Shown here: positions 1 to 64,000 of the stretch, piece after piece | Position numbering within the stretch: position 1 is the stretch's first letter | Layout of the letters: each line of letters starts with the position of its first letter | Source of the DNA: Flavimaribacter sediminis | Lineage (GTDB): Bacteria; Pseudomonadota; Alphaproteobacteria; Rhizobiales; Rhizobiaceae | Length of the DNA: 64,000 bases | Reading direction: 5' to 3' | Assembly: GCF_019492055.1 (NCBI RefSeq) | Contig: NZ_JAICBX010000003.1 | Coordinates: forward strand, 310,001 to 374,000 | Translations under genes and position numbers: made by a program | Notes under the pieces: model-generated | Told to the model about the DNA's origin: nothing | Database searches by the model: none | The model's input: only the letters and a program-made list of their open reading frames with translations

Positions 1-868
1 CGTCAGGATCATTGAAGAAGCCTGCCCAGCCCGGCCAGTCCAGATTGAGCGCCACGGTGCCGGAAGCAAAGCCTTGTCCGAGATCGTCCCACAGGTAGTT
101 GGTCGTGCCGGCCGGAACAGCCTTGTTCTCGTACAACTCGACGAACCAGTTGAGCGCACGAACGCCGGCTTTGGAATTGATCGCCGGGCGACCGTCCCCG
201 TCGAGATACTCACCGCCCTCGGCAAGCAGCATCTCATAGAAGCGACCATTGATCGCCTCTTCCTTGCCTGCATACTGCGTGCCGTAGAAATCCGGCGGAT
301 TGGCGAAGAACTCGGCCTGGTCGGTAACCTGCTCCCAGGTTTCCGGCGGGGCAAGATCGTAGCCGTATTTTTCCTTGAACTTCGCCTTGTTGTCTTCGTC
401 TTCGAACAGGCTCTTCTGGTAATACATAGCCGAAACGTCGAACTGCGCCCTCGGCAACATCACCAGCTTGCCGTCAAGCGTCGAGGCGTCAATGTTGGCG
501 TCGACAAAAGCGTCGATTTCTTCCTGCGGCAGAAGCTGCGAGAGATCGGTGTAGATGCCCGGATACTGCGGAGCGAATGATGAATGGTTCGATCCGACGC
601 ACCAGTTCAGCGCGCCCACTGCGATATCGGATTTGATTTCCTTGTCGAGATCGAAGTGATTCTTCTTCGAAATGACGTTAACCTTCGCGCCGGTCGCTTC
701 TTCCCACTCGGCAATCCGCGAGTAGAGATTTTCGTATTGCTGACCGCCGATCAGCTTGGCGTCGATGGTCACGCCGTCGAATTTTCCCGGCATGTCCTGC
801 GCAACAGCAGCCTCGCCGGCAACCAGTACGAGGACGCCGGCGGATACGCCGGCCAATAGCTTGTTCAT
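1..868 (-). CDS. ABC transporter extracellular solute-binding protein (C-terminus beyond window)
   Basis: Reading leftwards from an ATG at 866-868 gives at least 289 residues and runs off the edge. It starts MNKLLAGVSAGVLVLVAGEA, a Sec signal peptide ending near AVAQ. Family 1 (sugar-type) solute-binding traits follow: a VTIDAKLIGG strand, a region reading FEDEDNKAKFKEKYGYDLAPP, then PETWEQ. A GGGAGGAG ribosome site lies just before the start. The protein should bind a sugar or similar solute in the periplasm and deliver it to a permease encoded to the left. It is divergent from the IclR gene at 1037, with a palindrome between them, so IclR probably controls it. The substrate is unknown. Confidence 0.85.
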   Translation of the reverse strand, partial: MNKLLAGVSAGVLVLVAGEAAVAQDMPGKFDGVTIDAKLIGGQQYENLYSRIAEWEEATGAKVNVISKKNHFDLDKEIKSDIAVGALNWCVGSNHSSFAPQYPGIYTDLSQLLPQEEIDAFVDANIDASTLDGKLVMLPRAQFDVSAMYYQKSLFEDEDNKAKFKEKYGYDLAPPETWEQVTDQAEFFANPPDFYGTQYAGKEEAINGRFYEMLLAEGGEYLDGDGRPAINSKAGVRALNWFVELYENKAVPAGTTNYLWDDLGQGFASGTVALNLDWPGWAGFFNDPD

Positions 869-988
869 GAGCCTCCTCCCGAGACGTTAATGATTGGCGG
901 GCAATGCGCCCTAAACCCTCACTGATGAGTGGTTCATTCATATACAAACATCTTCTTTACTGGCGGTCAAGCGATTCCTTTGTTGTTA

Positions 989-1008
989 ATACGCACATAT
1001 ATGCGTAT
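989..1008. promoter_or_regulatory. Inverted repeat in the solute-binding protein/IclR divergent promoter
   Basis: ATACGCA (989-995) and TGCGTAT (1002-1008) form perfect 7-bp arms around a 6-bp spacer. It lies in an AT-rich stretch 28 bp before the IclR gene. IclR proteins bind short palindromes near their own promoter, so this is the best operator candidate here. This is inference only. Confidence 0.5.
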
Positions 1009-1036
1009 ATAAATATTCATTTTCACGGAGGAAGAG

Positions 1037-1819
1037 ATGATTCAGGAGGAAGATCGCTACCGCGCGCCCGCGCTCGACAAGGGGCTCGACATACTCGAAC
1101 TCCTGGCGCAGATCGACGGAGGACTGACGCAGGCTGAAATCGCCAAACATCTCGGCAGGAGCCCGAACGAGTTCTACCGGATGCTGGACCGTCTGGTCAG
1201 ACGCGGATACGTGACGCGGATCGACGGCGACCGTTACTCGCTCACCCTCAAGCTGTTCGGGCTTGCACAATCCCATGCGCCCGTGCGCCGGCTGGTCTCC
1301 TATGCGACGCCATTCATGCGCGAACTTGCCGAACAGACGCGGCAGGCAAACCAGTTGGCCGTCTTCGATCGCGGCTCCGTCGTTGTGGTTGCACAGCAGG
1401 AAGCTCCCGGATACTGGGGAATTTCGATCCGCGTCGGCTCGCATATCGGTCTCTTCGACACCGGCTCCGGTCACGTGCTTCTGGCGTTCAGGTCGCAGGA
1501 AGAACGGTTGCTGATGATCAACGAATATTCGAGCAGCAAGGAACATCCGACCGTCGCAAAGGAATTCTTCGACCGTCTCGACCAGATCCGCGAGAGGGGA
1601 TACGAAATGATGCCGAGCGCCCAGACGGCTGGCGTCTATAATCTTTCGGCGCCCGTGCTCGGCCCGGATGGAAGAGCGATCGCCGCCCTCACGATCCCCT
1701 ATATCGCGCTGGTCAATGTGCCCCAGGCGCCTGACATGACAGAAACACTGGAATTGATCGCCGAAACCTCCAGACAGCTCTCCGCCCTGGCCGGTTCCGA
1801 AGCGCTGAACGCCAAATAA
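1037..1819 (+). CDS. IclR family transcriptional regulator
   Basis: 260 residues, the normal IclR length. The N-terminal winged helix (about 10-75) contains ALDKGLDILELLAQ and LTQAEIAKHLGRSPNEFYRM. The C-terminal effector domain (about 90-250) carries the GSVVVVAQQE and SAPVLGPDGRAIAALT signatures. A GGAGGAAGAG ribosome site precedes the ATG. It is divergent from the solute-binding gene and lies upstream of the amidohydrolase, so it probably senses the imported compound or a catabolite and controls both sides. The effector is unknown. Confidence 0.92.
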   Translation: MIQEEDRYRAPALDKGLDILELLAQIDGGLTQAEIAKHLGRSPNEFYRMLDRLVRRGYVTRIDGDRYSLTLKLFGLAQSHAPVRRLVSYATPFMRELAEQTRQANQLAVFDRGSVVVVAQQEAPGYWGISIRVGSHIGLFDTGSGHVLLAFRSQEERLLMINEYSSSKEHPTVAKEFFDRLDQIRERGYEMMPSAQTAGVYNLSAPVLGPDGRAIAALTIPYIALVNVPQAPDMTETLELIAETSRQLSALAGSEALNAK

Positions 1820-1841
1820 TTTCTTATTTGAACAAATTATT
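1815..1841. promoter_or_regulatory. Inverted repeat between IclR and amidohydrolase genes
   Basis: AATAATTT (1815-1822) and AAATTATT (1834-1841) are perfect 8-bp arms around 11 bp. The left arm overlaps the IclR stop codon. It may be an operator for the amidohydrolase or a weak AT-rich hairpin. There is no GC-rich stem or U-tract to make it a standard terminator. Confidence 0.35.
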
Positions 1842-1882
1842 CCCCTGTGAAAGATTGCGTTGCAGGATCGGGAGGAAACCGA

Positions 1883-2719
1883 ATGATTGTCGACACGCAT
1901 CTCCATGTCATCGACCGCGAAGCTCTGGATTATCCCTGGCTGAGCGACGTTGAACCGCTGAACCGGGACTGGCTCTACAAAAATTACGAGCGTGAAGCCC
2001 GCCGCGCCGGCATATCGACGACGCTGCATATGGAAGTGGACGTTGCAACCTCCCGCATCGACGACGAAACAGCGTACGTCAAGACGCTGTCGCAGCGCGA
2101 AGACAGCCTGATCGCCGGCGCAATCGTATCCTGCCGTCCGGAGGAGAACGACTTCTCCGGACACCTGGAATCTTGGCTCTCCGATCCGTTCGTCAAGGGC
2201 TTGCGTCGCGTTCTCCATGTCATGCCGGACGACCTGTCCGAACAGCCTCTGTTTCGCCAGAATATCAAACGTCTCGGCGGCAGCCGGTTGACCTTCGATC
2301 TCTGTGTCCTGCCGCGACAACTGGACAAGGCGATAGCGCTGGTCGATCTGGCGCCCGACGTCAACTTCATCCTCGATCATTGCGGCGTGCCTGACATCGC
2401 CGGAGACGCCCGCCAGCCTTGGCGAGACCGGATCACGGAGATTGCGCAACGACCGAACGTCACGGCGAAGATCTCAGGCGTCGTCGCCTATGCCGATCCG
2501 GAAAGCTGGATCGCGGAAACGCTGCGTCCCTGGGTCGAGCACACAATTACAAGCTTCGGATGGGACCGCGTGGTTTGGGGCAGCGACTGGCCGGTCTGCA
2601 CGCTGGGCGGCGGTCTGCTGGCGTGGGTTGCGGCCACGCATGCGTTGCTCGAAGGCGCAAGCGAGGACGAAAAGGCGAAACTCCTCAACGCCAATGCCAG
2701 GCGCATCTGGGACCTGTAG
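1883..2719 (+). CDS. Amidohydrolase family 2 (TIM-barrel metal-dependent hydrolase)
   Basis: 278 residues from the ATG at 1883, chosen because GGGAGGAAACCGA sits directly upstream; a farther GTG would add 12 residues without a ribosome site. The start MIVDTHLHVIDREALDYPWL has the metal-binding D-x-H-x-H of PF04909. Later motifs are NFILDHCGVPDI (metal His), ITEIAQRPNVTAKISG and VVWGSDWPVC (catalytic Asp). Such enzymes hydrolyse lactones (L-fucono- or L-rhamnono-lactonase type) or decarboxylate aromatic acids. With a sugar-type binding protein nearby, a lactonase is plausible but unproven. Confidence 0.85.
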   Translation: MIVDTHLHVIDREALDYPWLSDVEPLNRDWLYKNYEREARRAGISTTLHMEVDVATSRIDDETAYVKTLSQREDSLIAGAIVSCRPEENDFSGHLESWLSDPFVKGLRRVLHVMPDDLSEQPLFRQNIKRLGGSRLTFDLCVLPRQLDKAIALVDLAPDVNFILDHCGVPDIAGDARQPWRDRITEIAQRPNVTAKISGVVAYADPESWIAETLRPWVEHTITSFGWDRVVWGSDWPVCTLGGGLLAWVAATHALLEGASEDEKAKLLNANARRIWDL

Positions 2720-2733
2720 TCCGGGGCCGCCGC

Positions 2734-3864
2734 TCAGCCAAAACTCCTTTCAAAGAGATTGTTGATATCGGCGACTACGGGCCCTGCCGCCTCGCCGGAC
2801 ATCAGACCGGCGTTCAGGCGGTCAGACGCCTGCTGCTGAAACGGCATGTAGCCGCTGTGGCGCGGACGGACCCAGGCGCGCTCCAGTGTTTGCCGTGTAT
2901 TCCTGTAGAAATCGTTGGTCGCGACGTTGACCGTTTCATCTTCCCAGCCAGCGGCGTGGCCGGGCTGGCCGCCGGCGCCTGCAAAGGGTCTGCGCTGTAT
3001 GTCTGCGCTGGCGATCCAGTAGGCGAAGTCCACCGCTTCATTGACATGATCGGAAAAGGCGGAAACGGCGATTCCCGTCCCGCCGAGCGCAGAGCCTGCC
3101 GGTCCATTCTCGCCAGCCGCCGGTATGTCGGCGAACGCCAGATGCTTTTCGCGGAAGCCGTCGATCCCGTAGTTGACATAGCCATAGATCAGCGGCGCGC
3201 AGGCGATCTCGTCGCCGGCGCTCATTTTTTCCGACACCGCAATTGGATCCATCTCATAGCAGGATGCCGGAACATGCCGCATCAACCGGGCGATCATGTC
3301 ATAGACCACTGCGCCGGCGCCGCTGTCGATCAGCGCGCCCGGTCCCTGCGTCGCGCAGGGCGTTCCAAGATTGGCGGCGAGCGTATAGAAGGTCATCAGG
3401 CAGTGGGGCGGCCGCATCGGGATCAGAACCCGGCCCTGCTCTGCAAGCGCGATCACCTCGTCGAAGCTTAGCGGCGCTGCCGATATCAGGTCCGGTCGCC
3501 AGGCCATGACCTGTGCTGCGGCGTCTATCGGAAAGGCCCACTGACGGCCCTGCCATGTATAGCTCGGATAGGAACCGCCGACCGATCCGGCTTCGAGCGC
3601 GTCCCTCTCCTGCTCCCTGCCTGCAATATCCAGAGGCGCAAGACAGGACTGCGCCGTGATCTCGCCGACATGGGGATGATCGATGACGATCAGGTCGTAG
3701 GTTCGGGCCAGTTCCTCGACCGGAAAGGATTCGAAATCCTGCAGCGAACGCTTGTCCCACTCGATCTCGACTCCGGTCTGCTCTTTCCAAAGCGTGGAGC
3801 AGGCGACCATCGGGTCGTATCCGCGCGGGTGGCTCCAGGTCATGCCTTTGAGCGGGACCGTCAC
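2734..3864 (-). CDS. Solute-binding-protein-like protein lacking a signal peptide
   Basis: 376 residues, resembling ABC family 1 binding proteins. It opens with GMTWSHPRGYDPMVACSTLW, then YDLIVIDHPHVGEI, and later a GGTGIAVSAFSDHVNEAVDF-like core. The N-terminus has no hydrophobic leader, so the protein is predicted to stay in the cytoplasm. It starts at a GTG (3862-3864) whose GTGA overlaps the stop of the CoA-transferase gene; an ATG 21 bases later (3843) is an alternative. The overlap indicates translational coupling and a related function, perhaps binding the CoA-transferase substrate. No permease lies nearby on this strand. Confidence 0.75.
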   Translation of the reverse strand: MTVPLKGMTWSHPRGYDPMVACSTLWKEQTGVEIEWDKRSLQDFESFPVEELARTYDLIVIDHPHVGEITAQSCLAPLDIAGREQERDALEAGSVGGSYPSYTWQGRQWAFPIDAAAQVMAWRPDLISAAPLSFDEVIALAEQGRVLIPMRPPHCLMTFYTLAANLGTPCATQGPGALIDSGAGAVVYDMIARLMRHVPASCYEMDPIAVSEKMSAGDEIACAPLIYGYVNYGIDGFREKHLAFADIPAAGENGPAGSALGGTGIAVSAFSDHVNEAVDFAYWIASADIQRRPFAGAGGQPGHAAGWEDETVNVATNDFYRNTRQTLERAWVRPRHSGYMPFQQQASDRLNAGLMSGEAAGPVVADINNLFERSFG

Positions 3865-5021
3865 AGGCCGAACTCCTCGCTGATGGCTGCCGTATGCTCA
3901 CCAACGGCAGGAGCCGCGCGCGCCAATTTCGGGCGCACGCCGTTGACGCGGATCGGCGAACTCGTCGTCAGGATCGACACATCGTCCTCCCGCTCGACCC
4001 GCTGCAGCATGTCGAGAACCGAGAACCCCTCGCTTTCCATCAACTGATCCCAGTCGAGCACCGGAGAACACCAGATATCCGCCGGTTCGAACACCGCCTG
4101 CCATTCCGCGATCGACTTTTCGGCGATCGCCGCCGCAATGATCCTTTTGATTTCATCTCGGTTTGTGAACCAGCTGCCTGGATCGTCGGCATAGGGCGAC
4201 AGCGCGGCGACGTCCATCAGATCGCGAAGCCTGGATATCGGCGTCATGGCGATCGCCAGATAGCCGTCCCTGGCTTCGTAGACGCCATAAGGCGCCGACA
4301 AGTAGGCGTGGGCGCTCCGGAAACCGGAGCGTTTCGGCATCCGCCTGCCGTCATTGAGATAGGTGGTCAGCACCTCGAACTGGAAGTCGACGAGGGCCTC
4401 CAGAAGGCTGGTCTGCACGTGGCTTCCCTCGCCGGTCAGGCCGCGTTTGACGAGGCCTGCAAGCAACCCTTGCGCCATGGCCGCACCGGCGAACATGTCG
4501 CCGACGGCAAGTCCCATCGGCACCGGCCCATCGCCGTCGTCGCCGCTCAGCCACATGACGCCCGACCGCGCCTGCGCGAGCAGATCCTGGCCGGGCCTCT
4601 TCACCCACGGACCTTCCTCGCCATATCCGCTGATCGATCCGTAAACGATCTTCGGATTGATCTGCTTGACGGCGTCATAGTCCAGCCCCAGACGTTCTAT
4701 GACGCCGGGACGGAAGTTCTGAACCAGAACGTCGGCCTTGGCGATCAGACGCCGCAGTTTTTCGACATCTTCCCCGCTTTTAAGATCGATCGCCAAGCTT
4801 TCCTTGCCGCGGTTTATGGCGTGGAAGATGGTCGAATCCCCGCCGATTTCCGTATCGCTGAGATACAGACTGCGGGAGAGATCGCCGGCGCCAGGACGCT
4901 CGATCTTGATCACACGCGCGCCGAGATCCTGCAGGCGCAGGGTCGCATAGGGGCCGGAAAGAAACTGACTCATGTCGAGCACGACCAGCCCGGCGAGCGG
5001 CAGATCCGAAGCGCTGGTCAT
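3861..5021 (-). CDS. CaiB/BaiF family III CoA-transferase
   Basis: 386 residues from the ATG at 5021. Family signature strings include LAGLVVLDMSQFLSGPYATL near the N-terminus, GARVIKIERPGAGD, NRGKESLAIDLKS, VLVQNFRPGVIERLGLDY and IVYGSISGYGEEGPW. The catalytic Asp should be in the SLLEALVDFQFE segment or nearby. It moves CoA between carboxylic acids. A GTG at 5093 would add 24 unlikely residues. The ATG overlaps the TGA of a 33-codon leader ORF (5019-5119) that has a strong ribosome site, and the downstream gene overlaps by GTGA, so the unit looks coupled throughout. Confidence 0.9.
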   Translation of the reverse strand: MTSASDLPLAGLVVLDMSQFLSGPYATLRLQDLGARVIKIERPGAGDLSRSLYLSDTEIGGDSTIFHAINRGKESLAIDLKSGEDVEKLRRLIAKADVLVQNFRPGVIERLGLDYDAVKQINPKIVYGSISGYGEEGPWVKRPGQDLLAQARSGVMWLSGDDGDGPVPMGLAVGDMFAGAAMAQGLLAGLVKRGLTGEGSHVQTSLLEALVDFQFEVLTTYLNDGRRMPKRSGFRSAHAYLSAPYGVYEARDGYLAIAMTPISRLRDLMDVAALSPYADDPGSWFTNRDEIKRIIAAAIAEKSIAEWQAVFEPADIWCSPVLDWDQLMESEGFSVLDMLQRVEREDDVSILTTSSPIRVNGVRPKLARAAPAVGEHTAAISEEFGL

Positions 5022-5119
5022 GCCGAAACCGATCCGAGCGGACGCCCGGCTGCATGAGCGAGATGGTCTGGCGACTGCGCGCACGTTTCGCACGGAATGT
5101 GCGTGAGGGGCAGTATCAT
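5019..5119 (-). CDS. 33-codon leader ORF coupled to the CoA-transferase gene
   Basis: Starts ATG-ATA-CTG-CCC just after a GGGAGGATTA ribosome site, the best one on this transcript. It reads MILPLTHIPCETCAQ and onward, ending in a TGA that overlaps the CoA-transferase ATG (ATGA). The CoA-transferase start itself has no clear ribosome site. This suggests either a translated leader that feeds ribosomes to the enzyme gene, or a chance short frame. No homologue recognised. Confidence 0.45.
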
Positions 5120-5136
5120 TAATCCTCCCAAATTCT

Positions 5137-5159
5137 TATGTGAATAATATATTCACATA
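5137..5159. promoter_or_regulatory. Perfect palindromic operator upstream of the CoA-transferase unit
   Basis: Arms TATGTGAAT (5137-5145) and ATTCACATA (5151-5159) flank AATAT, a perfect 23-bp dyad 18 bp upstream of the leader ORF. Immediately to its right, on the + strand, GGAGG is followed by an ATG at 5170 that stops after 16 codons. The layout looks like a divergent regulator promoter whose regulator gene has been lost. Confidence 0.55.
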
Positions 5160-5169
5160 TGGAGGACCG

Positions 5170-5503
5170 ATGCAAGCCGACACGCTCATCCACATGCGTC
5201 AATTGTCGCAAGAAACTTGAAAAGACGGACGGCGTCCAAACTCCATGATAACCAAAATCTATATAAGATATTGTTTTACATAAGTTTTTATAAGTTTGGC
5301 CTCGTTTCCGCAATCAGGTTCACTTAGTCTGGCTTTGTTTCGGGAATCCACGCTTTCGCATGTCTGAATACAAATGGCGCCTCAATTACACCGCGCCTCC
5401 TTTAGCACAGAACCGCTGCAATTGCATTCTCTTTGTTCATGTTTTGTGCTTTTCGCAGTTAAAGCGCGCACGTTCAAACCGGTCCCGACGCCATGACCGC
5501 CCG
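5170..5503. other. Gene-poor, AT-richer stretch
   Basis: A + strand ATG at 5170 with a GGAGG site opens MQADTLIHMRQLSQET and then stops, so it may be the stub of a deleted regulator. Beyond it base composition falls and no frame with the local codon bias is seen up to the frameshifted minus-strand gene ending at 5504. Confidence 0.4.
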
Positions 5504-5930
5504 TCAGTCGCCGATCACAAGCGTGGCTCCGAAACCATCCCCTTCGCCGACGCCAAGGAATTTCAGGAGTACTCAGAAGCTGCCTCGCCTCTTGGTCGAT
5601 CGTTTCCACGCCCGCAATCACGTGAACGCTGTCGGCGCTTTTGTCGAGAATTTCGAGAAGCGGATTGTTCGCCTGACTGCAGGCGTCCAGCCTCTCATAT
5701 TCCTCCTTCAGTCGCGCCTGCGCCTCTTCCTCCAGCATTTCATAAACGCGGCCATCGTCCTCGACATCGACATAAGGGTTGCGTTCCCGCGCATATGTCT
5801 TGGCCTGTTCGAAGGGCATGGCTTCCGTTGCTTCCCTGCCCTTCTCTACGACTTTGAACAGATCACCATCGGCGCAGTTCAACGTTACGACCTCATTGTT
5901 CGACGTCACGCCGGAACACTGCGTAAAGAC
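5504..5930 (-). pseudogene. Frameshifted small acidic protein gene, function unknown
   Basis: Strong local codon bias on the minus strand between about 5570 and 5930 supports real coding (for example VVTLNCADGDLFKVVEKG, then an acidic helix EMLEEEAQARLKEEYERL). Near 5561-5578 the open frame turns into arginine-rich sequence. A neighbouring frame instead continues sensibly as LLKFLGVGEGDGFGATLVIG and stops at 5504. A one-base indel is therefore likely. The true start is unclear: upstream sequence is poor, and the segment overlaps nothing recognisable. It could be a sequencing error rather than a pseudogene. Confidence 0.4.
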
Positions 5931-5974
5931 AGGTTCGACCCTAGCGCCAATCCGACTGATCGATCCTGTCGGCG

Positions 5975-6235
5975 TTGAAACTGATTTTCGGTGTCGTCTG
6001 CTGGCTGATCGTGGTGATTTGCTTGCCGATCTTTTCAAACGCTCACGACAATGGCTCGGGAAACGGCAGTCCGGCTGGCTGGTGCATTATCTTCTCTGTT
6101 GCGACGTTCGGCGTCATTCCCGTCCCGATCATCTCGACTCACATACCACCGGACGTTTCGCTGGTTACTGTTACAGGCGCTACAGGTTACGGACGGGCTG
6201 ACAAGAGCGCTTGTTTCATATTCACTGCAGATTGA
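5975..6235 (+). CDS. Possible small secreted or membrane protein
   Basis: 86 residues starting at a TTG. The first 22 (KLIFGVVCWLIVVICLPIFS) form a hydrophobic leader ending near SNAHD, followed by a Gly/Ser/Asn-rich turn and a second hydrophobic stretch (WCIIFSVATFGVIPVPII). Codon use in the first half matches the host, but there is no good ribosome site and the last third looks random. It may be a remnant. Confidence 0.3.
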   Translation: MKLIFGVVCWLIVVICLPIFSNAHDNGSGNGSPAGWCIIFSVATFGVIPVPIISTHIPPDVSLVTVTGATGYGRADKSACFIFTAD

Positions 6236-6387
6236 ACGCTTGGCCGCGATCTATAGTGCGATGCGGGCGCCCTGCAAGTCATGCATTGCTTGAATGCAAA
6301 GAATAAATTTATCAAGAGCGCCAATCTCACAGTGGATTCAAACTCTGGAAGTCGATAAAAAGGCTCAAAGTCAGATATGGAGTTCAC

Positions 6388-6765
6388 ATGAGCAATCTTC
6401 TCAAAGCACTTCCACTTGCTATTACACTGTCACTTTCGACTTTTGCCGCTGCTCATGCAGCTGACGAGCGCGTCCTCAGCGGCGAATGGCTCAATGCCAA
6501 TACGAATGACGTCATAGGCACTTCCATAATTACATTCGCAGAAGATAATTCGGTGACGGACTGCTTCACGTCAAAGACGTTCGGTGAAAGATGCTTTACC
6601 GGTTTCACGCTAAAAGAAACCGAAAAAGGTCTCGAGTTCGGAAACAGGCGAGTCCTTTATGTACTGACTGCTGATGGCGACGGCTACAAGGCTGAACGCT
6701 TCCAACGGAATAATGAGAACGAAGAATTCTCCCTGGTGAACACTGCGACTTTGTCCTCGAAGTGA
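6388..6765 (+). CDS. Small secreted protein of unknown function
   Basis: 125 residues with a clear Sec signal peptide (KALPLAITLSLSTFAAAHA, cleavage about residue 24). The mature part of about 100 residues is mostly beta-prone (SGEWLNANTNDVIGTSIITF, CFTGFTLKETEKGLEF) and has two Cys that could pair (about 50 and 59). An ATGGAG ribosome site precedes the ATG. Periplasmic or secreted location predicted. No family recognised. The gene stands alone. Confidence 0.65.
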   Translation: MSNLLKALPLAITLSLSTFAAAHAADERVLSGEWLNANTNDVIGTSIITFAEDNSVTDCFTSKTFGERCFTGFTLKETEKGLEFGNRRVLYVLTADGDGYKAERFQRNNENEEFSLVNTATLSSK

Positions 6766-6941
6766 TGTGAGGCCCAATGAACCCGGGCTGAACTATCCTC
6801 TTTTGCAGACTTCCTATCGCCAACATTGAGCCGACTATTTTTCGGGGCGTTGCGCAAGGTCAACGCCCTGACCGACAATGGTGTGAGTGGCCGCGCCAAA
6901 CGAAAACAGAACGAAACAAGCGAACGACCTTCGGACATCGA

Positions 6942-6957
6942 CTATCCTTTCGTATAG
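6942..6957. promoter_or_regulatory. EPS-type operator A (CTATCCTTTCGTATAG)
   Basis: CTATCCTTTCGTATAG, part of an 18-bp repeat with ACTAT/ATAGT outer arms, 78 bp before the SUOX-fold/kinase operon. It differs by one base from the reverse complement of the site upstream of the wzz-like gene (19587-19602). It is part of the shared motif described in the findings. Confidence 0.6.
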
Positions 6958-7035
6958 TTCGATAGACTTTTGGGGCGAGCGGCGACGGTCGGCTTGAGGT
7001 ATACTGGCGTAAAACCTTGCGGAGAAGGAAACGCC

Positions 7036-7554
7036 ATGAACGTCACCAGGATTGCCTCGACCATCGCCGCGTGCCTGTGGATTGCGATGTTCGCGACTGC
7101 AGGACAGGCCGCGGATCTGCCTTCTCCCGAAGGCGACGTCATCCTGACCGTGTCCGGCGAAATCGGCGTGACAAACCGTGATGGCGCCGCCGTATTCGAT
7201 CTTGAGATGCTGAAGGCAATGCCGGAAGCCTCGTTCAAAACCTCGACCATCTGGACCGAAGGCGAAAACGAGTTTCGCGGCGTGCGGCTGAGCGACCTGC
7301 TTGAGGCCGTCGACGCCAAGGGGAGCGAACTCCACGCCATCGCGCTGAACGACTACGCCGTGGATTTTCCAACCGTAGACGCCGTTCCGGATGGGCCGAT
7401 CGTCGCTTACCAGATGAATGGCAAGGAAATGTCGATTCGCGACAAGGGACCCTTATGGATTGTCTTTCCCTATGATCAGGACGCGAAATTCCGCACCGAA
7501 CTTGTTTATTCCCAGAGCATCTGGCAACTGGATCGGATAGAAATTCGAAAATAA
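7036..7554 (+). CDS. Periplasmic SUOX-fold (oxidoreductase molybdopterin-binding-like) protein
   Basis: 172 residues from the ATG at 7036, which follows a GGAGAAGG ribosome site; an upstream in-frame ATG at 6970 lacks one. A signal peptide (IASTIAACLWIAMFATAGQA) is followed by the small SUOX-like beta domain: WTEGENEFRGVRLSDLLEAV, LNDYAVDFP, GPIVAYQMNGKEMSIRDKGP, LWIVFPYD. The Cys that ligates molybdenum in true enzymes is absent, so this is probably a binding or sensory protein. It lies 11 bp from the hybrid kinase gene, which suggests it is that kinase's periplasmic partner. Confidence 0.75.
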   Translation: MNVTRIASTIAACLWIAMFATAGQAADLPSPEGDVILTVSGEIGVTNRDGAAVFDLEMLKAMPEASFKTSTIWTEGENEFRGVRLSDLLEAVDAKGSELHAIALNDYAVDFPTVDAVPDGPIVAYQMNGKEMSIRDKGPLWIVFPYDQDAKFRTELVYSQSIWQLDRIEIRK

Positions 7555-7565
7555 GGCAATCCGCT

Positions 7566-10169
7566 TTGTCAAAGAAAGCAGCGAAAGGCCTTGTAAAGCA
7601 GTCGTTCCTGAAGCGGCAGCTAAGACCTTTGTTGCTGCTTCTGATTCTTGCCATGTGTGTCACCACGCTCTCGGTGCTCGGCTCACGCATGGCGCGGGAG
7701 ATTACAAGCCTGCAATCTGCGCCGCTGGACAACATCCAGTGGAACCTCGCACAGCTCGAGATCGAATATCTGTCGCTTCTCAACAGCATCAATACCGCGC
7801 AAGACAGAGCGGGACCCGACGCATCGGTCCTTTCAGAACTTCGCAAGAGATTTGACATTTTCTACAGCCGCATCGACACGTTGCAAACCGGCAGGCCGTT
7901 TCGACAGATTGAAAATGACGACACCGCCAAACGTTTGTTGATCAAGGTTCGCTCAAGCCTGATCGAAGAGCTCCCTGTTATCGACGGAGACGACGCCGAT
8001 CTCTATGGGTCTCTCGCGGGTCTCGAAGAAGATTTTCTTCTGCTTAGACCCGATGTCAGATCTCTTTCGCTGAGAGCCGTCAAGATATTCGCAGAATCAT
8101 CCGATCGGCAGCGCGCAAATTTCTCGCTTCTGCTCCAGCAAACAGCCGTCGTCGGAGTACTTCTCGTTCTTGCCTTGCTCGTCGCGGTGACTGTTCTTGT
8201 CCGCCAGTTTCAGGTGGCCGAGCGCCGTGCGCTCGAAGCGAGCCGCAGCAGTTCCCGCTTCGTAAGCACTGTCAATGCATCGCTGGACGCTATCATACTG
8301 GCTGACGCCAAAGGAACGGTTATTGACTTCAGCCCAGCCGCTGAAACCATATTTGGCTACACTCGCAATCGCTCATTGGGCTCGAACATGGCAGAGCTGA
8401 TCATTCCTCCCAATTTGCGAGACGCCCACGCGGCGGGAATGCGTCGTTTTCTCGAGACTGGAGAAAAGAAGATCATCGACGCCGGTCGCGTCGAGGTGAC
8501 AGCCATGCGGTCCAACGGCGCGACTTTTCCTGTAGAGCTTTCCATCGGCATGACGATGGAGCCTGAGGGACCAATCTTCATTGCCTATGTCAGGGATATT
8601 TCGGAGAGAAAACGCAACCAGCAGGAACTGATGTCCGCGCGCGACGAAGCGTTGGCGGCGGACAAAGCGAAGTCGCAGTTTCTCGCAATGATGAGCCACG
8701 AAATGAGAACGCCGCTCAACGGCGTCCTGGCCACACTTGATCTTTTGCAATCATCAGCCCTGGACGGCCGGCAGGAAGATTATGTGCGCACCGCCATCGC
8801 CTCGGGTGAAATCCTGCAACAACATCTCGACGACGTGCTGGACATCACAAGCATCGAAGCGGGCGCCATGGAGTTCCGCTACAACTATTTCTCGCTGGAC
8901 GATTTGCTGGAAGAGGTGCGCAGCCTCAACGAACGCACAGCCGCCGAACAGAATGACGTAATAGTGCTGGATATCGCAGACGACCTCTCCAACATCTATT
9001 CCGACAGGCACCGACTAAGACAAATCCTGCTTAATCTTGTCGGCAATGCGGTCAAGTTCACGCAAGGCGGAACCATTACAGTCACCGCTCGATCAATCTC
9101 GAGCACTTACCACAACCGCATTGTCGAATTGACGGTAAGCGACACGGGCATTGGCATAAAACAGGAAGATATCGAACGCATTTTCGACGAGTTTGTCACC
9201 CTGGACAGTTCCTATCGGCGAAAGACGCAAGGGTACGGGCTCGGACTGGCGATCTGCCGGCGTATATCGGAAGGTCTGGGCGGTCATATCGGCATAGAAA
9301 GCACGCCAGGGGCCGGCAGCACCTTCACCGTCACCATACCGATCGCCGCGACATCGCAAATGGGCGCCGAAAGCGATGCGGAAACAGCCGAGAACAAAGA
9401 CGTAGACAATCTGAAAGTGCTGCTCGTCGAGGACAACGAGACAAATCGCTTTGTGGCGGTGGAACTGCTGCAGGCGGAAGGGTGTGATGTGGACGTCGCC
9501 ATAAACGGAATAGAAGGCGTAGAGAAGTCGCAAAATGGAGATTTCGATCTCATCCTGATGGATATCAGCATGCCGCTGATGGATGGTATTGAGGCAACCC
9601 ATGTCATCAGGAAAGGCGGCGGGAAATCCGCTACAACGCCGATCATCGGACTGACGGCCCATGCGCTGCCCCATGAACTTGAAAGCCTGACCCAGGCGGG
9701 CATGCAGGACTGCCTTATCAAACCCTTGCGGAAGCGCAATCTGCAAAAAATGCTGAGAAGTTTCAGGCAGTCGCGGGAAAGCGAAGCAGTTTCCGAAACA
9801 CCGCGCACGGCGGTGATCGACAGGTCCGTTATGGATGAGCTCGCCGAACTGTTGCCTGCTGAAAAACTGAAGCAGCGCATGGATGATTTTCTGAACGAGT
9901 TGTCCGAGTCCGAAGAGTTGCTTCAGGCTCATTTCGAGCATGGACGCTTGCCGGAACTGGCTGCTCTCGCGCATCGCTGCGCCGGATCCGCCGCAACCTT
10001 CGGCGCTACGGAACTCGCAAACGCCATGCGCGGCGTCCAGACCGCCGCACAGGAAGACCGCATCGCTGAACTTGGCGACGCCATGCGTGGCGTTGGAGCA
10101 ATTGCTGGACGGACGCGCAAGGCGCTTGAGCGCTATAAATCCGGTGCGTGCGATACGAAATCCGGTTAG
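7566..10169 (+). CDS. Hybrid sensor histidine kinase (PAS-HisKA-HATPase-REC-HPt)
   Basis: 867 residues from a TTG 11 bp after the SUOX-fold gene. TM1 is about 18-38, then an alpha-helical periplasmic domain to about 195, TM2 about 196-217 (VVGVLLVLALLVAVTVLV), and PAS about 228-350. HisKA carries MMSHEMRTPLNG with phospho-His378. HATPase has LRQILLNLVGNAVKFTQGG, DTGIGIKQEDIERIFDEF and GYGLGLAICRR. REC starts near 615 with phospho-Asp666 (LMDISMPLMDG). HPt has AHRCAGSAATFG with His803. All phosphorelay residues are present, so it can pass phosphate to a separate regulator. The LuxR-type regulator at 19645 is a candidate because the two genes share operator sites. Confidence 0.9.
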   Translation: MSKKAAKGLVKQSFLKRQLRPLLLLLILAMCVTTLSVLGSRMAREITSLQSAPLDNIQWNLAQLEIEYLSLLNSINTAQDRAGPDASVLSELRKRFDIFYSRIDTLQTGRPFRQIENDDTAKRLLIKVRSSLIEELPVIDGDDADLYGSLAGLEEDFLLLRPDVRSLSLRAVKIFAESSDRQRANFSLLLQQTAVVGVLLVLALLVAVTVLVRQFQVAERRALEASRSSSRFVSTVNASLDAIILADAKGTVIDFSPAAETIFGYTRNRSLGSNMAELIIPPNLRDAHAAGMRRFLETGEKKIIDAGRVEVTAMRSNGATFPVELSIGMTMEPEGPIFIAYVRDISERKRNQQELMSARDEALAADKAKSQFLAMMSHEMRTPLNGVLATLDLLQSSALDGRQEDYVRTAIASGEILQQHLDDVLDITSIEAGAMEFRYNYFSLDDLLEEVRSLNERTAAEQNDVIVLDIADDLSNIYSDRHRLRQILLNLVGNAVKFTQGGTITVTARSISSTYHNRIVELTVSDTGIGIKQEDIERIFDEFVTLDSSYRRKTQGYGLGLAICRRISEGLGGHIGIESTPGAGSTFTVTIPIAATSQMGAESDAETAENKDVDNLKVLLVEDNETNRFVAVELLQAEGCDVDVAINGIEGVEKSQNGDFDLILMDISMPLMDGIEATHVIRKGGGKSATTPIIGLTAHALPHELESLTQAGMQDCLIKPLRKRNLQKMLRSFRQSRESEAVSETPRTAVIDRSVMDELAELLPAEKLKQRMDDFLNELSESEELLQAHFEHGRLPELAALAHRCAGSAATFGATELANAMRGVQTAAQEDRIAELGDAMRGVGAIAGRTRKALERYKSGACDTKSG

Positions 10170-10172
10170 AAA

Positions 10173-10194
10173 GGGCCGGCGGTTGGCCCGGCCC
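10173..10194. terminator. Hairpin between convergent kinase and export-lipoprotein genes
   Basis: GGGCCGG (10173-10179) and CCGGCCC (10188-10194) form a 7-bp GC stem with an 8-base loop, between two convergent stop codons. T-rich tails are short (CCTTACTT on one side), so it may act weakly in both directions. Confidence 0.55.
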
Positions 10195-10203
10195 CTTACT
10201 TGC

Positions 10204-11445
10204 TCACAGAAGCGACAGCGTCGCGACAGGCCCGAGGACAGAGGGCAGCGTCTCGAGAACATCGGTGACCGTAGTGTAGGTCGAATCGTAGCAAGCCATG
10301 GCGTCTCCCGGCATGATGTAGGGATTGAAGTCGTCCCTGTCCGCCTGGCGCATCAGCCGCTCGACCGACCGTTCAACGACAATCGATTCTCCCGTGACAG
10401 GGTTTCTGGAAATCAGCGCGGCCGTTCTGTTGGCGTTGGTGAGCTTGGAGCCGCCAAGGCAGTTCATGCCGGCGATCGCCTGCAGAAAGCGCGTTCCATA
10501 GCGCAGATCCTGCGTCTCCTTGCCGATGGCGGCGCCGGCGTTGTTTGACGCGGAATCGGCGAGGTTCGACATGAACACCCGCACGCCCTGCATGGTGATG
10601 GAGGACGGCTTGACCAGTTCCTCCTGAAAGCAGTTGCGGCTCGGCACCTCGACCACATCCCCGGACAGAAGGATCACGTCGTTGAACGGCCGGCCATCAA
10701 GGGCGGGACGCACGTCGATGATCGTGGCGCCGCCGCCGCGAATGAGCTTGATCCGCGCGAGATCGGCGTCGGGCCGCACGCCGCCGGCGACCTGAAGGGC
10801 GCGGGACAGCCGGCGGTCTCGCGCGCCGGCGCCGCTTGCTTCCTGCCGAAGCAGATCCCTGTCCTGCGAACTCTGTCCTCCGACGGACACGGAACCGGGC
10901 TCGAACACTGCGCCCGATACGTTCACACGCGCGTCCGCTATGTCCTGCAGCCGGATAGAGACGCGTGGAACAGACCGGTAGTAGCCATTGCTCTTCAGCG
11001 TGGCGGCGAGCTCCCGCTCAACCTGTTCGACCGTGCGCCCGCTGGCGCGGACAGGCGCGACATGCGTGATCTTCAATGTGCCGTCCTGCATGATCTCGTA
11101 GCTGCCCGAGAGCAGTTCGTCTTCCTCGACAATCAAGGTCACGAGGTCGCCCTGTGACAGCAGCTGCGTATCGACCGGACCGGAATAGGATGATGTCGAG
11201 ACGACGGATGCTCCCGAACCGGTCGTGCATTTCCGGGCGTTGATCGCCACCGAGGACTGGCTTGCCGCCGATTTCCCGACGCCGTCGGAGCGATACTGGG
11301 CCTGATAGCTCAACCCCCGCGACACGTCCTCGTTGTTTTCGATCTTCGACAGGGAAGCGCATCCGCAAAGCGCGGTGGCCGACAGCAGGACAGCCAATCG
11401 CAAAGCGCTGCGGCAGGTGGCCTTACCATTTTGAAGCTTAGTCAT
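10204..11445 (-). CDS. Wza-type polysaccharide export lipoprotein
   Basis: 413 residues from the ATG at 11445 (GAGGG site 9 bases before). The frame is open upstream, but without signals. The leader RLAVLLSATALCGC puts the lipidated Cys at about residue 29. The polysaccharide export domain (about 95-190) reads LSQGDLVTLIVEEDELLSGS, YEIMQDGTLKITHVAPV, YYRSVPRVSIRLQ. SLBB-like segments follow (VNVSGAVFEPGSVSV, LSRALQVAGGVRPDADLARI). It would form the outer-membrane exit pore for exopolysaccharide. It is divergent from the flippase operon, with a shared operator-like palindrome between them. Confidence 0.9.
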   Translation of the reverse strand: MTKLQNGKATCRSALRLAVLLSATALCGCASLSKIENNEDVSRGLSYQAQYRSDGVGKSAASQSSVAINARKCTTGSGASVVSTSSYSGPVDTQLLSQGDLVTLIVEEDELLSGSYEIMQDGTLKITHVAPVRASGRTVEQVERELAATLKSNGYYRSVPRVSIRLQDIADARVNVSGAVFEPGSVSVGGQSSQDRDLLRQEASGAGARDRRLSRALQVAGGVRPDADLARIKLIRGGGATIIDVRPALDGRPFNDVILLSGDVVEVPSRNCFQEELVKPSSITMQGVRVFMSNLADSASNNAGAAIGKETQDLRYGTRFLQAIAGMNCLGGSKLTNANRTAALISRNPVTGESIVVERSVERLMRQADRDDFNPYIMPGDAMACYDSTYTTVTDVLETLPSVLGPVATLSLL

Positions 11446-11543
11446 TTCGAGACCCTCATTTAAAATGTGGGCGCTTTCTAGCGTCTCGCCGCGGCGGCGT
11501 GGGCGCAGCCTTTGGTTCGTTTCCGGAAATATCGAGACGTCGA

Positions 11544-11559
11544 CTATCCGGAAGGATAG
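11544..11559. promoter_or_regulatory. EPS-type operator B (CTATCCGGAAGGATAG)
   Basis: CTATCC-GGAA-GGATAG is a perfect dyad between the divergent export-lipoprotein and flippase genes, well placed to act on both. Its arms match the motif at 6942, 19587 and 20354. Confidence 0.6.
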
Positions 11560-11677
11560 GCGCTGGAGCCTTTGCGATATTTGACTGTTCCAACGCCGCC
11601 CCCGCCAGCGCCGCGAATTGCGTATTGAACCCTTGTCCCGGCGCAAGAGCCGCCGGCGGAAAAGGGGTTCACACATC

Positions 11678-12943
11678 ATGTTCGCCAGGATGACGACCAG
11701 AATGAACGAGGCGCGCCAGTCTCCGATGTTGCAGAACATCGGCGCCTATCTCGCGTCGGAGGCTTCCGCGAAGCTGTCGCGGATCGTCGCCGTCATCGTC
11801 ATGGCGCGCGTGCTGCAGCCTGTCGAAGTCGGCATTGTCGCAGCCGCAATGGCGACTTCCGAACTTTTGAAAGCCTTTACAGAGAACGGCGTCATCCAGC
11901 GCGTCATCAGCGCTTCCGACAGCGAACTCGAAGCAACCTGCAGAACCGCAAACCGCATCAACTGGATATGGTGTGTCGGCCTATTTGCGCTGCAACTCCT
12001 TGTGGCCGGCGGCGTTTATATTCTGTTGGGAAACGCGGCCGCCGCTCTGCTGATTGCAGTCATGGCGCTCGAATATCTCCTGATGCCGCCCGGCCTCGTC
12101 CACTGCGGCCTTGCAATGCGCGACGGCAAACTCAAGGGAACGGCATTCGTCGCCGGCGCCCAGACAGTTTCCGCCAACCTGTTATCGGCCGTGCTCCTGA
12201 TCGTCTGGTACTCGCCCGCCACGATCGCCCTGGCAAGGGTAGCGAGCGCGCCGATATGGACGTCGGGGATGCGCTATCTGCATCCCTGGCGTCCGACTGC
12301 CGGCCCGCGCGCGCCGCTGACGCCGTTTCTGCGATTCGGACGCTCCGTGGTCGGCGTGGAACTCGTCAAGGCGCTGCGTATGCAGTCCGACAAGTTCCTG
12401 ATCGGCGGCCTGCTCGGCGCAGACGCGCTCGGCTTCTATTATTTTGCTGTCAACGCCGGCCTCGGCATCGCCAATTCCTTCTCGGTGGCGTTCGCGACCG
12501 TGCTGTTTCCGCACTTCCGCAACAGTAGCAGCCGCGACGCCGTGCTGCGATCCGGCCTTTTGCTGGCGCTGTTTGCCGTGACGCCGGTCGTCGCCATGCA
12601 GGCGCTGGCCGCTCCCGTCTACGTGCCGCTGATTTTCGGCGACAAATGGGCGCCTGTCGCGCCGCTGGTGTCACTGCTTTGTTTCCTCGCCATTCCCTCC
12701 GTCATCTGGGCGACGACCGCGCAATGGTTTCGCGCCATCGATCGCGCGGATATCGAACTGCGCCGCTCCGTCGTGATTTTTCTCGCGGCATCGGGGGCCA
12801 TCGTGACGGCCTATCCGTTTGGTCTGACCGGCGTCGCCTGGGCGCTGATGCTCGCCACCGGCCTGACCCAGATTGCACTTTCGCTTCCTGCCTTTTCGGC
12901 AGCCTTCGCGCGCCCTGCGCGCGCTCTCAACCCCGCAGCCTAG
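11678..12943 (+). CDS. Wzx-type polysaccharide flippase
   Basis: 421 residues from the ATG at 11678; an upstream in-frame ATG adds 20 Arg-rich residues with no ribosome site. It is a polytopic membrane protein of the PST/MATE-like class. The N-terminal signature ASEASAKLSRIVAVIVMARV...VGIVAAAMATSELLKAF is typical of exopolysaccharide flippases. About 12 hydrophobic segments follow (such as LVAGGVYILLGNAAAALLIA and LLVSLLCFLAIPSVIWAT-like stretches). It should flip the lipid-linked repeat unit across the inner membrane. First gene of a four-gene operon with three glycosyltransferases (gap 9 bp to the next). Confidence 0.88.
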   Translation: MFARMTTRMNEARQSPMLQNIGAYLASEASAKLSRIVAVIVMARVLQPVEVGIVAAAMATSELLKAFTENGVIQRVISASDSELEATCRTANRINWIWCVGLFALQLLVAGGVYILLGNAAAALLIAVMALEYLLMPPGLVHCGLAMRDGKLKGTAFVAGAQTVSANLLSAVLLIVWYSPATIALARVASAPIWTSGMRYLHPWRPTAGPRAPLTPFLRFGRSVVGVELVKALRMQSDKFLIGGLLGADALGFYYFAVNAGLGIANSFSVAFATVLFPHFRNSSSRDAVLRSGLLLALFAVTPVVAMQALAAPVYVPLIFGDKWAPVAPLVSLLCFLAIPSVIWATTAQWFRAIDRADIELRRSVVIFLAASGAIVTAYPFGLTGVAWALMLATGLTQIALSLPAFSAAFARPARALNPAA

Positions 12944-12952
12944 GAGGTTTCC

Positions 12953-13891
12953 ATGCCGCTCTTCTCAGTCATTATGCCGTGCTGGAACGCACAAAAGACA
13001 ATCGCGGACACAATTGAATCGGTTCTCTGCCAGAGCTTCGGCGATTTCGAACTGATCATCGTGGACGACGGTTCGACCGACGACACAAGCAACATCGTCG
13101 CCCGCTATGCGTCCGTCGATCGCCGCGTTCGCGTCGTTGAACTCGAAAACGGCGGCCCCAGCCGCGCCCGTAATATCGCGGCCTTCGTCTACGCGACGGG
13201 CAGCCTCCTGGCTTTCCTCGACAGCGACGATATCTGGGCGCCAGAAAAGCTTCTGCGCATGGCTGAAACCTTCCGCCGTCGCGGCGCGGCGGACGCCGTC
13301 TATGCACGCATAGCCTTTTTCCGCAACACGATCGATGTGGTCGAAACCGAATCGACGCCTATGGGCGGACCGCTGACGGCCGGCGACCTGATCCGTGAAA
13401 ACGCGGTCTGCACCATGTCCAACATCGTGGTTCGCGCCGACATCTTCGAACAGTCCGGCGGCTTCGACACGTCGCTCAAATATGGCGAGGACATGGAGTG
13501 GCTGATCCGGCTGGTCGGTCAGGGCGCGCGCATCGAGGCCGTGGACGAACGGCTCGTCTATTACCGCGCCTGCGACCACGGGCTTTCCGCGGATCTCTCA
13601 TCCATGGAAGCCAACTGGAAAGCATCGGTCGCCACGGCGCTGGCGCACGATCCGCGGATCGGGGCAAGCGACGTCAGAAAGGCCGAAGCCGTGCATCTGC
13701 GCTACCTCGCGCGCCGGGCTTTGCGCCTGAAGACGCCTCCGCTTGCAGCACTTGGCCTTGCCCTGCGCGGCGCCGGCCGGAGCCCGTCCGCCTTTTTTGA
13801 AAACCCGCGGCGCGGCGTCATGACGCTGATGGCCGCCCTCGCCAACCCGCTGATGCCGTCCGCCGTCAGGCGCATGGTCTTCTATCGCTGA
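12953..13891 (+). CDS. Glycosyltransferase family 2 (first)
   Basis: 312 residues with a GGAGG ribosome site. The GT-A fold starts FSVIMPCWNAQKTIADTIES, then ELIIVDDGSTDDTSNIVARY (nucleotide-sugar binding) and LLAFLDSDDIWAPEKLLRMA (D-x-D-like metal site). The acceptor-side motif KYGEDMEWLIRL has the catalytic ED. No membrane segments, so it is cytoplasmic or peripheral. It should add one sugar to the lipid-linked repeat unit. Donor and linkage cannot be read from sequence. Confidence 0.9.
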   Translation: MPLFSVIMPCWNAQKTIADTIESVLCQSFGDFELIIVDDGSTDDTSNIVARYASVDRRVRVVELENGGPSRARNIAAFVYATGSLLAFLDSDDIWAPEKLLRMAETFRRRGAADAVYARIAFFRNTIDVVETESTPMGGPLTAGDLIRENAVCTMSNIVVRADIFEQSGGFDTSLKYGEDMEWLIRLVGQGARIEAVDERLVYYRACDHGLSADLSSMEANWKASVATALAHDPRIGASDVRKAEAVHLRYLARRALRLKTPPLAALGLALRGAGRSPSAFFENPRRGVMTLMAALANPLMPSAVRRMVFYR

Positions 13892-13915
13892 TCCATTCCG
13901 AAGGGAGTACGACCC

Positions 13916-14911
13916 ATGACCCAATATCCTGTCACCGCCTCGATCGTCGTTCCGGCCTATAATTGCGAAACGATGATCGCCGAGACGCTGCGCTCTCTGC
14001 TCGAGCAGACCTTCGCCGATTTCGAGCTTATTGTCGTCGACGACGGCTCGAGCGACGGCACCGTCGACGTCGTCAATTCATTCGACGATCCGCGCCTCAG
14101 GCTGGTTCGTCAGGCCAATCGCGGCCTGGCCGGCGCCCACAACACGGGCGTTCACGAAGCACGCGGCGAGTTCATTGGGTTCTGCGACGCCGACGATCTG
14201 TGGTTACCCGAAAAGCTGGAGAAACATGTCGCGCATCTGCGCTCCAACCCTCAGGTCGGGATCAGCTTCGCCGGCTCGCGAATGATCGACGAAAACGGAA
14301 AGCCGCTCGGCATAGACCAAAAGCCGAAGCTGAGGAACATCACGGCGATCGATGTCTTCAAACGCAACCCGATCGGCAACGGATCGTCGGCCGTCATTCG
14401 CGCCGCCGCCCTTGAGGGCTTCGCCTACCGGCCGGCCGGCGAGACGGAACGCGACTGGTGGTTCGACGAGACCTTCCGCCAGTCGGACGACATCGAGGGC
14501 TGGCTTCGCTTCATCGTCACGCAGGACTGGGTGATCGAAGGCATTCCGGGCCTCTTGACCGACTACCGGATCCATTGCTCCGGCCTTTCCAGCAATATCG
14601 AGCGGCAGTTCGAATCCTGGGACCGCATGCGCAAGAAGGTGATTGCAATCGCGCCGGCGCTTCTCGGGAAGCAGGACCGCGTCGCGGAAGCCTACCAGCT
14701 GCGTTACCTGTGCCGCAGGGCCGTATCGCTGCGCGACGGCGATGTTGCTTTCGATCTGTGCGTCCGATCCATGGGCAAGTCCCTGCGCCCCTTCGTTGAA
14801 GAGCCCGTCAAGTCTCTGATCACCCTCGGCGCCGCCGTCGCGCTCAAACTCTTTGGCGACGGGCTGCTGGGCGCCGCCGAATCCATCCTGCTGCGCAGGA
14901 AACTCGCATAA
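13916..14911 (+). CDS. Glycosyltransferase family 2 (second)
   Basis: 331 residues following GAAGGGAG. It is related to the preceding gene, suggesting an old duplication: TASIVVPAYNCETMIAETLR, FELIVVDDGSSDGTVDVVNS, IGFCDADDLWLPEKLEKHVA. The catalytic region reads FRQSDDIEGWLRFI. The C-terminal 50 residues are hydrophobic and basic and may touch the membrane. Third gene of the flippase operon, 24 bp after its neighbour. Confidence 0.9.
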   Translation: MTQYPVTASIVVPAYNCETMIAETLRSLLEQTFADFELIVVDDGSSDGTVDVVNSFDDPRLRLVRQANRGLAGAHNTGVHEARGEFIGFCDADDLWLPEKLEKHVAHLRSNPQVGISFAGSRMIDENGKPLGIDQKPKLRNITAIDVFKRNPIGNGSSAVIRAAALEGFAYRPAGETERDWWFDETFRQSDDIEGWLRFIVTQDWVIEGIPGLLTDYRIHCSGLSSNIERQFESWDRMRKKVIAIAPALLGKQDRVAEAYQLRYLCRRAVSLRDGDVAFDLCVRSMGKSLRPFVEEPVKSLITLGAAVALKLFGDGLLGAAESILLRRKLA

Positions 14912-14929
14912 TTGAAAGGGAGAAGACCA

Positions 14930-15940
14930 ATGATCAATGCAATCACCCATATCGTTGATGACGACAGTTTCGGCGGCGTCAACCGGATGCTCGCGCACAT
15001 GACGAACAGCCCTGTTCTTTACAAGGCCGGACAGCATCGCATCGTGCGGGTCCGGCGCGGGCAGTTCACCCCGCCGAAGATCAAGGCCGACATCATCGTG
15101 TCGCACCTGTCCGTCAACTGGGCGAACATGCCCATGCTGACGGCGATCCGGGCGATCCATCCGCGCACGGCGTTCATCCATGTGGAGCACAGCTACAGCG
15201 AACGCTTCGTGACGGCGAATGTCGAGAACCGGTGGCGTTTCGAAACGCTGCTTGAAACAGCCTATTCCCTGTTCGACACGGTGGTGGCGGTGAGCCGTCC
15301 GCAGTTCGACTGGATGCTGCGCCGGCAGCTGTGCAACCCGAAGCGTCTGCGATACGTGCCGTCCGGCGTCGATCTGGCGCCGTTCTTCGCGCTTGATGCG
15401 CCGGCAGAGGATCGCCCGTTCGTGCTTGGCGCCTTCGGCCGCCTCAACGTCCAGAAGGGTTTTGACATCCTCGTCAAGGGCTTCAACCTCTCGGGACGCC
15501 AGGACATGGAGCTTCACTTCTTCGGCGACGGCGAAGAACGCGCGGCGCTCGAGACGCTGGCCGCAGGCAAACCGAACATCGTGTTCCACGGCTATGTCGA
15601 GAACACGGCGGAAGCGATGGCGCGGTGCCATGCGGTCGCAATGCCGTCGCGCTGGGAGCCATTCGGCCTTGTCGCGCTCGAAACCATGGCGGCGGGCCGG
15701 CCGCTGCTGTGTCCGCGCGTCGACGGATTGCGTCAGCATATCTCGAACGGCGCGATCGACATCGGCGACAACACGGTCGCCGGATGGAGCGCCTTTCTGC
15801 AGGAACTGGACCTCGCGGCGATGCGCGACGGCGAAAAGAACAGAAGCGTCGCCGCGTCCACGACAGACAACTTCCTGGAAGGCTGGCTGGATCTGTGCAA
15901 TGCCGGCGACCGGGAGGAAACCATCGCGCTGGCCGCCTGA
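14930..15940 (+). CDS. Glycosyltransferase family 4 (GT-B)
   Basis: 336 residues from the ATG at 14930, after AAAGGGAGAAGA. The N-terminal half has the Rossmann-like acceptor domain (ITHIVDDDSFGGVNRMLAHM), and the middle has VVAVSRPQFDWML. The GT1/GT4 C-terminal domain has FVLGAFGRLNVQKGFDILVK, ELHFFGDGEERAALE, IVFHGYVENTAEAMARCHAV and the E-x7-E motif in SRWEPFGLVALETMAAGRP. A retaining transferase of the repeat-unit pathway and last gene of the operon, followed by a terminator. Confidence 0.9.
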   Translation: MINAITHIVDDDSFGGVNRMLAHMTNSPVLYKAGQHRIVRVRRGQFTPPKIKADIIVSHLSVNWANMPMLTAIRAIHPRTAFIHVEHSYSERFVTANVENRWRFETLLETAYSLFDTVVAVSRPQFDWMLRRQLCNPKRLRYVPSGVDLAPFFALDAPAEDRPFVLGAFGRLNVQKGFDILVKGFNLSGRQDMELHFFGDGEERAALETLAAGKPNIVFHGYVENTAEAMARCHAVAMPSRWEPFGLVALETMAAGRPLLCPRVDGLRQHISNGAIDIGDNTVAGWSAFLQELDLAAMRDGEKNRSVAASTTDNFLEGWLDLCNAGDREETIALAA

Positions 15941-15959
15941 CACATCAGAAATTTCCGGG

Positions 15960-15988
15960 AGGCCGGTCCGTCAAGGGCCGGCCTTTTT
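15960..15988 (+). terminator. Rho-independent terminator of the flippase/glycosyltransferase operon
   Basis: AGGCCGG (15960-15966) pairs with CCGGCCT (15978-15984), followed by TTTT. It lies 20 bp after the last glycosyltransferase stop codon. Confidence 0.8.
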
Positions 15989-16004
15989 GTTTCCAAAATC
16001 CGAG

Positions 16005-16406
16005 CTAGCCCGGAAGCCCGTCGAGGCAGGGAACATCGGCGAAGCCGTCGTCCCAATCAGCTCTGCTTTCACAACAGATATGGGCGTTCGGCCGGATGTC
16101 GACTTCAGTGTCGAGACCGCCGGCGGGGACCACCAGCAAGCCGCGCTTCTCGGTCGGGACGGCGGAACCACACCGGCCGCAAAAACTCTTTTGGTGACGA
16201 GATTCCGGAACCCTGTAGCTTCGGACGTCATCGCGGCCGGCGATCCACCTGATCGTCGCCGTCGAGGAAAACAGATTGGCCGCATGGGCAGTGCCCGTGC
16301 CTTTGCGGCAGCGTTTGCAATGGCACAGGAAAAAGGCGTCGAACGCGCCGGTGATTTCGTACTGGACGTCGCCGCACAAGCACGAACCGGCAGTAAATTG
16401 AGACAT
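16005..16406 (-). CDS. GFA/CENP-V family zinc protein
   Basis: 133 residues with the full zinc-ligand set of the GFA fold: SCLCGDVQYEITG (CxC), CHCKRCRKGTG (CxCxxC) and FCGRCGSAVPT (CxxC). Length is normal. The founding member was described as a glutathione-dependent formaldehyde-activating enzyme, but most members have no proven reaction. It sits inside the polysaccharide locus on the opposite strand from the operon to its left, with a broken RidA fragment upstream, so it is probably a passenger. Confidence 0.85.
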   Translation of the reverse strand: MSQFTAGSCLCGDVQYEITGAFDAFFLCHCKRCRKGTGTAHAANLFSSTATIRWIAGRDDVRSYRVPESRHQKSFCGRCGSAVPTEKRGLLVVPAGGLDTEVDIRPNAHICCESRADWDDGFADVPCLDGLPG

Positions 16407-16440
16407 GGAGCGGGATCCTTTCGGCGGTTCGGGGGACTAG

Positions 16441-16617
16441 TCACCCCAGCCTGAAATTATCGCATCCGCCTCGAATTCGACAAGCCATTCCGGATTGACG
16501 AACCGGTCTATGGCCATGATCGTATCCACCGGACGAATGTCCCTGAAATAGATCTTGCGCACGTCAATTGCGGCTTTCCAGTTGTTGATGTCCGTGAGGA
16601 TCACGCGCGTCCGCACA
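16441..16617 (-). pseudogene. C-terminal fragment of a RidA (YjgF) family gene
   Basis: The frame ends at TGA 16441-16443 and reads VRTRVILTDINNWKAAIDV, then IYFRDIRPVDTIMAIDRF and VNPEWLVEFEADAIIS. This matches the C-terminal half of RidA enamine/imine deaminases, including the V-x-Arg-V-F/I-L-T-D-I region. The N-terminal 50-70 residues are missing: homology ends about where the polymerase gene stops (16632), and an in-frame TGA lies just upstream. A deletion joining two loci is the simplest reading. Confidence 0.7.
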
Positions 16618-16631
16618 TGGGGAGTGAAGAA

Positions 16632-17939
16632 TCAGGACGCCGCGGTCAAACCTTGCGGCGCGGACAATGCTTCGGCAGCGGAAAGCCTGTCACGGGCGAT
16701 CTGCCTCGCGTGAACGCCAAGCACCATGAAGGATGGCCAGATCAGATAGGCCTCGATCTCGATGTTCTCGCCGAAAGTCAGCATGATCATGACGAGCGTG
16801 ATCGAAAGCGGCAGGCGGCCGCGGCTGTGGAAAAGGCAATCGTGCACAACGGCGGCGGTTTGCCAGACCAGCGGAATGGCGAAGGCCAGCAGTCCCGCGA
16901 CACCCTTCACGAAGAGCAGGCCATACCAGGTGTGGTGGCTGCCGATCGGCATATATTCCACCAGATGCGGACCGGGTTGGACCGTTCCATGGCCGAACCA
17001 GACGGCTTCTGTGGACCAGCGCTCATAGGCAATCCTCTGCAGGGTCGACCGCACTTCGGAACTTGCCGCGCGGGCGCCGCGGAAGGCGTCTACGGCCTGC
17101 TGGATCATGCGGAACAGGGCCGAGCCGAAGACCGTCATCAGGCCCATCAGCGCTGCTGCGAGAAACCAGGCGAAGGGGCGCGAGGCCAACGGAAGCAATC
17201 GCGGCAAGGCAATGCTGACTGGCAGCGCCACAAGGCTCATTCTCGACATGGACAAAAGGATCATGGTGAGCCCGCCGAGGACGCCGACCAGCATCCAGAA
17301 ACGCTGGCGTTCGTCGAGAGCGAAGGCAACGGTCAAAACGCCGATAAGACCGGCGAAGGGCGACCAGGGCGCAAAGAACTGCCAGCGCGCGGAGCCGGAC
17401 GCGGGGTCGATCGTGTAAAGATAGACGCTGAAATATTCCGGTCCCGGCCCGCCGATTGCCTTCAGCGGCGAGACGAAGATCATGCTCGGCAATCCGGCCA
17501 TGGGCGCAACGATGAACAAAGGCGTCAAAACCACCGTTATCAGCGCAACGACGCACATGGCCCTGACGATGACGGATCGGCGGATCGGCAAGGTCGCTCC
17601 GGCGAAGATGAAGAGCGCGACGAGCGCCCAGCCCTTGGCCCAGCCTACGACCGACTTGATCGTCTGCCCCATGCCGAGATCCCAGCCTGCGTGGGCGATG
17701 AGCAGCGGAACCAGCATGGCGACCATGCCCGCAATCCAGCCAAGCACCAGAGGCGGCGGCGATCCTGTCGGCCGCAGATCGGCCCGGATCGCGTTTCCGA
17801 GATAGAGGGAAAGCCCGGCAAGTCCTGCAAGAAGCCAGCCGATAACCGGCCCCACGACATACAGGCCCCCGATGAGGTAGAAGAGCCATGTCGAGGCGAT
17901 TGTTGCAAAGACCAGTTTCTCGGCCGGGTTTTTCTGCAT
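16632..17939 (-). CDS. O-antigen ligase/polymerase-like membrane protein (Wzy or WaaL type)
   Basis: 435 residues with about 12 hydrophobic segments (LIGGLYVVGPVIGWLLAGLAGLSLYLG and similar). A large periplasmic loop contains RWSTEAVWFGHGTVQPGPHL and GSHHTWYGLLFVKGVAGLLA, the PF04932 signature with its key His. It should polymerise or ligate the repeat units at the periplasmic face. The start is 3 bp after the stop of the Wzz-like gene, so the two are co-transcribed. Confidence 0.85.
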   Translation of the reverse strand: MQKNPAEKLVFATIASTWLFYLIGGLYVVGPVIGWLLAGLAGLSLYLGNAIRADLRPTGSPPPLVLGWIAGMVAMLVPLLIAHAGWDLGMGQTIKSVVGWAKGWALVALFIFAGATLPIRRSVIVRAMCVVALITVVLTPLFIVAPMAGLPSMIFVSPLKAIGGPGPEYFSVYLYTIDPASGSARWQFFAPWSPFAGLIGVLTVAFALDERQRFWMLVGVLGGLTMILLSMSRMSLVALPVSIALPRLLPLASRPFAWFLAAALMGLMTVFGSALFRMIQQAVDAFRGARAASSEVRSTLQRIAYERWSTEAVWFGHGTVQPGPHLVEYMPIGSHHTWYGLLFVKGVAGLLAFAIPLVWQTAAVVHDCLFHSRGRLPLSITLVMIMLTFGENIEIEAYLIWPSFMVLGVHARQIARDRLSAAEALSAPQGLTAAS

Positions 17940-17942
17940 GCC

Positions 17943-19496
17943 TCAGTCCTCTTCCCCGGCAGGCCGCGCCGTGATCCATGCGATCAGCGGCTGCCGTATC
18001 CAGAAGAGAACAAGCCCGCCGATCGCGCACAGGGTGGCGGCGATTCCAAACAGGATCGCCAGCAGCGTGTTGGGGCTGCTCGGGCTTTCCGAATAGGTCG
18101 GCGCCTCGATGATCTGCACCATCGGATAGGAGGCGAACACGTCGGTCTCGAAGGTGTTCGAGCGCGCCAGCGCCGACGCAAAGACGGCTTCGGCGACCTT
18201 GTAGTCCCGGTTGAGGCTGTCGAGTTCCGAGGCTGCGCTGAGCAGCGAGATCAGACGCTTTTCGACGACCTGCAACTCGTCCTCGAGAATGGCCAGCTCT
18301 GCTTCCAGCCCGTCGCGTTCGGCGGTTCCGTCCATCAACTGCGAGAGCAGCGAGGCGCGCTGGCCTTCCGTGGAATGTTCGATCTCGTTCTGCAGCGTTT
18401 CCACGCCAAGACCCGTGAGTATGGCGCCGCGCTCCATCAGTTTGAGACGCGCGCCCAGAACGCGCTTTCGGAGGCTGACGATGTTGGGATGCTTGTCGCC
18501 GAGGCTCTGGCTGAGTTCGGCGAGTTTGGCGGTTTCTTCCGCAAGCGCGTTCAACAGGGTCTGGAATCCGACATCGGCGTGCAGACGAAGGGACGCGGCC
18601 GCGTTTTCGGGCGAGATGTCGAGCAGTGTCGCAAGGGACTCGACCAATCTCGACTGGCGCGCGTGCTGCCCCTTGAGATCGGTCATCTTCTTGACGAGTT
18701 CTTCCTTGGCGACGGCGATCTCCTGGAACTGGTCGGCTGTCGTCAATCCTGACTCCATCTGGAGCTTGCTGATGCGGTTCCTGATCTGGTCGACGGCTTC
18801 CTGATACTGTTTCACGCTGCCCACCGTGGAGCCCTGCCGGCGTTCGATCTCGTCCTGCCGCAATTTTTCCAGTTCGGCGAGAAAGGCGCTCAACAGCGCG
18901 TCTGCATATTGGCGCGCGGTTTCGGGAGACGTCGCTTCCATCATGACCTGTATAAGGCTCGTCTGGTCGACCAGCTTGATGCGCGGATAACCGATCCGGA
19001 CGCCTTGCTGCAGGAGCATTTCTTCGGCGCGTTTGATGACGGATTGCGACTGCAGCAGTTTTTTGTAGGTGACGGTCGGGCTGATGGATGAACTCGAATA
19101 GGCCGAGTTGGCCGACGTGGAGGCCTGCCCGATATCGGTGAGGTTGACGGAGGTTGAAACGCCGTTGCCGGGCAGGATGAGCGAGAAATCGGAGCTGTAC
19201 CTGACCTCCGCCAGATTGAGATAGAGAAACACGGGAACCCAGATCGCGGCCGTCAGGACGCCGATGACCGTGACATAGCGCGGAAGCCGTCCGGCGTCGC
19301 TGACCCGTCCGCCGCGCATGATCCGGCCAATCGTAAGGGAGCCGAAAGACGTGCGTTTCAGGCGGAGCCAGCCGGGCGCGCGAAATATCTTGCGCCGGCG
19401 CGCCGAGACATCGCTTCCGCGCTGCCTGGCTTCGCCAGTATCCACAATTTCGATCGGCTCCGTTTCAAGAACCGGATGGTCAACATGAATGTTCAT
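17943..19496 (-). CDS. Wzz/GumC-type chain-length determinant
   Basis: 517 residues. TM1 is about 93-115 (VTVIGVLTAAIWVPVFLYLN) and a C-terminal TM about 482-505 (TLLAILFGIAATLCAIGGLVLF). The periplasmic part is a long coiled coil (about 200-440, with repeated heptads such as LAELSQSLGDKHPNIVSLRK). The family PSSP-like motif before TM2 appears as ESPSSPN. There is no cytoplasmic tyrosine-kinase domain and no separate kinase gene in view. The first 90 residues are an Arg-rich cytoplasmic tail. It sets chain length together with the downstream polymerase. Confidence 0.88.
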   Translation of the reverse strand: MNIHVDHPVLETEPIEIVDTGEARQRGSDVSARRRKIFRAPGWLRLKRTSFGSLTIGRIMRGGRVSDAGRLPRYVTVIGVLTAAIWVPVFLYLNLAEVRYSSDFSLILPGNGVSTSVNLTDIGQASTSANSAYSSSSISPTVTYKKLLQSQSVIKRAEEMLLQQGVRIGYPRIKLVDQTSLIQVMMEATSPETARQYADALLSAFLAELEKLRQDEIERRQGSTVGSVKQYQEAVDQIRNRISKLQMESGLTTADQFQEIAVAKEELVKKMTDLKGQHARQSRLVESLATLLDISPENAAASLRLHADVGFQTLLNALAEETAKLAELSQSLGDKHPNIVSLRKRVLGARLKLMERGAILTGLGVETLQNEIEHSTEGQRASLLSQLMDGTAERDGLEAELAILEDELQVVEKRLISLLSAASELDSLNRDYKVAEAVFASALARSNTFETDVFASYPMVQIIEAPTYSESPSSPNTLLAILFGIAATLCAIGGLVLFWIRQPLIAWITARPAGEED

Positions 19497-19586
19497 CTTT
19501 CAACCCCGTGTTACGGGGGGTGTAGAGGAACAGCGACGGGTTGCGTGGCGGCGAAGGGATAGTATCGGGGAACTGAGATAGGTCAG

Positions 19587-19602
19587 CTATACCAAAGGAT
19601 AG
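19587..19602. promoter_or_regulatory. EPS-type operator C (CTATACCAAAGGATAG)
   Basis: CTATACCAAAGGATAG lies 91 bp upstream of the Wzz-like gene. Its reverse complement differs from site A (6942-6957) at a single position. Confidence 0.6.
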
Positions 19603-19644
19603 AAATGGCGGCCTTCAGCATCCGGCTTGTTCAGTATGAACGCT

Positions 19645-20268
19645 CTAGAACAGACCAGCTTCCTTGGCGAGGATGGCGGCGTTGGTCCGGTTGCGCGCGC
19701 CCATCTTGCGGCAAAGCGTCTTGACGTGCAGCTTGATCGTGACTTCCTGCAAATCAAGTCTCAAAGCGATTTCCTTGTTGGAAAGACCTTCAACGAGACC
19801 TTCAAGCACTTCCAGTTCGCGCGATGACAGTTTCTCTGCGAGCGGGTGTTTTTGTTCCTCTTCCTTCTCCGTGAAAAAGGAAATCGGCGCATATTGCTCC
19901 CCGGTCGCCATGAAGCGTACGGCGTGGATCAGCGATTTCGCCGTCATCGTTTTCGGAAGGAAGCCGGCCGCGCCCATGGCGAGCGCCTGTTCGGCGGCCG
20001 CCCGTGTCATTGTGCCTGAAATAATGGCGACGGGACTGCCCAGATTGAGATCTTTGGCTTTCTCCAGCCCCTCAAGACCGTTCATGCCGGGCATGGTGAA
20101 ATCGAGAATGACGAGGTCATAGGGGCCCTCTTTCAACATCCTTGTTTCCGCTTCCGCGAAATCCTTCGCAACGGAAACGGAGAACCCGTCCTGCGCCGCC
20201 AGATAGTCGGATATCATGTCACGAACCAGATCGTGGTCGTCCGCAAGCAGCAGTTTCAGTTTTTGCAT
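19645..20268 (-). CDS. LuxR/NarL-type response regulator
   Basis: 207 residues. The receiver domain (about 4-118) has LLLADDHDLVRDMISDYLA with acidic pocket, phospho-Asp56 in VILDFTMPGMNG, and Thr/Lys switch residues (ISGTM, LPKTM). The HTH domain (about 140-205) reads LSSRELEVLEGLVEGLSNKE, IALRLDLQEVTIKLHVKTL. It lies between the Wzz-like and WecG-fusion genes, each preceded by copies of the CTATMC-N4-GKATAG motif. It is therefore the leading candidate to bind that motif, including in its own promoter. Confidence 0.9.
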   Translation of the reverse strand: MQKLKLLLADDHDLVRDMISDYLAAQDGFSVSVAKDFAEAETRMLKEGPYDLVILDFTMPGMNGLEGLEKAKDLNLGSPVAIISGTMTRAAAEQALAMGAAGFLPKTMTAKSLIHAVRFMATGEQYAPISFFTEKEEEQKHPLAEKLSSRELEVLEGLVEGLSNKEIALRLDLQEVTIKLHVKTLCRKMGARNRTNAAILAKEAGLF

Positions 20269-20353
20269 CGCCTTGATCTCCGGCCGTGATTCGGCGGCGT
20301 CCTATCCATCGCCGGCGCTGGCCGTCACTCTCGCTCCCAGAGCGCCGAACCTT

Positions 20354-20412
20354 GTATCCTTTGGTGCAGCGCCAATAGTCTTCAGTACAACCGACACTAT
20401 ACCGCAGTAAAT
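20354..20412. promoter_or_regulatory. EPS-type operator pair D (degenerate)
   Basis: GTATCCTTTGGTGCAG (20354-20369) keeps the core TATCCTTTGGT of sites A and C. A weaker copy, CTATACCGCAGTAAAT (20397-20412), follows 43 bp later. Both lie in the 239-bp divergent gap between the response regulator and the fused transferase gene. Confidence 0.45.
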
Positions 20413-20446
20413 CTGAATCAGCGACTAATGCCGCGACTACGCTTTC

Positions 20447-20465
20447 GCGCCGCCCTGCGCGGCGC
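20447..20465 (+). other. GC hairpin in the leader of the fused transferase gene
   Basis: GCGCCGC (20447-20453) and GCGGCGC (20459-20465) give a 7-bp stem with a 5-base loop, 43 bp before the ATG. There is no U-tract, so it is more likely an mRNA stability or attenuation element than a terminator. Confidence 0.35.
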
Positions 20466-20507
20466 GGCGCTCCTTTATCCAGGTGACCGAAGATAAAGGA
20501 GATCGCC

Positions 20508-21875
20508 ATGACACAGACACAACCGCTCGACACCATCAATTTGTTCGGTCTGGACATCGTATCGGCCACGACGCGCGATGCTTTGGACAGGCTTTTAAAC
20601 AGCGACGAACGTTACACCGCCGCCTTCCTCAACGCGCACTGCGTCAACACGGCCGCCAGCGACCGGACCTATCGACGGGCGCTGGAAAAAGCCGACTTTA
20701 TTCTACCCGACGGTTCCGGGCTCAGTCTGGCCGCGCGGATGCAGGGCAAGCGTTTTGTGGAAAACCTCAACGGAACGGACCTGTTTTTGCCACTGTGCCG
20801 CGAGGCCGCAAAACGCGGGCTGTCGATCTACTTTCTGGGCAGCAGGGAAAATATTGCGCGCATCGCGGCTCTGCGGGCGTCCGCGCTCGCGCCTGGTCTG
20901 GTTATCGCCGGCACGCGAAACGGCTTTTTCGAGCGGGATGAGGAACACGCGATCGTGGACGAGATCAACGCGTCCGGCGCCGACATCGTTCTGGTCGCGC
21001 TTGGCGTGCCGCTTCAGGAAATCTGGATCGAGCGTAATCGCGAGCGCCTTGCCGCGTCTCTCGTCATGGGTGTGGGCGCACAGTTCGACTTCTGGTCCGG
21101 AGAGGTGCGCCGCGCGCCGATGCTCTTCAGGAAAACCGGAATGGAGTGGCTCTGGCGCCTGGCGCTGGAGCCGAAGCGCATGGCGCGCCGCTATATCAGG
21201 GGCAATCCGGAATTTATACTGAGGGCCTGGCGCGACAGAAATCCGGAGGCCAGTTCGGCCGATGGCCCGGTGAAAGGCCCGGTAAAGGGGAAGCGCCTGC
21301 TTGACCTCCTCGTGGCGAGCGCGGCTATCATCGCCCTGTCGCCCGCCATAGGCGCCATCGCCGCCGCCATCCGTCTCACATCGCCGGGGCCGGTGTTCTT
21401 TCGGCAGGAACGCGTGGGCCTTCGAGGCAAGACATTCACGCTCTACAAGTTCCGCACCATGTGCGTGGACGCAGAACAACAGCGCGCCGCCGTGCTGGCA
21501 ATGAGCGACCGTCCCGGCCTGTGCTTCAAGGCGAAAGACGATCCGCGCATCACGCCGGTCGGCCGGTTCCTGCGCCGCTATTCGCTGGACGAGCTTCCAC
21601 AGCTTTTCAATGTGGTTCTCAGCCAGATGAGCATTGTCGGACCGCGCCCGGCCTTGCCCCAGGAGGTCGCGGCCTATCCAGGCGACGCGCTGCGCCGGCT
21701 CGACGTCAAGCCGGGCCTGACCGGGCTTTGGCAGGTGTCGGGCCGCGCCGACATCGGCTTCGACCGCATGATCGAGATGGACAGCGCCTACGCCCGGTCC
21801 AGAACGCTGCTTCTCGATCTCACGATCATGGCGCTGACCCTTCGGGCGGTTTTGTCGGGACGCGGGAGTTACTGA
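20508..21875 (+). CDS. Fused WecG/TagA-type glycosyltransferase and undecaprenyl-phosphate sugar transferase
   Basis: 455 residues with a GATAAAGGAGA ribosome site. Residues about 1-240 are a WecG/TagA/CpsF (GT26) domain: LNAHCVNTAA, ADFILPDGSGLSLAARMQGK, FLGSRENIARIAAL, LVALGVPLQEIWIERNRERL, GVGAQFDFWSGEVRRAP. After a short repetitive linker (GPVKGPVKGK), residues about 262-455 are a bacterial sugar transferase: one TM, SPGPVFFRQERVGLRGKTFT, LYKFRTM, LDELPQLFNVV, MSIVGPRPALPQEV, KPGLTGLWQVSGR. One protein may thus start the lipid-linked unit and add a further sugar. Confidence 0.92.
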   Translation: MTQTQPLDTINLFGLDIVSATTRDALDRLLNSDERYTAAFLNAHCVNTAASDRTYRRALEKADFILPDGSGLSLAARMQGKRFVENLNGTDLFLPLCREAAKRGLSIYFLGSRENIARIAALRASALAPGLVIAGTRNGFFERDEEHAIVDEINASGADIVLVALGVPLQEIWIERNRERLAASLVMGVGAQFDFWSGEVRRAPMLFRKTGMEWLWRLALEPKRMARRYIRGNPEFILRAWRDRNPEASSADGPVKGPVKGKRLLDLLVASAAIIALSPAIGAIAAAIRLTSPGPVFFRQERVGLRGKTFTLYKFRTMCVDAEQQRAAVLAMSDRPGLCFKAKDDPRITPVGRFLRRYSLDELPQLFNVVLSQMSIVGPRPALPQEVAAYPGDALRRLDVKPGLTGLWQVSGRADIGFDRMIEMDSAYARSRTLLLDLTIMALTLRAVLSGRGSY

Positions 21876-21907
21876 GCAATGGTGGCGGAAGAAGGAGACT
21901 GCCCTGC

Positions 21908-22831
21908 TCAGGCGCCGGTCGGACGGCCGCGAATAACGCAGACCTCATGATAGAGTGCGACGTCGGGATTTTGTTCCGACAGGTTCTGTGCCTCGCATGC
22001 CGAAAGCGGCATGTCGCCTTCCTCGTCGGCAAAGAATTCGCAAACGAATTCCTTCTCCAGGCCCGTTCCTGTCAGGGCTTTTTCGAGCGCCACGAAGAAC
22101 GAGATATCCGTACCGGCGTCCTGTCGCACCATTTGTGAAGCCAGCTTTTCCGGCTCAAATCCGTTGGCCCTGAAGAAATCGAAAATGATGTCGGTTCCGA
22201 TACGACAGCCAAAATTCATGACGACCTCGGCTTTGGGGGCATGTTTGCGTATCCGGCGCAACAGAGCTTCATTCAATCCCAGACCGACCGCATTGAAAGG
22301 ATATTCGTCAAACATCGCCCAGGGATAATAATGGGCAATATGATCCTCGGCCCGCTCATCCGCCCCGCTTGCGAGCGGCACGGACTGCGCCTCGCGAAAC
22401 GCCGCCAGACGGGAATCACGGGGATCGCCCACCTGAGGAAGACAGGCGATAACGACATCTGTTTGCGAAATTTTTGCACGTGCTTCTTCTGTATCGACCA
22501 GGCTGACAGCGCCCTTGACCGGCTGGAACTGCTCGGCGTGCTCAGGTGAAAGGCTGTGAATATTTCGTTCGGCAAGTTCCACGAGGCGCGGATCAAGATC
22601 GCTGCCGAAAACCCTTGAAACGCCGCACATCCGCAGCACGAAAGCCGCGTTGATGCCCGTGCCTATGCCGACTTCATAAACTGTTTTGCCCTGCAGGTTG
22701 GCGCGTTCCAGGCCCATTTGAAACGTTCGGGTCCATGGATCGCCCGGATCAAAAGCGAAATCGGGCGCTTCAGGGGTCAGCCCATAGGTTTCGCTATCAC
22801 TGGTGGTTCCGGAGCCAGTGGTTTCGACCAT
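21908..22831 (-). CDS. Class I SAM-dependent methyltransferase
   Basis: 307 residues from the ATG at 22831 (GGAAAC site); the open frame continues upstream without signals. The Rossmann core has SAM motif I YEVGIGTGIN (about 52-61), then VFGSDLDPRLVELAERN (motif II acidic residue) and DVVIACLPQVGDP (about 130), which sits where HemK/PrmC-type enzymes have NPPY. The rest is not recognised. It probably forms an operon with the TusA-like gene 176 bp upstream. The substrate is unknown; a protein or small-molecule carrier delivered by the TusA-like partner is possible. Confidence 0.7.
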   Translation of the reverse strand: MVETTGSGTTSDSETYGLTPEAPDFAFDPGDPWTRTFQMGLERANLQGKTVYEVGIGTGINAAFVLRMCGVSRVFGSDLDPRLVELAERNIHSLSPEHAEQFQPVKGAVSLVDTEEARAKISQTDVVIACLPQVGDPRDSRLAAFREAQSVPLASGADERAEDHIAHYYPWAMFDEYPFNAVGLGLNEALLRRIRKHAPKAEVVMNFGCRIGTDIIFDFFRANGFEPEKLASQMVRQDAGTDISFFVALEKALTGTGLEKEFVCEFFADEEGDMPLSACEAQNLSEQNPDVALYHEVCVIRGRPTGA

Positions 22832-23007
22832 CTTTGTTTCCTTTTTTGCGGATAGCGCTGACGCGTCCCATCCTGCAGCTGACACAGCACCGGCGTCGCT
22901 GAGGCTATCCTGGATATCAGGCGTACTGCTGCCGAACGTCCTGCGTCGTCTTTGCAGCAAGAATTCTTGCCGATGAAAAAAGCCGCCGGAGCGGCGGCTC
23001 AAAACTT

Positions 23008-23280
23008 TCAGGATACCCGGTGGATTGTATCGGCTGATCGGTCGCTGCGTTGTGCTTCTGCAGACAGGTATGCGGGTATTTGTCTGATATCGGACGCCAG
23101 ATACACATCACCGGCCGTGGATCCCAGAGAATTGACGAGGCGTGCGCAATCGCATTCCGAATCGACCAGGACACTGAGCGGCAATTTGCTGTCCGGCAAC
23201 CCGATGAGCGCCTGCTTGATGCGCAGGACAGTCGGCGCAGTGGAAAGACCGCTACAATTTATGGTGTTCGAAACGTGCAT
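23008..23280 (-). CDS. TusA/SirA-like small protein lacking the catalytic Cys-Pro
   Basis: 90 residues from the ATG at 23280 (AAGGAG 7 bases before). The segment INCSGLSTAPTVLRIKQALI matches the TusA fold start (normally ...RGLxCPxPV), but the sulfur-carrying Cys-Pro is Thr-Ala here. A Cys remains at position 9 and a CDC at about 45-47. The frame stays open upstream to an ATG at 23457, adding 59 residues with a hairpin just before it, so a longer form cannot be excluded. It probably does not carry sulfur in the usual way. Confidence 0.5.
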   Translation of the reverse strand: MHVSNTINCSGLSTAPTVLRIKQALIGLPDSKLPLSVLVDSECDCARLVNSLGSTAGDVYLASDIRQIPAYLSAEAQRSDRSADTIHRVS

Positions 23281-23457
23281 TGTTTGCTCCTTGCTGGTCG
23301 GTTCGAAGAAATCGAAAGCACCGCTTGGTACGCCGGGAAATCCGACACGGAAACTGTTGTCATTGCATGGCGAACTGCCGGTTAGCGCCCAACAGCATGC
23401 AATGTCAGTAGCCGGGATAACAGAAGACCCGGCAGGCATGCCCGTCTCGTTCACCAT

Positions 23458-23880
23458 GCTCCCGCGCTGCGGGAGACATCACTGGACGGGCGCATTTGTT
23501 CAACGGTTGTGACAGCCGATTCTCGCAGCGAGCTCGCTGTGGCCTTTAAGGCGACCCGAAGATGGATCGCCAAACCGCCGATTTTCAAAGGATCGCGCTG
23601 TAGGACCTGCTCGCAATCCTGAAGCATGACTTTGTTGAGCGTCGTCTTGCGCGCCCATGGTTGACATCAAGGGTAGGCAGGCCCCGATGGCATGTCAAGG
23701 TTATTTCGGCTAAATTTTGGGCGCAAACCGGTTGAGATTAAATTTTCATCACGCGGAAAAATTGTGCATCGCACAACAATGTTTCGCAGATGCGGCGACC
23801 TCCTCCTCCCCGAGCGCCCCTGCCCGATCGCCGGTTGCCAGGAAAGCTGAAGCCGGTGTGGTGTGCATCAACAAACCCGA
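23458..23880. other. Intergenic stretch with two inverted repeats
   Basis: No convincing gene. CTCCCGC/GCGGGAG (23459-23475) is a strong hairpin just before the upstream ATG of the TusA-like frame. TTGTGC-ATC-GCACAA (23762-23776) is a perfect 15-bp dyad in AT-rich sequence that looks like an operator. Its regulator is unknown. Confidence 0.45.
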
Positions 23881-24654
23881 TCAGTCCCGAAAACCGGGAT
23901 CAAGGCGATCGGCGAGCCGCATCTGCGCGTCCCATTCGAGTAGCAGGTCGCCGTCATCGAACGCCATCTGGTCATACTGCTCGGTGACGCGGCGCGCGAC
24001 AGTCTCGTCCACGTGCTTGAGGGGCACGCCCATGGACAACACCGATTCCTGAATTTCGCAGGCCCGGTTGAGGTAGAACATGTTGGAAAACATCTGCGCG
24101 GCGTTTTCACCGACCGTCAGCAGGCCGTGATTCCTCAAAACGAGCGCCGGATGCGCGCCGAGATCCCTTGTGATCCGGCGCCGCTCTTCCAGATCGAGCG
24201 CAATGCCCTCGAAATCGTGATAAGCGACCCGGCCGTAAAATTGCAGCGCGATCTGGTTGAGGGGCATGAGCCCCTCCTCAAGACAGGAAACAGCCACGCC
24301 CGAGCGTGTATGTGTGTGCATCACCCACGCCGCGTCGTGGCGGTCCATATGGACCGCGCTGTGGATCGTGAAACCGGCCGGATTCACGCGGTGGGGGCTG
24401 GGGGCGACCTTGGCGCCGTCGGTATCGATCTTGACCAGGGAGGACGCGGTGATCTCTTCCCAAAGAAAGCCGTAGGGATTGATCAGAAAATGACCGGGTT
24501 CGCCCGGAACGCGCGCCGTTATGTGCGTGTAGATGATGTCAGTCATCTTGTAGTAGGCCGCGAGCCTGTAACACGCGGCAAGCTCTACCCGCGTCTGGTA
24601 TTCGGCGTCGCTCATTGCAGATGGTCCGGCAGATGTCTCGCTCGTGCTTAGCAT
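23881..24654 (-). CDS. Class II aldolase/adducin family protein
   Basis: 257 residues from the ATG at 24654 (GAGAGGA site). Zinc-binding and fold motifs: YTHITARVPGEPGHFLINPYG, WVMHTHTRSGVAVSCL (HTHT-type His pair), and VLRNHGLLTVGENAAQMF (third His). These enzymes catalyse retro-aldol cleavage, epimerisation or decarboxylation of sugar or hydroxy acids. The nearby hydroxyacid dehydrogenase and aminotransferase suggest a small pathway for an unusual keto or hydroxy acid. Confidence 0.88.
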   Translation of the reverse strand: MLSTSETSAGPSAMSDAEYQTRVELAACYRLAAYYKMTDIIYTHITARVPGEPGHFLINPYGFLWEEITASSLVKIDTDGAKVAPSPHRVNPAGFTIHSAVHMDRHDAAWVMHTHTRSGVAVSCLEEGLMPLNQIALQFYGRVAYHDFEGIALDLEERRRITRDLGAHPALVLRNHGLLTVGENAAQMFSNMFYLNRACEIQESVLSMGVPLKHVDETVARRVTEQYDQMAFDDGDLLLEWDAQMRLADRLDPGFRD

Positions 24655-24805
24655 TTCATCCTCTCTTGCCCGCGCCGACCGCCCTGTTCGTCGCGCGGTC
24701 GCGGGCCTTCTACATGTCGACAGAGCGCATATTATACGCTCCGGCGCTCCATGTCGGGAGACGTCTCCCTCTCCAGGCATAGCAGCGCTCAGCTTTACTC
24801 TTTAA

Positions 24806-24819
24806 TATACATTTGTATA
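24806..24819. promoter_or_regulatory. Palindrome TATACA-TT-TGTATA upstream of the aldolase gene
   Basis: A perfect 14-bp dyad in the 323-bp gap between the divergent aldolase and dehydrogenase genes. The following bases give TTGTATAACTA (24813-24823), an 11-mer repeated exactly at 26040-26050 ahead of the TetR gene. A shared operator for that TetR protein is the simplest reading. The rest of the gap shows no gene. Confidence 0.5.
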
Positions 24820-24977
24820 ACTAGCCCGTAAGTGCAAGGAAAACAATTCAGTCGCAGGCGCCGATACAAACCTGTTCGTCACCAACGCCAATTCCGGATT
24901 GACAACTGCGGGCCGCGTGCTCTGCAGTTCAGAACAGCAATGCCCCGCGCATGAAACTCAGATGGAGATTTTAAAGC

Positions 24978-25934
24978 ATGGCGAACGCGGAAACGATTCA
25001 CGGCGTTCTTTTAAGCGAAACCATGGACCTGAAATCTTTTTACGATCTTGATTTCGGCGACCGGGCGAGAGACGTTCGCCTTCTCAATCCCGATGAAGTG
25101 CAAGCCCCTGATGCAATCCGTTTTGCGATTTGCTGGCTGCCCGGGCCCGAGGCCTTTGCGCCCTATCCCAATCTTGAAATGGCGATGTCCGTCGGGGCCG
25201 GCGTCGACGCCCTGCTCAATCATCCGGGTCTCGATGATGACATTGCGATTTGCAGGGTCAGGGACCCGCACCAGGCAGACCTGATGGCAGGCTACGCCGT
25301 CCACGAGGTTTTGCATGTAGAGCGTGGTTTTGCGCAAATGCGGGCTGATCAGGACGCCGCGCAGTGGCGGCCGCTTCCGATGCGTGCGCCGAAGGAGTTG
25401 AAAGTCGCCGTTCTTGGGCATGGAACCATGGGCGCCGCAGTCGCACGGTCTCTCGCCCGGCTGGGTTTTACCGTCACGGTCGCCTGTCGCCGCCCGCCTC
25501 GCGATCCCGAGCAAGGCGTCACATACACCACAGGTGACGATGCTGTCATGCAGGCGGTCGAAGGAGCGAACATGGTGATAAATGTCCTGCCCTTGACGCC
25601 GCAGACCGAGAATGTGCTCGATAAAAACCTGTTTGAACGACTCGCAACGCGAGCCTGGCTCGTGCAGATCGGTCGCGGCGAACATCTGCATGAAGACGAC
25701 TTCGTCGCCGCGCTCGACAGCGGCCAACTGAGCGGCGCCAGCCTGGATGTGTTCCGCGAGGAACCCCTGCCCGCGGATCATCCGTTTTGGCGGGACCGGC
25801 GCCTGCGGATTACCCCGCACATTGCGAGCGACTCCATGCCCTACATCGTGTCCGAACAGGCCTTGTTGTCGGCACGGGAACTTCTGGCAGGCCAACCGCT
25901 CAGCCTGTCCGTCGACCCCAGGCAAGGATACTGA
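24978..25934 (+). CDS. D-isomer-specific 2-hydroxyacid dehydrogenase (GhrA-like)
   Basis: 318 residues. The NAD(P)-binding half has VAVLGHGTMGAAVARSLARLGF with a G-x-G-x2-G-like loop. The catalytic residues expected for GhrA-type glyoxylate/hydroxypyruvate reductases are present: Arg in AWLVQIGRGEHL, Glu in LDVFREEPLPADHPF, and His in RLRITPHIASDS. Length is as in GhrA (about 312). The N-terminal part (FAICWLPGPEAFAPYPNLEM) also fits. It reduces 2-keto acids to D-2-hydroxy acids or the reverse. Start chosen at the ATG following GGAGATTTTAAAGC. Confidence 0.88.
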   Translation: MANAETIHGVLLSETMDLKSFYDLDFGDRARDVRLLNPDEVQAPDAIRFAICWLPGPEAFAPYPNLEMAMSVGAGVDALLNHPGLDDDIAICRVRDPHQADLMAGYAVHEVLHVERGFAQMRADQDAAQWRPLPMRAPKELKVAVLGHGTMGAAVARSLARLGFTVTVACRRPPRDPEQGVTYTTGDDAVMQAVEGANMVINVLPLTPQTENVLDKNLFERLATRAWLVQIGRGEHLHEDDFVAALDSGQLSGASLDVFREEPLPADHPFWRDRRLRITPHIASDSMPYIVSEQALLSARELLAGQPLSLSVDPRQGY

Positions 25935-25986
25935 TCTGTCTCGCCCGTCGAACCCCTGCCTGCGTGACGGAGCGCAATATTCCAAG

Positions 25987-26016
25987 ACGCCACCCGATAG
26001 GACAGGCGGCGTTTTT
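25987..26016 (+). terminator. Terminator after the dehydrogenase gene
   Basis: ACGCCACC (25987-25994) pairs with GGCGGCGT (26005-26012) with one mismatch, followed by TTTTT. Confidence 0.65.
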
Positions 26017-26039
26017 GCCTTTGACGGAAAATTATTCAA

Positions 26040-26050
26040 TTGTATAACTA
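26040..26050. promoter_or_regulatory. Second TTGTATAACTA site
   Basis: An exact 11-base copy of the sequence beside the palindrome at 24806. It lies 45 bp before the TetR gene, consistent with autoregulation. Confidence 0.4.
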
Positions 26051-26094
26051 CTGGCAAGTCGGCCGGCGTGGCCGGGGGACTATGGAAACAAAAA

Positions 26095-26751
26095 ATGAGC
26101 AGGAAAGCGTTTCAGCGCCTGTCACTCGATGACCGCCGTCGCAGCCTCATGGAGGCAACGCTCGTGTGTGTCGCCCAACACGGGTTGCACGGAGCAACAG
26201 TTCGCAGGATCGCCGAGGAAGCCGACGTCACCGCTGGTCTTGTCCGGCATTATTTCGGCAGCAAGGACGACATGATCAGGAACGCCTACGCCTATCTGGT
26301 CGGGCAGTTGACGACCCTTGCCAGCGACAGCGCCAGGCGAACCGAAGGGGAAGCTGATCTGCAACTGCGCCAGTTCCTGCGCGCGAATGTGACAATGCCC
26401 AACCTCTCGGAGCAGAAAGTTTCGCTGTGGGCCACGTTCATTGGACGGGTGCGCTACGATCCGCAATTCGCCGAGATACACCGGGAGGGCTACAGGGAGT
26501 TTCTCAATCTGCTCGAGGCGCTCGTCGAGCCGGTGCTTGTGGCCCACAAGCGACCACACAGCGCCGCGATCTGCAAACGTCATGCGATTGCGCTGAACGG
26601 GCTGATTGACGGCCTGTGGATGGAAGGCTCGCTGAATGCGGGCCTCTACAGCCAGGCGCTTCTTCCCGACATTCTCGTCGAAGCGAGCGAACGGCTGCTG
26701 GGACTTCCGCCGGGCTCGCTATCGAAACCCCAGACAACACAGGAACATTAA
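26095..26751 (+). CDS. TetR/AcrR (BetI-like) transcriptional regulator
   Basis: 218 residues from the ATG at 26095; the frame is open further upstream but that sequence is the intergenic terminator region. The HTH reads LMEATLVCVAQHGLHGATVR, RIAEEADVTAGLVRHYFGSK, a BetI-like recognition helix. The C-terminal domain (VSLWATFIGRVRYDPQFAEI) also resembles BetI_C. It stands 11 bp before the aminotransferase gene and shares an 11-mer with the aldolase promoter, so it probably represses this small cluster. Confidence 0.88.
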   Translation: MSRKAFQRLSLDDRRRSLMEATLVCVAQHGLHGATVRRIAEEADVTAGLVRHYFGSKDDMIRNAYAYLVGQLTTLASDSARRTEGEADLQLRQFLRANVTMPNLSEQKVSLWATFIGRVRYDPQFAEIHREGYREFLNLLEALVEPVLVAHKRPHSAAICKRHAIALNGLIDGLWMEGSLNAGLYSQALLPDILVEASERLLGLPPGSLSKPQTTQEH

Positions 26752-26762
26752 AGACAAACATC

Positions 26763-27959
26763 ATGCGCTATGCAGGAATTACCGATCGTCTCGCCGAACT
26801 TGGCGGTGAAAAATGGGCCGTCCACAACGCCGCCCGGGACAAGGCTGCGGCCGGTGAACAGATCATCGAACTGACCATCGGCGAACCCGATCTTCCGGTC
26901 GACCCGACGCTGATCGACGTGTGCGAAGCCTCGATGCGCAGGGGCCGGACCCATTACTCCAACGGGCGTGGGGAAGCCGGACTTCTCGAAGCGCTGGTCG
27001 ACAAGTACAAACCACGCTATCCGGACATCACCACGCAAAATGTTCTCTGCTTTCCCGGCACGCAGACGGCTTTGTACGCCGCGATCATCGCCCTTGTCGA
27101 CGCGGGCCAGGGCGTCCTCGTCGGAGATCCGTACTATGCGACCTATGCAGGCGTCATTCGCGCCTCCGACGCCGTTCTTCAGCCTGTTCCGCTGAGAATG
27201 GAGCATGGCTTCGTCATGCAACCCGCTGATCTGGAGGCAGCCGTAACGCCGCAAAGCCGGGTGCTTCTGCTGAACACTCCGCACAACCCGACAGGAGCCC
27301 TTCTCGACATCGAGACTATTGCAGAACTTGGCAAGATCGCTCGCGACCACGATCTCTGGATCGTCTGTGACGAGGTCTACGAGGACCTGATTTTCGAAGG
27401 CGTCTTCGCCTCTCCCCTGGACATCGAGGAACTGCGCGAGCGCACCATTGTCGTGTCGTCAATCTCCAAGACCTTTGCGGCGACCGGCTTCAGAAGCGGC
27501 TGGGCGATCGGGCCGTCGGAATTCTGCACCAAATTGCTGCCGATTTCCGAAACCATCCTGTTCGGCAATCAACCTTTTATCGCCGACATGACGGAAGCGG
27601 CGTTGCGCGGCGCATTCGACACGGCCGAAAGGATGCGCAGCAGTTACGCCGCGCGCGTCGATCTCATATCGTCCGAACTGGTGTCCTGCCCCGACCTGAA
27701 ACCGGGCAAGGCCTCGGGCGGAATGTTCGTGATGATCGATGTTTCGGATACGGGTCTGGACGGCGAAAAGTTTGCCTGGCGGCTCCTCGAAGAGCAGGGC
27801 GTGGCCGTCATGCCCGGCGCATCCTTCGGCGAAAACGCAAAGACGCTGATCCGCGTGGCCCTGACGGTGCCCGACGCCGTTCTGCGCGAAGCCATGCGGC
27901 GCCTTCATGCTTTTTCGGACTCTCTTCGCGCTGCGGCGCCACGAGCAGCGGCGCAATAG
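26763..27959 (+). CDS. PLP-dependent class I/II aminotransferase
   Basis: 398 residues. Fold type I signatures: IIELTIGEPDLPVD near the start, FPGTQTALYAAIIALVDAGQ, NTPHNPTGALLD (substrate-carboxylate Asn), VCDEVYEDLIFEG (Asp on PLP nitrogen), and SSISKTFAATGFRSGW with PLP Lys236. A C-terminal Arg lies in TLIRVALTVPD. It resembles the AspC-like subgroup acting on aspartate, aromatic or related amino acids. The ATG overlaps no neighbour and its ribosome site is weak. Co-expression with the TetR gene is likely. Confidence 0.9.
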   Translation: MRYAGITDRLAELGGEKWAVHNAARDKAAAGEQIIELTIGEPDLPVDPTLIDVCEASMRRGRTHYSNGRGEAGLLEALVDKYKPRYPDITTQNVLCFPGTQTALYAAIIALVDAGQGVLVGDPYYATYAGVIRASDAVLQPVPLRMEHGFVMQPADLEAAVTPQSRVLLLNTPHNPTGALLDIETIAELGKIARDHDLWIVCDEVYEDLIFEGVFASPLDIEELRERTIVVSSISKTFAATGFRSGWAIGPSEFCTKLLPISETILFGNQPFIADMTEAALRGAFDTAERMRSSYAARVDLISSELVSCPDLKPGKASGGMFVMIDVSDTGLDGEKFAWRLLEEQGVAVMPGASFGENAKTLIRVALTVPDAVLREAMRRLHAFSDSLRAAAPRAAAQ

Positions 27960-28238
27960 GCTTCCCGCCGCCCTGTTGCAGTTTATCGCCGAGTTCTGGT
28001 TTTGCGGAGGAAAACACTGTCAAGCCAAGGTGATCTGCGAGGCCTCCGGACAATGTAAAGCTTGTTCAGGATCGGGAAAACGGGAACTTCCCCGTTCAAC
28101 TCTGACGGACGCAATTCGTTGCGTGCTTTCAGCTTCAGGCGCCCGCCTGGAACGGCGGATATCCAGGATTGACGTTTTCACTGACAATCTCATGCCCGGC
28201 AAAGCACGGCTATGCGTACTGGAATCGCAAAGCCCCGA

Positions 28239-29123
28239 TCACTCGGACGTTACGTCCTCTTCCTTACGGCGCGCTTCCGGTAGTTCCTTGATTACGACAT
28301 TCTGGTATGCGTAGGGAATTTCTATCCCGGCCGCGTCGAAACGCTTTTTGACGGCTTCAAGCACGATGTTCCTCACCCCAGCCGCCACACCGGAATCCGC
28401 GCACCAGAGGCGCAGACTGAAATCGACGCTGGAGGCGCTCAGATTGGTGACCGGGCAGCTGACGACCTCTTCGATGTCGGGAAGTCCCGAGGCGACTTCC
28501 AAGATCAGGGCGCGAGCCTTGTCGATGTCGGAATCGTAGCCGATCGAAATGGGAATGATCGCCATTGTCCGCTGCTCCTTGGCGGACAGGTTGACCATGG
28601 TCGTGCTCGAAATTGAGGAGTTCGAGATGATGACCCGGCGGTTGTCGTAAGTCTTGAGCATCGTGTAGCCGAGCGATACGTCCTCGACAATGCCGGTTTC
28701 GAGGCCGGTCGGTGCATTGATCTGCAATTTGTCTCCGAGCCGGAAAGGGCGATAGAAGATCAGGCTGAAGCCCGCCACGAAATTCGACAAGGTTGATTGA
28801 GCGGCAAGTCCGAAAACCACCGAGGCAATCGAAACGCTTGCCAGCAGCGCCGTGGCGAGCCGATTGAGCGCCGGAATCATATGCCCGTAGAACATCAGGA
28901 TGATGATCCAGAGGAAGGCGCTTGCAACCTTCGACAGGAAGGCAATGGACATGCGGTCAAGTCGATTGTCGTGGTCACGCTCGACAACAACGTGGATCGC
29001 CCGATGGAGCAGATGCGACAGCAACAGTCCGGCGAGCACAAAAAGCGCGAGGATGATCAGCGCACCCGACCATCTGTCAGGATGCAGATGCGTCAACCAG
29101 TTCTCGACGGTCTTTGAGGTCAT
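28239..29123 (-). CDS. MscS-type small mechanosensitive channel
   Basis: 294 residues from the ATG at 29123, preceded by GGAGAAACTG. Three TM helices: about 19-47, 61-85 and 92-125. The pore helix LASVSIASVVFGLAAQSTLS runs into the beta domain NFVAGFSLIFYRPFRLGDKL, the MscS hallmark. The cytoplasmic vestibule includes GIVEDVSLGYTMLKTYDNRR and VIISNSSISSTTMVNLS. It releases ions on membrane stretch during osmotic downshock. It is a single gene. Confidence 0.9.
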   Translation of the reverse strand: MTSKTVENWLTHLHPDRWSGALIILALFVLAGLLLSHLLHRAIHVVVERDHDNRLDRMSIAFLSKVASAFLWIIILMFYGHMIPALNRLATALLASVSIASVVFGLAAQSTLSNFVAGFSLIFYRPFRLGDKLQINAPTGLETGIVEDVSLGYTMLKTYDNRRVIISNSSISSTTMVNLSAKEQRTMAIIPISIGYDSDIDKARALILEVASGLPDIEEVVSCPVTNLSASSVDFSLRLWCADSGVAAGVRNIVLEAVKKRFDAAGIEIPYAYQNVVIKELPEARRKEEDVTSE

Positions 29124-29135
29124 CAGTTTCTCCAT

Positions 29136-29467
29136 TAAAGGTCCGGGTGCGCGCCCTTCTAAAGACAAAGCACAAGCGACGAAGTCCTTTCAACGGTTTT
29201 TGCCTGCCACGCATCGCAGATTGTGCCAGACCGCATGTTGGCCTGTTGCTGCCGGTGCTTACAGTCGACAACAAAAAATGAAAGCGGCGCGCCTGGCGCC
29301 GCTCCTCGAGGTCGTGCAAGAACGGCTCGCCGGCGTCGTGATCGAGTGTCTGCCATGGAGCGAATTCATCGCCCGCCGGGACCGGCCGGAGAACCGCTTC
29401 AAAGCAATAGCATTCGTTTGGATATTCCGGATCCGCGCCGATCCGAGACTAGAAACTGATCCATCTG
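29136..29467. other. Intergenic region with a DNA adenine methylase fragment
   Basis: About 29277-29397 (+) is nearly the same as 42603-42708 inside the truncated phage methylase gene. It still encodes RLAGVVIECLPWSEFIARRD in frame. Neither end of the gene is present. The rest holds nothing recognisable. Confidence 0.65.
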
Positions 29468-30082
29468 TCAGTCAAAAACCATATTGAAGGCCAGCCTGCT
29501 TTGTTCTTTCAGCAGAGTTTTCCGGTCCGCCCATGGAAAATGGGGCCGCGCCAGAATCAGGGCAACAAGGCCATGAAGGGCTGCCCACAGGCACTGCGAT
29601 CTGGTCTGGACCGCCTGCATGGAGAGATCTGGACGATTAAGTGCGACGATGCGCACCAGATGCCCGAACGCACGCGGCCCCGGATGGTCGGCAAGCGAGA
29701 ACGCCCCCATATCCTTATGACCATCGTTCTTGGAAATCGCTGCGTGCTCCAACATGAAAGCGATCCGGTAGGCCTGCGGGTGGGTCATTCCGAAATCAAG
29801 ATAGCCATCAATAGCTTTGCGCAACTGCGCCTCGGGTTTCTCATCCACCGATGCTGCTATGGCATATTCCAGAAGTGCAAATGACCGTAATCCGACCTCA
29901 TCTTGAATCGCCTGGATGGATGGGAAATGTGCGTAGATCGATGGCTGCGAGATGCCGACCACTTGCGCGATTTGCCGGGTGGTCACAGCCTGCACGCCAT
30001 GCTCGCTGAAAAGATCGCCAGCTACCTTCAATATCTCGTCGCGTCGACTCTGCGCTTCCGGTTTCCGGGCCTTCGGCGACAT
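29468..30082 (-). CDS. TetR/AcrR regulator of the adjacent oxidoreductase gene
   Basis: 204 residues from the ATG at 30082; a TTG at 30106 would add eight. The HTH reads ILKVAGDLFSEHGVQAVTTR, QIAQVVGISQPSIYAHFPS. The ligand domain is TetR_C-like (FGMTHPQAYRIAFMLEH). It is divergent from the MDR oxidoreductase gene with two 15-bp palindromes in the 113-bp gap, the classical repressor arrangement. Confidence 0.9.
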   Translation of the reverse strand: MSPKARKPEAQSRRDEILKVAGDLFSEHGVQAVTTRQIAQVVGISQPSIYAHFPSIQAIQDEVGLRSFALLEYAIAASVDEKPEAQLRKAIDGYLDFGMTHPQAYRIAFMLEHAAISKNDGHKDMGAFSLADHPGPRAFGHLVRIVALNRPDLSMQAVQTRSQCLWAALHGLVALILARPHFPWADRKTLLKEQSRLAFNMVFD

Positions 30083-30151
30083 GTTCGGGAATCCATTTCT
30101 TCTCAATCTACAGAGACTTTATACCGGTCATGAAACATCTTGTAAAACAAA

Positions 30152-30166
30152 CCTATCATCTATAGG
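30152..30166. promoter_or_regulatory. tet-operator-like site 1 (CCTATCATCTATAGG)
   Basis: CCTAT/ATAGG arms around CATCT. Its centre is 21 bp from that of site 2, two DNA turns. Confidence 0.65.
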
Positions 30167-30172
30167 TGTCTG

Positions 30173-30187
30173 CCTATCAGTGATAGG
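30173..30187. promoter_or_regulatory. tet-operator-like site 2 (CCTATCAGTGATAGG)
   Basis: Contains CTATCAGTGATAG, identical to the 13-bp core of the classical tetO2 operator. It lies 8 bp before the oxidoreductase ATG and overlaps its ribosome site (GGAG), so a bound repressor should block expression directly. Confidence 0.7.
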
Positions 30188-30195
30188 AGATCATC

Positions 30196-31314
30196 ATGAC
30201 TTCGAATTCCGCTGCCTGGCTCAATGAGCCCTTTGCCCAGCTCAAAGTGGCGGACGCGCCCAGTGTCCCGCCTGAAGCAGGTCAAATTCAGGTCCGAAAT
30301 CGCGCCGTCGCGATCAATCCGATCGACCGGTACAAGCAGAAGATGGGAAACCCACTGTACGGTTGGCTAAGATACCCGATGATCCTGGGATTCGATCTGG
30401 CGGGCGAGGTTGTGGCGGTCGGTCCGGGCGTCACCCGGTTCGAGGTCGGCGACCGCGTGGTCGGGCACGCGACCGGGATGGAGAAAGTCCGCAACAAATC
30501 ATCCGAATCAGCGTTCCAGATCTATTCCAATGTGATGGCGTACATGGCCTCGCCGATCCCGGACACTATGACGTTCGAGGCGGCGACCGTGCTTCCGCTG
30601 GCGCTCTCGACGGCAGCTTGCGGACTCTTCGCCAAGGATCAGCTGGATTTGGAGCTGCCGACATCGCCCACGACTGACAAAGGCCGGACCTTGCTGGTCT
30701 GGGGCGGGTCGACCAGCGTGGGCTGTAATGCCATCCAGTTGGGGAAAGCGGCGGGATACCGGATCGTGACCACGGCGTCGCCGCACAATTTCGGGTATCT
30801 CAAGAAGCTCGGCGCTGATGAGGTTCATGATTACAACGGCGGTGACGCAGCGACCCGTGTTGCGAACGCACTTGACGGCTACACCCTGGCAGGCGCCGTG
30901 GCGATGGGCGCTCGCTCTGCGCAAGCCTGTATTGCCGTCCTTGGCGCGTCCGAGGGCAACAAGAAGGTCGCGCTCGCGACATTCCCGGTCGATATCGATG
31001 CGATGCCCGACCGCCCGAATGTTTGGACCTTGATGACCAGGATGGCGCCGAAGATGATGATAAGCAATGGTGGCATATGGATTGCTGCCAAACGCAAGGG
31101 TGTGCGGTTGAGCTCGATCTGGGGGTCAGCGCTTATGGATACCGACCTTGGCCCTGCGATCTACGAAAGTTTTCTGCCTGATGCCCTACGGACCGGTCGC
31201 TTTGTTGCCGCCCCGCCACCTCTGGTGGTGGGACACCGACTTGAAGCTATCCAGCCCGCGTTCGAGCGCCAGAAGAAAGGCGTCTCGGCGGCCAAGATAG
31301 TGGTGACATTGTGA
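30196..31314 (+). CDS. MDR superfamily zinc-independent oxidoreductase (enoyl/quinone reductase-like)
   Basis: 372 residues. The N-terminal GroES-like domain has NRAVAINPIDRYKQKMGNPL and MILGFDLAGEVVAVGPGVTR. The Rossmann domain (about 165-300) has LLVWGGSTSVGCNAIQLGKA, the AxGxxG-type NADPH loop, and YLKKLGADEVHDY. No zinc-ligand Cys cluster is seen. It resembles fungal and bacterial trans-enoyl reductases and quinone reductases, so it may reduce an electrophilic alkene. The divergent TetR protein probably senses that compound. Confidence 0.87.
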   Translation: MTSNSAAWLNEPFAQLKVADAPSVPPEAGQIQVRNRAVAINPIDRYKQKMGNPLYGWLRYPMILGFDLAGEVVAVGPGVTRFEVGDRVVGHATGMEKVRNKSSESAFQIYSNVMAYMASPIPDTMTFEAATVLPLALSTAACGLFAKDQLDLELPTSPTTDKGRTLLVWGGSTSVGCNAIQLGKAAGYRIVTTASPHNFGYLKKLGADEVHDYNGGDAATRVANALDGYTLAGAVAMGARSAQACIAVLGASEGNKKVALATFPVDIDAMPDRPNVWTLMTRMAPKMMISNGGIWIAAKRKGVRLSSIWGSALMDTDLGPAIYESFLPDALRTGRFVAAPPPLVVGHRLEAIQPAFERQKKGVSAAKIVVTL

Positions 31315-32090
31315 TGCCTGTCCGATTCATCGGATGACCATGCAATCATCCCAAATTTTCATTGGAGCAGACACGTATTCGCGGCGCAGCATTTTGCATG
31401 TTGGGCTCAAAGCCGACATCCGAGCCTTTCTTCTTTTCATGGGTCCTGACCCGAGCCACAATAATCCGAAAATGTTCCAGAACCTCGTGGCAAAAAACCA
31501 GAGTCAGCTGGCGCGCTACATCCGGACGTACAAGGATGTAGTGGTAGCGGGAGAGGAACATGACCCCTCGACACGCGGATTGCGATTCCGCTTTTATTAA
31601 TTGATATTATTCAATTTTATTACGTACGTCGCGATTGTGTCGCGTTGAAGAAAAAGTTCACATCGACTTGTCACGTCAGCCAATATGGCAGTTGAGTGCT
31701 GTAACTACGTTTAGTGCAGCTTCTCCTGAACTACTCTCTCCCTTTGCCTGCTGACCCGGTTCGCTTTGATATGCGGCAAGGGTTCGCGGAGAAAAAGGAT
31801 GGAACCTATAATCACCTGGCTTGCTCAGGGCAGCCGGGTCGCACCCCGCCCTCCAGTCTCATAGATCGAGGCGGTATAAGTGCTGCACTCAATACTTTGA
31901 AACCAAAACCGCAAACAAATAGAATGTAAAATTTACACCAGGATTAGGATCCATTAATCCGGAAGGTCGCAATGACCGCAGTGAGCCCGTCCCTACTCAA
32001 ATGCGGCGTTGCGGCGAACGGTATCTGCTCGAATTTAGTTCGCTCAACTGAGGAACGCCCCCAATCAAAGAGCGGGGACGTCTCCTGCAG
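31315..32090. other. Mosaic intergenic region with repeat debris
   Basis: No intact gene. 31379-31415 is a partial copy of the repeat found at 37638 and 40235, and 31408-31535 is copy 1 of the methylase-linked repeat. AGGATTAGGATC and GCAATGACC (31941-31977) match the sequence that follows the IS remnant at 34501. Between about 31600 and 31940 the base composition is low in GC and nothing is recognised. Confidence 0.55.
31408..31535 (+). repeat. Methylase-linked dispersed repeat, copy 1
   Basis: Aligns with 42316-42440 along its length, including CCGAAAATGTTCCAGAACCT and CAGCTGGCGCGCTACATCC. The most diverged copy; followed by unrelated sequence. Confidence 0.7.
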
Positions 32091-32789
32091 TCACTCTACA
32101 CGGGCCGCTTGGTATGCCATGATCTCGGCCGCGCCGAAGAATTCCTGCATTTCCGGCCCTAGCGAGACGACGCCGAGCGCTGCTTGGAATGCTTCGACAC
32201 TGTCCCAACCGATCAGGACGGTTTGCCAGCCATCGGCGGTGACGAATTCACGGTCGAAGATATAGCCCGGTTGCTCAGCTACGCGACCGAAGATGGCGTC
32301 TCGGCCTGCATCAAATGCTTCCCGTTGACCTTCCAAAGGGCGGCGGACGGCTACTTCAAGAACCTGTCCCGGCGTGTTGATGTAATCCTCCAGAACGAAG
32401 TCACCGCCATCCAAAGGTCTGGCCTGCACGAAGGCCTGCATGTTGACGGTCTCGAAGAAAGCGGCAGCTGTGTCGGTTGGCGTCAAAGCCTCCGATGCGG
32501 CGGCGAAGTTCGCCAACTGCGACCATCGGGTGATCCCGACATAAACAGGGTTTGGTCCTGGCTCGGGAAATGTAAAAAATGCCGGGAACGTCCAGTCTTT
32601 TTCATTTCCTTCGCGCCCGCTCAGCGCTTCGAGGAAGGCAGCGCGTTGCTCCGCCCAGGCCTCTTCCATGCCCGGCTTCACCTCTTGAATGGCTATTTCG
32701 TAGATCGTGTCAGACATTTGCACCTCCTGTGCTTGAGTTGAGAGTGCAACGGCGCTCAATGCACCTGCGGCGATAAGTGTTTTGATCAT
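32091..32789 (-). CDS. Secreted protein with two dimeric alpha-beta-barrel (antibiotic monooxygenase-like) repeats
   Basis: 232 residues with a signal peptide (IKTLIAAGALSAVALSTQAQ). The mature part looks like two ferredoxin-like halves: YEIAIQEVKPGMEEAWAEQR with VYVGITRWSQLANFAAASEA, then VLEVAVRRPLEGQREAFDAG with TVLIGWDSVEAFQAALG. ABM-type domains of this kind act on quinones, haem or are structural; no catalytic set can be fixed. It is divergent from the LysR gene with an 89-bp gap, so LysR control is likely. Confidence 0.65.
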   Translation of the reverse strand: MIKTLIAAGALSAVALSTQAQEVQMSDTIYEIAIQEVKPGMEEAWAEQRAAFLEALSGREGNEKDWTFPAFFTFPEPGPNPVYVGITRWSQLANFAAASEALTPTDTAAAFFETVNMQAFVQARPLDGGDFVLEDYINTPGQVLEVAVRRPLEGQREAFDAGRDAIFGRVAEQPGYIFDREFVTADGWQTVLIGWDSVEAFQAALGVVSLGPEMQEFFGAAEIMAYQAARVE

Positions 32790-32878
32790 GGCAATTCCCT
32801 TTCGATGATTTGCAAGGGAAGGATGACGGCTATTGAAATGATTGACTATTGCACATTATCAAATGTATCTATTTGTAT

Positions 32879-33790
32879 ATGGCTTTGAATGACCTTGAAC
32901 TGCTTCGCCCGGCTACAGTCTTCGCAACGGTTGTTGACGAAGGCAGCTTCCGCGCTGCCGCAGACCGCTTGGGTCTTTCCGCGCCGTATGTCAGTCAATT
33001 GGTTGCCGATCTGGAGAACCGCCTTGGGCGGCAATTGCTTTATCGATCCACCCGCAAAATCGCATTGTCTGCGGATGGTGAACGATTTCTTCCGGTTGCA
33101 CAGCAGATAGCCGGGGCTCTGCGCGAAGGCCTCAACGCCTTTCGATCAGAGAACACAGACCTTGTCGGGCAGCTGCGCTTGTCCTTACCTTCTGTGCTGG
33201 CGTCACCGTTCTTTGCGCGGCTCCTGACGGAGTTTCAATCCAAGCACCCCAGACTGGGTCTGGAGGCGATATTGGATGATGAGGCCGTTGACCCGATGGA
33301 CCGCCAAACCGATTTGACTATCAGGATCGGCGATCCCGGAGACGACCGCAGGCCGGCGAAACTCTTGTTCAGGACGCGCGGGGTTGTATGTGTTTCGGCA
33401 AGCAATACGCATTGGGTTAAAACTCCGAAGGACCTGAAGGCAATGCGTTGGATCAAAACCCCTGCAATGGGGGTGACTTTGAAATTGTCCAAGCCGGGCA
33501 AATCTCGCCCGGTCCAGATTGAACCCGACAGCAGCATGATCACGAACAATGGCCAACTCACTGCTCAACTCGTCTCTGAGGGAATGGGTTGGGCGATTTT
33601 TCCGGAATTTGCCGTCCGTGAGGCAATCTCATCTGAGCAAATGTCGCGAGCTCTACCGGATTGGGAAGTTTTGGATGTCGGGGTCTACGCACTTTATTCC
33701 GCACGCCAGTCGTCACTCAGCAACGCAAAAGCGCTTGTCGATTTCATCGCTGAGAAGCTCGTACAGCCGACCTTCAATCCAAGTTCGTAA
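32879..33790 (+). CDS. LysR-type transcriptional regulator
   Basis: 303 residues from the ATG at 32879; the open frame extends 10 residues upstream. The HTH reads FATVVDEGSFRAAADRLGLS, APYVSQLVADLENRLGRQLL. The C-terminal substrate domain is of the CrgA/AaeR-like class (LRLSLPSVLASPFFARLLTE, LSEGMGWAIFPEFAV-like). The ribosome site is weak. Divergent from the secreted ABM-like gene it probably controls. Confidence 0.88.
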   Translation: MALNDLELLRPATVFATVVDEGSFRAAADRLGLSAPYVSQLVADLENRLGRQLLYRSTRKIALSADGERFLPVAQQIAGALREGLNAFRSENTDLVGQLRLSLPSVLASPFFARLLTEFQSKHPRLGLEAILDDEAVDPMDRQTDLTIRIGDPGDDRRPAKLLFRTRGVVCVSASNTHWVKTPKDLKAMRWIKTPAMGVTLKLSKPGKSRPVQIEPDSSMITNNGQLTAQLVSEGMGWAIFPEFAVREAISSEQMSRALPDWEVLDVGVYALYSARQSSLSNAKALVDFIAEKLVQPTFNPSS

Positions 33791-33834
33791 ACGGTATTAA
33801 GGTCCGCTGAGCCGACATTTGTAACTTCATGGAT

Positions 33835-34512
33835 TCAAATCTATTTTAGGATGTGATTCAAGTGGGCAGGAGGACTTGCCCATGTCAGATCACTATTGGC
33901 TTAACGAAGCGCAACTTGCGCGTATTCGACCTTACTTTCCGCGCTCCCATGGCAGACCCCGTGTTGATGACCGGTGTGTAGTCAGCGGAATAATCCACGT
34001 CGTCCGAAACGGCCTGAGGTGGCGAGATGCGCCTGACATCCATGGGCCACACAAGACTCTCTGCAATCGCTTTGTCCGATGGTCACGGAAGGGCGTTTTT
34101 GATCGTATCTTTAGCGGTTTGGCGGGCTACAATGAAGAACCAGACATCGTCATGATTGACGCCACGCACCTGAAGGCTCACCGGACTGCTTGCAGTCTGG
34201 CAAAAAAGGGGCAGCTCCGCGTCGTATTGGTCGAACCAGGGGCGGCTTGAACTCCAAACTAGATGCGCTGTGTGACGACAAATGCCAAAGTCCTGATCGG
34301 TGACAAAGGCTATGACAGCGACGAGTTTCGTGATGCGTTGAAAGCCCGCAAGATTAAAGCCTGCATTCCGCACCGATCAAACCGGAATTCGCCAAGGAAA
34401 TACTCCAGGACGCTGTACAGGCAGCGCCACAAAATCGAAAACATGTTCGCGAAGTTGAAGGACTGGCGGCGCATCGCGACCCGATATGGCCGCTGTGCCT
34501 AGGATTAGGATC
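33835..34512 (+). mobile_element. IS427-type IS5-family insertion sequence, decayed
   Basis: Boundaries are approximate. The left part starts in ATTCAAATC-rich sequence before the transposase gene. The right part is truncated just after the YREK-type region (RQRHKIENMF). No clean terminal inverted repeats or target duplication could be found. The element also lacks an internal segment of roughly 80-90 bases. Confidence 0.7.
33882..34502 (+). pseudogene. IS5-family (IS427 group) transposase, internally deleted and truncated
   Basis: The first frame (33882-34250) starts SDHYWLNEAQLARIRPYFPR after AGGAGG and has PDIVMIDATHLKAHRTACSL with the first catalytic Asp. At 34202-34208 an in-frame A-AAA-AAG slippery heptamer leads to the -1 frame, which reads on as GRTRGGLNSKLDALCDDK. 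This fits the programmed frameshifting known in this IS group. The -1 frame then hits a stop because of an internal deletion. A separate frame (34263-34502) keeps VLIGDKGYDSDEFRDALK and YRQRHKIENMFAKLKDWRRI but ends early at RYGRCA. Inactive. Confidence 0.85.
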
Positions 34513-34626
34513 TAAAAAATCTTGCAATGACCAAACTAAGCACTCTCGAAATATTATCGAGCAAAATATCGATATAACCCTCATAATATAAAAACAAGTA
34601 TATATACAATATTACGGAGAAAAATA

Positions 34627-34914
34627 TCAATATATAATACATGCGTCATTCCATTTTTCTATACTCAGGATTTCACATGTGTTGGGAATATTCATTTCGA
34701 TCTCGACGGAATTTTTCGTGTTCCCGTTGCGATCGGATGATAACAATAAAGTTTGAAAGCAGGTTTGACATTGTATGAAGATACCATGGAGATCGCTATC
34801 TTCGCAGTTGGAAGCTACGACGGCGTCTGGTTGGATTGAGTTGAATAAAATTAAAGTCACGACCTTCCTTTTGCTACTTGCAGCCAGTTCTTGTTCCTGC
34901 CGATTCAAGCTCAT
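34627..34914 (-). CDS. Small AT-rich gene coupled to the histidine kinase
   Basis: 95 residues. Its ATG overlaps the kinase stop (ATGA), so it belongs to the same transcript. Residues 17-28 (KVVTLILFNSI) are mildly hydrophobic after a basic stretch, like a degenerate leader. Four Cys (NCEDSD, QCQTC, TCEIL) lie in the middle and C-terminal part. No family recognised. Base composition matches the AT-rich two-component genes and not the host average. Confidence 0.45.
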   Translation of the reverse strand: MSLNRQEQELAASSKRKVVTLILFNSIQPDAVVASNCEDSDLHGIFIQCQTCFQTLLLSSDRNGNTKNSVEIEMNIPNTCEILSIEKWNDACIIY

Positions 34915-35960
34915 GTCAGAGGTAGGCTGATTTCGAAAATCGAACCGCCGCGCGATGAACGACGGTAAGAACTCTCACCGCCATGGCCCTCAGCGATCAC
35001 GCGGACAACAGAAAGGCCGAGTCCCGACCCTCCATTATGGCGTGATCTGGATGGATCTGCTCGCTCGAAGGGTTCGAATGCCCGCTTTACAAACTCTGGC
35101 GCCAATCCAGGACCGCTATCCTCGACGCGGATGAGGATGTTGTTGTTTAGTCGTAGCGTTTCGATATTGAGCAAGCCTGGAACCGCATAACGCCGCACGT
35201 TTTCAAGAAGTGCATGCAAAGCTTGGCGGATGCGGTCTCCATCGGCAAAGATTTCGATATCAACCAGATTTGTTTCCAGCCTGAACCCTGATTCTATTAG
35301 AGGCGCCCGCACGACTTCGATGACCGAGCCGATTTGCTCAGACAGGTCCATTCGGTCCTTTCGCAGATCCAAATGACCGCTCTCTGACAATGAAACCACG
35401 CGCAGGTCGTCGACCAATCTACCCAAGCTGTTGATTTGCAACAGCAGGCTGTGGAAAAGTCTTTCGTCGGCAACAATAACGCCGTCTACAACTCCTTGTA
35501 TTTTGCCGCAGAGTATCGTCAAAGGCGTTCTGAGTTCATGGGCAATAGCCGCATTCCAGGTAATCAGGTTGTTTGTCATGTCCTGCAACCGGCTAGCCAT
35601 TGTATTGAAATCAGATATCAGAAGTGCGGTTTCGCTGAGCGGAAGATCTCCCGGGTCTGCCCTTGCGCTGAGATCGCCGGCTGCAATTCGTTGCGCTCCT
35701 GTCGCAAGAGAATTGAGCGGCGCCAGTATTCGTCTGGTCAGTCTTATCGCAATCCAGCCGGTTAGCATCAGAGCCGGAACAATTGATAATAAAAGGACTG
35801 AGAACTCGATTTCAAACGGCAGCCAACCCTGAAAATTCGAGACGTATTCTTCGGCAACAACATAGGCCAAATAGACGAACAAATAGCCAACGATTGAAGA
35901 AAACACTGAAACAGCAGCCATTGATATCAGTATTTGAGTGCTTACTCCACGCCGCGGCAT
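34911..35960 (-). CDS. AdeS/BaeS-like sensor histidine kinase
   Basis: 349 residues, starting in a TAATG overlap with the regulator stop. TM1 is about 9-33 (ISMAAVSVFSSIVGYLFVYLA), then a short periplasmic loop, TM2 about 48-72, and HAMP (RRILAPLNSLATGAQRIAAG). The H box IAHELRTPLTIL has phospho-His141. ATPase boxes: VRRYAVPGLLNIE (N-box region, poorly conserved), RVEDSGPGLAPEFVKRAFEP (G1) and SGLGLSVVRVIAEGHGG (G2). It senses an envelope signal and phosphorylates the adjacent regulator. Gene composition is unlike the surrounding high-GC genes, suggesting transfer. Confidence 0.88.
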   Translation of the reverse strand: MPRRGVSTQILISMAAVSVFSSIVGYLFVYLAYVVAEEYVSNFQGWLPFEIEFSVLLLSIVPALMLTGWIAIRLTRRILAPLNSLATGAQRIAAGDLSARADPGDLPLSETALLISDFNTMASRLQDMTNNLITWNAAIAHELRTPLTILCGKIQGVVDGVIVADERLFHSLLLQINSLGRLVDDLRVVSLSESGHLDLRKDRMDLSEQIGSVIEVVRAPLIESGFRLETNLVDIEIFADGDRIRQALHALLENVRRYAVPGLLNIETLRLNNNILIRVEDSGPGLAPEFVKRAFEPFERADPSRSRHNGGSGLGLSVVRVIAEGHGGESSYRRSSRGGSIFEISLPLT

Positions 35961-36649
35961 TAATCAGTACCCCCAAGCCGGTAGCCAACTCCCCTTACGC
36001 TTGACAACAATCCGTACAGGTCAAGCTGTTCGAATTTTTTACGCAGATTGCTAATGTGGCTGTCCACCGTGCGGTCGAGGGCGTCACCGCCAAGGAGACA
36101 AGCGTCCACTATGTCGCTGCGTGAATACACACGCATCGGTTGGTGCGCCAAGTGTGCAAGAATTCTAAATTCTGTAAGCGTTAGTTTCAGATACCGAGAT
36201 TGACCGTTTTTCTCAACTTTTACGAGATAGCTGTCGAGGTCGACTGCGATGTCCCCATACCTAAGTATGCCGCTAGAGGAGGTAAGACCCGCTCGGCGCA
36301 ATACAGCTTTAACTCGAGCGACCACTTCAACGGGATTGAACGGTTTTACTATATAATCATCAGCGCCAATACGAAGCGCCTGAAGGCGGTCAATGTCCTT
36401 GTCGAGGGCAGTTATTACTATTATCGGCGTTTCGGTTTTCCGGCGAACTTCAGCCAATACCTCCCAGCCGTCTCGTCGAGGCATTGCTATATCCAGAAGC
36501 ATAAGATCGGGTTTGAGTGTTACCTGCAGTTCGACAGCCACATGACCGTCTCCTGCCCGAACCGTTCGGAATCCTTCTCTTGTCAGATAGGCGTCGAGAA
36601 CATCGGCAATCTGTTGCTCGTCTTCTGCGATAAGTATCAGATTATTCAT
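35960..36649 (-). CDS. AdeR/BaeR-like OmpR-family response regulator
   Basis: 229 residues from the ATG at 36649; a GTG at 36688 would add 13. Receiver: LIAEDEQQIADVLDAYL, phospho-Asp53 in LMLLDIAMPRRDGWEVL, ITALDKDIDRLQALRIGADD, YIVKPFNPVEVVARVKAVLR. The winged helix has LKLTLTEFRILAHLAHQPM and ALDRTVDSHISNLRKKFE, then VRGVGYRLG. The string of matches to Acinetobacter AdeR is strong. AdeR and BaeR control efflux pumps, but no pump gene lies in this window. Confidence 0.9.
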   Translation of the reverse strand: MNNLILIAEDEQQIADVLDAYLTREGFRTVRAGDGHVAVELQVTLKPDLMLLDIAMPRRDGWEVLAEVRRKTETPIIVITALDKDIDRLQALRIGADDYIVKPFNPVEVVARVKAVLRRAGLTSSSGILRYGDIAVDLDSYLVKVEKNGQSRYLKLTLTEFRILAHLAHQPMRVYSRSDIVDACLLGGDALDRTVDSHISNLRKKFEQLDLYGLLSSVRGVGYRLGGTD

Positions 36650-36809
36650 GTGACCATCGTCGAATTTAAGTTCGACGGTCGATGGCACACCAATTCAGTG
36701 AAAATGTGATCGCGAAAATTTATCCATCAATTCTCCATGAAACCTCAACAGTCCCATCAATGATATGGACTATCGATGCAACGGTTTCGAACCACTGTGG
36801 GTATAGAAA

Positions 36810-37043
36810 ATGACAACTGAACGAAGGGAAAAATACTCGCTTCGATCTGACAATGCGACGACAGTAATCAGATGGGCCAAGTGTTACATGATAAATAACC
36901 GACGTATTTCTGATATGAAACGAGAAGAGTTGCTCACGATAGCAAAAGTATTCATGGATTGGTCTATTGAGAATCTTGAGAATGATGTTTTTCGGCAGTT
37001 GCTATTAAAGCAAGACAAAGCAAATCAAAATTTACGAGAGTGA
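36810..37043 (+). CDS. Small AT-rich ORF of unknown function
   Basis: 77 residues, strongly charged and helical (MKREELLTIAKVFMDWSIEN). No ribosome site is obvious. Composition fits the neighbouring AT-rich two-component genes. It may be a remnant of the same acquired segment. Confidence 0.3.
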   Translation: MTTERREKYSLRSDNATTVIRWAKCYMINNRRISDMKREELLTIAKVFMDWSIENLENDVFRQLLLKQDKANQNLRE

Positions 37044-37142
37044 ATGCAAGAAGATGCATCAGGGCCTGGCGGCATCTTCATGTCCATTGAAAGTCGGGTC
37101 GATTATTTCACTGACGCCATGGTTTCTTGTGTTCAATCAATC

Positions 37143-37502
37143 TCACTTCGATGTTCCGACTCCAGCGCATCGTATTTCCCGCGGTCGAATACACATCTTC
37201 CTATGACGCCCTCTCCAGGCAATTGCGCTCGGCGGCGAGAGGGTTATCATTCCGCCCTTGTGGCCGCAGCGTTGGCATCGCAGCGCAGTGGAGATACGCG
37301 TTTCGTTGATCGCCACATAGTCAGCACCAAAGCTCGCGATCGGCTCGTCTATCGGCATCGCCTGGCCGTGTCCCCATTGGCGACCGGCGCACTCGCCGCA
37401 GATCGTGACGTTTGAGCGTTTGAGATCAGAAAGAGTGTTGCTTTCAAGAGCTATGCAACGCAGGATCTTGGACTCTCGAGCCTCATTGCGCTTGTGCATC
37501 AC
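37143..37502 (-). CDS. Zinc-ribbon-like small protein, copy 1
   Basis: 119-residue frame. The centre is a paralogue of the protein at 44699-44938: LSDLKRSNVTICGECAGRQW, PIDEPIASFGADYVAINETR, ISTALRCQRCGHKGGMITLS. The CxxC (CGEC) and CQRCG pairs fit a zinc ribbon. N- and C-terminal extensions do not match the other copy and may be neighbouring sequence read in frame. Many changes relative to copy 2 suggest relaxed selection. Confidence 0.45.
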   Translation of the reverse strand: MMHKRNEARESKILRCIALESNTLSDLKRSNVTICGECAGRQWGHGQAMPIDEPIASFGADYVAINETRISTALRCQRCGHKGGMITLSPPSAIAWRGRHRKMCIRPREIRCAGVGTSK

Positions 37503-37972
37503 GACAATTCTGCGTCGCGAGGTCTAGCGGAACGCCTGGGTGGTAAACTGGACGCCGGAGCAGTCCCGCCATGCTAGTCGCCAAACCCTGTGTTGTATCG
37601 GTTTCAACTGATGGATTGACGGACCGGACATTTGGACAGAGCGCAGAATCATGCACTTTGGGCTCCAAGCCGCCCTTCGCCGCAACCGGAGCGAATGGCA
37701 GTTGTCGGCCAGACATCTCTTCCAGTTTTCAATCGTCGGCTGCAAAACAATCAGCATCGAAGCGCTAGCGCCGCACGCAGGATTTCGGCATCGGCGGCGT
37801 GCCGGGTGCACAGCTTCCGGCCGACATTGCGCCAGGCCGGATGCGTGCGCATGCTTGATGATAAGCAATAACAGAACCAACAGTAAGCGCGATGATTTCA
37901 GGTGGGAAATGACGATGTTTATGGTCGAGGCAAACGGTGACGCGCCGAATAGTGTGACATCACCCGATCAGG
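37503..37972. other. Repeat-derived mosaic without a gene
   Basis: 37638-37765 is a copy of the repeat at 40235-40350. It runs straight into 37776-37856, which matches an internal part (40795-40876) of the LuxR gene at 40410. The intervening 450 bases of that locus are missing here. No intact frame remains. Confidence 0.6.
37638..37856 (+). repeat. Chimeric duplicate of the 40.2-40.9 kb region
   Basis: The first part shares GGAGCGAATGGCAGTTGTCG and CGGCTGCAAAACAATCAGCA with 40278-40345. The second shares GGATTTCGGCATCGGC and GTGCCGGGTGCACAGCTTC with the LuxR gene interior. Confidence 0.75.
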
Positions 37973-38587
37973 CTATATCTCGCAACTCAGATATCCAACG
38001 ACAGCGCGATAGATGCGGTTTGCGAGCGTTTGCATATCATGTTCACCATATTGTCCCGCGGCATCAACCATACCCCTGATTATTGCAATGATATCCCTGG
38101 CCGTGGTCGCATCTTCCATATCAGTTTCATATCCGGCGGCTTCGACGTAGGTGTTGACGGTGATTATGAGTTGCTCTGCCAGACGGGATGGAGCGATGTC
38201 TCGCGGCAACCGTTTTTCTTCAACATCCAGTATCCGGGCCAATGCGGGGCGCCGCAACTGATGCGTTACAGCGATCATGATGAGCGTCCGCAATGGATCA
38301 GAGCCGCCGGCCGCTGCTTCAATTCCTGCAATATCCTTCCATAGCGCATCCTGTTCGCGTTCGATGAGCGAGGCTGTGATCGCATCCTTGCCCGGGAAAT
38401 ACTGATAGAGCGAGCCGATACTCACACCGGCGCGCCTGGCGATGGCATTGGTGGAATATCCGTCGAAACCCGAGCGCTCCAGAATGCGAGCGGCTGCTTC
38501 CAGAATGGCATCGACAGTCGCCCCCGACCGCGCCTGACGCGGTGTTTTCCGGGGTTTGAGCAGTGTTTTTCCGGCTGGTCGAGACAT
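37973..38587 (-). CDS. TetR/AcrR transcriptional regulator
   Basis: 204 residues. HTH: AILEAAARILERSGFDGYST, NAIARRAGVSIGSLYQYFPG. The C-terminal half is a TetR ligand domain of the subgroup with LARILDVEEKRLPRDIAPSR. It is divergent from the phosphatase-like gene; TGAGC-GATA-GCTCA (38610-38623) in between is the likely operator. It probably represses the two genes at 38664-40131. Confidence 0.88.
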   Translation of the reverse strand: MSRPAGKTLLKPRKTPRQARSGATVDAILEAAARILERSGFDGYSTNAIARRAGVSIGSLYQYFPGKDAITASLIEREQDALWKDIAGIEAAAGGSDPLRTLIMIAVTHQLRRPALARILDVEEKRLPRDIAPSRLAEQLIITVNTYVEAAGYETDMEDATTARDIIAIIRGMVDAAGQYGEHDMQTLANRIYRAVVGYLSCEI

Positions 38588-38609
38588 CGTGGAATGCGAG
38601 TTTTGAAAG

Positions 38610-38623
38610 TGAGCGATAGCTCA
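38610..38623. promoter_or_regulatory. Palindrome TGAGC-GATA-GCTCA in the TetR/phosphatase-like promoter
   Basis: 5-bp perfect arms between two divergent genes, 22 bp from the TetR start. Confidence 0.45.
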
Positions 38624-38663
38624 TATTAATACTCCATCGGTTTTAGACACAAGAAAGATCAAA

Positions 38664-39467
38664 ATGGACACAGACCCGCCTGATCATGTTTTACGCACTG
38701 CAACGGCGGACGCCGTGATTGCGGCCGCCAATGCGATCAAGGAACGCTTTTCCATTGACGCCCGCCCGGCGGACCGGGCCGATATCAACGCGCGCATAGA
38801 AGCCAATGATGAGGTTTCCATGCGTATCCTGAGAGAGCATCTCGCCAAGGTGCGCCCTGAAGCGCGCATTGTCGAAGACGAACTGGCAGCCGGCCTGCTG
38901 CCGCAGGGAGAATGGTGGATCGTCGATCCGGTTGAAGGCGCGATCAACCAGATACACGGGATGGCCGACTGGTGCGTGAGCGCAACGTTGATCAGGGACA
39001 ACAGACCTGTCGTCACTGCGGTGCACTTTCCCCTGACGGGCGACACCTACTCTGCCCTTAAAGACGCCGGGGCATGGCAGAATGATGTGCCGCTCAGCGT
39101 TTCCGCCAAGGCGGATATCAATGCGGCGATGGTTGGCACGGGACAGGCGTCGCCCGGAGAATCCCGCAAGACCCATGAGCAGATTGGCGCGTCAGTCACG
39201 CTGATGTTGCAGACCGCTCTGACGGTGCGCGTCTCGGTGCCGGCCACGGTGCAACTCGTGCAGGTCGCCGCCGGGCGGATGGATGCATTCTGGCAGTTCA
39301 GTGACGTTCTGTCCGGCATCGTCTCCGGCGCGCTCCTGATCGAGGAAGCCGGCGGAACGATAACCGACGCCAACGGGGCGCCCTGGTCATTCGAAAGCAA
39401 GCATTTCGTCGCAACCACCCCCGCGTTGAGCGCGGCTGTCACCAAGGCGCTGTCGCGGCTCGTTTGA
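38664..39467 (+). CDS. Inositol-monophosphatase-like protein with altered metal site
   Basis: 267 residues with the IMPase fold order: EARIVEDELAAGLLPQGEWW, then IVDPVEGAINQIHGMADWCV, and ALLIEEAGGTITDANGAPWS near the end. The classical metal motif D-P-hydrophobic-D-G-T is D88-P-V-E-G-A here, so the second Asp is Glu and the Thr is Ala. The second motif (WD-x-A-G) also appears as WQFSDVLSG. It may hydrolyse a different phosphate ester or may have lost activity. Co-transcribed with the reductase-like gene 25 bp downstream. Confidence 0.75.
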   Translation: MDTDPPDHVLRTATADAVIAAANAIKERFSIDARPADRADINARIEANDEVSMRILREHLAKVRPEARIVEDELAAGLLPQGEWWIVDPVEGAINQIHGMADWCVSATLIRDNRPVVTAVHFPLTGDTYSALKDAGAWQNDVPLSVSAKADINAAMVGTGQASPGESRKTHEQIGASVTLMLQTALTVRVSVPATVQLVQVAAGRMDAFWQFSDVLSGIVSGALLIEEAGGTITDANGAPWSFESKHFVATTPALSAAVTKALSRLV

Positions 39468-39492
39468 AATCAGAGAAAACAAGGAAACCAGC

Positions 39493-40131
39493 ATGACCAA
39501 TATCGCTATCCTCGGGTCTGGGCGCGTCGCCTCGGCCATTGCCACCCGTCTCGCCGCATCCGGCCAGAACTTTGTCGTCGGCATCGTCGATCCTGAAAAG
39601 CCGAGCGACCGCTGGAGTGGACCGAATACCGAATTCAAATCGACGAGCGAGGCCATCGCCGCCTCGGACATCATCTTCAACGCAACACCGGGAGAAACAA
39701 GCGTTGCGTTCCTCAGCCCTTTACAGTCGGAACTGGCGGGCAAGGTTCTTGTCGATGTTTCCAACGCTATGCGGCGCGACGAGGCCGGAATGCCGGTAGG
39801 TCTTCTCTACCCGGACAGTTCCGTGGCTGAACATCTGCAGGCAGCGCTTCCGGATACCGCGGTGGTGAAGACGCTCAATACGATGTTGTTTGCTGTTATG
39901 GCCAATCCGGAATGCCTTTCGCCGATGGCGACTGTCTTTCTCAGCGGCAATGAAACGAGCGCCAAGGAACACGTGCATGCGCTGCTTCGGACCATGGGCT
40001 GGCAGGAGGAGGTCATTGAAGATCTGGGACCGATCGCCAGCGCCCGCGGACCCGAATCCTTCATGCATTTCGTGCCGCATATCATCGCCAAACACGGCTT
40101 CGCCCCGTTCGCGCTATCGATTGCGCGGTAG
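39493..40131 (+). CDS. NADPH-dependent F420-reductase-like NAD(P)-binding protein
   Basis: 212 residues. The Rossmann start NIAILGSGRVASAIATRLAA has the dinucleotide loop GSGRVA. DIIFNATPGETSVAFLSPLQ and VLVDVSNAMRRDE fit the NADP oxidoreductase coenzyme-F420-dependent family (PF03807), as does VVKTLNTMLFAVMANPECLS. In bacteria without F420 such proteins use other acceptors. AGGAAACCAG precedes the ATG. It shares a transcript with the phosphatase-like gene. Confidence 0.82.
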   Translation: MTNIAILGSGRVASAIATRLAASGQNFVVGIVDPEKPSDRWSGPNTEFKSTSEAIAASDIIFNATPGETSVAFLSPLQSELAGKVLVDVSNAMRRDEAGMPVGLLYPDSSVAEHLQAALPDTAVVKTLNTMLFAVMANPECLSPMATVFLSGNETSAKEHVHALLRTMGWQEEVIEDLGPIASARGPESFMHFVPHIIAKHGFAPFALSIAR

Positions 40132-40234
40132 CGCTCGTCCAGATGGCGTTTTGCCTTGTCGCCCTCCGCTCTGGCCGCCGCAGCCGCCCTGATGTCCGAA
40201 ATGTCAGCAAAACTGTCGTTGGCGTCGTTGAAAT

Positions 40235-40350
40235 CAATGGCAAAAATTGACTCAATGCCGCCGTTCGCCGCAGTCGGAGCGAATGGCAGTTGTCGGGAAA
40301 ACATCTCTTTTCCAATTTTCTATCGTCGGCTGCAAAACAATCAGCATCGA
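40235..40350 (+). repeat. Dispersed repeat, fullest copy
   Basis: Shares GGAGCGAATGGCAGTTGTCG and AAACAATCAGCATCGAAGCG with 37671-37770 and a shorter part with 31379-31415. Read on the minus strand it encodes RQLPFAPTAANGG, a string that recurs in dispersed alphaproteobacterial intergenic repeats. No gene function evident. Confidence 0.6.
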
Positions 40351-40409
40351 AGCGCAGACCATTGCCGTAGCCTGGCAGAGTGAATGACCGTCTTGCCCTG
40401 CTCCTGTCC

Positions 40410-41384
40410 TCAGTGTGTGGGCGGGTCCAGGCTCATCAATGTGCGGACCAGAGCGATCTGACTGTTGACCTCCAACCTTTCGAACATGCGCCGGACATGC
40501 GTTCGAACGGTGTTTGGCTGCACGCCGAGGTCGCGCGCGATGGTGCTGCTGTCATTGCCCCGCGCCAGCGCCGTGGCAACGCGCACCTGCATCCGGCTCA
40601 GCCCGAACACCCGGCCGGCATGGGCGATTGTATTGGACAGCAGACTCTCGTCACCGAGCAGCACGACGATCATCATGTCCGAATTCGACACCCAGGCGAG
40701 CGAGATTCCCGTGCCGTGTTCATGGTTCAGGATCAGCGGACGCGGCGGCTTGCCTCGGTGCACGCTGATCAGCTCGTCTGCTTCGGCCAGCGCCACACGG
40801 AGGATTTCGGCATCGGCCGTGTGCCGGGTGCACAGCTTCTGGCCAACCTTGCGCAAGGCCGGATGCGTGCGCAGCGCCTCGGCCGTGCCGAGACCCATGT
40901 CGAGAATGTGCGCCGCGCGATCGACGCGGACCCACGGACCTGCGTAATAGCCGATACGGTTGGGAATTTGGAAAATGGCCGCGATCTTCCACGCGCCGTC
41001 CACGCGTTCGAGGATGCGCATCTGGTTGTGCCGCCCGGGCGCGCCGTCCTCACCGGCGTCAAGCGGAATGTACTGTTCGAACGTGGCCCATGCCATGTCG
41101 CCGCGGATGCTGATGCGCCAGTTCTCGCGCCGGACGTCGTGCGGCCGTTCGGATTGGGATGAAAATGCCTCGATCAGGGGCGTGAAATAGGCCGCGATCT
41201 CGTCGAATCCGTACAACACCCGTGCGCCGACAGAGGGCCGTGCGATGATATGCTGGGCATGGGGCGCTTGCACCCAGCAATCGGCCCAACCCGACGTGTC
41301 GGAACGCAGCCAGGCTTCCGTTTCGGCCTCGATGATCGCGATGATGGCTTCTCTATCGCCGGATTGTGCGTTGTGCCTGGTCAT
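40410..41384 (-). CDS. SnoaL-like domain fused to a LuxR DNA-binding domain
   Basis: 324 residues from the ATG at 41384 (GGAAGGGA site). Residues about 8-140 are a SnoaL/NTF2-like alpha-beta cone: AIIAIIEAETEAWLRSDTSG, WADCWVQAPHAQHII, FDEIAAYFTPLIEAF, MRILERVDGAWKIAAIFQIP. The middle is unassigned. The last 65 residues are a LuxR HTH: FGLSRMQVRVATALARGNDS, STIARDLGVQPNTVRTHVRR. The SnoaL part may bind a small polycyclic or aromatic ligand. Its start overlaps the end of the DUF1194 gene by 32 bp. Confidence 0.82.
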   Translation of the reverse strand: MTRHNAQSGDREAIIAIIEAETEAWLRSDTSGWADCWVQAPHAQHIIARPSVGARVLYGFDEIAAYFTPLIEAFSSQSERPHDVRRENWRISIRGDMAWATFEQYIPLDAGEDGAPGRHNQMRILERVDGAWKIAAIFQIPNRIGYYAGPWVRVDRAAHILDMGLGTAEALRTHPALRKVGQKLCTRHTADAEILRVALAEADELISVHRGKPPRPLILNHEHGTGISLAWVSNSDMMIVVLLGDESLLSNTIAHAGRVFGLSRMQVRVATALARGNDSSTIARDLGVQPNTVRTHVRRMFERLEVNSQIALVRTLMSLDPPTH

Positions 41385-42138
41385 GGCTGATCCCTTCCTT
41401 TCCGGTCCAGGCGACCTCCAGCACCAGCTTGCGCAGGATGGCGCCTGCAATGCCGCCGGGGAGCTCCACATCAAGGGCAAAAGCACCGGGACCGCAGATG
41501 ACGGAGGCTTCGAAATAATCCGTTAGCGGCCCGTCGTAACCAGAGAACATCATACCATAGGGCCCGCCTTGCGCGTATGTCGTGTCTGGCAGCACGAGAC
41601 CGTTGACGACGGCGCCAATCGCGCGCAGGTCATCCCGTGCCGCCTCCATCGACGGTCCTTGCGTGTTCCGGCCGTTGCCCGAAACGTCCACAACGATGCG
41701 ATGCGAGGTCAAGCCGTTTGCGTCCACCAGCTGCCGTGCGAAGGTCAGTGCGGCCGAAAGCGAGGTGGCGTTGGGGGTCACGGCGATATCCGCCTGATCA
41801 AGCCGGTCAGCAAATCGACCGAGATCGCCGCTGTTGCCCAGGATTGTCCAGGGGACGACGACGTGCTGGTCCGTGGCATCGGACCATTCGAAATACACCA
41901 CAGCGACCCGGCCCAGCGGACCGGACAGGATCGCATTCCGGAGGCGTTCGTCGCGAAAAGCGTCGGCAAACCCGCGCCGCTGCCCTTTCGCCAGGGAAAG
42001 GGACATCGAGCCCGACCGGTCGGCGGCCAGAACGAGTTGAAGATCCACCTCGGTGGGGCGCGGATTGGGCGGCCCGGCATCCGCCGTGGCCGCGGCGAGA
42101 CCAAGAATCAGGGTAAGAAAAAGCGATCTGACAGTCAT
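41353..42138 (-). CDS. DUF1194 / von Willebrand A-like secreted protein
   Basis: 261 residues from the ATG at 42138. Signal peptide SLFLTLILGLAAATADA. The vWA-like domain begins DLQLVLAADRSGSMSLSLAK, with the metal-ion site D-x-S-x-S, then VAVVYFEWSDATDQHVVVPW and ATSLSAALTFARQLVDANG. DUF1194 proteins are common in this order; binding partners are unknown. It overlaps the downstream SnoaL-LuxR gene, so the two are co-transcribed. Confidence 0.85.
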   Translation of the reverse strand: MTVRSLFLTLILGLAAATADAGPPNPRPTEVDLQLVLAADRSGSMSLSLAKGQRRGFADAFRDERLRNAILSGPLGRVAVVYFEWSDATDQHVVVPWTILGNSGDLGRFADRLDQADIAVTPNATSLSAALTFARQLVDANGLTSHRIVVDVSGNGRNTQGPSMEAARDDLRAIGAVVNGLVLPDTTYAQGGPYGMMFSGYDGPLTDYFEASVICGPGAFALDVELPGGIAGAILRKLVLEVAWTGKEGISHDQAQRTIRR

Positions 42139-42315
42139 TCGGGTTTCCACTCGTTCCCTGGATGACTGTGATTGTCGCCGATCACGCCGCAGCTGGATGT
42201 ACCGCAATTACAGTACATGCCCGGGCACAGACGTATTGCCTCCGGGCCGGTTCCCGCCGAATTGGTTCATGTCGGTAAGCTGCCATTCGTTGGCCATGCA
42301 ACACTTGGAGGAATT

Positions 42316-42440
42316 GGGCCCAGAGCCGACTCCCGAGCCCTCTTCCTTACACGGGTCCCTGACTCGAGCAGCTATAAGCCGAAAATGTTCCAGAACCTTG
42401 TGGCAAAAAATGCAGAACCAGCTGGCGCGCTACATCCAGA
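42316..42440 (+). repeat. Methylase-linked dispersed repeat, copy 2
   Basis: Contains ACACGGGTCCCTGACTCGAG, CCGAAAATGTTCCAGAACCT, then CAGAACCAGCTGGCGCGC. The last part is already methylase coding sequence, so the junction with the gene lies inside the repeat. Confidence 0.75.
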
Positions 42441-42976
42441 TCACTTCGCGCCGCGAATTCCAGCGACTGGCCGCCTGCCCTCCGGAGACCCTGACCGACC
42501 TGGAGCGAGCCGCGCGATTTCTCTATCTGCAGAAGACGGCATTCGGTGGCAAGGTGACCGGCCGAACCTTCGGGATCGACAAGTCCTGTGGTGCGCGCTT
42601 CGACCTGACGCGCCTGGCGCGCCTCCTCGAGGACGTGCATGAGCGGCTTACCGGCGTCGTGATCGAGTGTCTGCCATGGAGCGAATTCATCGCCCGATGG
42701 GATCGGCCGGGCATGCTTTTCTATCTGGATCCGCCTTATTTCGGGAGCGAGGCGGACTACGGCAAGGGAGTGTTTTCAGCGGATGATTTCGACCGCATGG
42801 CGGACATCCTCTCAGGCATCCAGGGCGAGTTCCTTCTATCGATCAACGACCGGCCGAAGATCCGCGGGACGTTCAGTAGTTTTCAGATCGAGGACGTGTC
42901 GCTGACCTATTCGGTCAATGGTGGCAAGGGCGCGCCGGCGAAAGAACTCATCGTTACAAATGTGATCGCACGCTGA
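42410..42976 (+). pseudogene. N-terminally truncated phage DNA adenine methylase
   Basis: 188 residues from an ATG at 42410. It matches the C-terminal two thirds of phage-type Dam enzymes: LARYIQITSRREFQRLAACP, LTDLERAARFLYLQKTAFGG, LTGVVIECLPWSEFIARWD, LFYLDPPYFGSEADYGKGVF (catalytic DPPY), and KGAPAKELIVTNVI at the end. The N-terminal SAM-binding motif (F-x-G-x-G type) is missing and replaced by the dispersed repeat. The remaining frame is undamaged, so the truncation may be recent, but an active enzyme is unlikely. Confidence 0.8.
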
Positions 42977-43177
42977 AACTGCAAATCCGCCTGCCTTGAA
43001 TCCGGTTCAATCGACGTCAGCAAAGCGGACAAATTGCCTTATTTGATTTGGGATAATGGCCTAACAACGACACACAGCACATCGGCGCTTTGTGCCACTA
43101 GCGGAAGTTAGCTCTAACCCTGTTCTTTCTGCCCAGTATCCGTCATTTTCTGAATAAGCAAAAAGAAGGTTTTTCGG

Positions 43178-44143
43178 ATGACATTGTTGATCTGGGGCGT
43201 CAATCATCGGATGGCGTGGATGGCTGGGGACAATCGTTATTACCTTAGTCCGAACAGAAAATTCGATAGCGCAAAAAAGGTGTTTGCAATCGAGGCCGCG
43301 AATGCCCGCGGATTGATCGGTTATGCTGGGGTAGGCGCTAGGGTACAACCTGACAACTCCTTGCTCGAAGTTAGCAGCTGGCTTGAGAACTTGTTTGATG
43401 GCCATGGATTTACTCTAGAGCAAGCACTCGAAAAAATACGGGACGCCGCAATCAAGCGAAAATTTGGAGCCTTGAGCGGTTTCTCGCACTCGTTTGCTTT
43501 CGCAGGCTATCATGAGGGCAAGCCGCTGAGTGTAGTCCTAATGAGCAAGCCCGAGAGTGGGGCTGTGGCTGTGACGGAATTTCATCCGCAGAGCGGCAAC
43601 ACCCAAACCTACAAGGTCGAAGAAGACTACAAGCCTATCAGTTCATCACCGGCCAATGGACAGACTGTAGGGGGACGGCTTGGTTCGGGAGCTCGTTTTG
43701 TCACCAATCGGGATATCCTGTTAGCTGCTCGAATAATGAACACCCGTAAGGTGGATTGGCAGGCAGCAAGGCGGGTGCAGGCCTACTTGGCACGTATGAT
43801 CGTTGAAACAAGTAGGAAAGAGGGCAACCGAACTGTGGGGCCGGAATGCTTTTTTGCCGTAAGATATGCGAGGAGTGGGGGGTTTCATGGCTGGAATCCA
43901 AAAAATTCCCCAAACAATACAAACGGTATTCTGCCGGGAATTAGCATGGGCGGCTGGAAGAACACCGTATTTCACGGGCTTCTTTTTGATACGTTGATGA
44001 AGCCGATGTTGGAGGCAGGCGAAAAGCTGTTCTCGGACAAGGCGGAAGACAAAGAAGCTATTAGAAAGCGGAATGAAGATGCTGCGAAGGAATTCACAGA
44101 TCGCATCAACAAGGTAATACGAAAGCCGAGTGACGACTTTTGA
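43178..44143 (+). CDS. Ntn-hydrolase/proteasome-like protein in a lone cargo position
   Basis: 321 residues with an AAGAAGG ribosome site. It starts MTLLIWGVNHRMAWMAGDNR, then KKVFAIEAANARGLIGYAGV and SSWLENLF. The layout resembles N-terminal-nucleophile (proteasome beta-type) folds: a beta strand after Thr2, a GD turn, and a central GYAG strand. Thr2 would be the nucleophile after Met removal. The C-terminal half (about 180-321) is unassigned and ends in a charged helix. GC content and codon use differ from the host. It lies alone between two copies of the methylase-linked repeat. Function unknown; the fold call is tentative. Confidence 0.5.
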   Translation: MTLLIWGVNHRMAWMAGDNRYYLSPNRKFDSAKKVFAIEAANARGLIGYAGVGARVQPDNSLLEVSSWLENLFDGHGFTLEQALEKIRDAAIKRKFGALSGFSHSFAFAGYHEGKPLSVVLMSKPESGAVAVTEFHPQSGNTQTYKVEEDYKPISSSPANGQTVGGRLGSGARFVTNRDILLAARIMNTRKVDWQAARRVQAYLARMIVETSRKEGNRTVGPECFFAVRYARSGGFHGWNPKNSPNNTNGILPGISMGGWKNTVFHGLLFDTLMKPMLEAGEKLFSDKAEDKEAIRKRNEDAAKEFTDRINKVIRKPSDDF

Positions 44144-44698
44144 CCTGCTGGCCGGTCCTTACACGGGTCCCTGACGCGAGCAGTTATGAGCCGAAAATGT
44201 TCCAGAACCTTGTGACAAAAAGTGCAGAACCAGCTGGCGCGCTTGTAGTTTGTCACCGGGTTCTGGTTTTTCCGGGATCAACCGGGATTTCACGGGAAGT
44301 GGCGGGAAACGCCCAGCATACAAGGCGTTGCGTGACCTCTGATCGGGAAGGTCGGGCAGTTCGTTTTGCCAGCAGGTTCTGGATAAAACAGCGGAATCGA
44401 GCGATCTTCGATTGATCGTCGACGCGGCTTCAAACAGGCTTCGAAAACGTGGCGGAGAGCAGAACGCGACAGGCATCAACCCATTGACGCATATTGCGTT
44501 TTCGTTTTGAAGCCATGCCTTCGAAAGGCTCTGGCGATCCTCCCACCTGGTGCTCGAAAAGCAAAATCAAGTCGGATGATGCATCCGAGTTGGCGGAATC
44601 GGCATCCGAGAAGGCGAATAATCGCAAGATATCATATAGATAGGAATTCGTATGGCGACCGCGAGAGGCGAAATCAAGTCGGATGCCAGGAATCGGAA
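44144..44698. other. Intergenic region after the Ntn-hydrolase-like gene
   Basis: Begins with copy 3 of the methylase-linked repeat. About 44250-44560 shows no frame with host codon bias. AAATCAAGTCGGATG occurs twice (about 44567 and 44670) as a short direct repeat. Nothing else recognised. Confidence 0.5.
44152..44243 (+). repeat. Methylase-linked dispersed repeat, copy 3
   Basis: Nearly the same as 42345-42437, including ACACGGGTCCCTGAC and CAGAACCAGCTGGCGCGC. It ends within the first bases of methylase homology, then is replaced by unrelated sequence. Confidence 0.8.
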
Positions 44699-44938
44699 TC
44701 ATGCTCCGCTCGAGCTCGGCGGCGAGAGGGTCAGCATCCCTCCCCTGTGGCCGCAACGCTGGCAGCGCAGCGCGGCCGAGATCCGCGTTTCATTGATCAC
44801 CACATAGTCGGCGCCGAAGCGCGCGATCAGCTCGTCGATCGGCAGCGGCTGGCCGTGTCCACAATGGCGGCCGGTGCAGTTGCCATAGATCGTGACGTTC
44901 GATCGTTTGAGGTCAGCAAGGGTTTCGATTGATCGCAT
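44699..44938 (-). CDS. Zinc-ribbon-like small protein, copy 2
   Basis: 79 residues from an ATG with GGGAG eight bases before. It reads LADLKRSNVTIYGNCTGRHC, GHGQPLPIDELIARFGADYV, VINETRISAALRCQRCGHRG. Cys and His residues in GNCTGRHCGH and CQRCGH fit a zinc ribbon. Similar small proteins occur near phage and island genes in this order, usually of unknown role. A diverged copy lies at 37143-37502. Confidence 0.6.
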   Translation of the reverse strand: MRSIETLADLKRSNVTIYGNCTGRHCGHGQPLPIDELIARFGADYVVINETRISAALRCQRCGHRGGMLTLSPPSSSGA

Positions 44939-45028
44939 GGCGCGGCTCCCGTGGTTGAGTTCTCAGGTCTGCCGCATGGCGACACTGATACCCTGCGCCG
45001 GAACCGCAGGCAACAGGTATATGACTAG

Positions 45029-45421
45029 TTAGAAGCTCATCTCAATGGAGCAGCCTCTAAGAGTAATCGACTGGCGAGAAATGGCATAAAGCGGGTCACT
45101 CTCGTCGATCTCGGCTAGAATCAGATGCGGTTTCGACGGGCGAAATGCAAAGGCTCGATATCCGGTCAGAGCTCCCATGCCGTTGGGCACGTTAATAAAG
45201 CCGCACCACGCATCGCCCATGGGCGCTTTATTGATAGCTCTGATCTTCGCGCCGTCCGGATTCACCAACTTCCTGAACAACTCTCCCTTCAGCGCTGACA
45301 TGACGTCCTGCGGCACTGCAGCGGCCGTGTCGTCTTCAAACTGCTGGGCATTTCCAGGCACCGCCAACAGCAACACCACGGCCAGCGACACTGCCATTCG
45401 CAAAACAGTCTGCGTCTTCAT
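45029..45421 (-). CDS. Small secreted protein next to the phage repressor
   Basis: 130 residues with a signal peptide (VLRMAVSLAVVLLLAVPGNA). The mature part includes LFRKLVNPDGAKIRAINKAP and WCGFINVPNGMGALTGYRAF, and ends GCSIEMSF; two Cys may pair. It is on the repressor strand, 30 bp beyond the repressor stop, so it could be expressed from the prophage in the lysogen (a lysogenic-conversion gene) or be chromosomal. No function recognised. Confidence 0.55.
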   Translation of the reverse strand: MKTQTVLRMAVSLAVVLLLAVPGNAQQFEDDTAAAVPQDVMSALKGELFRKLVNPDGAKIRAINKAPMGDAWCGFINVPNGMGALTGYRAFAFRPSKPHLILAEIDESDPLYAISRQSITLRGCSIEMSF

Positions 45422-45451
45422 TGCCTAAACCTTTCAACATCATTTTCAGTA

Positions 45452-46255
45452 TTATCGCAGCGGCCCGCCCGCCCAGACGACGCGGGCGTGGACCATCATC
45501 TTTTCATCCGCATATTCCCGGTCGACCGTCTCCGGATCGTAGTTCTTGTTGTCCGAGAGGATCTTGATGGATCCGTCGAGCAGGATCTGCAGGCGCTTGA
45601 CGTAGAGATGACCGTCAATGCTGATAACGAAGACGCCGCCATTGGCGACGTCCTGCCGGTTGATCTCGAAATTCAGGAGCAGGATGTCGCCGTCGCGAAT
45701 GGTCGGCTCCATGGAATCTCCCCGCGCTTCGATGATGCCTGTCCTGGCGCCGCGCGGCACATAGCGCTCGAGCCAGGCGCGGCCCACCCGAAAATAGTCC
45801 GAGACCTCTTCGGCCAAGACAACCGAGCCGCCGCCGGCGGAGGCCTGGACTGCATAACGTGCTACGGCGACAGATCTTTCGGAGTTGTCGGTCTTTGAGA
45901 GCGAACGTTTATTGCCGTCTAGAGTTTCCTTGAGTCTCTTCCCGATTGCTGCCCTTTCATTATCGAAGTAGTTCGCGATTGCCAGGCCGCGTGCATCAAT
46001 CAAACGGCTATACTCAAGCGTCTTAGGCTGGGTCTTGCCACTTCGGTAGTTGTCAAGCGTCGTTTGGCCAACTCCCATTATTTCCGCCGCCGCCTTACGT
46101 CCGCCGACAATTTCTGTGGCCTCGGTCACCTGACGAGCGAGTCCGGCCAACTCCGGATCCAGATCTTTCCAGAGCTCCTCGTATTTCTTCACCATCTTTT
46201 CGGCACTAGCCTTGCGATAGTCCAAATTTATGGACTTTTTATCGCCATCACTCAT
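45452..46255 (-). CDS. Phage repressor with S24 (LexA-like) peptidase domain
   Basis: 267 residues. The N-terminal HTH (about 45-95) contains GGRKAAAEIMGVGQTTLDNY. The C-terminal S24 domain has the catalytic Ser181 in EARGDSMEPTIRDGDILLL and Lys220 in GHLYVKRLQIL. Such repressors keep the prophage silent and cut themselves when RecA is activated by DNA damage. It is divergent from the Ner-like gene, with two GTCCA-N6-TGGAC sites at and near its start. Confidence 0.9.
   Translation of the reverse strand: MSDGDKKSINLDYRKASAEKMVKKYEELWKDLDPELAGLARQVTEATEIVGGRKAAAEIMGVGQTTLDNYRSGKTQPKTLEYSRLIDARGLAIANYFDNERAAIGKRLKETLDGNKRSLSKTDNSERSVAVARYAVQASAGGGSVVLAEEVSDYFRVGRAWLERYVPRGARTGIIEARGDSMEPTIRDGDILLLNFEINRQDVANGGVFVISIDGHLYVKRLQILLDGSIKILSDNKNYDPETVDREYADEKMMVHARVVWAGGPLR
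46220..46235. promoter_or_regulatory. Phage operator 1, GTCCA-N6-TGGAC
   Basis: GTCCA (46220-46224) and TGGAC (46231-46235) with an AATTTA spacer, inside the first codons of the repressor gene. Same form as operator 2, with centres 62 bp apart. Confidence 0.6.
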
Positions 46256-46281
46256 TGACTACTCCAATTAATTATATCATA

Positions 46282-46297
46282 GTCCATAAAAATGGAC
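46282..46297. promoter_or_regulatory. Phage operator 2, GTCCA-N6-TGGAC
   Basis: GTCCATAAAAATGGAC in the gap between the divergent repressor and Ner-like genes. A further half-like copy (CCAAATTGGAC) lies near 46307. Confidence 0.65.
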
Positions 46298-46348
46298 ATT
46301 GATCGGCCAAATTGGACCTGAACCACGCGTGCCGATCAGGGAGCAACT

Positions 46349-46675
46349 ATGGACCCGAACGACGACGCCGCCAAGCACCTCAGCCTGAAGTCAAGGCAAT
46401 CAGCCAGAATAAAGGCAAAGATCATCGAGGCGGGCCTCCGTTTCGTAGACATTGAACGCACCTTCAATCTTACAAAGGGTGCTGTCAGCGAAGCCCTCCG
46501 TAATCCTCATTTAGACGGCGAGCGGGCGATCGCCGCTGCTCTCGGAACCAGACCAGAGCTGCTGTGGCGTGACCGTTATCACGCTTCCGGTCAGCGGAAA
46601 TCGCCGCCCGATCTCGATTATTCGCGAGCTCCTTCTGCAGCACAACGTCAAAACTTGATGGAGGCGCGGACATGA
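46349..46675 (+). CDS. ner: Ner-like DNA-binding protein
   Basis: 108 residues. The Ner/Nlp HTH covers about 17-75: IIEAGLRFVDIERTFNLTKG, AVSEALRNPHLDGERAIAAA, LGTRPELLWRDRY. The ending (LGxRPxxLWPxRY) is the family hallmark. In Mu, Ner shuts down early transcription and the repressor promoter as lytic growth proceeds. It is the first rightward gene after the operators and overlaps the next gene by ATGA. Confidence 0.88.
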   Translation: MDPNDDAAKHLSLKSRQSARIKAKIIEAGLRFVDIERTFNLTKGAVSEALRNPHLDGERAIAAALGTRPELLWRDRYHASGQRKSPPDLDYSRAPSAAQRQNLMEART

Positions 46676-47079
46676 CGCTGGTCAACGCCAACTTCGCAAT
46701 TGGAGTGCGCGCCCAACCATGGACGACGGGCAACGAGGAGATGCTGACCGCACTTCTGATGTCGGCGGAGATGTCCTTCGACAGGCTTGAAGCGGATAGC
46801 AAAGGTGTTGACGGAGATTTCCGGAAGCACATCGCCGAACTGGTACGGATCATCAACAACCGCCAAGACCGGCGCAGTGCTGAGAAGAACCGCGAAACCG
46901 CGCCAGAGATTGCGTTCAACGACCGCGAGCACGCGCGCCAGTTCGCAAAGGCCCACAACGACTTTTTCGCCCGCGAGCGGCAGCGGGCCAGACCGGACCG
47001 CCGCCCAATCGCCGCTGTCTGCATCAGCGTTCTCGCTCTCGCTATCGCCGTGGCGGCCATTCAGGGAGTGTCCCTATGA
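46672..47079 (+). CDS. Phage early protein with C-terminal membrane helix
   Basis: 135 residues. Residues 15-80 are helical (EEMLTALLMSAEMSFDRLEA). A basic stretch precedes a single TM about 112-132 (RPIAAVCISVLALAIAVAAI). Unknown function, usual for the first early genes of this phage type. ATGA overlaps on both sides. Confidence 0.6.
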   Translation: MTLVNANFAIGVRAQPWTTGNEEMLTALLMSAEMSFDRLEADSKGVDGDFRKHIAELVRIINNRQDRRSAEKNRETAPEIAFNDREHARQFAKAHNDFFARERQRARPDRRPIAAVCISVLALAIAVAAIQGVSL

Positions 47080-47204
47080 TCTGTACCATCGCCGCCATCC
47101 TTTATCTGCTCTTCTTCTTCGGCGCGTCGCTCTTCATCGTCGGCGCTCGGATCCAGGAAGAGCAGCACGAGCAGCGCCTGCAGGAAGGTCTGTCCGATGA
47201 CTGA
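47076..47204 (+). CDS. 42-residue single-TM phage protein
   Basis: MICTIAAILYLLFFFGASLF then IVGARIQEEQHEQRLQEGLS: one TM helix and a charged coiled tail. It starts in an ATGA overlap with the upstream gene and ends overlapping the next start. Unknown function. Confidence 0.6.
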   Translation: MICTIAAILYLLFFFGASLFIVGARIQEEQHEQRLQEGLSDD

Positions 47205-47622
47205 TCCGTTCCCGCTGCTCTTCCAGGCGCTCGCCAAGGCGCCGGAGTCGCCCGGACCGAAAACGCCAGACGCGACCACAACCCGCGCAGCCGATCTCGA
47301 CGACGGCGTGCTGCCACTCTTCGAGGCGAGCGTGCGCGGCGTTCAAAGCCGCTTCCCGCATCTTTCAGAAGCCGACATCGTCTCGCCCCCGCATCACTGG
47401 TTCGACGCGGCCCTGGCGCGACAGATCGCGCTGCACCTTCTCGTCGAACATTTCGACGTACCGAAGCGAGCGGTTGCCAAGGAGCTGGAACGTTCGCGCG
47501 ACATGGTGAACCGGGCGCTCAGAACCATCGACGAGCGCCTGCAGTATCCGGAATTCCAGGACACCTATTCGGCTATCGCAGAGAGCGCCCGCGCGGCGCT
47601 CAACAAGGAGGAATCCGAATGA
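47197..47622 (+). CDS. Phage protein with DnaA-C-like helix-turn-helix
   Basis: 141 residues. The C-terminal half reads ALARQIALHLLVEHFDVPKR, AVAKELERSRDMVNRALRTI. It has the arrangement of the DnaA domain IV helices (residue pattern AR-x-IA-x-L...). The N-terminal half is Pro-rich and probably disordered. It may bind phage or host DNA in early replication control. A second gene of this kind is at 54287. Confidence 0.55.
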   Translation: MTDPFPLLFQALAKAPESPGPKTPDATTTRAADLDDGVLPLFEASVRGVQSRFPHLSEADIVSPPHHWFDAALARQIALHLLVEHFDVPKRAVAKELERSRDMVNRALRTIDERLQYPEFQDTYSAIAESARAALNKEESE

Positions 47623-47951
47623 GCGAACTTCTCCATCATCAGCTTTTGGGCGACGCCCTGCGACCCAAGATCTTCAAGTTGGCGGAACGCCGGAAGCTTG
47701 TCGACGAGTGCTTCAAGGAATTTCAGCGGATGGTCTATCCGGGCGCGCCGCAGGATCAGGTCGCCGCGCTTCGCATCGCATTCTTCGCGGGCGCCGCCGA
47801 GCTGCTCGCAATGCAGATGTACGGCACCCAGCCCGGTTTGGCTGTGACCGGGAAAGATATCGAATTCATGTACGGCGTCACCGAGGAGGTCGAGGCGTTT
47901 CACCAGCGCACGATCGACACGATGCAGGCCGACACGAAAAACGCGCAATAA
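47619..47951 (+). CDS. Conserved-looking phage early protein
   Basis: 110 residues, soluble and helical (LRPKIFKLAERRKLVDECFK, AALRIAFFAGAAELLAMQMY). Starts in an ATGA overlap. The segment resembles short unnamed proteins of Mu-like phages in this order. Function unknown. Confidence 0.55.
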   Translation: MSELLHHQLLGDALRPKIFKLAERRKLVDECFKEFQRMVYPGAPQDQVAALRIAFFAGAAELLAMQMYGTQPGLAVTGKDIEFMYGVTEEVEAFHQRTIDTMQADTKNAQ

Positions 47952-47964
47952 GGAACGTCGGTCG

Positions 47965-48852
47965 ATGAGCAAGATTGAGACCATTGCGATCGCCGACATC
48001 CACGTGCCGGAAGACCGGCTGCGCGCGGTCAAACCAGACTATGCAAGCTTAATGGCGATGCTGATCCAGGGCGGTCGCACGCTGCCGCCGATCAAGGTGC
48101 GCCGAACACCCAACGGCAAATGCAAGTTCACGCTGGTCGTGGGCGGGCACCGGCTGGAGGGACACCGGCTAGCGGGCCGCACCGAGATCGACGCGGCGAT
48201 CATAAAGGGCAACACGCAAGAGGCGCGCGAGGAAGAGATAGAGGAGAACCTCTTCCGCAACGAGTTGTCCGCCCTGGAGCGCATCGACGCAGTCGCCGCC
48301 TATCGCGATATTTTCGAGAAGCGATTCGGCGAAATTAATCCTCAAGGTGGCCGGCCGAAGAAAAACGCGGCCAACTTGGCCGAGTTTTCAGAGTTCAATC
48401 TTCTCGGCATACAGGATGACAGCCAAGAGGGACAGTTTTACCAGCGCGTAACGACCCGGCTCAATATCTCTGGGCGTTCAGCACGGCGAATGCATGCCAT
48501 CGCGAAAGCACTGCAGCCGGCGCTGCATGACGCCCTCGTCGGCACGCCGATCGAGGACAACCAGTCGGCAATCGAGCGTCTGGCGAAACTGCCGCCCTCC
48601 GACCAGGCCACCTATGCGAAGCTGCTGAAGCTCAACGGAGGCGATCTCGACGCGGCCGACGCCGCTCTCGCCCCGAAGCCGAAAGTCAAGGAAGGCCAGC
48701 GGCTCTTCAATATTTCCTACTCCAACTTCCAGGGCATGCCCCAGGGATACCGCCGCCAGATGTTGAGGCGGATAGCACGCGAATACCGCGATGATCTGGA
48801 ATGGGCGCTGAGCACCCCTCTGTCCGATGAGGATGCAGCCGATGAAGCGTAA
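47965..48852 (+). CDS. ParB/Srx-fold phage protein
   Basis: 295 residues. The ParB N-terminal nuclease-like fold covers about 1-95: IAIADIHVPEDRLRAVKPDY, LPPIKVRR, FTLVVGGHRLEGHRLAGRTE, IEENLFRNELSALERIDAVA. The middle has a helix-turn-helix-like stretch (LNISGRSARRMHAIAKAL). It may act as a CTP- or DNA-binding factor in phage DNA handling. The first gene of the early block with a normal 13-bp spacer. Confidence 0.82.
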   Translation: MSKIETIAIADIHVPEDRLRAVKPDYASLMAMLIQGGRTLPPIKVRRTPNGKCKFTLVVGGHRLEGHRLAGRTEIDAAIIKGNTQEAREEEIEENLFRNELSALERIDAVAAYRDIFEKRFGEINPQGGRPKKNAANLAEFSEFNLLGIQDDSQEGQFYQRVTTRLNISGRSARRMHAIAKALQPALHDALVGTPIEDNQSAIERLAKLPPSDQATYAKLLKLNGGDLDAADAALAPKPKVKEGQRLFNISYSNFQGMPQGYRRQMLRRIAREYRDDLEWALSTPLSDEDAADEA

Positions 48853-49219
48853 ACCGGCCACCGAGGAAGAAGTCCACGAGGCGCTTGTGCGCGAAGTTCG
48901 GATGCAGCACCGCGAGCTCTCCGAACCACGCGATTGGCGATGCATCGGGGACCGCGACGAAAAGGCCCTGTGGAAACGTTACGAGACGCTTCCGCAGAAA
49001 GCGAGGAACGATGGCGCAAGACGTCTGGCCGCCATCCTGGAGTCTCGGGGCCTTTGGATCAATGGATTGGGCGCCACTGCCTCGGCCAACCTCGGAGGCC
49101 GACGGCATGGCGTTTCTGCACGCACAATCTTCAGATGGCGCGCAGTGATCTTCAGCTGGGACAAGCGAGATTGGCTGGCGGCGTTGACCGTCATGCGGAG
49201 CTGGAGGGACGCCCGATGA
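48842..49219 (+). CDS. Phage DNA-binding-like early protein
   Basis: 125 residues from the ATG at 48842, inside the end of the ParB-like gene. Basic, with a C-terminal Trp-rich helix (SARTIFRWRAVIFSWDKRDW) after a probable helix-turn-helix. No family recognised. Confidence 0.5.
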   Translation: MKRKPATEEEVHEALVREVRMQHRELSEPRDWRCIGDRDEKALWKRYETLPQKARNDGARRLAAILESRGLWINGLGATASANLGGRRHGVSARTIFRWRAVIFSWDKRDWLAALTVMRSWRDAR

Positions 49220-49467
49220 GCTGGACCGACACCCAAAATTTCTCCGACCGGCTGCGCTGGCTGAAGGCGGAGCGCGGATGGACCATCGAAGACATGTGCG
49301 CGCGCACCGAACTGCCCAAAGGCCGGTTGGAACGCTACCTCGCCCAGCGCCACACGGCAGAGCCGAAACTCGACGCGCTCGTGAAGCTCTCGAACGGCCT
49401 TGGCGTCTCGCTCAACTGGCTGGCGCTCGGCAAGGGGCCAGTGACCATGCCTGCCGAAAGGACATGA
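49216..49467 (+). CDS. XRE-type helix-turn-helix protein
   Basis: 83 residues from an ATGA overlap. A five-helix Xre HTH occupies most of it: FSDRLRWLKAERGWTIEDMC, ARTELPKGRLERYL, LDALVKLSNGLGVSLNWLAL. Probably a phage transcription factor. Confidence 0.75.
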   Translation: MSWTDTQNFSDRLRWLKAERGWTIEDMCARTELPKGRLERYLAQRHTAEPKLDALVKLSNGLGVSLNWLALGKGPVTMPAERT

Positions 49468-49565
49468 CCATGACATTTCGAGACATCCTGCGCGAACTGC
49501 CCGGCCTGGCCGCGATCGCCGCCTTCTGCTTCGTCGTGTTGCTGATCACCGGAGCGCTGTCATGA
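49464..49565 (+). CDS. 33-residue single-TM phage protein
   Basis: TFRDILRELPGLAAIAAFCF then a TM ending TGALS. AAAGGA lies before it, and the second ATG (49470) fits that site better. ATGA overlaps at both ends. Unknown function. Confidence 0.5.
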   Translation: MTMTFRDILRELPGLAAIAAFCFVVLLITGALS

Positions 49566-49723
49566 CCAGCAAGGTCGAGAAGGCGCTCGCCGCCAAGAAC
49601 CTCCGTTTCATCGGCGGCTTCCGCACCCGCAAGAATTCGGCGCGTACCAGTTCGAAACACGAGCCGCACCAGGGCAGCGCCGAGAAGGCGCGGCGGTTGA
49701 AGCAAAGGTCAAAGCCGCAATGA
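49562..49723 (+). CDS. 53-residue basic phage protein
   Basis: TSKVEKALAAKNLRFIGGFR, then RTRKNSARTSSKHEPHQGSA; very rich in Lys and Arg, likely nucleic-acid binding or disordered. Starts and ends in ATGA overlaps. Confidence 0.5.
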   Translation: MTSKVEKALAAKNLRFIGGFRTRKNSARTSSKHEPHQGSAEKARRLKQRSKPQ

Positions 49724-50430
49724 GAGACCGCTGTCTCACGCTCGCCAGGCGCCCGTCGCCGGATCTGACCTTCCGGCTGCGTGAACGTCGCGAGACTCGC
49801 GCGTTTCATGTCCGCCTGGGGCTGAGCGTCGCGGTCATCACCGCCGCCTTCATCGCATTCGACCAGACGATGTTCGCAAGCGATCACGCACTTCCCTTCA
49901 CCACTTCGGCATGGCGCGCAGAACCGCCGGCCAACCACGAGAAACAGGACAAAGAGGTTTCTAATATGCTGCGTAATCCTCCCCACGCAGGTCAGGGCGA
50001 TCTGTTTACAAAGGCGGTCTTCGAAAGCCGCGAACGAACGGCGGTTCTCGATATCGACCGGTTCCGGCTGCGCATCAAGAGCGCCATGTCGGCGGCTATC
50101 ACCGACCGCAATCTGGACAGGCACGCGATCGCTTCCGAAATGGCGCGGACGTTGAACGCGCCCGCCCTGTCGAAGGCGATGCTCGACGCCTACACGTCGC
50201 CGGCCAAGGACCAGGACATCACGCTGGTGCGCTTCAAGGCGCTCGTACGCGCCATCGACGCGCCGGAGCTCTGGGACGTCGCCGTTTCAGAAGACGGCCT
50301 GCTGGTGCTGCGCGGCGATGAAGCGCGCCTCGCCGAGATCGCACGGCTGCAACAGGAACAGCGCGCCATCGGCAATCGCCTGAAGAAGCTGCGCTCGACG
50401 CCCGTGCACATAGCAAGGCAGGAGCCCTGA
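49720..50430 (+). CDS. Phage early protein, possibly two products from one frame
   Basis: 236 residues. The first 80 hold a TM segment (LSVAVITAAFIAFDQTMFA). An internal in-frame ATG at 49966 follows a GAGGTTTCTAAT ribosome site and would give a 154-residue soluble protein starting LRNPPHAGQGDLFTKAVFES. That part includes AITDRNLDRHAIASEMARTL and LWDVAVSEDGLLVL and ends in a coiled coil. The soluble part alone resembles a gene usually found before MuA in these phages. Confidence 0.6.
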   Translation: MRDRCLTLARRPSPDLTFRLRERRETRAFHVRLGLSVAVITAAFIAFDQTMFASDHALPFTTSAWRAEPPANHEKQDKEVSNMLRNPPHAGQGDLFTKAVFESRERTAVLDIDRFRLRIKSAMSAAITDRNLDRHAIASEMARTLNAPALSKAMLDAYTSPAKDQDITLVRFKALVRAIDAPELWDVAVSEDGLLVLRGDEARLAEIARLQQEQRAIGNRLKKLRSTPVHIARQEP

Positions 50431-50433
50431 ACC

Positions 50434-50667
50434 ATGGCGGAGCAGCCGAAATATCTGAAGCAGACGCGGGACATCTGCATGTCCTGTCCGCTTGCGGACT
50501 GTGACTACCTGCACCCGCGTTGCCTACTGCATCGGGCAAACAACCGGCGCCGCCAATTGCTCAGAAAGGGCCGACCTATACCGGACGATGTTCACGGCGC
50601 TGCGATGGAATGGTGGCGCAACCGGAAGATCGACGAAGACGCCCGCAGAAGCGAGGCGCGCGCATGA
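50434..50667 (+). CDS. Small Cys-rich phage protein
   Basis: 77 residues with C-x2-C-x4-C-x5-C (ICMSCPLADCDYLHPRCLL), a likely zinc finger, then a basic tail. Ends in an ATGA overlap with the transposase gene. Function unknown. Confidence 0.6.
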   Translation: MAEQPKYLKQTRDICMSCPLADCDYLHPRCLLHRANNRRRQLLRKGRPIPDDVHGAAMEWWRNRKIDEDARRSEARA

Positions 50668-52610
50668 AGGAGTGGCTGTCACCGCGCGAGATCGCTGCAC
50701 TTGCCCAGGGCGACCTGCCGGGCACCGAGCGCAACGTCAACGCCGTCGCCCGACGCGAAGGATGGCGCCGTCTCCCTGGCAAGGCGCGCAAGGCGGAAAC
50801 GCGTGGCGGCGGCTGGGAGTATCATGTCTCCCTTCTGCCGGGAACGATGCAGGCGCGGCTGATGGCCGCTCACGCATCCCCGGCCAATGGCAACACAGAC
50901 CTTGTCAACGAGGCGCGGAGCGCCCTTTGGGCGCGCTTCGAGAGCCTTTCGAGCGAACACAAGGAGACGGCCCGGACGCGACTGGCGATCGTCGACTGCT
51001 ACGAGACGCTGCGCAAGAGCGGGCTCGGCAAGACAGCGGCCGTCCGGCTTGCGGCCCGGCGAAACGACATCGCGATCGGGACGCTGCAAAGCTGGCTCGG
51101 AAAGATCGCCGATATCGACCGCGCCGACCGGCTGGCGGCGCTCGCTCCCGGCTACAAGGGCGCAGCCGAGCGGGCCGACTGCGACGAACGCGCCTGGGCG
51201 GCGCTGAAGTCCGATTATCTTCGCCCCGAGCGGCCGAGCTTTTCGGCCTGCTATCGCCGGATGAGACAAGCGGCGGCGAAACACGGCTGGTCACCTGTTC
51301 CTTCCGAGCGCGCCATGCGGCGGCATCTCGAGGCCGACGTGCCCAAGGCGACGATCGTGCTCGCCCGCAACGGCCGCGACAAGGCGAAGACGCTCTATCC
51401 GGCGCAGCGGCGCACCCGTGGACATCTCCACGCGATGCAGGCCGTCAATATCGACGGACACAAGCTCGACCTGTTCGTCCGCGTGCCCGGCCGCGAGCTG
51501 CCGACCCGCGTCTACCTGATCGCCCTGCAGGATCTCTATTCCGGCAAGTTCGTCGCCTGGCGGCTGTCGGAAAGCGAGAACAAGGAAACGACGCGCCTGG
51601 TCATCGGCGACATGGTGGAGCGCTACGGGATTCCGGACCAGATGTATCTCGACAACGGCCGCGCCTTCGCATCGAAGTGGATCACCGGCGGCGTCGCCAA
51701 CCGGTACCGGTTCAAGGTGCGGGACGAGGAGCCGCAGGGGCTGCTGACAACGCTCGGCGTCGAGGTTCACTGGACGACGCCCTATTCCGGCCAGTCGAAG
51801 CCGATCGAGCGCGCCTTCCGGGACTTCGCGGACGATATCTGCAAGCATCCGCTTTGCGCCGGCTGCTACACGGGCAACACGCCCGACGCCAAGCCAGAGA
51901 ACTACGGCGACAAGGCGATCGAACTCAAGACGCTCTCCGCCCATATCGACGCCTGCATCGCCGAACACAATGCGCGTCCGGGCCGGCGCGCGGCGCATCT
52001 GAAGCAGCGCAGCTTCGACCAGGCCTTCGCCGACAGTCTCGCCGATCCATCGACGATCGTGCGATGGCCGACGGCGGCGCAGCGTTCGCTTTGGCTGCTC
52101 GCCGCCGAGCGGATCCGCGCCTCGAAGGGCAATGGCGAGATCCGACTGCTCGATAACCGTTACTGGAGCGAAGCGCTGACGGCGCATGCGGGCCGTGAGG
52201 TCACCGTGCGCTTCGACCCGGACGATCTGACAAAGGACATCCATGTCTACGACAGTCAGGACCGGCTGATCTGCGCCGCCCGGCTGATCGGCGACGCCGA
52301 GTTCAACAATGCCGAGGCGGCGCGTTCGCACTCCGCCAAGCGCAACCGTTACCTCAGAACCAATCGAGAGCTGCAACGGCAACATGCGGAGCTTACGGCC
52401 GACGAGCTGGCGCGGCTCTATGCGCATGGCGAACCGGAGCGGCCGAAACCGCAACGAACAAAAGTCACGCGGATCGCAGTGGCCGGGGCAATGGCTGGCG
52501 GGGCGGCGGCGCCCGCGGCAAGCGCCGAGCCGGACCAATGGAATGACGAAGCAGAGGAGAGTTTTTCTCGCGGGCTGCGGCTGATCGCCAGCAACCGCGA
52601 GGACATGTGA
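50664..52610 (+). CDS. MuA-type DDE transposase
   Basis: 648 residues from the ATG at 50664. The N-terminal winged helix is WLSPREIAALAQGDLPGTER, NVNAVARREGW. The DDE core has Asp264 (VNIDGHKLDLFVR), Asp330 (MYLDNGRAFASKW) and Glu382 (SKPIERAFRDF). A C-terminal domain includes LRTNRELQRQHAELTADELA and a Pro/Ala-rich tail that should contact MuB. It catalyses strand transfer in integration and replication of the phage. Length matches MuA (663). Confidence 0.95.
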   Translation: MKEWLSPREIAALAQGDLPGTERNVNAVARREGWRRLPGKARKAETRGGGWEYHVSLLPGTMQARLMAAHASPANGNTDLVNEARSALWARFESLSSEHKETARTRLAIVDCYETLRKSGLGKTAAVRLAARRNDIAIGTLQSWLGKIADIDRADRLAALAPGYKGAAERADCDERAWAALKSDYLRPERPSFSACYRRMRQAAAKHGWSPVPSERAMRRHLEADVPKATIVLARNGRDKAKTLYPAQRRTRGHLHAMQAVNIDGHKLDLFVRVPGRELPTRVYLIALQDLYSGKFVAWRLSESENKETTRLVIGDMVERYGIPDQMYLDNGRAFASKWITGGVANRYRFKVRDEEPQGLLTTLGVEVHWTTPYSGQSKPIERAFRDFADDICKHPLCAGCYTGNTPDAKPENYGDKAIELKTLSAHIDACIAEHNARPGRRAAHLKQRSFDQAFADSLADPSTIVRWPTAAQRSLWLLAAERIRASKGNGEIRLLDNRYWSEALTAHAGREVTVRFDPDDLTKDIHVYDSQDRLICAARLIGDAEFNNAEAARSHSAKRNRYLRTNRELQRQHAELTADELARLYAHGEPERPKPQRTKVTRIAVAGAMAGGAAAPAASAEPDQWNDEAEESFSRGLRLIASNREDM

Positions 52611-52729
52611 TCCGCCGACTGGCGGTCGAGGCATCTGGCGTGCGGGCCAGGCGCAAAAAGAAACGGCGGATCGAATGACCCGCCGGAAAAGCAAGCCGCC
52701 TGAGCGGCCCAACACGACGAGGAGACTAC

Positions 52730-53752
52730 ATGACAACCGAGACAACCACAAGCTGGCCTCTTCCCGACACGGCCAGACCGTTCGACGCCGGGCCCGGTCG
52801 AACAGAAGCCGACCGCGAGACCTGGAAGGCGCACACCGCCAAGGTTCACGCGATCGCCATGCGCAACGGCTGGACCAAGGCCGAGACCGCGCGCCAGATC
52901 GGCTTGCCGAGCGCGACGTTCCACGGCTGGTACGACGGCAGCTACAAGGGCCGTTTCGACACCACGAACGAGAAGGTCGCCGCCTGGCTGGAAGCGCATG
53001 ACGAACGCGCCGCGCTGGCGGCCGCTATCCCCGCCTCGCCGCCCTTCATCAACACGGTCATCGCCGGAGAAATCGTCGACATGCTGGGCGTCGCCCAGAT
53101 GATGCCGGCTCTCGTGATGGCGACCGCCGGCGCCGGCATGGGTAAGACCACTGTGGCGCGCGCCTACTGCGAGATGAATCCTCACACCTACCTCGTGACG
53201 GTCAGCCCACATACGCGCACCGTCCATTCGATGCTGGTCGAGATCGCCGACGTGATTGGTGTCCGGCAGCACAATCCGGGCCGACTGGTCCGCTCGATCG
53301 GCGAGAAGCTGCGCCGGACCGGCAGCGGATCGCTGCTGATCGTGGACGAGGCGCAGAACCTGGCCGACGACGCCGTCAATCAGCTGCGTCATTTCGTGGA
53401 CGTCTACGATTGCGGTGTGGCGATCCTTGGCAACACCGAAACCTATTCCCGGTTCTCGAGCGGACTTGCCGGCGGCGTCAAATACGCCCAGCTGCGCCGC
53501 CGCTTTTTCAAGCGGATGCGCCGCGACATCCCGCGCAAGGACGATCTGGCCATGTTCATCAAGGCCTGGGGGATCACCGACGACGATCAGGTTCGATTCC
53601 TGACCGGCGTCGGCATGAAACCGGGCGCCTTGGGTCAGATCGACATGACCGTGAAGCTCGCAAAGATGGTGGCTCTCGGAAAGAACCGGGACATCGCACT
53701 GGCCGACCTGAAGGCCGCCTGGGAGAACCGCGACGTGGAGGGCCTGACATGA
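52730..53752 (+). CDS. MuB-type AAA+ ATPase (transposition target selection)
   Basis: 340 residues. The N-terminal HTH (about 30-75) reads NGWTKAETARQIGLPSATFH. The ATPase has Walker A TAGAGMGKTT with Lys139, Walker B LLIVDEAQN with Asp206-Glu207, and a sensor region VAILGNTETYSRF. The C-terminal four-helix part follows. It coats target DNA and stimulates MuA. A 120-bp gap from the transposase holds only a 23-codon GTGA-coupled frame. Confidence 0.93.
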   Translation: MTTETTTSWPLPDTARPFDAGPGRTEADRETWKAHTAKVHAIAMRNGWTKAETARQIGLPSATFHGWYDGSYKGRFDTTNEKVAAWLEAHDERAALAAAIPASPPFINTVIAGEIVDMLGVAQMMPALVMATAGAGMGKTTVARAYCEMNPHTYLVTVSPHTRTVHSMLVEIADVIGVRQHNPGRLVRSIGEKLRRTGSGSLLIVDEAQNLADDAVNQLRHFVDVYDCGVAILGNTETYSRFSSGLAGGVKYAQLRRRFFKRMRRDIPRKDDLAMFIKAWGITDDDQVRFLTGVGMKPGALGQIDMTVKLAKMVALGKNRDIALADLKAAWENRDVEGLT

Positions 53753-54000
53753 GCACGCCCCTTCTCGTTACCGAAATCACCCACTGCCGCCGCGAGCTGC
53801 TGGAAAACTTCAAGCCGGGCGAGCCCGCCGACGAGGCAGAACTGAAACGCCTCGCCGAAGTGCTTCGTCTGATTGCGGACATGGCGACACGCATAGACCG
53901 CGAGATCGCGCTCCACCGAGAACTGATGGACGAGACGCACGCCCGCAAGGTGGCGGCCGCCCTCGGCGCTCTCCACGAGCAACCGGAGACAATGCAATGA
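53749..54000 (+). CDS. Phage early protein (83 residues)
   Basis: Helical and acidic (DEAELKRLAEVLRLIADMAT), in ATGA overlaps with MuB and the next gene. No family recognised. Confidence 0.5.
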   Translation: MSTPLLVTEITHCRRELLENFKPGEPADEAELKRLAEVLRLIADMATRIDREIALHRELMDETHARKVAAALGALHEQPETMQ

Positions 54001-54290
54001 GAGACATCCAGACCCACAATGCGCATCCGAGCGAGCTGACCGACAGGATCAAGGCGTTCCGCGCCCGGTTCAAGGCGCACCGTCACGTCGGCTTCCAGGC
54101 AAATGCAGACGGCGTTGAAGTGCTTATTGGCGAACTTGACGACATCCTCGACCAGGCGAACGCGCTGGCAAGCGAGATCTCGGCCGCGGGCTGGAACCGG
54201 CTGGGTCATCCCGACCTTGACCCGAATTCCAACGTGGTGCCGCTTCGACGCGGCCCGACGCGGCTTCCCGGCGATGGAGACGCGGCATGA
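53997..54290 (+). CDS. Phage early protein (97 residues)
   Basis: Helical (VEVLIGELDDILDQANALAS), with a Pro/Arg-rich tail. Coupled by ATGA on both sides. No family recognised. Confidence 0.5.
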   Translation: MRDIQTHNAHPSELTDRIKAFRARFKAHRHVGFQANADGVEVLIGELDDILDQANALASEISAAGWNRLGHPDLDPNSNVVPLRRGPTRLPGDGDAA

Positions 54291-54898
54291 TGCGCATCGC
54301 AAACATCATCCATACGGTCGCGATCGCCACCGGCGCCGACATGCTCGACATCGTGTCGGACCGCCGTGGCCCGGCCTTCGCGCGACCGCGGCACATCGCG
54401 ATGTTCCTGACGAAAGAGTGCACGCCCTGCACCTATCGCGAGATCGGCGACGCCTTCAACAAGCTCGATCACTCGACTGTGCGATACGCGGTCGAGAAGA
54501 TCGCCTCCGAGATCAAGACCGACGCCGGGCTGAGAGAGCTGATAACCGCCCTGAAGGCATCGATCGAGTATCGCACAGCGCTGGCCGATCTCGACAAGGT
54601 CGACGTGCTCGGCGTTGCCCGCCAGATCGTGCTGCGCCCGCGACATGGAAGCATGGCTGCGTCGACGAACGAACTCGCCGCGCTTGCAGTCTTCGCCCTC
54701 GATCTCTGGGAGGTCGCCAGCTGCGCCGAGGCCATGGCGCAGTCCATTCGGACAATCGAACTTCCTGATCCCGACCCCGGCGCCGACAACACCGAGCTGC
54801 CGCGCCTGCGGCTGCTTGCCGACGCCATCCTCGACGAAATGAACCACATCGCCGGCGCGCCTTCCGAGCCGGTCCAACTCCAAGGAGAAGAAGCATGA
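54287..54898 (+). CDS. DnaA-C-domain-like phage protein
   Basis: 203 residues. Residues about 35-85 read RPRHIAMFLTKECTPCTYRE, IGDAFNKLDHSTVRYAVEKI, which matches the DnaA domain IV helix-turn-helix, including DHSTV for box recognition. No AAA+ domain is present. It could bind DnaA-box-like sites to recruit or block host replication. ATGA-coupled on both sides. Confidence 0.75.
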   Translation: MMRIANIIHTVAIATGADMLDIVSDRRGPAFARPRHIAMFLTKECTPCTYREIGDAFNKLDHSTVRYAVEKIASEIKTDAGLRELITALKASIEYRTALADLDKVDVLGVARQIVLRPRHGSMAASTNELAALAVFALDLWEVASCAEAMAQSIRTIELPDPDPGADNTELPRLRLLADAILDEMNHIAGAPSEPVQLQGEEA

Positions 54899-55557
54899 CC
54901 GAAGCCGTCATCATCGAAGAACGCGAAGCCGAAGGCATCGTTGTGGTCAACGGCAAAAACTACATGGCCGACGCCAAGGGCGCGCTCGTGCCGCTCGAGA
55001 CCATCAAGGCCAGCGACAAGCTGGAAGACGAACAGGTGCGCAAGATCCTTGCGTTCGCCCGCGATCTCTCGGCGCAGATCGCGCGGTTCCGCGGCCACAC
55101 CATGACCGATCTGGGCGAGCTCGACGCGCTGCTCGGCCAGGAATACGGCGTGAAGAAGGGCGGGCGAAAGGGCAACCGCACCTACCAGACCTTCGACGGT
55201 CTGATGAAGGTGGCGGTCCAGGTCTCCGACTTCATCGATTTCGGGCCGCAGCTGCAGGTCGCCAAGACGCTGATCGACGAGTGTCTGAACGAGTGGTCGG
55301 AAGACAGCCGGCCGGAGATCCGCGCGATCGTGACCCGCGCCTTCAACACCGACAAGGAAGGCCAGATCAACCGCTCGGAGATTTTCATGCTGATGCGGCT
55401 CGACATTGAGGACGAGCGCTGGAAGCGCGCCGTCGACGCTATCCGCGACGCCATGCGGGTGACCGGATCCAAGGAGTATGTCCGCTTCTACGAGCGCAAG
55501 GCGGTGACGGACGGCTGGACGGCCGTGACGATCGACCTCGCGAAGGCAGGCGCGTGA
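54895..55557 (+). CDS. DUF3164 phage protein
   Basis: 220 residues. Typical strings: VVNGKNYMADAKGALVPLET, RFRGHTMTDLGELDALLGQE, YGVKKGGRKGNRTYQTFDGL, IRAIVTRAFNTDKEGQINRS. DUF3164 is a standing member of Mu-like early regions; its role is not known. Confidence 0.88.
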   Translation: MTEAVIIEEREAEGIVVVNGKNYMADAKGALVPLETIKASDKLEDEQVRKILAFARDLSAQIARFRGHTMTDLGELDALLGQEYGVKKGGRKGNRTYQTFDGLMKVAVQVSDFIDFGPQLQVAKTLIDECLNEWSEDSRPEIRAIVTRAFNTDKEGQINRSEIFMLMRLDIEDERWKRAVDAIRDAMRVTGSKEYVRFYERKAVTDGWTAVTIDLAKAGA

Positions 55558-56033
55558 TGGCGACCGAACGCAAATGCCGCGAGTGCGGTATCGGAAAGAT
55601 CGAGCCCGGCACAGAGATCGACGGTGAGCGGCTGTGGTGGGTCGAGAATGATCTATGCACACGCTGCCACGACTATCTGCAGGAGCGACTGGAGAAGGAC
55701 GCCAGCCGGTACCGCCACCTTCGTAATCGACAGACGCGCGCCACCGATATCGCGGCGGGCGGCGTTTTTGCCGGCCTCATTCCGGATAACAAGGTGCTTG
55801 GCGGTGAGGATCTCGACCGGGCGATCGACGCTGAGATCGGCCAGGACATCCCGCAAGTAGAGCCACTGGAAAGGCGACTGGCGAAATGTCTCGCCGACTG
55901 CGTCGACAATCCGCTTCTGCGCCTGAACGGCTCGGTCGGCATGGAACCGGAAGGCATCGACGTCCTGTTCGGCCACTTCCAGCCGGAGCTATCGGAACGG
56001 GCGGCTGCTCTGCTCGAAGAGGCAGGTGTGTGA
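55557..56033 (+). CDS. Zinc-finger-like phage protein
   Basis: 158 residues from the ATG at 55557 (a GTG three bases earlier overlaps the previous stop). The N-terminal CRECGIGKIEPG and CTRCHDYLQERL pairs fit a zinc ribbon. The rest is helical. Function unknown. Confidence 0.55.
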   Translation: MATERKCRECGIGKIEPGTEIDGERLWWVENDLCTRCHDYLQERLEKDASRYRHLRNRQTRATDIAAGGVFAGLIPDNKVLGGEDLDRAIDAEIGQDIPQVEPLERRLAKCLADCVDNPLLRLNGSVGMEPEGIDVLFGHFQPELSERAAALLEEAGV

Positions 56034-56413
56034 TGAAGAACAGGCTTTCCGACCTGAACAACCACCTGTTCGCCCAGCTGGAGCGCCTGTCGGAAGAAGG
56101 CCTCACATCCGAACAGATCGACCAGGAAGTCGAACGCGCCAAGGCTATCGTCGGCGTATCCGACCAAATCATCGGAACGGCGTCCCTGCAATTCAAGGCG
56201 GCGGAACTCGTCGCCAGGCACGGACGCGGCGTCTCCGACATGATCCCCGAGAGCGTGGCTGGACGCCGCGTAATCGAGCACAGGAAAACCGAGGAGACGA
56301 AGACCGCCGAGGAAACCGAACAGGCGGAAGCAGACGCCCGTCGCCACGAGCGCGAAAAGAGAGAGGAACGGGAAGAGCGCCTCCGTCAGGAACGGGAAGG
56401 AGCGGACGGATGA
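56033..56413 (+). CDS. Charged coiled-coil phage protein
   Basis: 126 residues from the ATG at 56033 (TGATG overlap). The N-terminal half has LTSEQIDQEVERAKAIVGVS and DQIIGTASLQFKAAELVAR. The last 45 residues are almost all Glu, Lys and Arg (EREKREEREERLRQEREG), a long helix. No family recognised. Confidence 0.55.
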   Translation: MKNRLSDLNNHLFAQLERLSEEGLTSEQIDQEVERAKAIVGVSDQIIGTASLQFKAAELVARHGRGVSDMIPESVAGRRVIEHRKTEETKTAEETEQAEADARRHEREKREEREERLRQEREGADG

Positions 56414-57048
56414 AGGGCGCTCACATTCGCTATTCCGAAGAGGAACTAAGGTTCATCAAGGCCAAGTCAAAGCTTCCCCGCCGCAAGGCGCACGCGGCCT
56501 TCTGCAAACGTTTCGGCCGGACTGACGTGACCTTCGAAAACTACCACGCGCTTTGCAAGCGCAAGGGATGGAAGACCGGTCGCACCGGATGCTTCGAGAA
56601 GGGGCACGTTCCCGCCAACGCAGGAAAGAAGATGCCCTTCAACGCCAACAGCGCGCGGACTCAATTCAAGAAGGGCAACCGGACCGGTGTTGCGCTCGAT
56701 AACTGGAAGCCGATCGGATCGGAGCGGCTGACGGACTACGGCTACCTCGAGCGCAAGATCCATGACGGCATGCCGCTTCAGTCACGCTGGCGCGCCATCC
56801 ACCTGATCAACTGGGAGGAACGGCATGGACCCGTTCCCGAAGGGCACTGCCTGAAATGCCTGGACGGCGACAAGACGAATGTCGACGCGGACAATTGGGA
56901 ATGTATTCCGCGCGCCATGATGCCGCGCCTCGCTGGCCGGTGGACGCAAGGGTATGACGACGCGCCCGACGAGCTGAAGCCCGTCATCATGGCGACGGCG
57001 AAGCTGGAGCACGTTTCACGACAGAAGGCAAAGGAGAGCTGGGCATGA
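56410..57048 (+). CDS. HNH endonuclease-like phage protein
   Basis: 212 residues. The N-terminal part reads YSEEELRFIKAKSKLPRRKA, a DNA-binding helix pair. The middle has basic turns (FKKGNRTGVALDNWKPIGSE). The HNH core is HLINWEERHGPVPEGHCLKC with LDGDKTNVDADNWECI. It resembles HNH proteins that sit before gemA in Mu-like phages. Mobile or phage-packaging function possible. Confidence 0.75.
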   Translation: MKGAHIRYSEEELRFIKAKSKLPRRKAHAAFCKRFGRTDVTFENYHALCKRKGWKTGRTGCFEKGHVPANAGKKMPFNANSARTQFKKGNRTGVALDNWKPIGSERLTDYGYLERKIHDGMPLQSRWRAIHLINWEERHGPVPEGHCLKCLDGDKTNVDADNWECIPRAMMPRLAGRWTQGYDDAPDELKPVIMATAKLEHVSRQKAKESWA

Positions 57049-57665
57049 CCGCGCTCGCCAAGATCCATGTCGCCAAGAAGCAGCTCGGCCTCGACGACGA
57101 CTCTTACCGGGACGTGCTCGAGAGGACCGTCGGGCATCGCACGGCCAAGGGCCTCACCGAGGCGCAATGCGGCAAGGTGCTGGAAGAGATGAACCGGCTC
57201 GGCTTCAAATCTTCCTCCGGAGCCCTCCGAAAGGCGCTCGAGGGCCGCTTCGCGAAGAAGCTGCAGGCGCTATGGATCGCCGGCTGGAACCTCGGGATCG
57301 TGCGCAACCGCGACGATCACGCGCTGCTCGCCTTCGTGAAGCGCCAGACCGGCCTCGACCACACGCGATTCCTGCATCATCCCGAAGACGCGGCCAAGGC
57401 GATCGAGGCGCTGAAGGCCTGGCTCGCGCGCGACGGCGGCGTGGACTGGGGCAAATGGAAAGACTGGGAGCCGGACAACGGCTGCCGAATCGCAATGGCG
57501 CAATGTCTGCGTCTGGATTCCGAGAACGGCGCGAGAGACTTCTGGCCCACGGTCTGCAAGGCAGGCGGAATTTCCGCTCCCAATCAGTTCAAGTCGGAGC
57601 GCGACTGGCAAGCGGCGATGAACGAACTCGGCCGACGCATCCGCGCCGCGGAGAAGGCGGCGTGA
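57045..57665 (+). CDS. gemA: GemA/gp16-like phage regulatory protein
   Basis: 206 residues. The family start LAKIHVAKKQLGLDDDSYRD, VLERTVGHRTAKGLTEAQCG, KVLEEMNRLGF is clear, then KKLQALWIAGWNLGIVRNRD and LLAFVKRQTGLDHTRFLHHP. In Mu, GemA alters host gene expression and DNA supercoiling. ATGA-coupled to the HNH gene. Confidence 0.88.
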   Translation: MTALAKIHVAKKQLGLDDDSYRDVLERTVGHRTAKGLTEAQCGKVLEEMNRLGFKSSSGALRKALEGRFAKKLQALWIAGWNLGIVRNRDDHALLAFVKRQTGLDHTRFLHHPEDAAKAIEALKAWLARDGGVDWGKWKDWEPDNGCRIAMAQCLRLDSENGARDFWPTVCKAGGISAPNQFKSERDWQAAMNELGRRIRAAEKAA

Positions 57666-57668
57666 ACG

Positions 57669-57881
57669 ATGGCGCAGCTCCAGTCATTCCCGCCCGGCAT
57701 GACGTATCCCGAAAGGGACAGCGATCCGCTGCGCAAGCTGTCGATCGAACGGGAGCGCCTGGCAAGGCAGATCGAGATCCTCAAACCCCGATCGCGCCGT
57801 CGCATAGAACTGGAACAGCGCGCAAAGGAACTCGCCCTTCAGCAGCTGCGCCTGGAACTCCGGACGGAGACGAAACCGTGA
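57669..57881 (+). CDS. Small phage protein (70 residues)
   Basis: Basic amphipathic helix (LSIERERLARQIEILKPRSR, RRIELEQRAKELALQQLRLE). Ends in a GTGA overlap with the next gene. Unknown function. Confidence 0.5.
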   Translation: MAQLQSFPPGMTYPERDSDPLRKLSIERERLARQIEILKPRSRRRIELEQRAKELALQQLRLELRTETKP

Positions 57882-58132
57882 GTTCAGTCCACGTCACCGA
57901 TCATGCCGTGCTGCGCTATCTGGAGCGCGTCTGCGGGCTCGACATCGAAGCGCTGCGCGCGTCGATCGCCGCCGGCTGCGAGCGCGGCGCCGCGGCTGGA
58001 GCGCCGGTGGTCCGGTTTTCCGGCGCCCGGTTTCTTCTGCGTGGCGAGCGAGTCGTCACCGCGATCGACGACGAGCATTTCTGCGACCACGCCACGATGA
58101 CCGACCTCATCCGCCGTCCGGAGCGCCGATGA
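57878..58132 (+). CDS. Small phage protein starting at GTG
   Basis: 84 residues. The GTG overlaps the upstream TGA. SSVHVTDHAVLRYLERVCGL then GGA-like turns and FLLRGERVVTAIDDEHF. The segment DHAVLRYLER...ERVVTAI resembles the BrnT/RelE-like or DUF4258 layout (small nuclease-type folds), but this is weak. Confidence 0.5.
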   Translation: MSSVHVTDHAVLRYLERVCGLDIEALRASIAAGCERGAAAGAPVVRFSGARFLLRGERVVTAIDDEHFCDHATMTDLIRRPERR

Positions 58133-58575
58133 ACGACGCTCCCCGTCATGGCTGGCTTCCCGCCCTGCTCGCCGAGATCGCGCAAGTCGCCGGTCTCGAG
58201 GCGGCGCTGAAGCTTGCCGAGACGCGCGGCGGAACCGAGATCTACGTTCCGGCCGAGGCGCCGGCCGGCCACTGGCTTGCGGATACGGTCGGCGCACAGG
58301 CGGCGAAAGCGATCTGCAGTCATTTCACCGGAGCGGGACCAGGCTGCCGGCTGGAGCTGCCGACCGGACCGGCCGGCACCATGGCGCAGATCCGCCGCAA
58401 GGTGGACAGAATGATCGCCGAGGGAAAATCCGAACGCGAGATTGCACTCGCCTGCGGCTATACCCAGCGCGGCGTGCGCATGCGCCGGGCGAAGGCACGA
58501 GCAGCGTTGACCCAAGGAGATCTGTTTTCCGGAATCCCGGAACGTCTTCCGGGGCGAACCAAATCCCGAAATTAG
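58129..58575 (+). CDS. mor: Mor-type middle/late transcription activator
   Basis: 148 residues. The Mor dimer domain (LAEIAQVAGLEAALKLAETR, GGTEIYVP) is followed by an HTH (MIAEGKSEREIALACGYTQR, GVRMRRAKAR). In Mu, Mor switches on the middle promoter of the C gene. It ends just before the lysis cassette, where the phage middle or late promoter should lie. Confidence 0.88.
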   Translation: MNDAPRHGWLPALLAEIAQVAGLEAALKLAETRGGTEIYVPAEAPAGHWLADTVGAQAAKAICSHFTGAGPGCRLELPTGPAGTMAQIRRKVDRMIAEGKSEREIALACGYTQRGVRMRRAKARAALTQGDLFSGIPERLPGRTKSRN

Positions 58576-58610
58576 AGAAAGCTTCCGGAAGTTAGACCGG
58601 GAGCCGCCTC

Positions 58611-59588
58611 ATGACAATCGCAAACCGATACGACCCGCGCCTGGTGCCGTTTACCGGCGGCCACGAGGGCAAGGTGCTTCGATGGTACCGCGACCCTACG
58701 GGCACGCCGACGATCGGCTTCGGCTTCACCTGGGGATCGAAGATTTTCCGCGAGTGGTTCCTGAAGACCCGGGGCCGCAAGATGCAGGCGGGCGATACGA
58801 TCACGGACGCGGAAGCCTTCATGCTTCTGAAGCTCGTCATCGAGCAGGAATACCTGCCGCCGGTGATCGATCGCATCGACGCGGCCAAGGCGACGGTAAC
58901 GAAGCACGCCGTCGCCGCCGCCACCGACATGGCCTACAATTGCGGGGCCGGCGCTCTCGGCTGGTCCTGGTTCAAGCAGCTTCTGGCCGGCGACGTCGCC
59001 GACTCCGCCGCCCGATACCGGGTGACGGCGCAGACCTCGAAGGGACGCAAGCTTCCGGGACTGGTGCGCCGCCGCAAGGAAGGCGCGCTGATCCTCTACC
59101 GCAACATCTGGCCGGACTGGGTCAAGACGCCGACCTCGCTTGCCACGGCCGACGACGTCAAGGCCGCGCTGCCGGACTGGAGGTTGCTGGCCGAGGACTA
59201 CGACCAGGGCGTGGCCTGGCTGGAGCAGCTCGGATATTTCCAGGGCCTGGCGACCACCGACACAAAAGCCGTGAAGGCGGCCGTGCTCGCCTTCCAGCAG
59301 GAGCATCCGCAACTTGCCAATGACGGCGTTCTCGGCCGGGCGACGCTCGACCAGCTGCAGCGCGTCATCGACCTGAAGAAGAAAGCCGCAACAACCGGTG
59401 CGGCAGGCGGCGGATCAGCGGCGACAGGCGGCGCGGAGACAGCGACGCAAACCGACATCACCGGCATTTCCGATCTTCTGATCTGGGGCGGCGTGGCCGT
59501 GCTTGTCATCGGCGGCGCGTGGCTTGCCTGGCGCTATCGCGATGAGCTTTCGATCGCCGCCCGAAGCCTCTTCAAACGGAAAGGATAA
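58611..59588 (+). CDS. Endolysin: lysozyme-like domain, peptidoglycan-binding domain and C-terminal TM
   Basis: 325 residues. Lysozyme-type N-terminus: VPFTGGHEGKVLRWYRDPTG, TPTIGFGFTWGSK (catalytic Glu in GHEG, Asp and Thr nearby), VAAATDMAYNCGAGALGWSW. Then PG_binding_1 (about 195-255: GVAWLEQLGYFQGLATTDTK, LANDGVLGRATLDQLQRVI), an Ala/Gly/Thr-rich linker, and a TM (LLIWGGVAVLVIGGAWLAWR) followed by a basic tail. The C-terminal anchor is unusual for a cytoplasmic endolysin. Confidence 0.85.
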   Translation: MTIANRYDPRLVPFTGGHEGKVLRWYRDPTGTPTIGFGFTWGSKIFREWFLKTRGRKMQAGDTITDAEAFMLLKLVIEQEYLPPVIDRIDAAKATVTKHAVAAATDMAYNCGAGALGWSWFKQLLAGDVADSAARYRVTAQTSKGRKLPGLVRRRKEGALILYRNIWPDWVKTPTSLATADDVKAALPDWRLLAEDYDQGVAWLEQLGYFQGLATTDTKAVKAAVLAFQQEHPQLANDGVLGRATLDQLQRVIDLKKKAATTGAAGGGSAATGGAETATQTDITGISDLLIWGGVAVLVIGGAWLAWRYRDELSIAARSLFKRKG

Positions 59589-59593
59589 CGCTC

Positions 59594-60145
59594 ATGAGCG
59601 CAATTGCAGCCGTCATCGCCGCTGCCGCTGCACGGGTCGGCGCAGGCATGATCAAGTCCGTCATCGAGAAGAAGTTCGGCGCAGGCGCAGGACAGATCGC
59701 CGGCGACCTCGCAGGCTCTGTGATCGACACCGTGGCGCGCAAGGCCGGCGTCGAGCCGATCGACCTGCCGGGTTTGGCCGAACGGGCGCCGGACATCGTC
59801 GACGCCGCCGTCGCGGAAACCGAGACGGCGATGCCCGAATTGATCGCGCTCTACGAGAAGGGTCTCGAAGGCCAGTTCGCGCTGCTTCAGGCGGAGCAGG
59901 CCCAGGGCGGGCTGCAGGTCTTCTGGCGCTACGGCTGGATGTATCTGCTCGCCGTCTTCTGGATCTGGCGCATTCTGATCTTGCCGATCATCAACCACCA
60001 GATCGACATTCCGATCGAGTCGGTCGATTTCGCGGTGCTGCTGACGCTGACTTCCTGGTTCATGGCCCTCTACATGGGCGGACACACGGTCAAGGAACTC
60101 GGCAAGAGCGCGATCGAAGCGATGCGCACCCGGAAGGGAGCGTAA
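59594..60145 (+). CDS. Three-TM holin (Holin_3TMs-like)
   Basis: 183 residues. A long helical N-terminal part is followed by EAQGGLQVFWRYGWMYLLAV region and TM helices ending LLTLTSWFMALYMGGHTVKE. The F-x-R-x-x-W-x-x-x-L and GGHTVKE strings are family marks. It should time membrane release of the endolysin. Gap 5 bp from the endolysin gene. Confidence 0.8.
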   Translation: MSAIAAVIAAAAARVGAGMIKSVIEKKFGAGAGQIAGDLAGSVIDTVARKAGVEPIDLPGLAERAPDIVDAAVAETETAMPELIALYEKGLEGQFALLQAEQAQGGLQVFWRYGWMYLLAVFWIWRILILPIINHQIDIPIESVDFAVLLTLTSWFMALYMGGHTVKELGKSAIEAMRTRKGA

Positions 60146-60147
60146 CC

Positions 60148-60330
60148 ATGGCGGACGTCCTGCTGGCGACAATCCTGACCGCCTTAGGCCTGATTGTCCT
60201 GATCACGACTATCCTCGCCGGTGCAAACAAACCCATCCCGGACCAGGGACCGAGCCTGCGCGCGCCGCTGATCGCCGGCGGCGCGATGACGCTGGCCGGC
60301 ATCCTGTACTGGTCTCTCATTCTCGGCTGA
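60148..60330 (+). CDS. Two-TM lysis-cassette protein
   Basis: 60 residues with two TM helices (LLATILTALGLIVLITTILA and GGAMTLAGILYWSLILG). Possibly an antiholin or spanin-like accessory. No family assigned. Confidence 0.55.
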   Translation: MADVLLATILTALGLIVLITTILAGANKPIPDQGPSLRAPLIAGGAMTLAGILYWSLILG

Positions 60331-60342
60331 AGGAGGCGAACC

Positions 60343-60525
60343 ATGGAAACGCTGACGGCAGGCGATCACGTCATTGTCCAGGTAACGCCGGCGTTCGGCG
60401 AGCCGCGAAACCGCCGGGGCGAAGTGTTCGCAGACCGTGATGGCGCGACGAAGATCCAGGTGAGGCCGCCGCATGCGCCTGCCCGTCCCTACACAGTGGA
60501 GGCCGTCAATGCTCGACGAGTTTGA
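60343..60525 (+). CDS. Small beta-rich phage protein
   Basis: 60 residues (GDHVIVQVTPAFGEPRNRRG), after AGGAGG. Overlaps the next gene by 17 bases. Unknown function. Confidence 0.5.
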   Translation: METLTAGDHVIVQVTPAFGEPRNRRGEVFADRDGATKIQVRPPHAPARPYTVEAVNARRV

Positions 60526-60748
60526 CGCCCTCAAACGGGGTGACAGCGGCGAAGAGGTCGAAGCGCTTCAGGCGGAGCTGCGCTCGCTCGGCTTCTCGAT
60601 CGAGCCGAGCGGCGTCTACGACGATCAGACCTGGATGGCGGTCGAGGAATTTCAGCGGGCGTTCGGCATGGAGCCGGACGGCATGGCCACGAAGGCGACG
60701 CGCGACCGATTGAGCGAGTGCGTCCGCTGCAACACGGCAAGTCACTAG
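60509..60748 (+). CDS. Peptidoglycan-binding-domain protein
   Basis: 79 residues from the ATG at 60509. A complete PG_binding_1 domain: LKRGDSGEEVEALQAELRSL, YDDQTWMAVEEFQRAFGMEP, DGMATKATRDRL. No catalytic domain; it may help the lysis proteins hold the cell wall. Confidence 0.75.
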   Translation: MLDEFDALKRGDSGEEVEALQAELRSLGFSIEPSGVYDDQTWMAVEEFQRAFGMEPDGMATKATRDRLSECVRCNTASH

Positions 60749-60759
60749 GAGGCTCTGAC

Positions 60760-61074
60760 ATGACCCGTTATCTGAAACTTCTTGTGGCCGCCTGTCTGTT
60801 GACGGCAGCGCCAGCAGCGCAGGCCACAACCATTCTTCAGTGCGTGCCGATCGAGGAGCTGCAGTCAGCGGCCGACCGGGGCGGCCATGTGGTGGTTTTC
60901 ACCGGGGTCGAGAATTCCGGTGTGTCCCTGATCGTCTTCAGGAACGGCGCCGGCGAATGGGCCGCCGCTTATGTGGATGCGAACGGCCTCGCCTGCATCA
61001 TAGGACAAGGCCTATCCGGCCGCGCTCCGAACAATCCTGCCCCGTCTCAGCGCATTCCGGAGGAGCCGGCTTGA
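60760..61074 (+). CDS. Small secreted phage protein
   Basis: 104 residues from the ATG at 60760 (AGGAGG). Signal peptide KLLVAACLLTAAPAAQA. The mature part has VVVFTGVENSGVSLIVFRNG and a Pro-rich end. Two Cys (LQCVP, LACII) could pair. It may be a spanin-like or envelope protein of the lysis cassette. Confidence 0.55.
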   Translation: MTRYLKLLVAACLLTAAPAAQATTILQCVPIEELQSAADRGGHVVVFTGVENSGVSLIVFRNGAGEWAAAYVDANGLACIIGQGLSGRAPNNPAPSQRIPEEPA

Positions 61075-61445
61075 CCCAGACACTACCCGAATTGATCGCT
61101 CCCTGGCTAGGGCTGATCGCCCTTTTCATATCCGTCGGAGGCACGGTGTATGCCTGGCTTACATCGCGCTCGAAGGAATATGCGAAGAAGCTCGATAACC
61201 TGAATGAAGGTCGGGCAAAGGATCTCTCCGAAATCAACACCCGCCTTAACGGGCATGCTTCGCGGATCCAGACGATCGAGGACGAGATGAAGCATCTGCC
61301 CGACCGGGACTCGCAGCATCGTGTCGAACTTGCCCTGGCGGAAATGAACGGTCGGTTTGCCGCACTCGACGAGAAGCTGAAGCCGATCGCCTCGACCAGC
61401 CAGCGGCTGAGCGAATTCCTTCTCGAACAGGCGAAGAAGTCATGA
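61071..61445 (+). CDS. DUF2730 family phage protein
   Basis: 124 residues starting at a TTG that overlaps the previous stop. One N-terminal TM (LIAPWLGLIALFISVGGTVY), then a coiled coil with RDSQHRVELALAEMNGRFAA. DUF2730 stands at this spot in most Mu-like phages, before the small terminase. Confidence 0.8.
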   Translation: MTQTLPELIAPWLGLIALFISVGGTVYAWLTSRSKEYAKKLDNLNEGRAKDLSEINTRLNGHASRIQTIEDEMKHLPDRDSQHRVELALAEMNGRFAALDEKLKPIASTSQRLSEFLLEQAKKS

Positions 61446-61759
61446 ACCTCGGGATCGACTACGCCAAGAAGATCCGCGAGGACGCACGGCTGATCATTCT
61501 CCGGGCGCTTGCCGAGCAGATCAACGACACGCTCGCCTCGAATGTTCTGCAGGATGAGGTCCTGCCTGTCTTTGGCGTCCGCCAGGATCGCGCATGGGTC
61601 CATCAGCAACTCGACTATCTCGCCAATCTCGGCGCGATTTCTGTCGTGACGGCCGGCACGGTCAAGGTGGCGACGCTGATGGCGACAGGCAAGAAGCACA
61701 TCGACCGTCTCGTGGCGCTGGAAGGCGTTACCCGTCCGTCGCTGGCCGGCGAGGCGTGA
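61442..61759 (+). CDS. Mu-like phage protein with winged-helix look (VpaChn25_0724-like)
   Basis: 105 residues. IREDARLIILRALAEQINDT, then QDRAWVHQQLDYLANLGAIS and a GTVKVATLMATGKKHIDRL wing. The layout fits the family commonly placed between DUF2730 and DUF3486. Probably a packaging accessory. Confidence 0.7.
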   Translation: MNLGIDYAKKIREDARLIILRALAEQINDTLASNVLQDEVLPVFGVRQDRAWVHQQLDYLANLGAISVVTAGTVKVATLMATGKKHIDRLVALEGVTRPSLAGEA

Positions 61760-61760
61760 C

Positions 61761-62324
61761 ATGGCGGGCAAAGGCCGCGGGCGTCTTTCCAGTCTCGACC
61801 TGCTTCCGGACGAAGCGCAGGATGATCTGATCTGGGCGATCGGAGAGCTCAACAGGCGCGAACGCACCCAGGCCGACATCCTGTTCGAACTGAACGACCG
61901 TCTGGAAGTGAAAGGCATCGAGCCGATCTCGCGCTCGGCCTTCAACCGCAAATCTATGCGGCTCGCCAAACGATCGCTGCAACTCGAGGAGCGCCGCCAC
62001 ATCTACGCCGGTATCGCCGATCGGCTGACGCCAGAGGAAGTCGGCAAGGCGGATCTCGTGCTCGGCGAGTTCCTGAAGACTTTGATCGACGAGCTGCTGG
62101 ACGGCGACGGCCTGGTCTCGAAGAACGCCATGGAACTGGCGCGCGCCTACAAGGACACCGTCATGGCGCAGCGCCACTCGGCCGAGCTGCGCGAGAAGGC
62201 AGAATTGCAAGCCGACGCGAAACTCAAGAAGGCCGTCGACGAAGTTGGCGACGTGGTTCGCAAGACTGCGGGCATCAGCCAGGAAACACTGGACGAGATC
62301 AACCGCCGGCTGGGCGCGATCTGA
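61761..62324 (+). CDS. DUF3486, small terminase-like (Mu gp27 position)
   Basis: 187 residues. GRLSSLDLLPDEAQDDLIWA, IGELNRRERTQADILFELND, GIEPISRSAFNRKSMRL are family strings. An HTH-like N-terminus and coiled-coil C-terminus fit a small terminase that chooses phage DNA for packaging. The stop overlaps the large terminase start by one base. Confidence 0.85.
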   Translation: MAGKGRGRLSSLDLLPDEAQDDLIWAIGELNRRERTQADILFELNDRLEVKGIEPISRSAFNRKSMRLAKRSLQLEERRHIYAGIADRLTPEEVGKADLVLGEFLKTLIDELLDGDGLVSKNAMELARAYKDTVMAQRHSAELREKAELQADAKLKKAVDEVGDVVRKTAGISQETLDEINRRLGAI

Positions 62325-63721
62325 TGGGCCGCGCGAACATCATACCCGCGAACCCGGAGGCGATCTTCCTGCCCTATCAGAGCCGGTGGATCGCCGATCA
62401 TTCGCGCCTGAAGCTTATGGAGAAGGGACGCCAGATCGGCCTCTCCTGGTCGACGGCCTATGCGACCGTTTCCCGGACCGCGCTGATCACGGCCCGATAC
62501 GACCAGTGGGTCTCGTCGCGCGACGACATCCAGGCGCGGCTCTTTCTGGAAGACTGCAAGCTGTGGGCCGGCAACATGGATCTCGCGGCCCAGGATCTCG
62601 GCGAACAGGTCATCGACCCGGAAAAGAAGCACAGCGCCTATGTGCTGCGTTTCGCCAACGAGCGGCGCATCCATTCGATGAGCTCCAACCCGGACGCTCA
62701 GGCGGGAAAACGCGGCGGGCGCGTGCTCGACGAGTTCGCCCTGCATCCCGACCCCCGCAAGCTATGGTCGATCGCCTATCCGGGCATCACCTGGGGCGGC
62801 TCGATGGAAGTGATCTCCACGCATCGCGGCTCGCAGAATTTCTTCAACGGGCTCGTGCGCGAATACCACGAAGGCGGCAACCCGAAGAAGATCAGCCTGC
62901 ACCGCGTCACGCTAGAGGATGCGCTGAACGACGGCTTCCTGTGGAAGCTGCAGCATTCGCTCCCGGACGACGACGAACGCCAGGAGATGACAGAGGCGGA
63001 CTATTTCAACTGGGTGAAGAGCGGCGCGGCCGACGAGGAGAGCTTTCTTCAGGAGTATATGTGCCAGCCGGCCGACGACAACGCGGCCTTTCTGGAATAC
63101 GACCTGATCGCCGCCGCCGAATATCCGGCCGACGCCAACTGGCCCAAGCTCGAAGGCGGGCGGCTCTACGCCGGCATCGACATCGGCCGCAAGAAGGACC
63201 TGACCGTCCTTTGGGTGCTCGAGGAGCTGGGCGACGTTCTCTACACCCGCCACGTCGAGGCGTTGCGCAACATGCGCAAATCCGAACAGGAAAAGATCCT
63301 GTGGCCGTGGATCGAGCGGTGCGTGCGCAGCGGCTGGGACGCGACCGGCCTCGGCATCGGCTGGGCCGACGACGCCCAGGACAAGTTCGGCGAGTACGCC
63401 GTCGAGGCGGTCACCTTCACGACAAAGGTCAAGGAGGCGCTCGCCTATCCTGTCCGCGCGTCGATGGAAGACCGCAAGATCCGCATCCCCTACTCCAACC
63501 CGATCCGCGCGGATCTCCGATCGGTGACCAAGCAGGTGACCGCAGCCGGCAATATCCGGTTCACCGCCGAACGCACGCCGGACGGCCATGCCGACCATTT
63601 CTGGGCGCTGGCGCTGGCGATCCACGCCGCCGGCTCGGCCGAGCGCCAGCCGTGGCGGCCGATCGAGCGCGACCAGGATCCGCAGGCAACGCAACCCGAC
63701 GAGAACTGGATCCCGGCATGA
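62324..63721 (+). CDS. Large terminase subunit (Mu gp28-like)
   Basis: 465 residues. The ATPase part has LPYQSRWIADHSRLKLMEKG, RQIGLSWSTAYA (Walker-A-like) and VLDEFALHPDPRKLWSIAYP (Walker B with Asp-Glu). The nuclease part has LYAGIDIGRKKDLTVLWVLE with the metal Asp, and GRIG-like strings later. The end DGHADHFWALALAIHAAG has the last acidic residue. Packages DNA into the prohead. Confidence 0.93.
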   Translation: MGRANIIPANPEAIFLPYQSRWIADHSRLKLMEKGRQIGLSWSTAYATVSRTALITARYDQWVSSRDDIQARLFLEDCKLWAGNMDLAAQDLGEQVIDPEKKHSAYVLRFANERRIHSMSSNPDAQAGKRGGRVLDEFALHPDPRKLWSIAYPGITWGGSMEVISTHRGSQNFFNGLVREYHEGGNPKKISLHRVTLEDALNDGFLWKLQHSLPDDDERQEMTEADYFNWVKSGAADEESFLQEYMCQPADDNAAFLEYDLIAAAEYPADANWPKLEGGRLYAGIDIGRKKDLTVLWVLEELGDVLYTRHVEALRNMRKSEQEKILWPWIERCVRSGWDATGLGIGWADDAQDKFGEYAVEAVTFTTKVKEALAYPVRASMEDRKIRIPYSNPIRADLRSVTKQVTAAGNIRFTAERTPDGHADHFWALALAIHAAGSAERQPWRPIERDQDPQATQPDENWIPA

Positions 63722-63897
63722 TGGTTCACGCCACCGAAATAAACGGCCACACAGCGCGTTTGACAGGGTCCGGACGGATGACGGGCCGCGCTCACCCCGA
63801 AATCCGCGTCAGCGGCGTTCGAAAGCCATTCGAAAACGATTTGGCTTTTGATCCGCCACCCCGGATTCGGCGAATCCGGAACGGAAAGGGGCTGTAA
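63718..63897 (+). CDS. Small ORF between terminase and portal genes
   Basis: 59 residues from an ATGATG overlapping the terminase stop. Basic, with no clear fold. It fills the whole gap exactly and ends in a TAATG overlap with the portal start, so translation is plausible, but similar phages often have nothing here. Confidence 0.4.
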   Translation: MMVHATEINGHTARLTGSGRMTGRAHPEIRVSGVRKPFENDLAFDPPPRIRRIRNGKGL

Positions 63898-64000
63898 TGG
63901 CGAACTGGTTACAGAAAGCCCTGTCGACGATGCGCCATTCGGGCGGCGCGACACCCTTCATGTTCGGCTTCCTGAAGCGCACCCGGTTCAACTACGCCAG
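63897..64000 (+). CDS. Portal protein start (DUF935, Mu gp29-like; cut by window edge)
   Basis: 34 residues are visible: MANWLQKALSTMRHSGGATP then FMFGFLKRTRFNYA. The position after the large terminase and the start resemble DUF935 portals. The frame is open to the window edge. Confidence 0.65.
   Translation, partial: MANWLQKALSTMRHSGGATPFMFGFLKRTRFNYA

Follow-up and report, generated by a model that had tools for sequence, protein, structure and literature searches.

The window considered here is a 64,000-nucleotide stretch of Flavimaribacter sediminis DNA (contig NZ_JAICBX010000003.1, positions 310,001 to 374,000), and the coordinates given below are counted from its first letter. It carries genes for a predicted pterin sensor and its neighboring kinase, for a response regulator, and for a Wzx/Wzy-type polysaccharide, arranged as follows.

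7036-7554, plus strand: PruR-like periplasmic SUOX-fold protein of 172 aa (Pfam Oxidored_molyb; matches to PDB 7kos and 7rkb)
7566-10169, plus strand: predicted DTB-type hybrid kinase (TM, periplasmic domain with WX7E, TM, PAS, HisKA, HATPase, receiver, HPt)
10204-11445, minus strand: polysaccharide export lipoprotein, Wza type (Pfam Poly_export)
11678-12943, plus strand: flippase, Wzx type (Pfam Polysacc_synt_3; an ATG start was chosen in an ORF that opens at 11618)
12953-13891, plus strand: glycosyltransferase family 2
13916-14911, plus strand: glycosyltransferase family 2, used as the locus marker
14912-15940, plus strand: glycosyltransferase (Pfam Glyco_trans_1_4 / Glycos_transf_1)
16632-17939, minus strand: polytopic membrane protein with 10 hydrophobic segments (simple scan)
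17943-19496, minus strand: Wzz-like chain-length determinant (TIGR03007, E 9.4e-18, 63.7 bits, under the cut-off of 278.85)
19645-20268, minus strand: NarL/FixJ-type response regulator with a GerE domain (predicted phospho-acceptor Asp56; candidate dyad binder)
20508-21875, plus strand: fused WecG/TagA/CpsF glycosyltransferase and Bac_transf sugar transferase

The Wza, Wzx, and Bac_transf parts of the polysaccharide locus were recognized by Pfam, and the Wzz match is weak. The product of 16632-17939 matches no Pfam or NCBIfam family and is the probable polymerase (Wzy), as judged from its place and hydropathy. The WecG/TagA/CpsF domain and the Bac_transf priming transferase are fused in one 455-aa protein, which has long matches in several related loci. 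A plus-strand frame of 711 aa (16617-18752) would make a mechanical ORF list misleading, and we rejected it as a gene because it has no family match and overlaps the minus-strand genes at 16632-17939 and 17943-19496. Matches to this shadow frame and to another at 15393-16454 were excluded from all site assignments.

A sequence-only reading of the window had recognized the SUOX fold of the 7036-7554 protein and overlooked its resemblance to PruR, by which it is a predicted pterin sensor. Residues 25-168 match the ‘Pterin Binding Protein’ structures 7kos (E 8.8e-34) and 7rkb (E 1.9e-34), the first of which is identified as PruR in a passage of a review (PMC13259868). In the sequence alignment, a Trp replaces the Moco-binding Cys and the pterin-site Tyr is present; the NDY and W of the solved chain 7rkb align to the same letters. 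The sole Cys is residue 13 and lies in the N-terminal leader, which by eye ends AGQA and in which no segment passed the threshold of a simple hydropathy scan. The protein is encoded by a single-copy gene, as judged from a search of the source genome at E ≤ 0.001.

The kinase gene (7566-10169) follows pruR directly. Its product has hydrophobic segments at residues 22-40 and 194-212, between which lies a WX7E motif (W59-x7-E67), and its best NCBIfam match is TorS at 347.9 bits, below the cut-off of 676.5. By its predicted features, the pair is therefore a PruR-DTB system, composed of a pterin-binding PruR and a DcpA-type hybrid kinase, where the call of a DcpA-type periplasmic domain is based on WX7E and the two spans. 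The likeness to such systems, which passages of the review describe as PruR paired with a DcpA-TorS-BaeS-type kinase (PMC13259868), includes a PruR-like protein of ~170 aa with the Trp and with Cys only in the N-terminal leader, and a gene placed directly before a two-span kinase with WX7E between the spans.

The regulator (19645-20268) combines the Pfam domains Response_reg and GerE and is thus a NarL/FixJ response regulator. Its D10, D11, D56, and K106 are invariant in 19 aligned regulator sequences. Among the named NCBIfam response regulators, NarL matches best (110.6 bits versus a cut-off of 250), and no family reaches its cut-off for this protein among the matches listed (25 of 95 families).

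Five sites associated with a 16-bp dyad, CTATMC-N4-GKATAG, had been reported in the sequence-only reading, and all five sequences were found at the positions it gave. Distances are from the site centre to the start codon, and scores are from the matrix described below.

6942-6957: candidate operator A, CTATCCTTTCGTATAG, 24.75 bits, centre 86 bp before pruR
11544-11559: candidate operator B, CTATCCGGAAGGATAG, 23.19 bits, between the divergent wza (107 bp) and wzx (about 126 bp)
19587-19602: candidate operator C, CTATACCAAAGGATAG, 24.57 bits, 99 bp before the Wzz-like gene
20354-20369: degenerate site D, GTATCCTTTGGTGCAG, 4.1 bits, 94 bp before the regulator gene and 146 bp before the wecG-type gene
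20397-20412: degenerate site E, CTATACCGCAGTAAAT

The sites at 6942, 11544, and 19587 are the three exact matches in the window, and, as that reading had also noted, A and C differ by a single base in reverse complement. When the whole 5.69-Mb genome was scanned, as the reading had proposed, these same three exact matches were recovered, each intergenic and each at the polysaccharide locus, compared to none for the reversed control pattern. The exact 16-bp word is private to this locus within the source genome. With up to two mismatches, the window holds 9 matches compared to 2.11 ± 1.49 in shuffled sequence, and none of 100 shuffles reached 9. Elsewhere in the genome there are 10 more copies with one mismatch. 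These are scattered and all fall inside ORFs by our simple ORF call, which leaves a genome-wide regulon unsupported. With as many as two mismatches allowed, the genome has fewer forward matches (232) than matches to the backwards control (537), and therefore nothing is claimed from them.

The distribution of the regulator was then compared with that of the dyad. Among 61 genomes (the source and 60 relatives), regulator orthologues are present in four, at 100, 94, 65, and 56% identity (E 4e-65 or better), and the next-best match falls to 37% identity (E 5e-31). All four orthologue-bearing genomes have an exact dyad within 14 kb of the regulator gene. In a larger sample of 397 genomes of the order, 16 are regulator positive at E ≤ 1e-35. 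An exact dyad occurs in 9 of these 16 compared to 57 of the 381 other genomes (P = 2.5e-4, a value that overstates independence because the loci are related), and 7 of the 16 have no exact dyad. The nine motif-bearing, regulator-positive genomes hold 13 exact sites, 10 of which are within 13.5 kb of the regulator gene; each of the remaining three is far away or on a different contig, and one of them is in an assembly of 760 contigs. At 57% identity or more, the polysaccharide marker was found in nine of the 397 genomes, all nine of them regulator positive. The backwards control pattern also matches many genomes of this sample. Genomes of one genus (code g108) that have no regulator match carry the recurrent sequences CTATACTGGGGTATAG and CTATACCTTAGTATAG, which possibly represent a different operator family.

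To extend the comparison, a scan with the regulator alignment yielded 545 confirmed stretches, and the best 80 were retained with regulator sequence as the sole selection criterion. This set includes 65 loci from Rhodobacterales, 11 from Hyphomicrobiales, 1 from Caulobacterales, 2 that are unplaced, and 1 titled Oceanobacillus. The last record (L090) belongs by title to the Bacillota and carries a whole alphaproteobacterial-type locus; it is probably mislabelled or contaminated. Because of kinship among the 80 loci, a few of which share a genome, P values computed from them overstate independence.

We counted de novo all hexamer half-sites at spacings of 0-12 (53,248 dyads) in these best 80 of 545 loci, and CTATCC-N4-GGATAG ranks first, with 18 occurrences compared to 0.04 expected. 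The second entry, CATGCC-N-GGCATG, was rejected because by eye it is coding sequence for the receiver motif MPGM. The pattern from the window has 46 matches in 30 of the 80 loci. When 179 permuted patterns were counted, two that overlap the dyad gave 19 (CTATCM) and 18 (MTATCC) matches, and the other 177 gave at most 4 each. By order, the exact pattern is present in 8 of the 11 Hyphomicrobiales loci and 21 of the 65 Rhodobacterales loci among these best 80. The promoter comparison across relatives that the sequence-only reading had recommended thus finds the dyad conserved beside regulator orthologues, and the apparent conservation of the operator in another order was overlooked in that reading.

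Of the 46 sites in the best 80 of 545 loci, 41 are followed within 400 bp by a gene for a sensor, a regulator, matrix production, or secretion, and none lies within a compared homologue. Two sites touch an ORF end by our own ORF call (L077:18122 and L103:5320). Sites precede pruR, wza/wzx, wzz-like, and wecG-type genes, and in Rhodobacterales they also precede genes for FIST sensors and synthase-type polysaccharides. The spacer was free in the query, and 29 of the 46 sites have NAAA or the complementary sequence there; outside the 16 bp, the bases carry little information.

A scoring matrix was then built from 91 sites with at most one mismatch. Sites of at least 16 bits number 104 in 53 of the best 80 of 545 loci, compared to 5 when the same loci are read backwards; because the matrix was trained on sites from these loci, this count is partly circular, which does not apply to the exact-pattern count. 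All 23 loci with a recognized matrix block in this set (10 Wzx/Wzy type and 13 synthase type) hold a site of at least 16 bits. No such site was found in 27 of the 80. The 27 include some short contigs (a length below 15 kb applies to 21 loci of the whole set), but also 15 of the 34 PruR loci that have no recognized matrix block and the full-length loci L099, L102, L135, and L138.

These comparisons bear on the individual sites of the window, all five of which the sequence-only reading had placed in promoter gaps. The divergent wza/wzx gap has an exact dyad in three other loci (L070, L071, and L072), as at operator B. By matrix score, the degenerate pair is not above background, since within the window site 20397 ranks 8th and site 20354 ranks 15th. 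At about the same place as 20354, good or exact sites precede the wecG-type gene in L075, L078, L087, L090, L106, and L124, and no dyad with one mismatch or fewer was found in the corresponding gap of L069, L070, L071, and L072. In a same-genus genome (G002, 79% complete), the shape of 20354 is partly kept (GTATACTTTAGTGCAG) and that of 20397 is decayed (CTATAGCGGAGAAAAT). Site 20354 is therefore weak but plausible as an operator candidate by position, whereas site 20397 is probably not an operator.

We also examined whether operator letters vary with the recognition region of the regulator. Six regulators that carry HIKTLYRK instead of HVKTLCRK form one strongly supported branch of the regulator tree. 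Operator position 4 is C in at least one arm in all 8 sites of this clade compared to 12 of 77 sites elsewhere, in a search that permitted C at this position and with a clade that was chosen after seeing the sequences. Operator letters that change with recognition letters would be expected from a change of the binder itself, and this may be a single event. Regulators with LAEV...HVRT letters (L060, L061, L064, L066, and L102) have no dyad, and by eye no clear substitute was seen within 300 bp on either side; two of these loci, L066 and L102, seem to represent a single genome.

The regulator and dyad are accompanied by variable sensor and matrix modules. In the fetched flanks of the best 80 of 545 loci, PruR is present in 41, a FIST-domain protein in 15, both in none, and neither in 24 (P = 3.8e-6 for mutual exclusion, with kinship left in). 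Matrix blocks of the Wzx/Wzy type (10 loci) and the synthase type (13 loci) likewise never occur together in this set. The synthase-type block consists of a GT2 synthase and an HlyD-like protein, to which L103 adds a nucleotide-sugar dehydrogenase and ManC. Within the same 80 loci, PruR is found with the Wzx/Wzy type in 2 and with the synthase type in 3, and FIST in 3 and 6, respectively. A WX7E-type word was found in 25 of the 41 PruR loci and not in the other 16, perhaps partly for lack of a good start; an earlier count had given absence in 16 of 40, where one of the 24 matches was spurious because it spans a stop.

On the regulator tree as drawn, the sensor changes at least 8 times, although the strongly supported branches require no more than 1 of these changes, and the matrix type changes twice. 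Repeated sensor swapping is thus likely but not proven. Some Rhodobacterales loci have a FIST-domain protein and a PAS hybrid kinase as their front end, a combination that resembles NosP-NahK nitric-oxide systems. However, two FIST proteins scored 31.9 and 25.7 bits, far below the NosP cut-off of 450, so these two do not qualify as NosP. One FIST-type locus (L103) encodes an RTX-repeat protein and a type I secretion pair (10640-13201 and 2238-5329), and an exact dyad stands at the start of the pair.

The genome G002 appears to provide a natural deletion of the polysaccharide block. It retains PruR, the kinase, the regulator (94% identity), and operator A, which is the same letter for letter. 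At the same place, the wza-to-wzz block is absent and the fused transferase is reduced to remnants, and no counterparts of operators B and C were found in the corresponding stretch. The replacement gene (L046 13055-15636 region) is HfaB/CsgG-like, with 147.6 bits under an HfaB cut-off of 300, and a variant palindrome, ATATACTTCGGTATAT, lies about 155 bp before it.

Because the dyad recurs beside the same regulator gene in many bacteria of the class, it is probably that regulator's landing site. More specifically, we consider it highly probable that CTATMC-NWWN-GKATAG is the operator of the 19645-20268 regulator, fed by a PruR-kinase relay and controlling both sensor and matrix genes. In this mechanism, the predicted periplasmic ligand of PruR (7036-7554) is a small pterin, and the loaded protein would signal to the neighboring DTB kinase through that kinase's periplasmic domain. 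Phosphate would pass along a His-Asp-His(HPt) path to Asp56 of the regulator, which would occupy the 6-N4-6 dyad as a dimer, about 86-127 bp upstream of start codons. Both the operon of its sensor and the Wzx/Wzy-type polysaccharide genes would thereby come under the regulator's control, and activation is our guess for the sign of this control. We infer the binding, the relay, the pterin ligand, and the sign; the HPt relay in particular is suggested by the anatomy of the kinase (HisKA, HATPase, receiver, HPt) and by its neighborhood (PruR in 41 of the best 80 of 545 loci). The assignment of the dyad to this LuxR-type regulator, already made in the sequence-only reading, gains support from the enrichment at regulator loci, from the 10 of 13 sites near the regulator, and from the clade-linked operator letters. 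The further proposal of that reading, by which the system governs both its sensor and the sugar-chain genes, agrees with the four promoter gaps, three of which have a strong site and one a weak site.

Several alternatives were weighed against this explanation. If another, unlinked regulator bound the dyad and the response regulator were a mere neighbor, exact matches in the 57 of 381 genomes without the regulator, including the recurrent sequences of one genus, would be accounted for, and the backwards control matches many genomes too. We regard this as very unlikely, because the dyad tops the count at loci chosen by their regulator although the sensors and matrix genes vary between these loci, because the marker (at least 57% identity) occurs in 9 of 397 genomes that are all regulator positive, and because one clade shows altered operator letters together with an altered recognition region. 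A chance origin, or a dispersed palindromic repeat that is not an operator, can be practically dismissed: each site is just 16 bp long, but there are 3 exact copies genome-wide, and the word recurs in regulator loci with nearly uninformative flanking bases (best 80 of 545).

Other alternatives retain the regulator as the binder and differ in its input or its effect. The regulator could be phosphorylated by a different kinase, with the PruR-DTB pair only a target and not an input, as the operator before the sensor operon itself might suggest; moreover, 24 of the best 80 of 545 loci have neither PruR nor FIST in the fetched flanks. This seems improbable given that one or the other sensor (41 and 15 loci, never both) flanks the regulator in 56 of these 80 and that the HPt domain of the kinase suits a relay. 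Regarding the sign of control, the operator centres are 86-127 bp before start codons, as measured to the start codon itself, and this is a usual place for activator sites, which argues against the regulator being a repressor of the matrix genes. In favor of repression, which we consider less likely, the pterin-PruR branch of Agrobacterium is described in passages of the review as limiting attachment and biofilm formation (PMC13259868).

Our preferred explanation, in which the regulator is fed by PruR and the DTB kinase, adds to what those passages say of related systems. PruR-DTB kinases are described there as widespread, no target genes or output are named for them in these passages, and the term ‘Response regulator’ occurs 0 times in the main text (PMC13259868). 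What is new here is a predicted output for such kinases, composed of the regulator, its operator, and polysaccharide target genes. A related system is PruR-DcpA of Agrobacterium tumefaciens, where, according to the same passages, a pterin-binding PruR likewise controls a membrane partner and surface polysaccharide (PMC13259868); DcpA acts via c-di-GMP, whereas here a hybrid kinase takes the place of DcpA and the output is predicted to be transcriptional.

The locus supplies a directly testable regulator, operator, and set of target genes for PruR-DTB kinases, and the dyad probably ties a predicted pterin sensor to matrix (slime) polysaccharide production. With more reserve, we lean toward a broader reading in which one regulator with a nearly fixed operator code would govern matrix production in two alphaproteobacterial orders, Hyphomicrobiales and Rhodobacterales, while the front end (PruR or FIST) and the output (Wzx/Wzy or synthase) are exchanged, and in which the PruR form would be a predicted c-di-GMP-free, pterin-to-matrix transcriptional route. 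Such an exchange, if it holds, would be a clear example of modules being rewired around a constant operator. The 16-bp word itself may help to locate matrix genes in other genomes.

A comparable operator shape is known from ComA of Bacillus subtilis, a response regulator whose DNA-binding fold we take to be of the LuxR/NarL type. Passages of one study describe this domain as a tetrahelical HTH, compare it with NarL, and report that the hexamer-N4-hexamer spacing of its inverted repeat is optimal, the same 6-N4-6 shape as here; ComA differs in sequence (TTGCGG), kinase, and targets, and it also uses direct repeats (PMC4797271). VarR of Nautella was rejected as the same regulator because the passages on it describe an autoinducer-binding domain. 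Among the matches listed (titles and abstract starts), there was no paper on the regulator or the 16-bp word, which is a weak absence because subscription literature is mostly outside the search. Finally, another intergenic palindrome, ATATACATTTGTATAA, lies at 24805-24820 between genes for a class II aldolase and a 2-hydroxyacid dehydrogenase; it is identical in G002 (L046:19842) and is perhaps the operator of another regulator.
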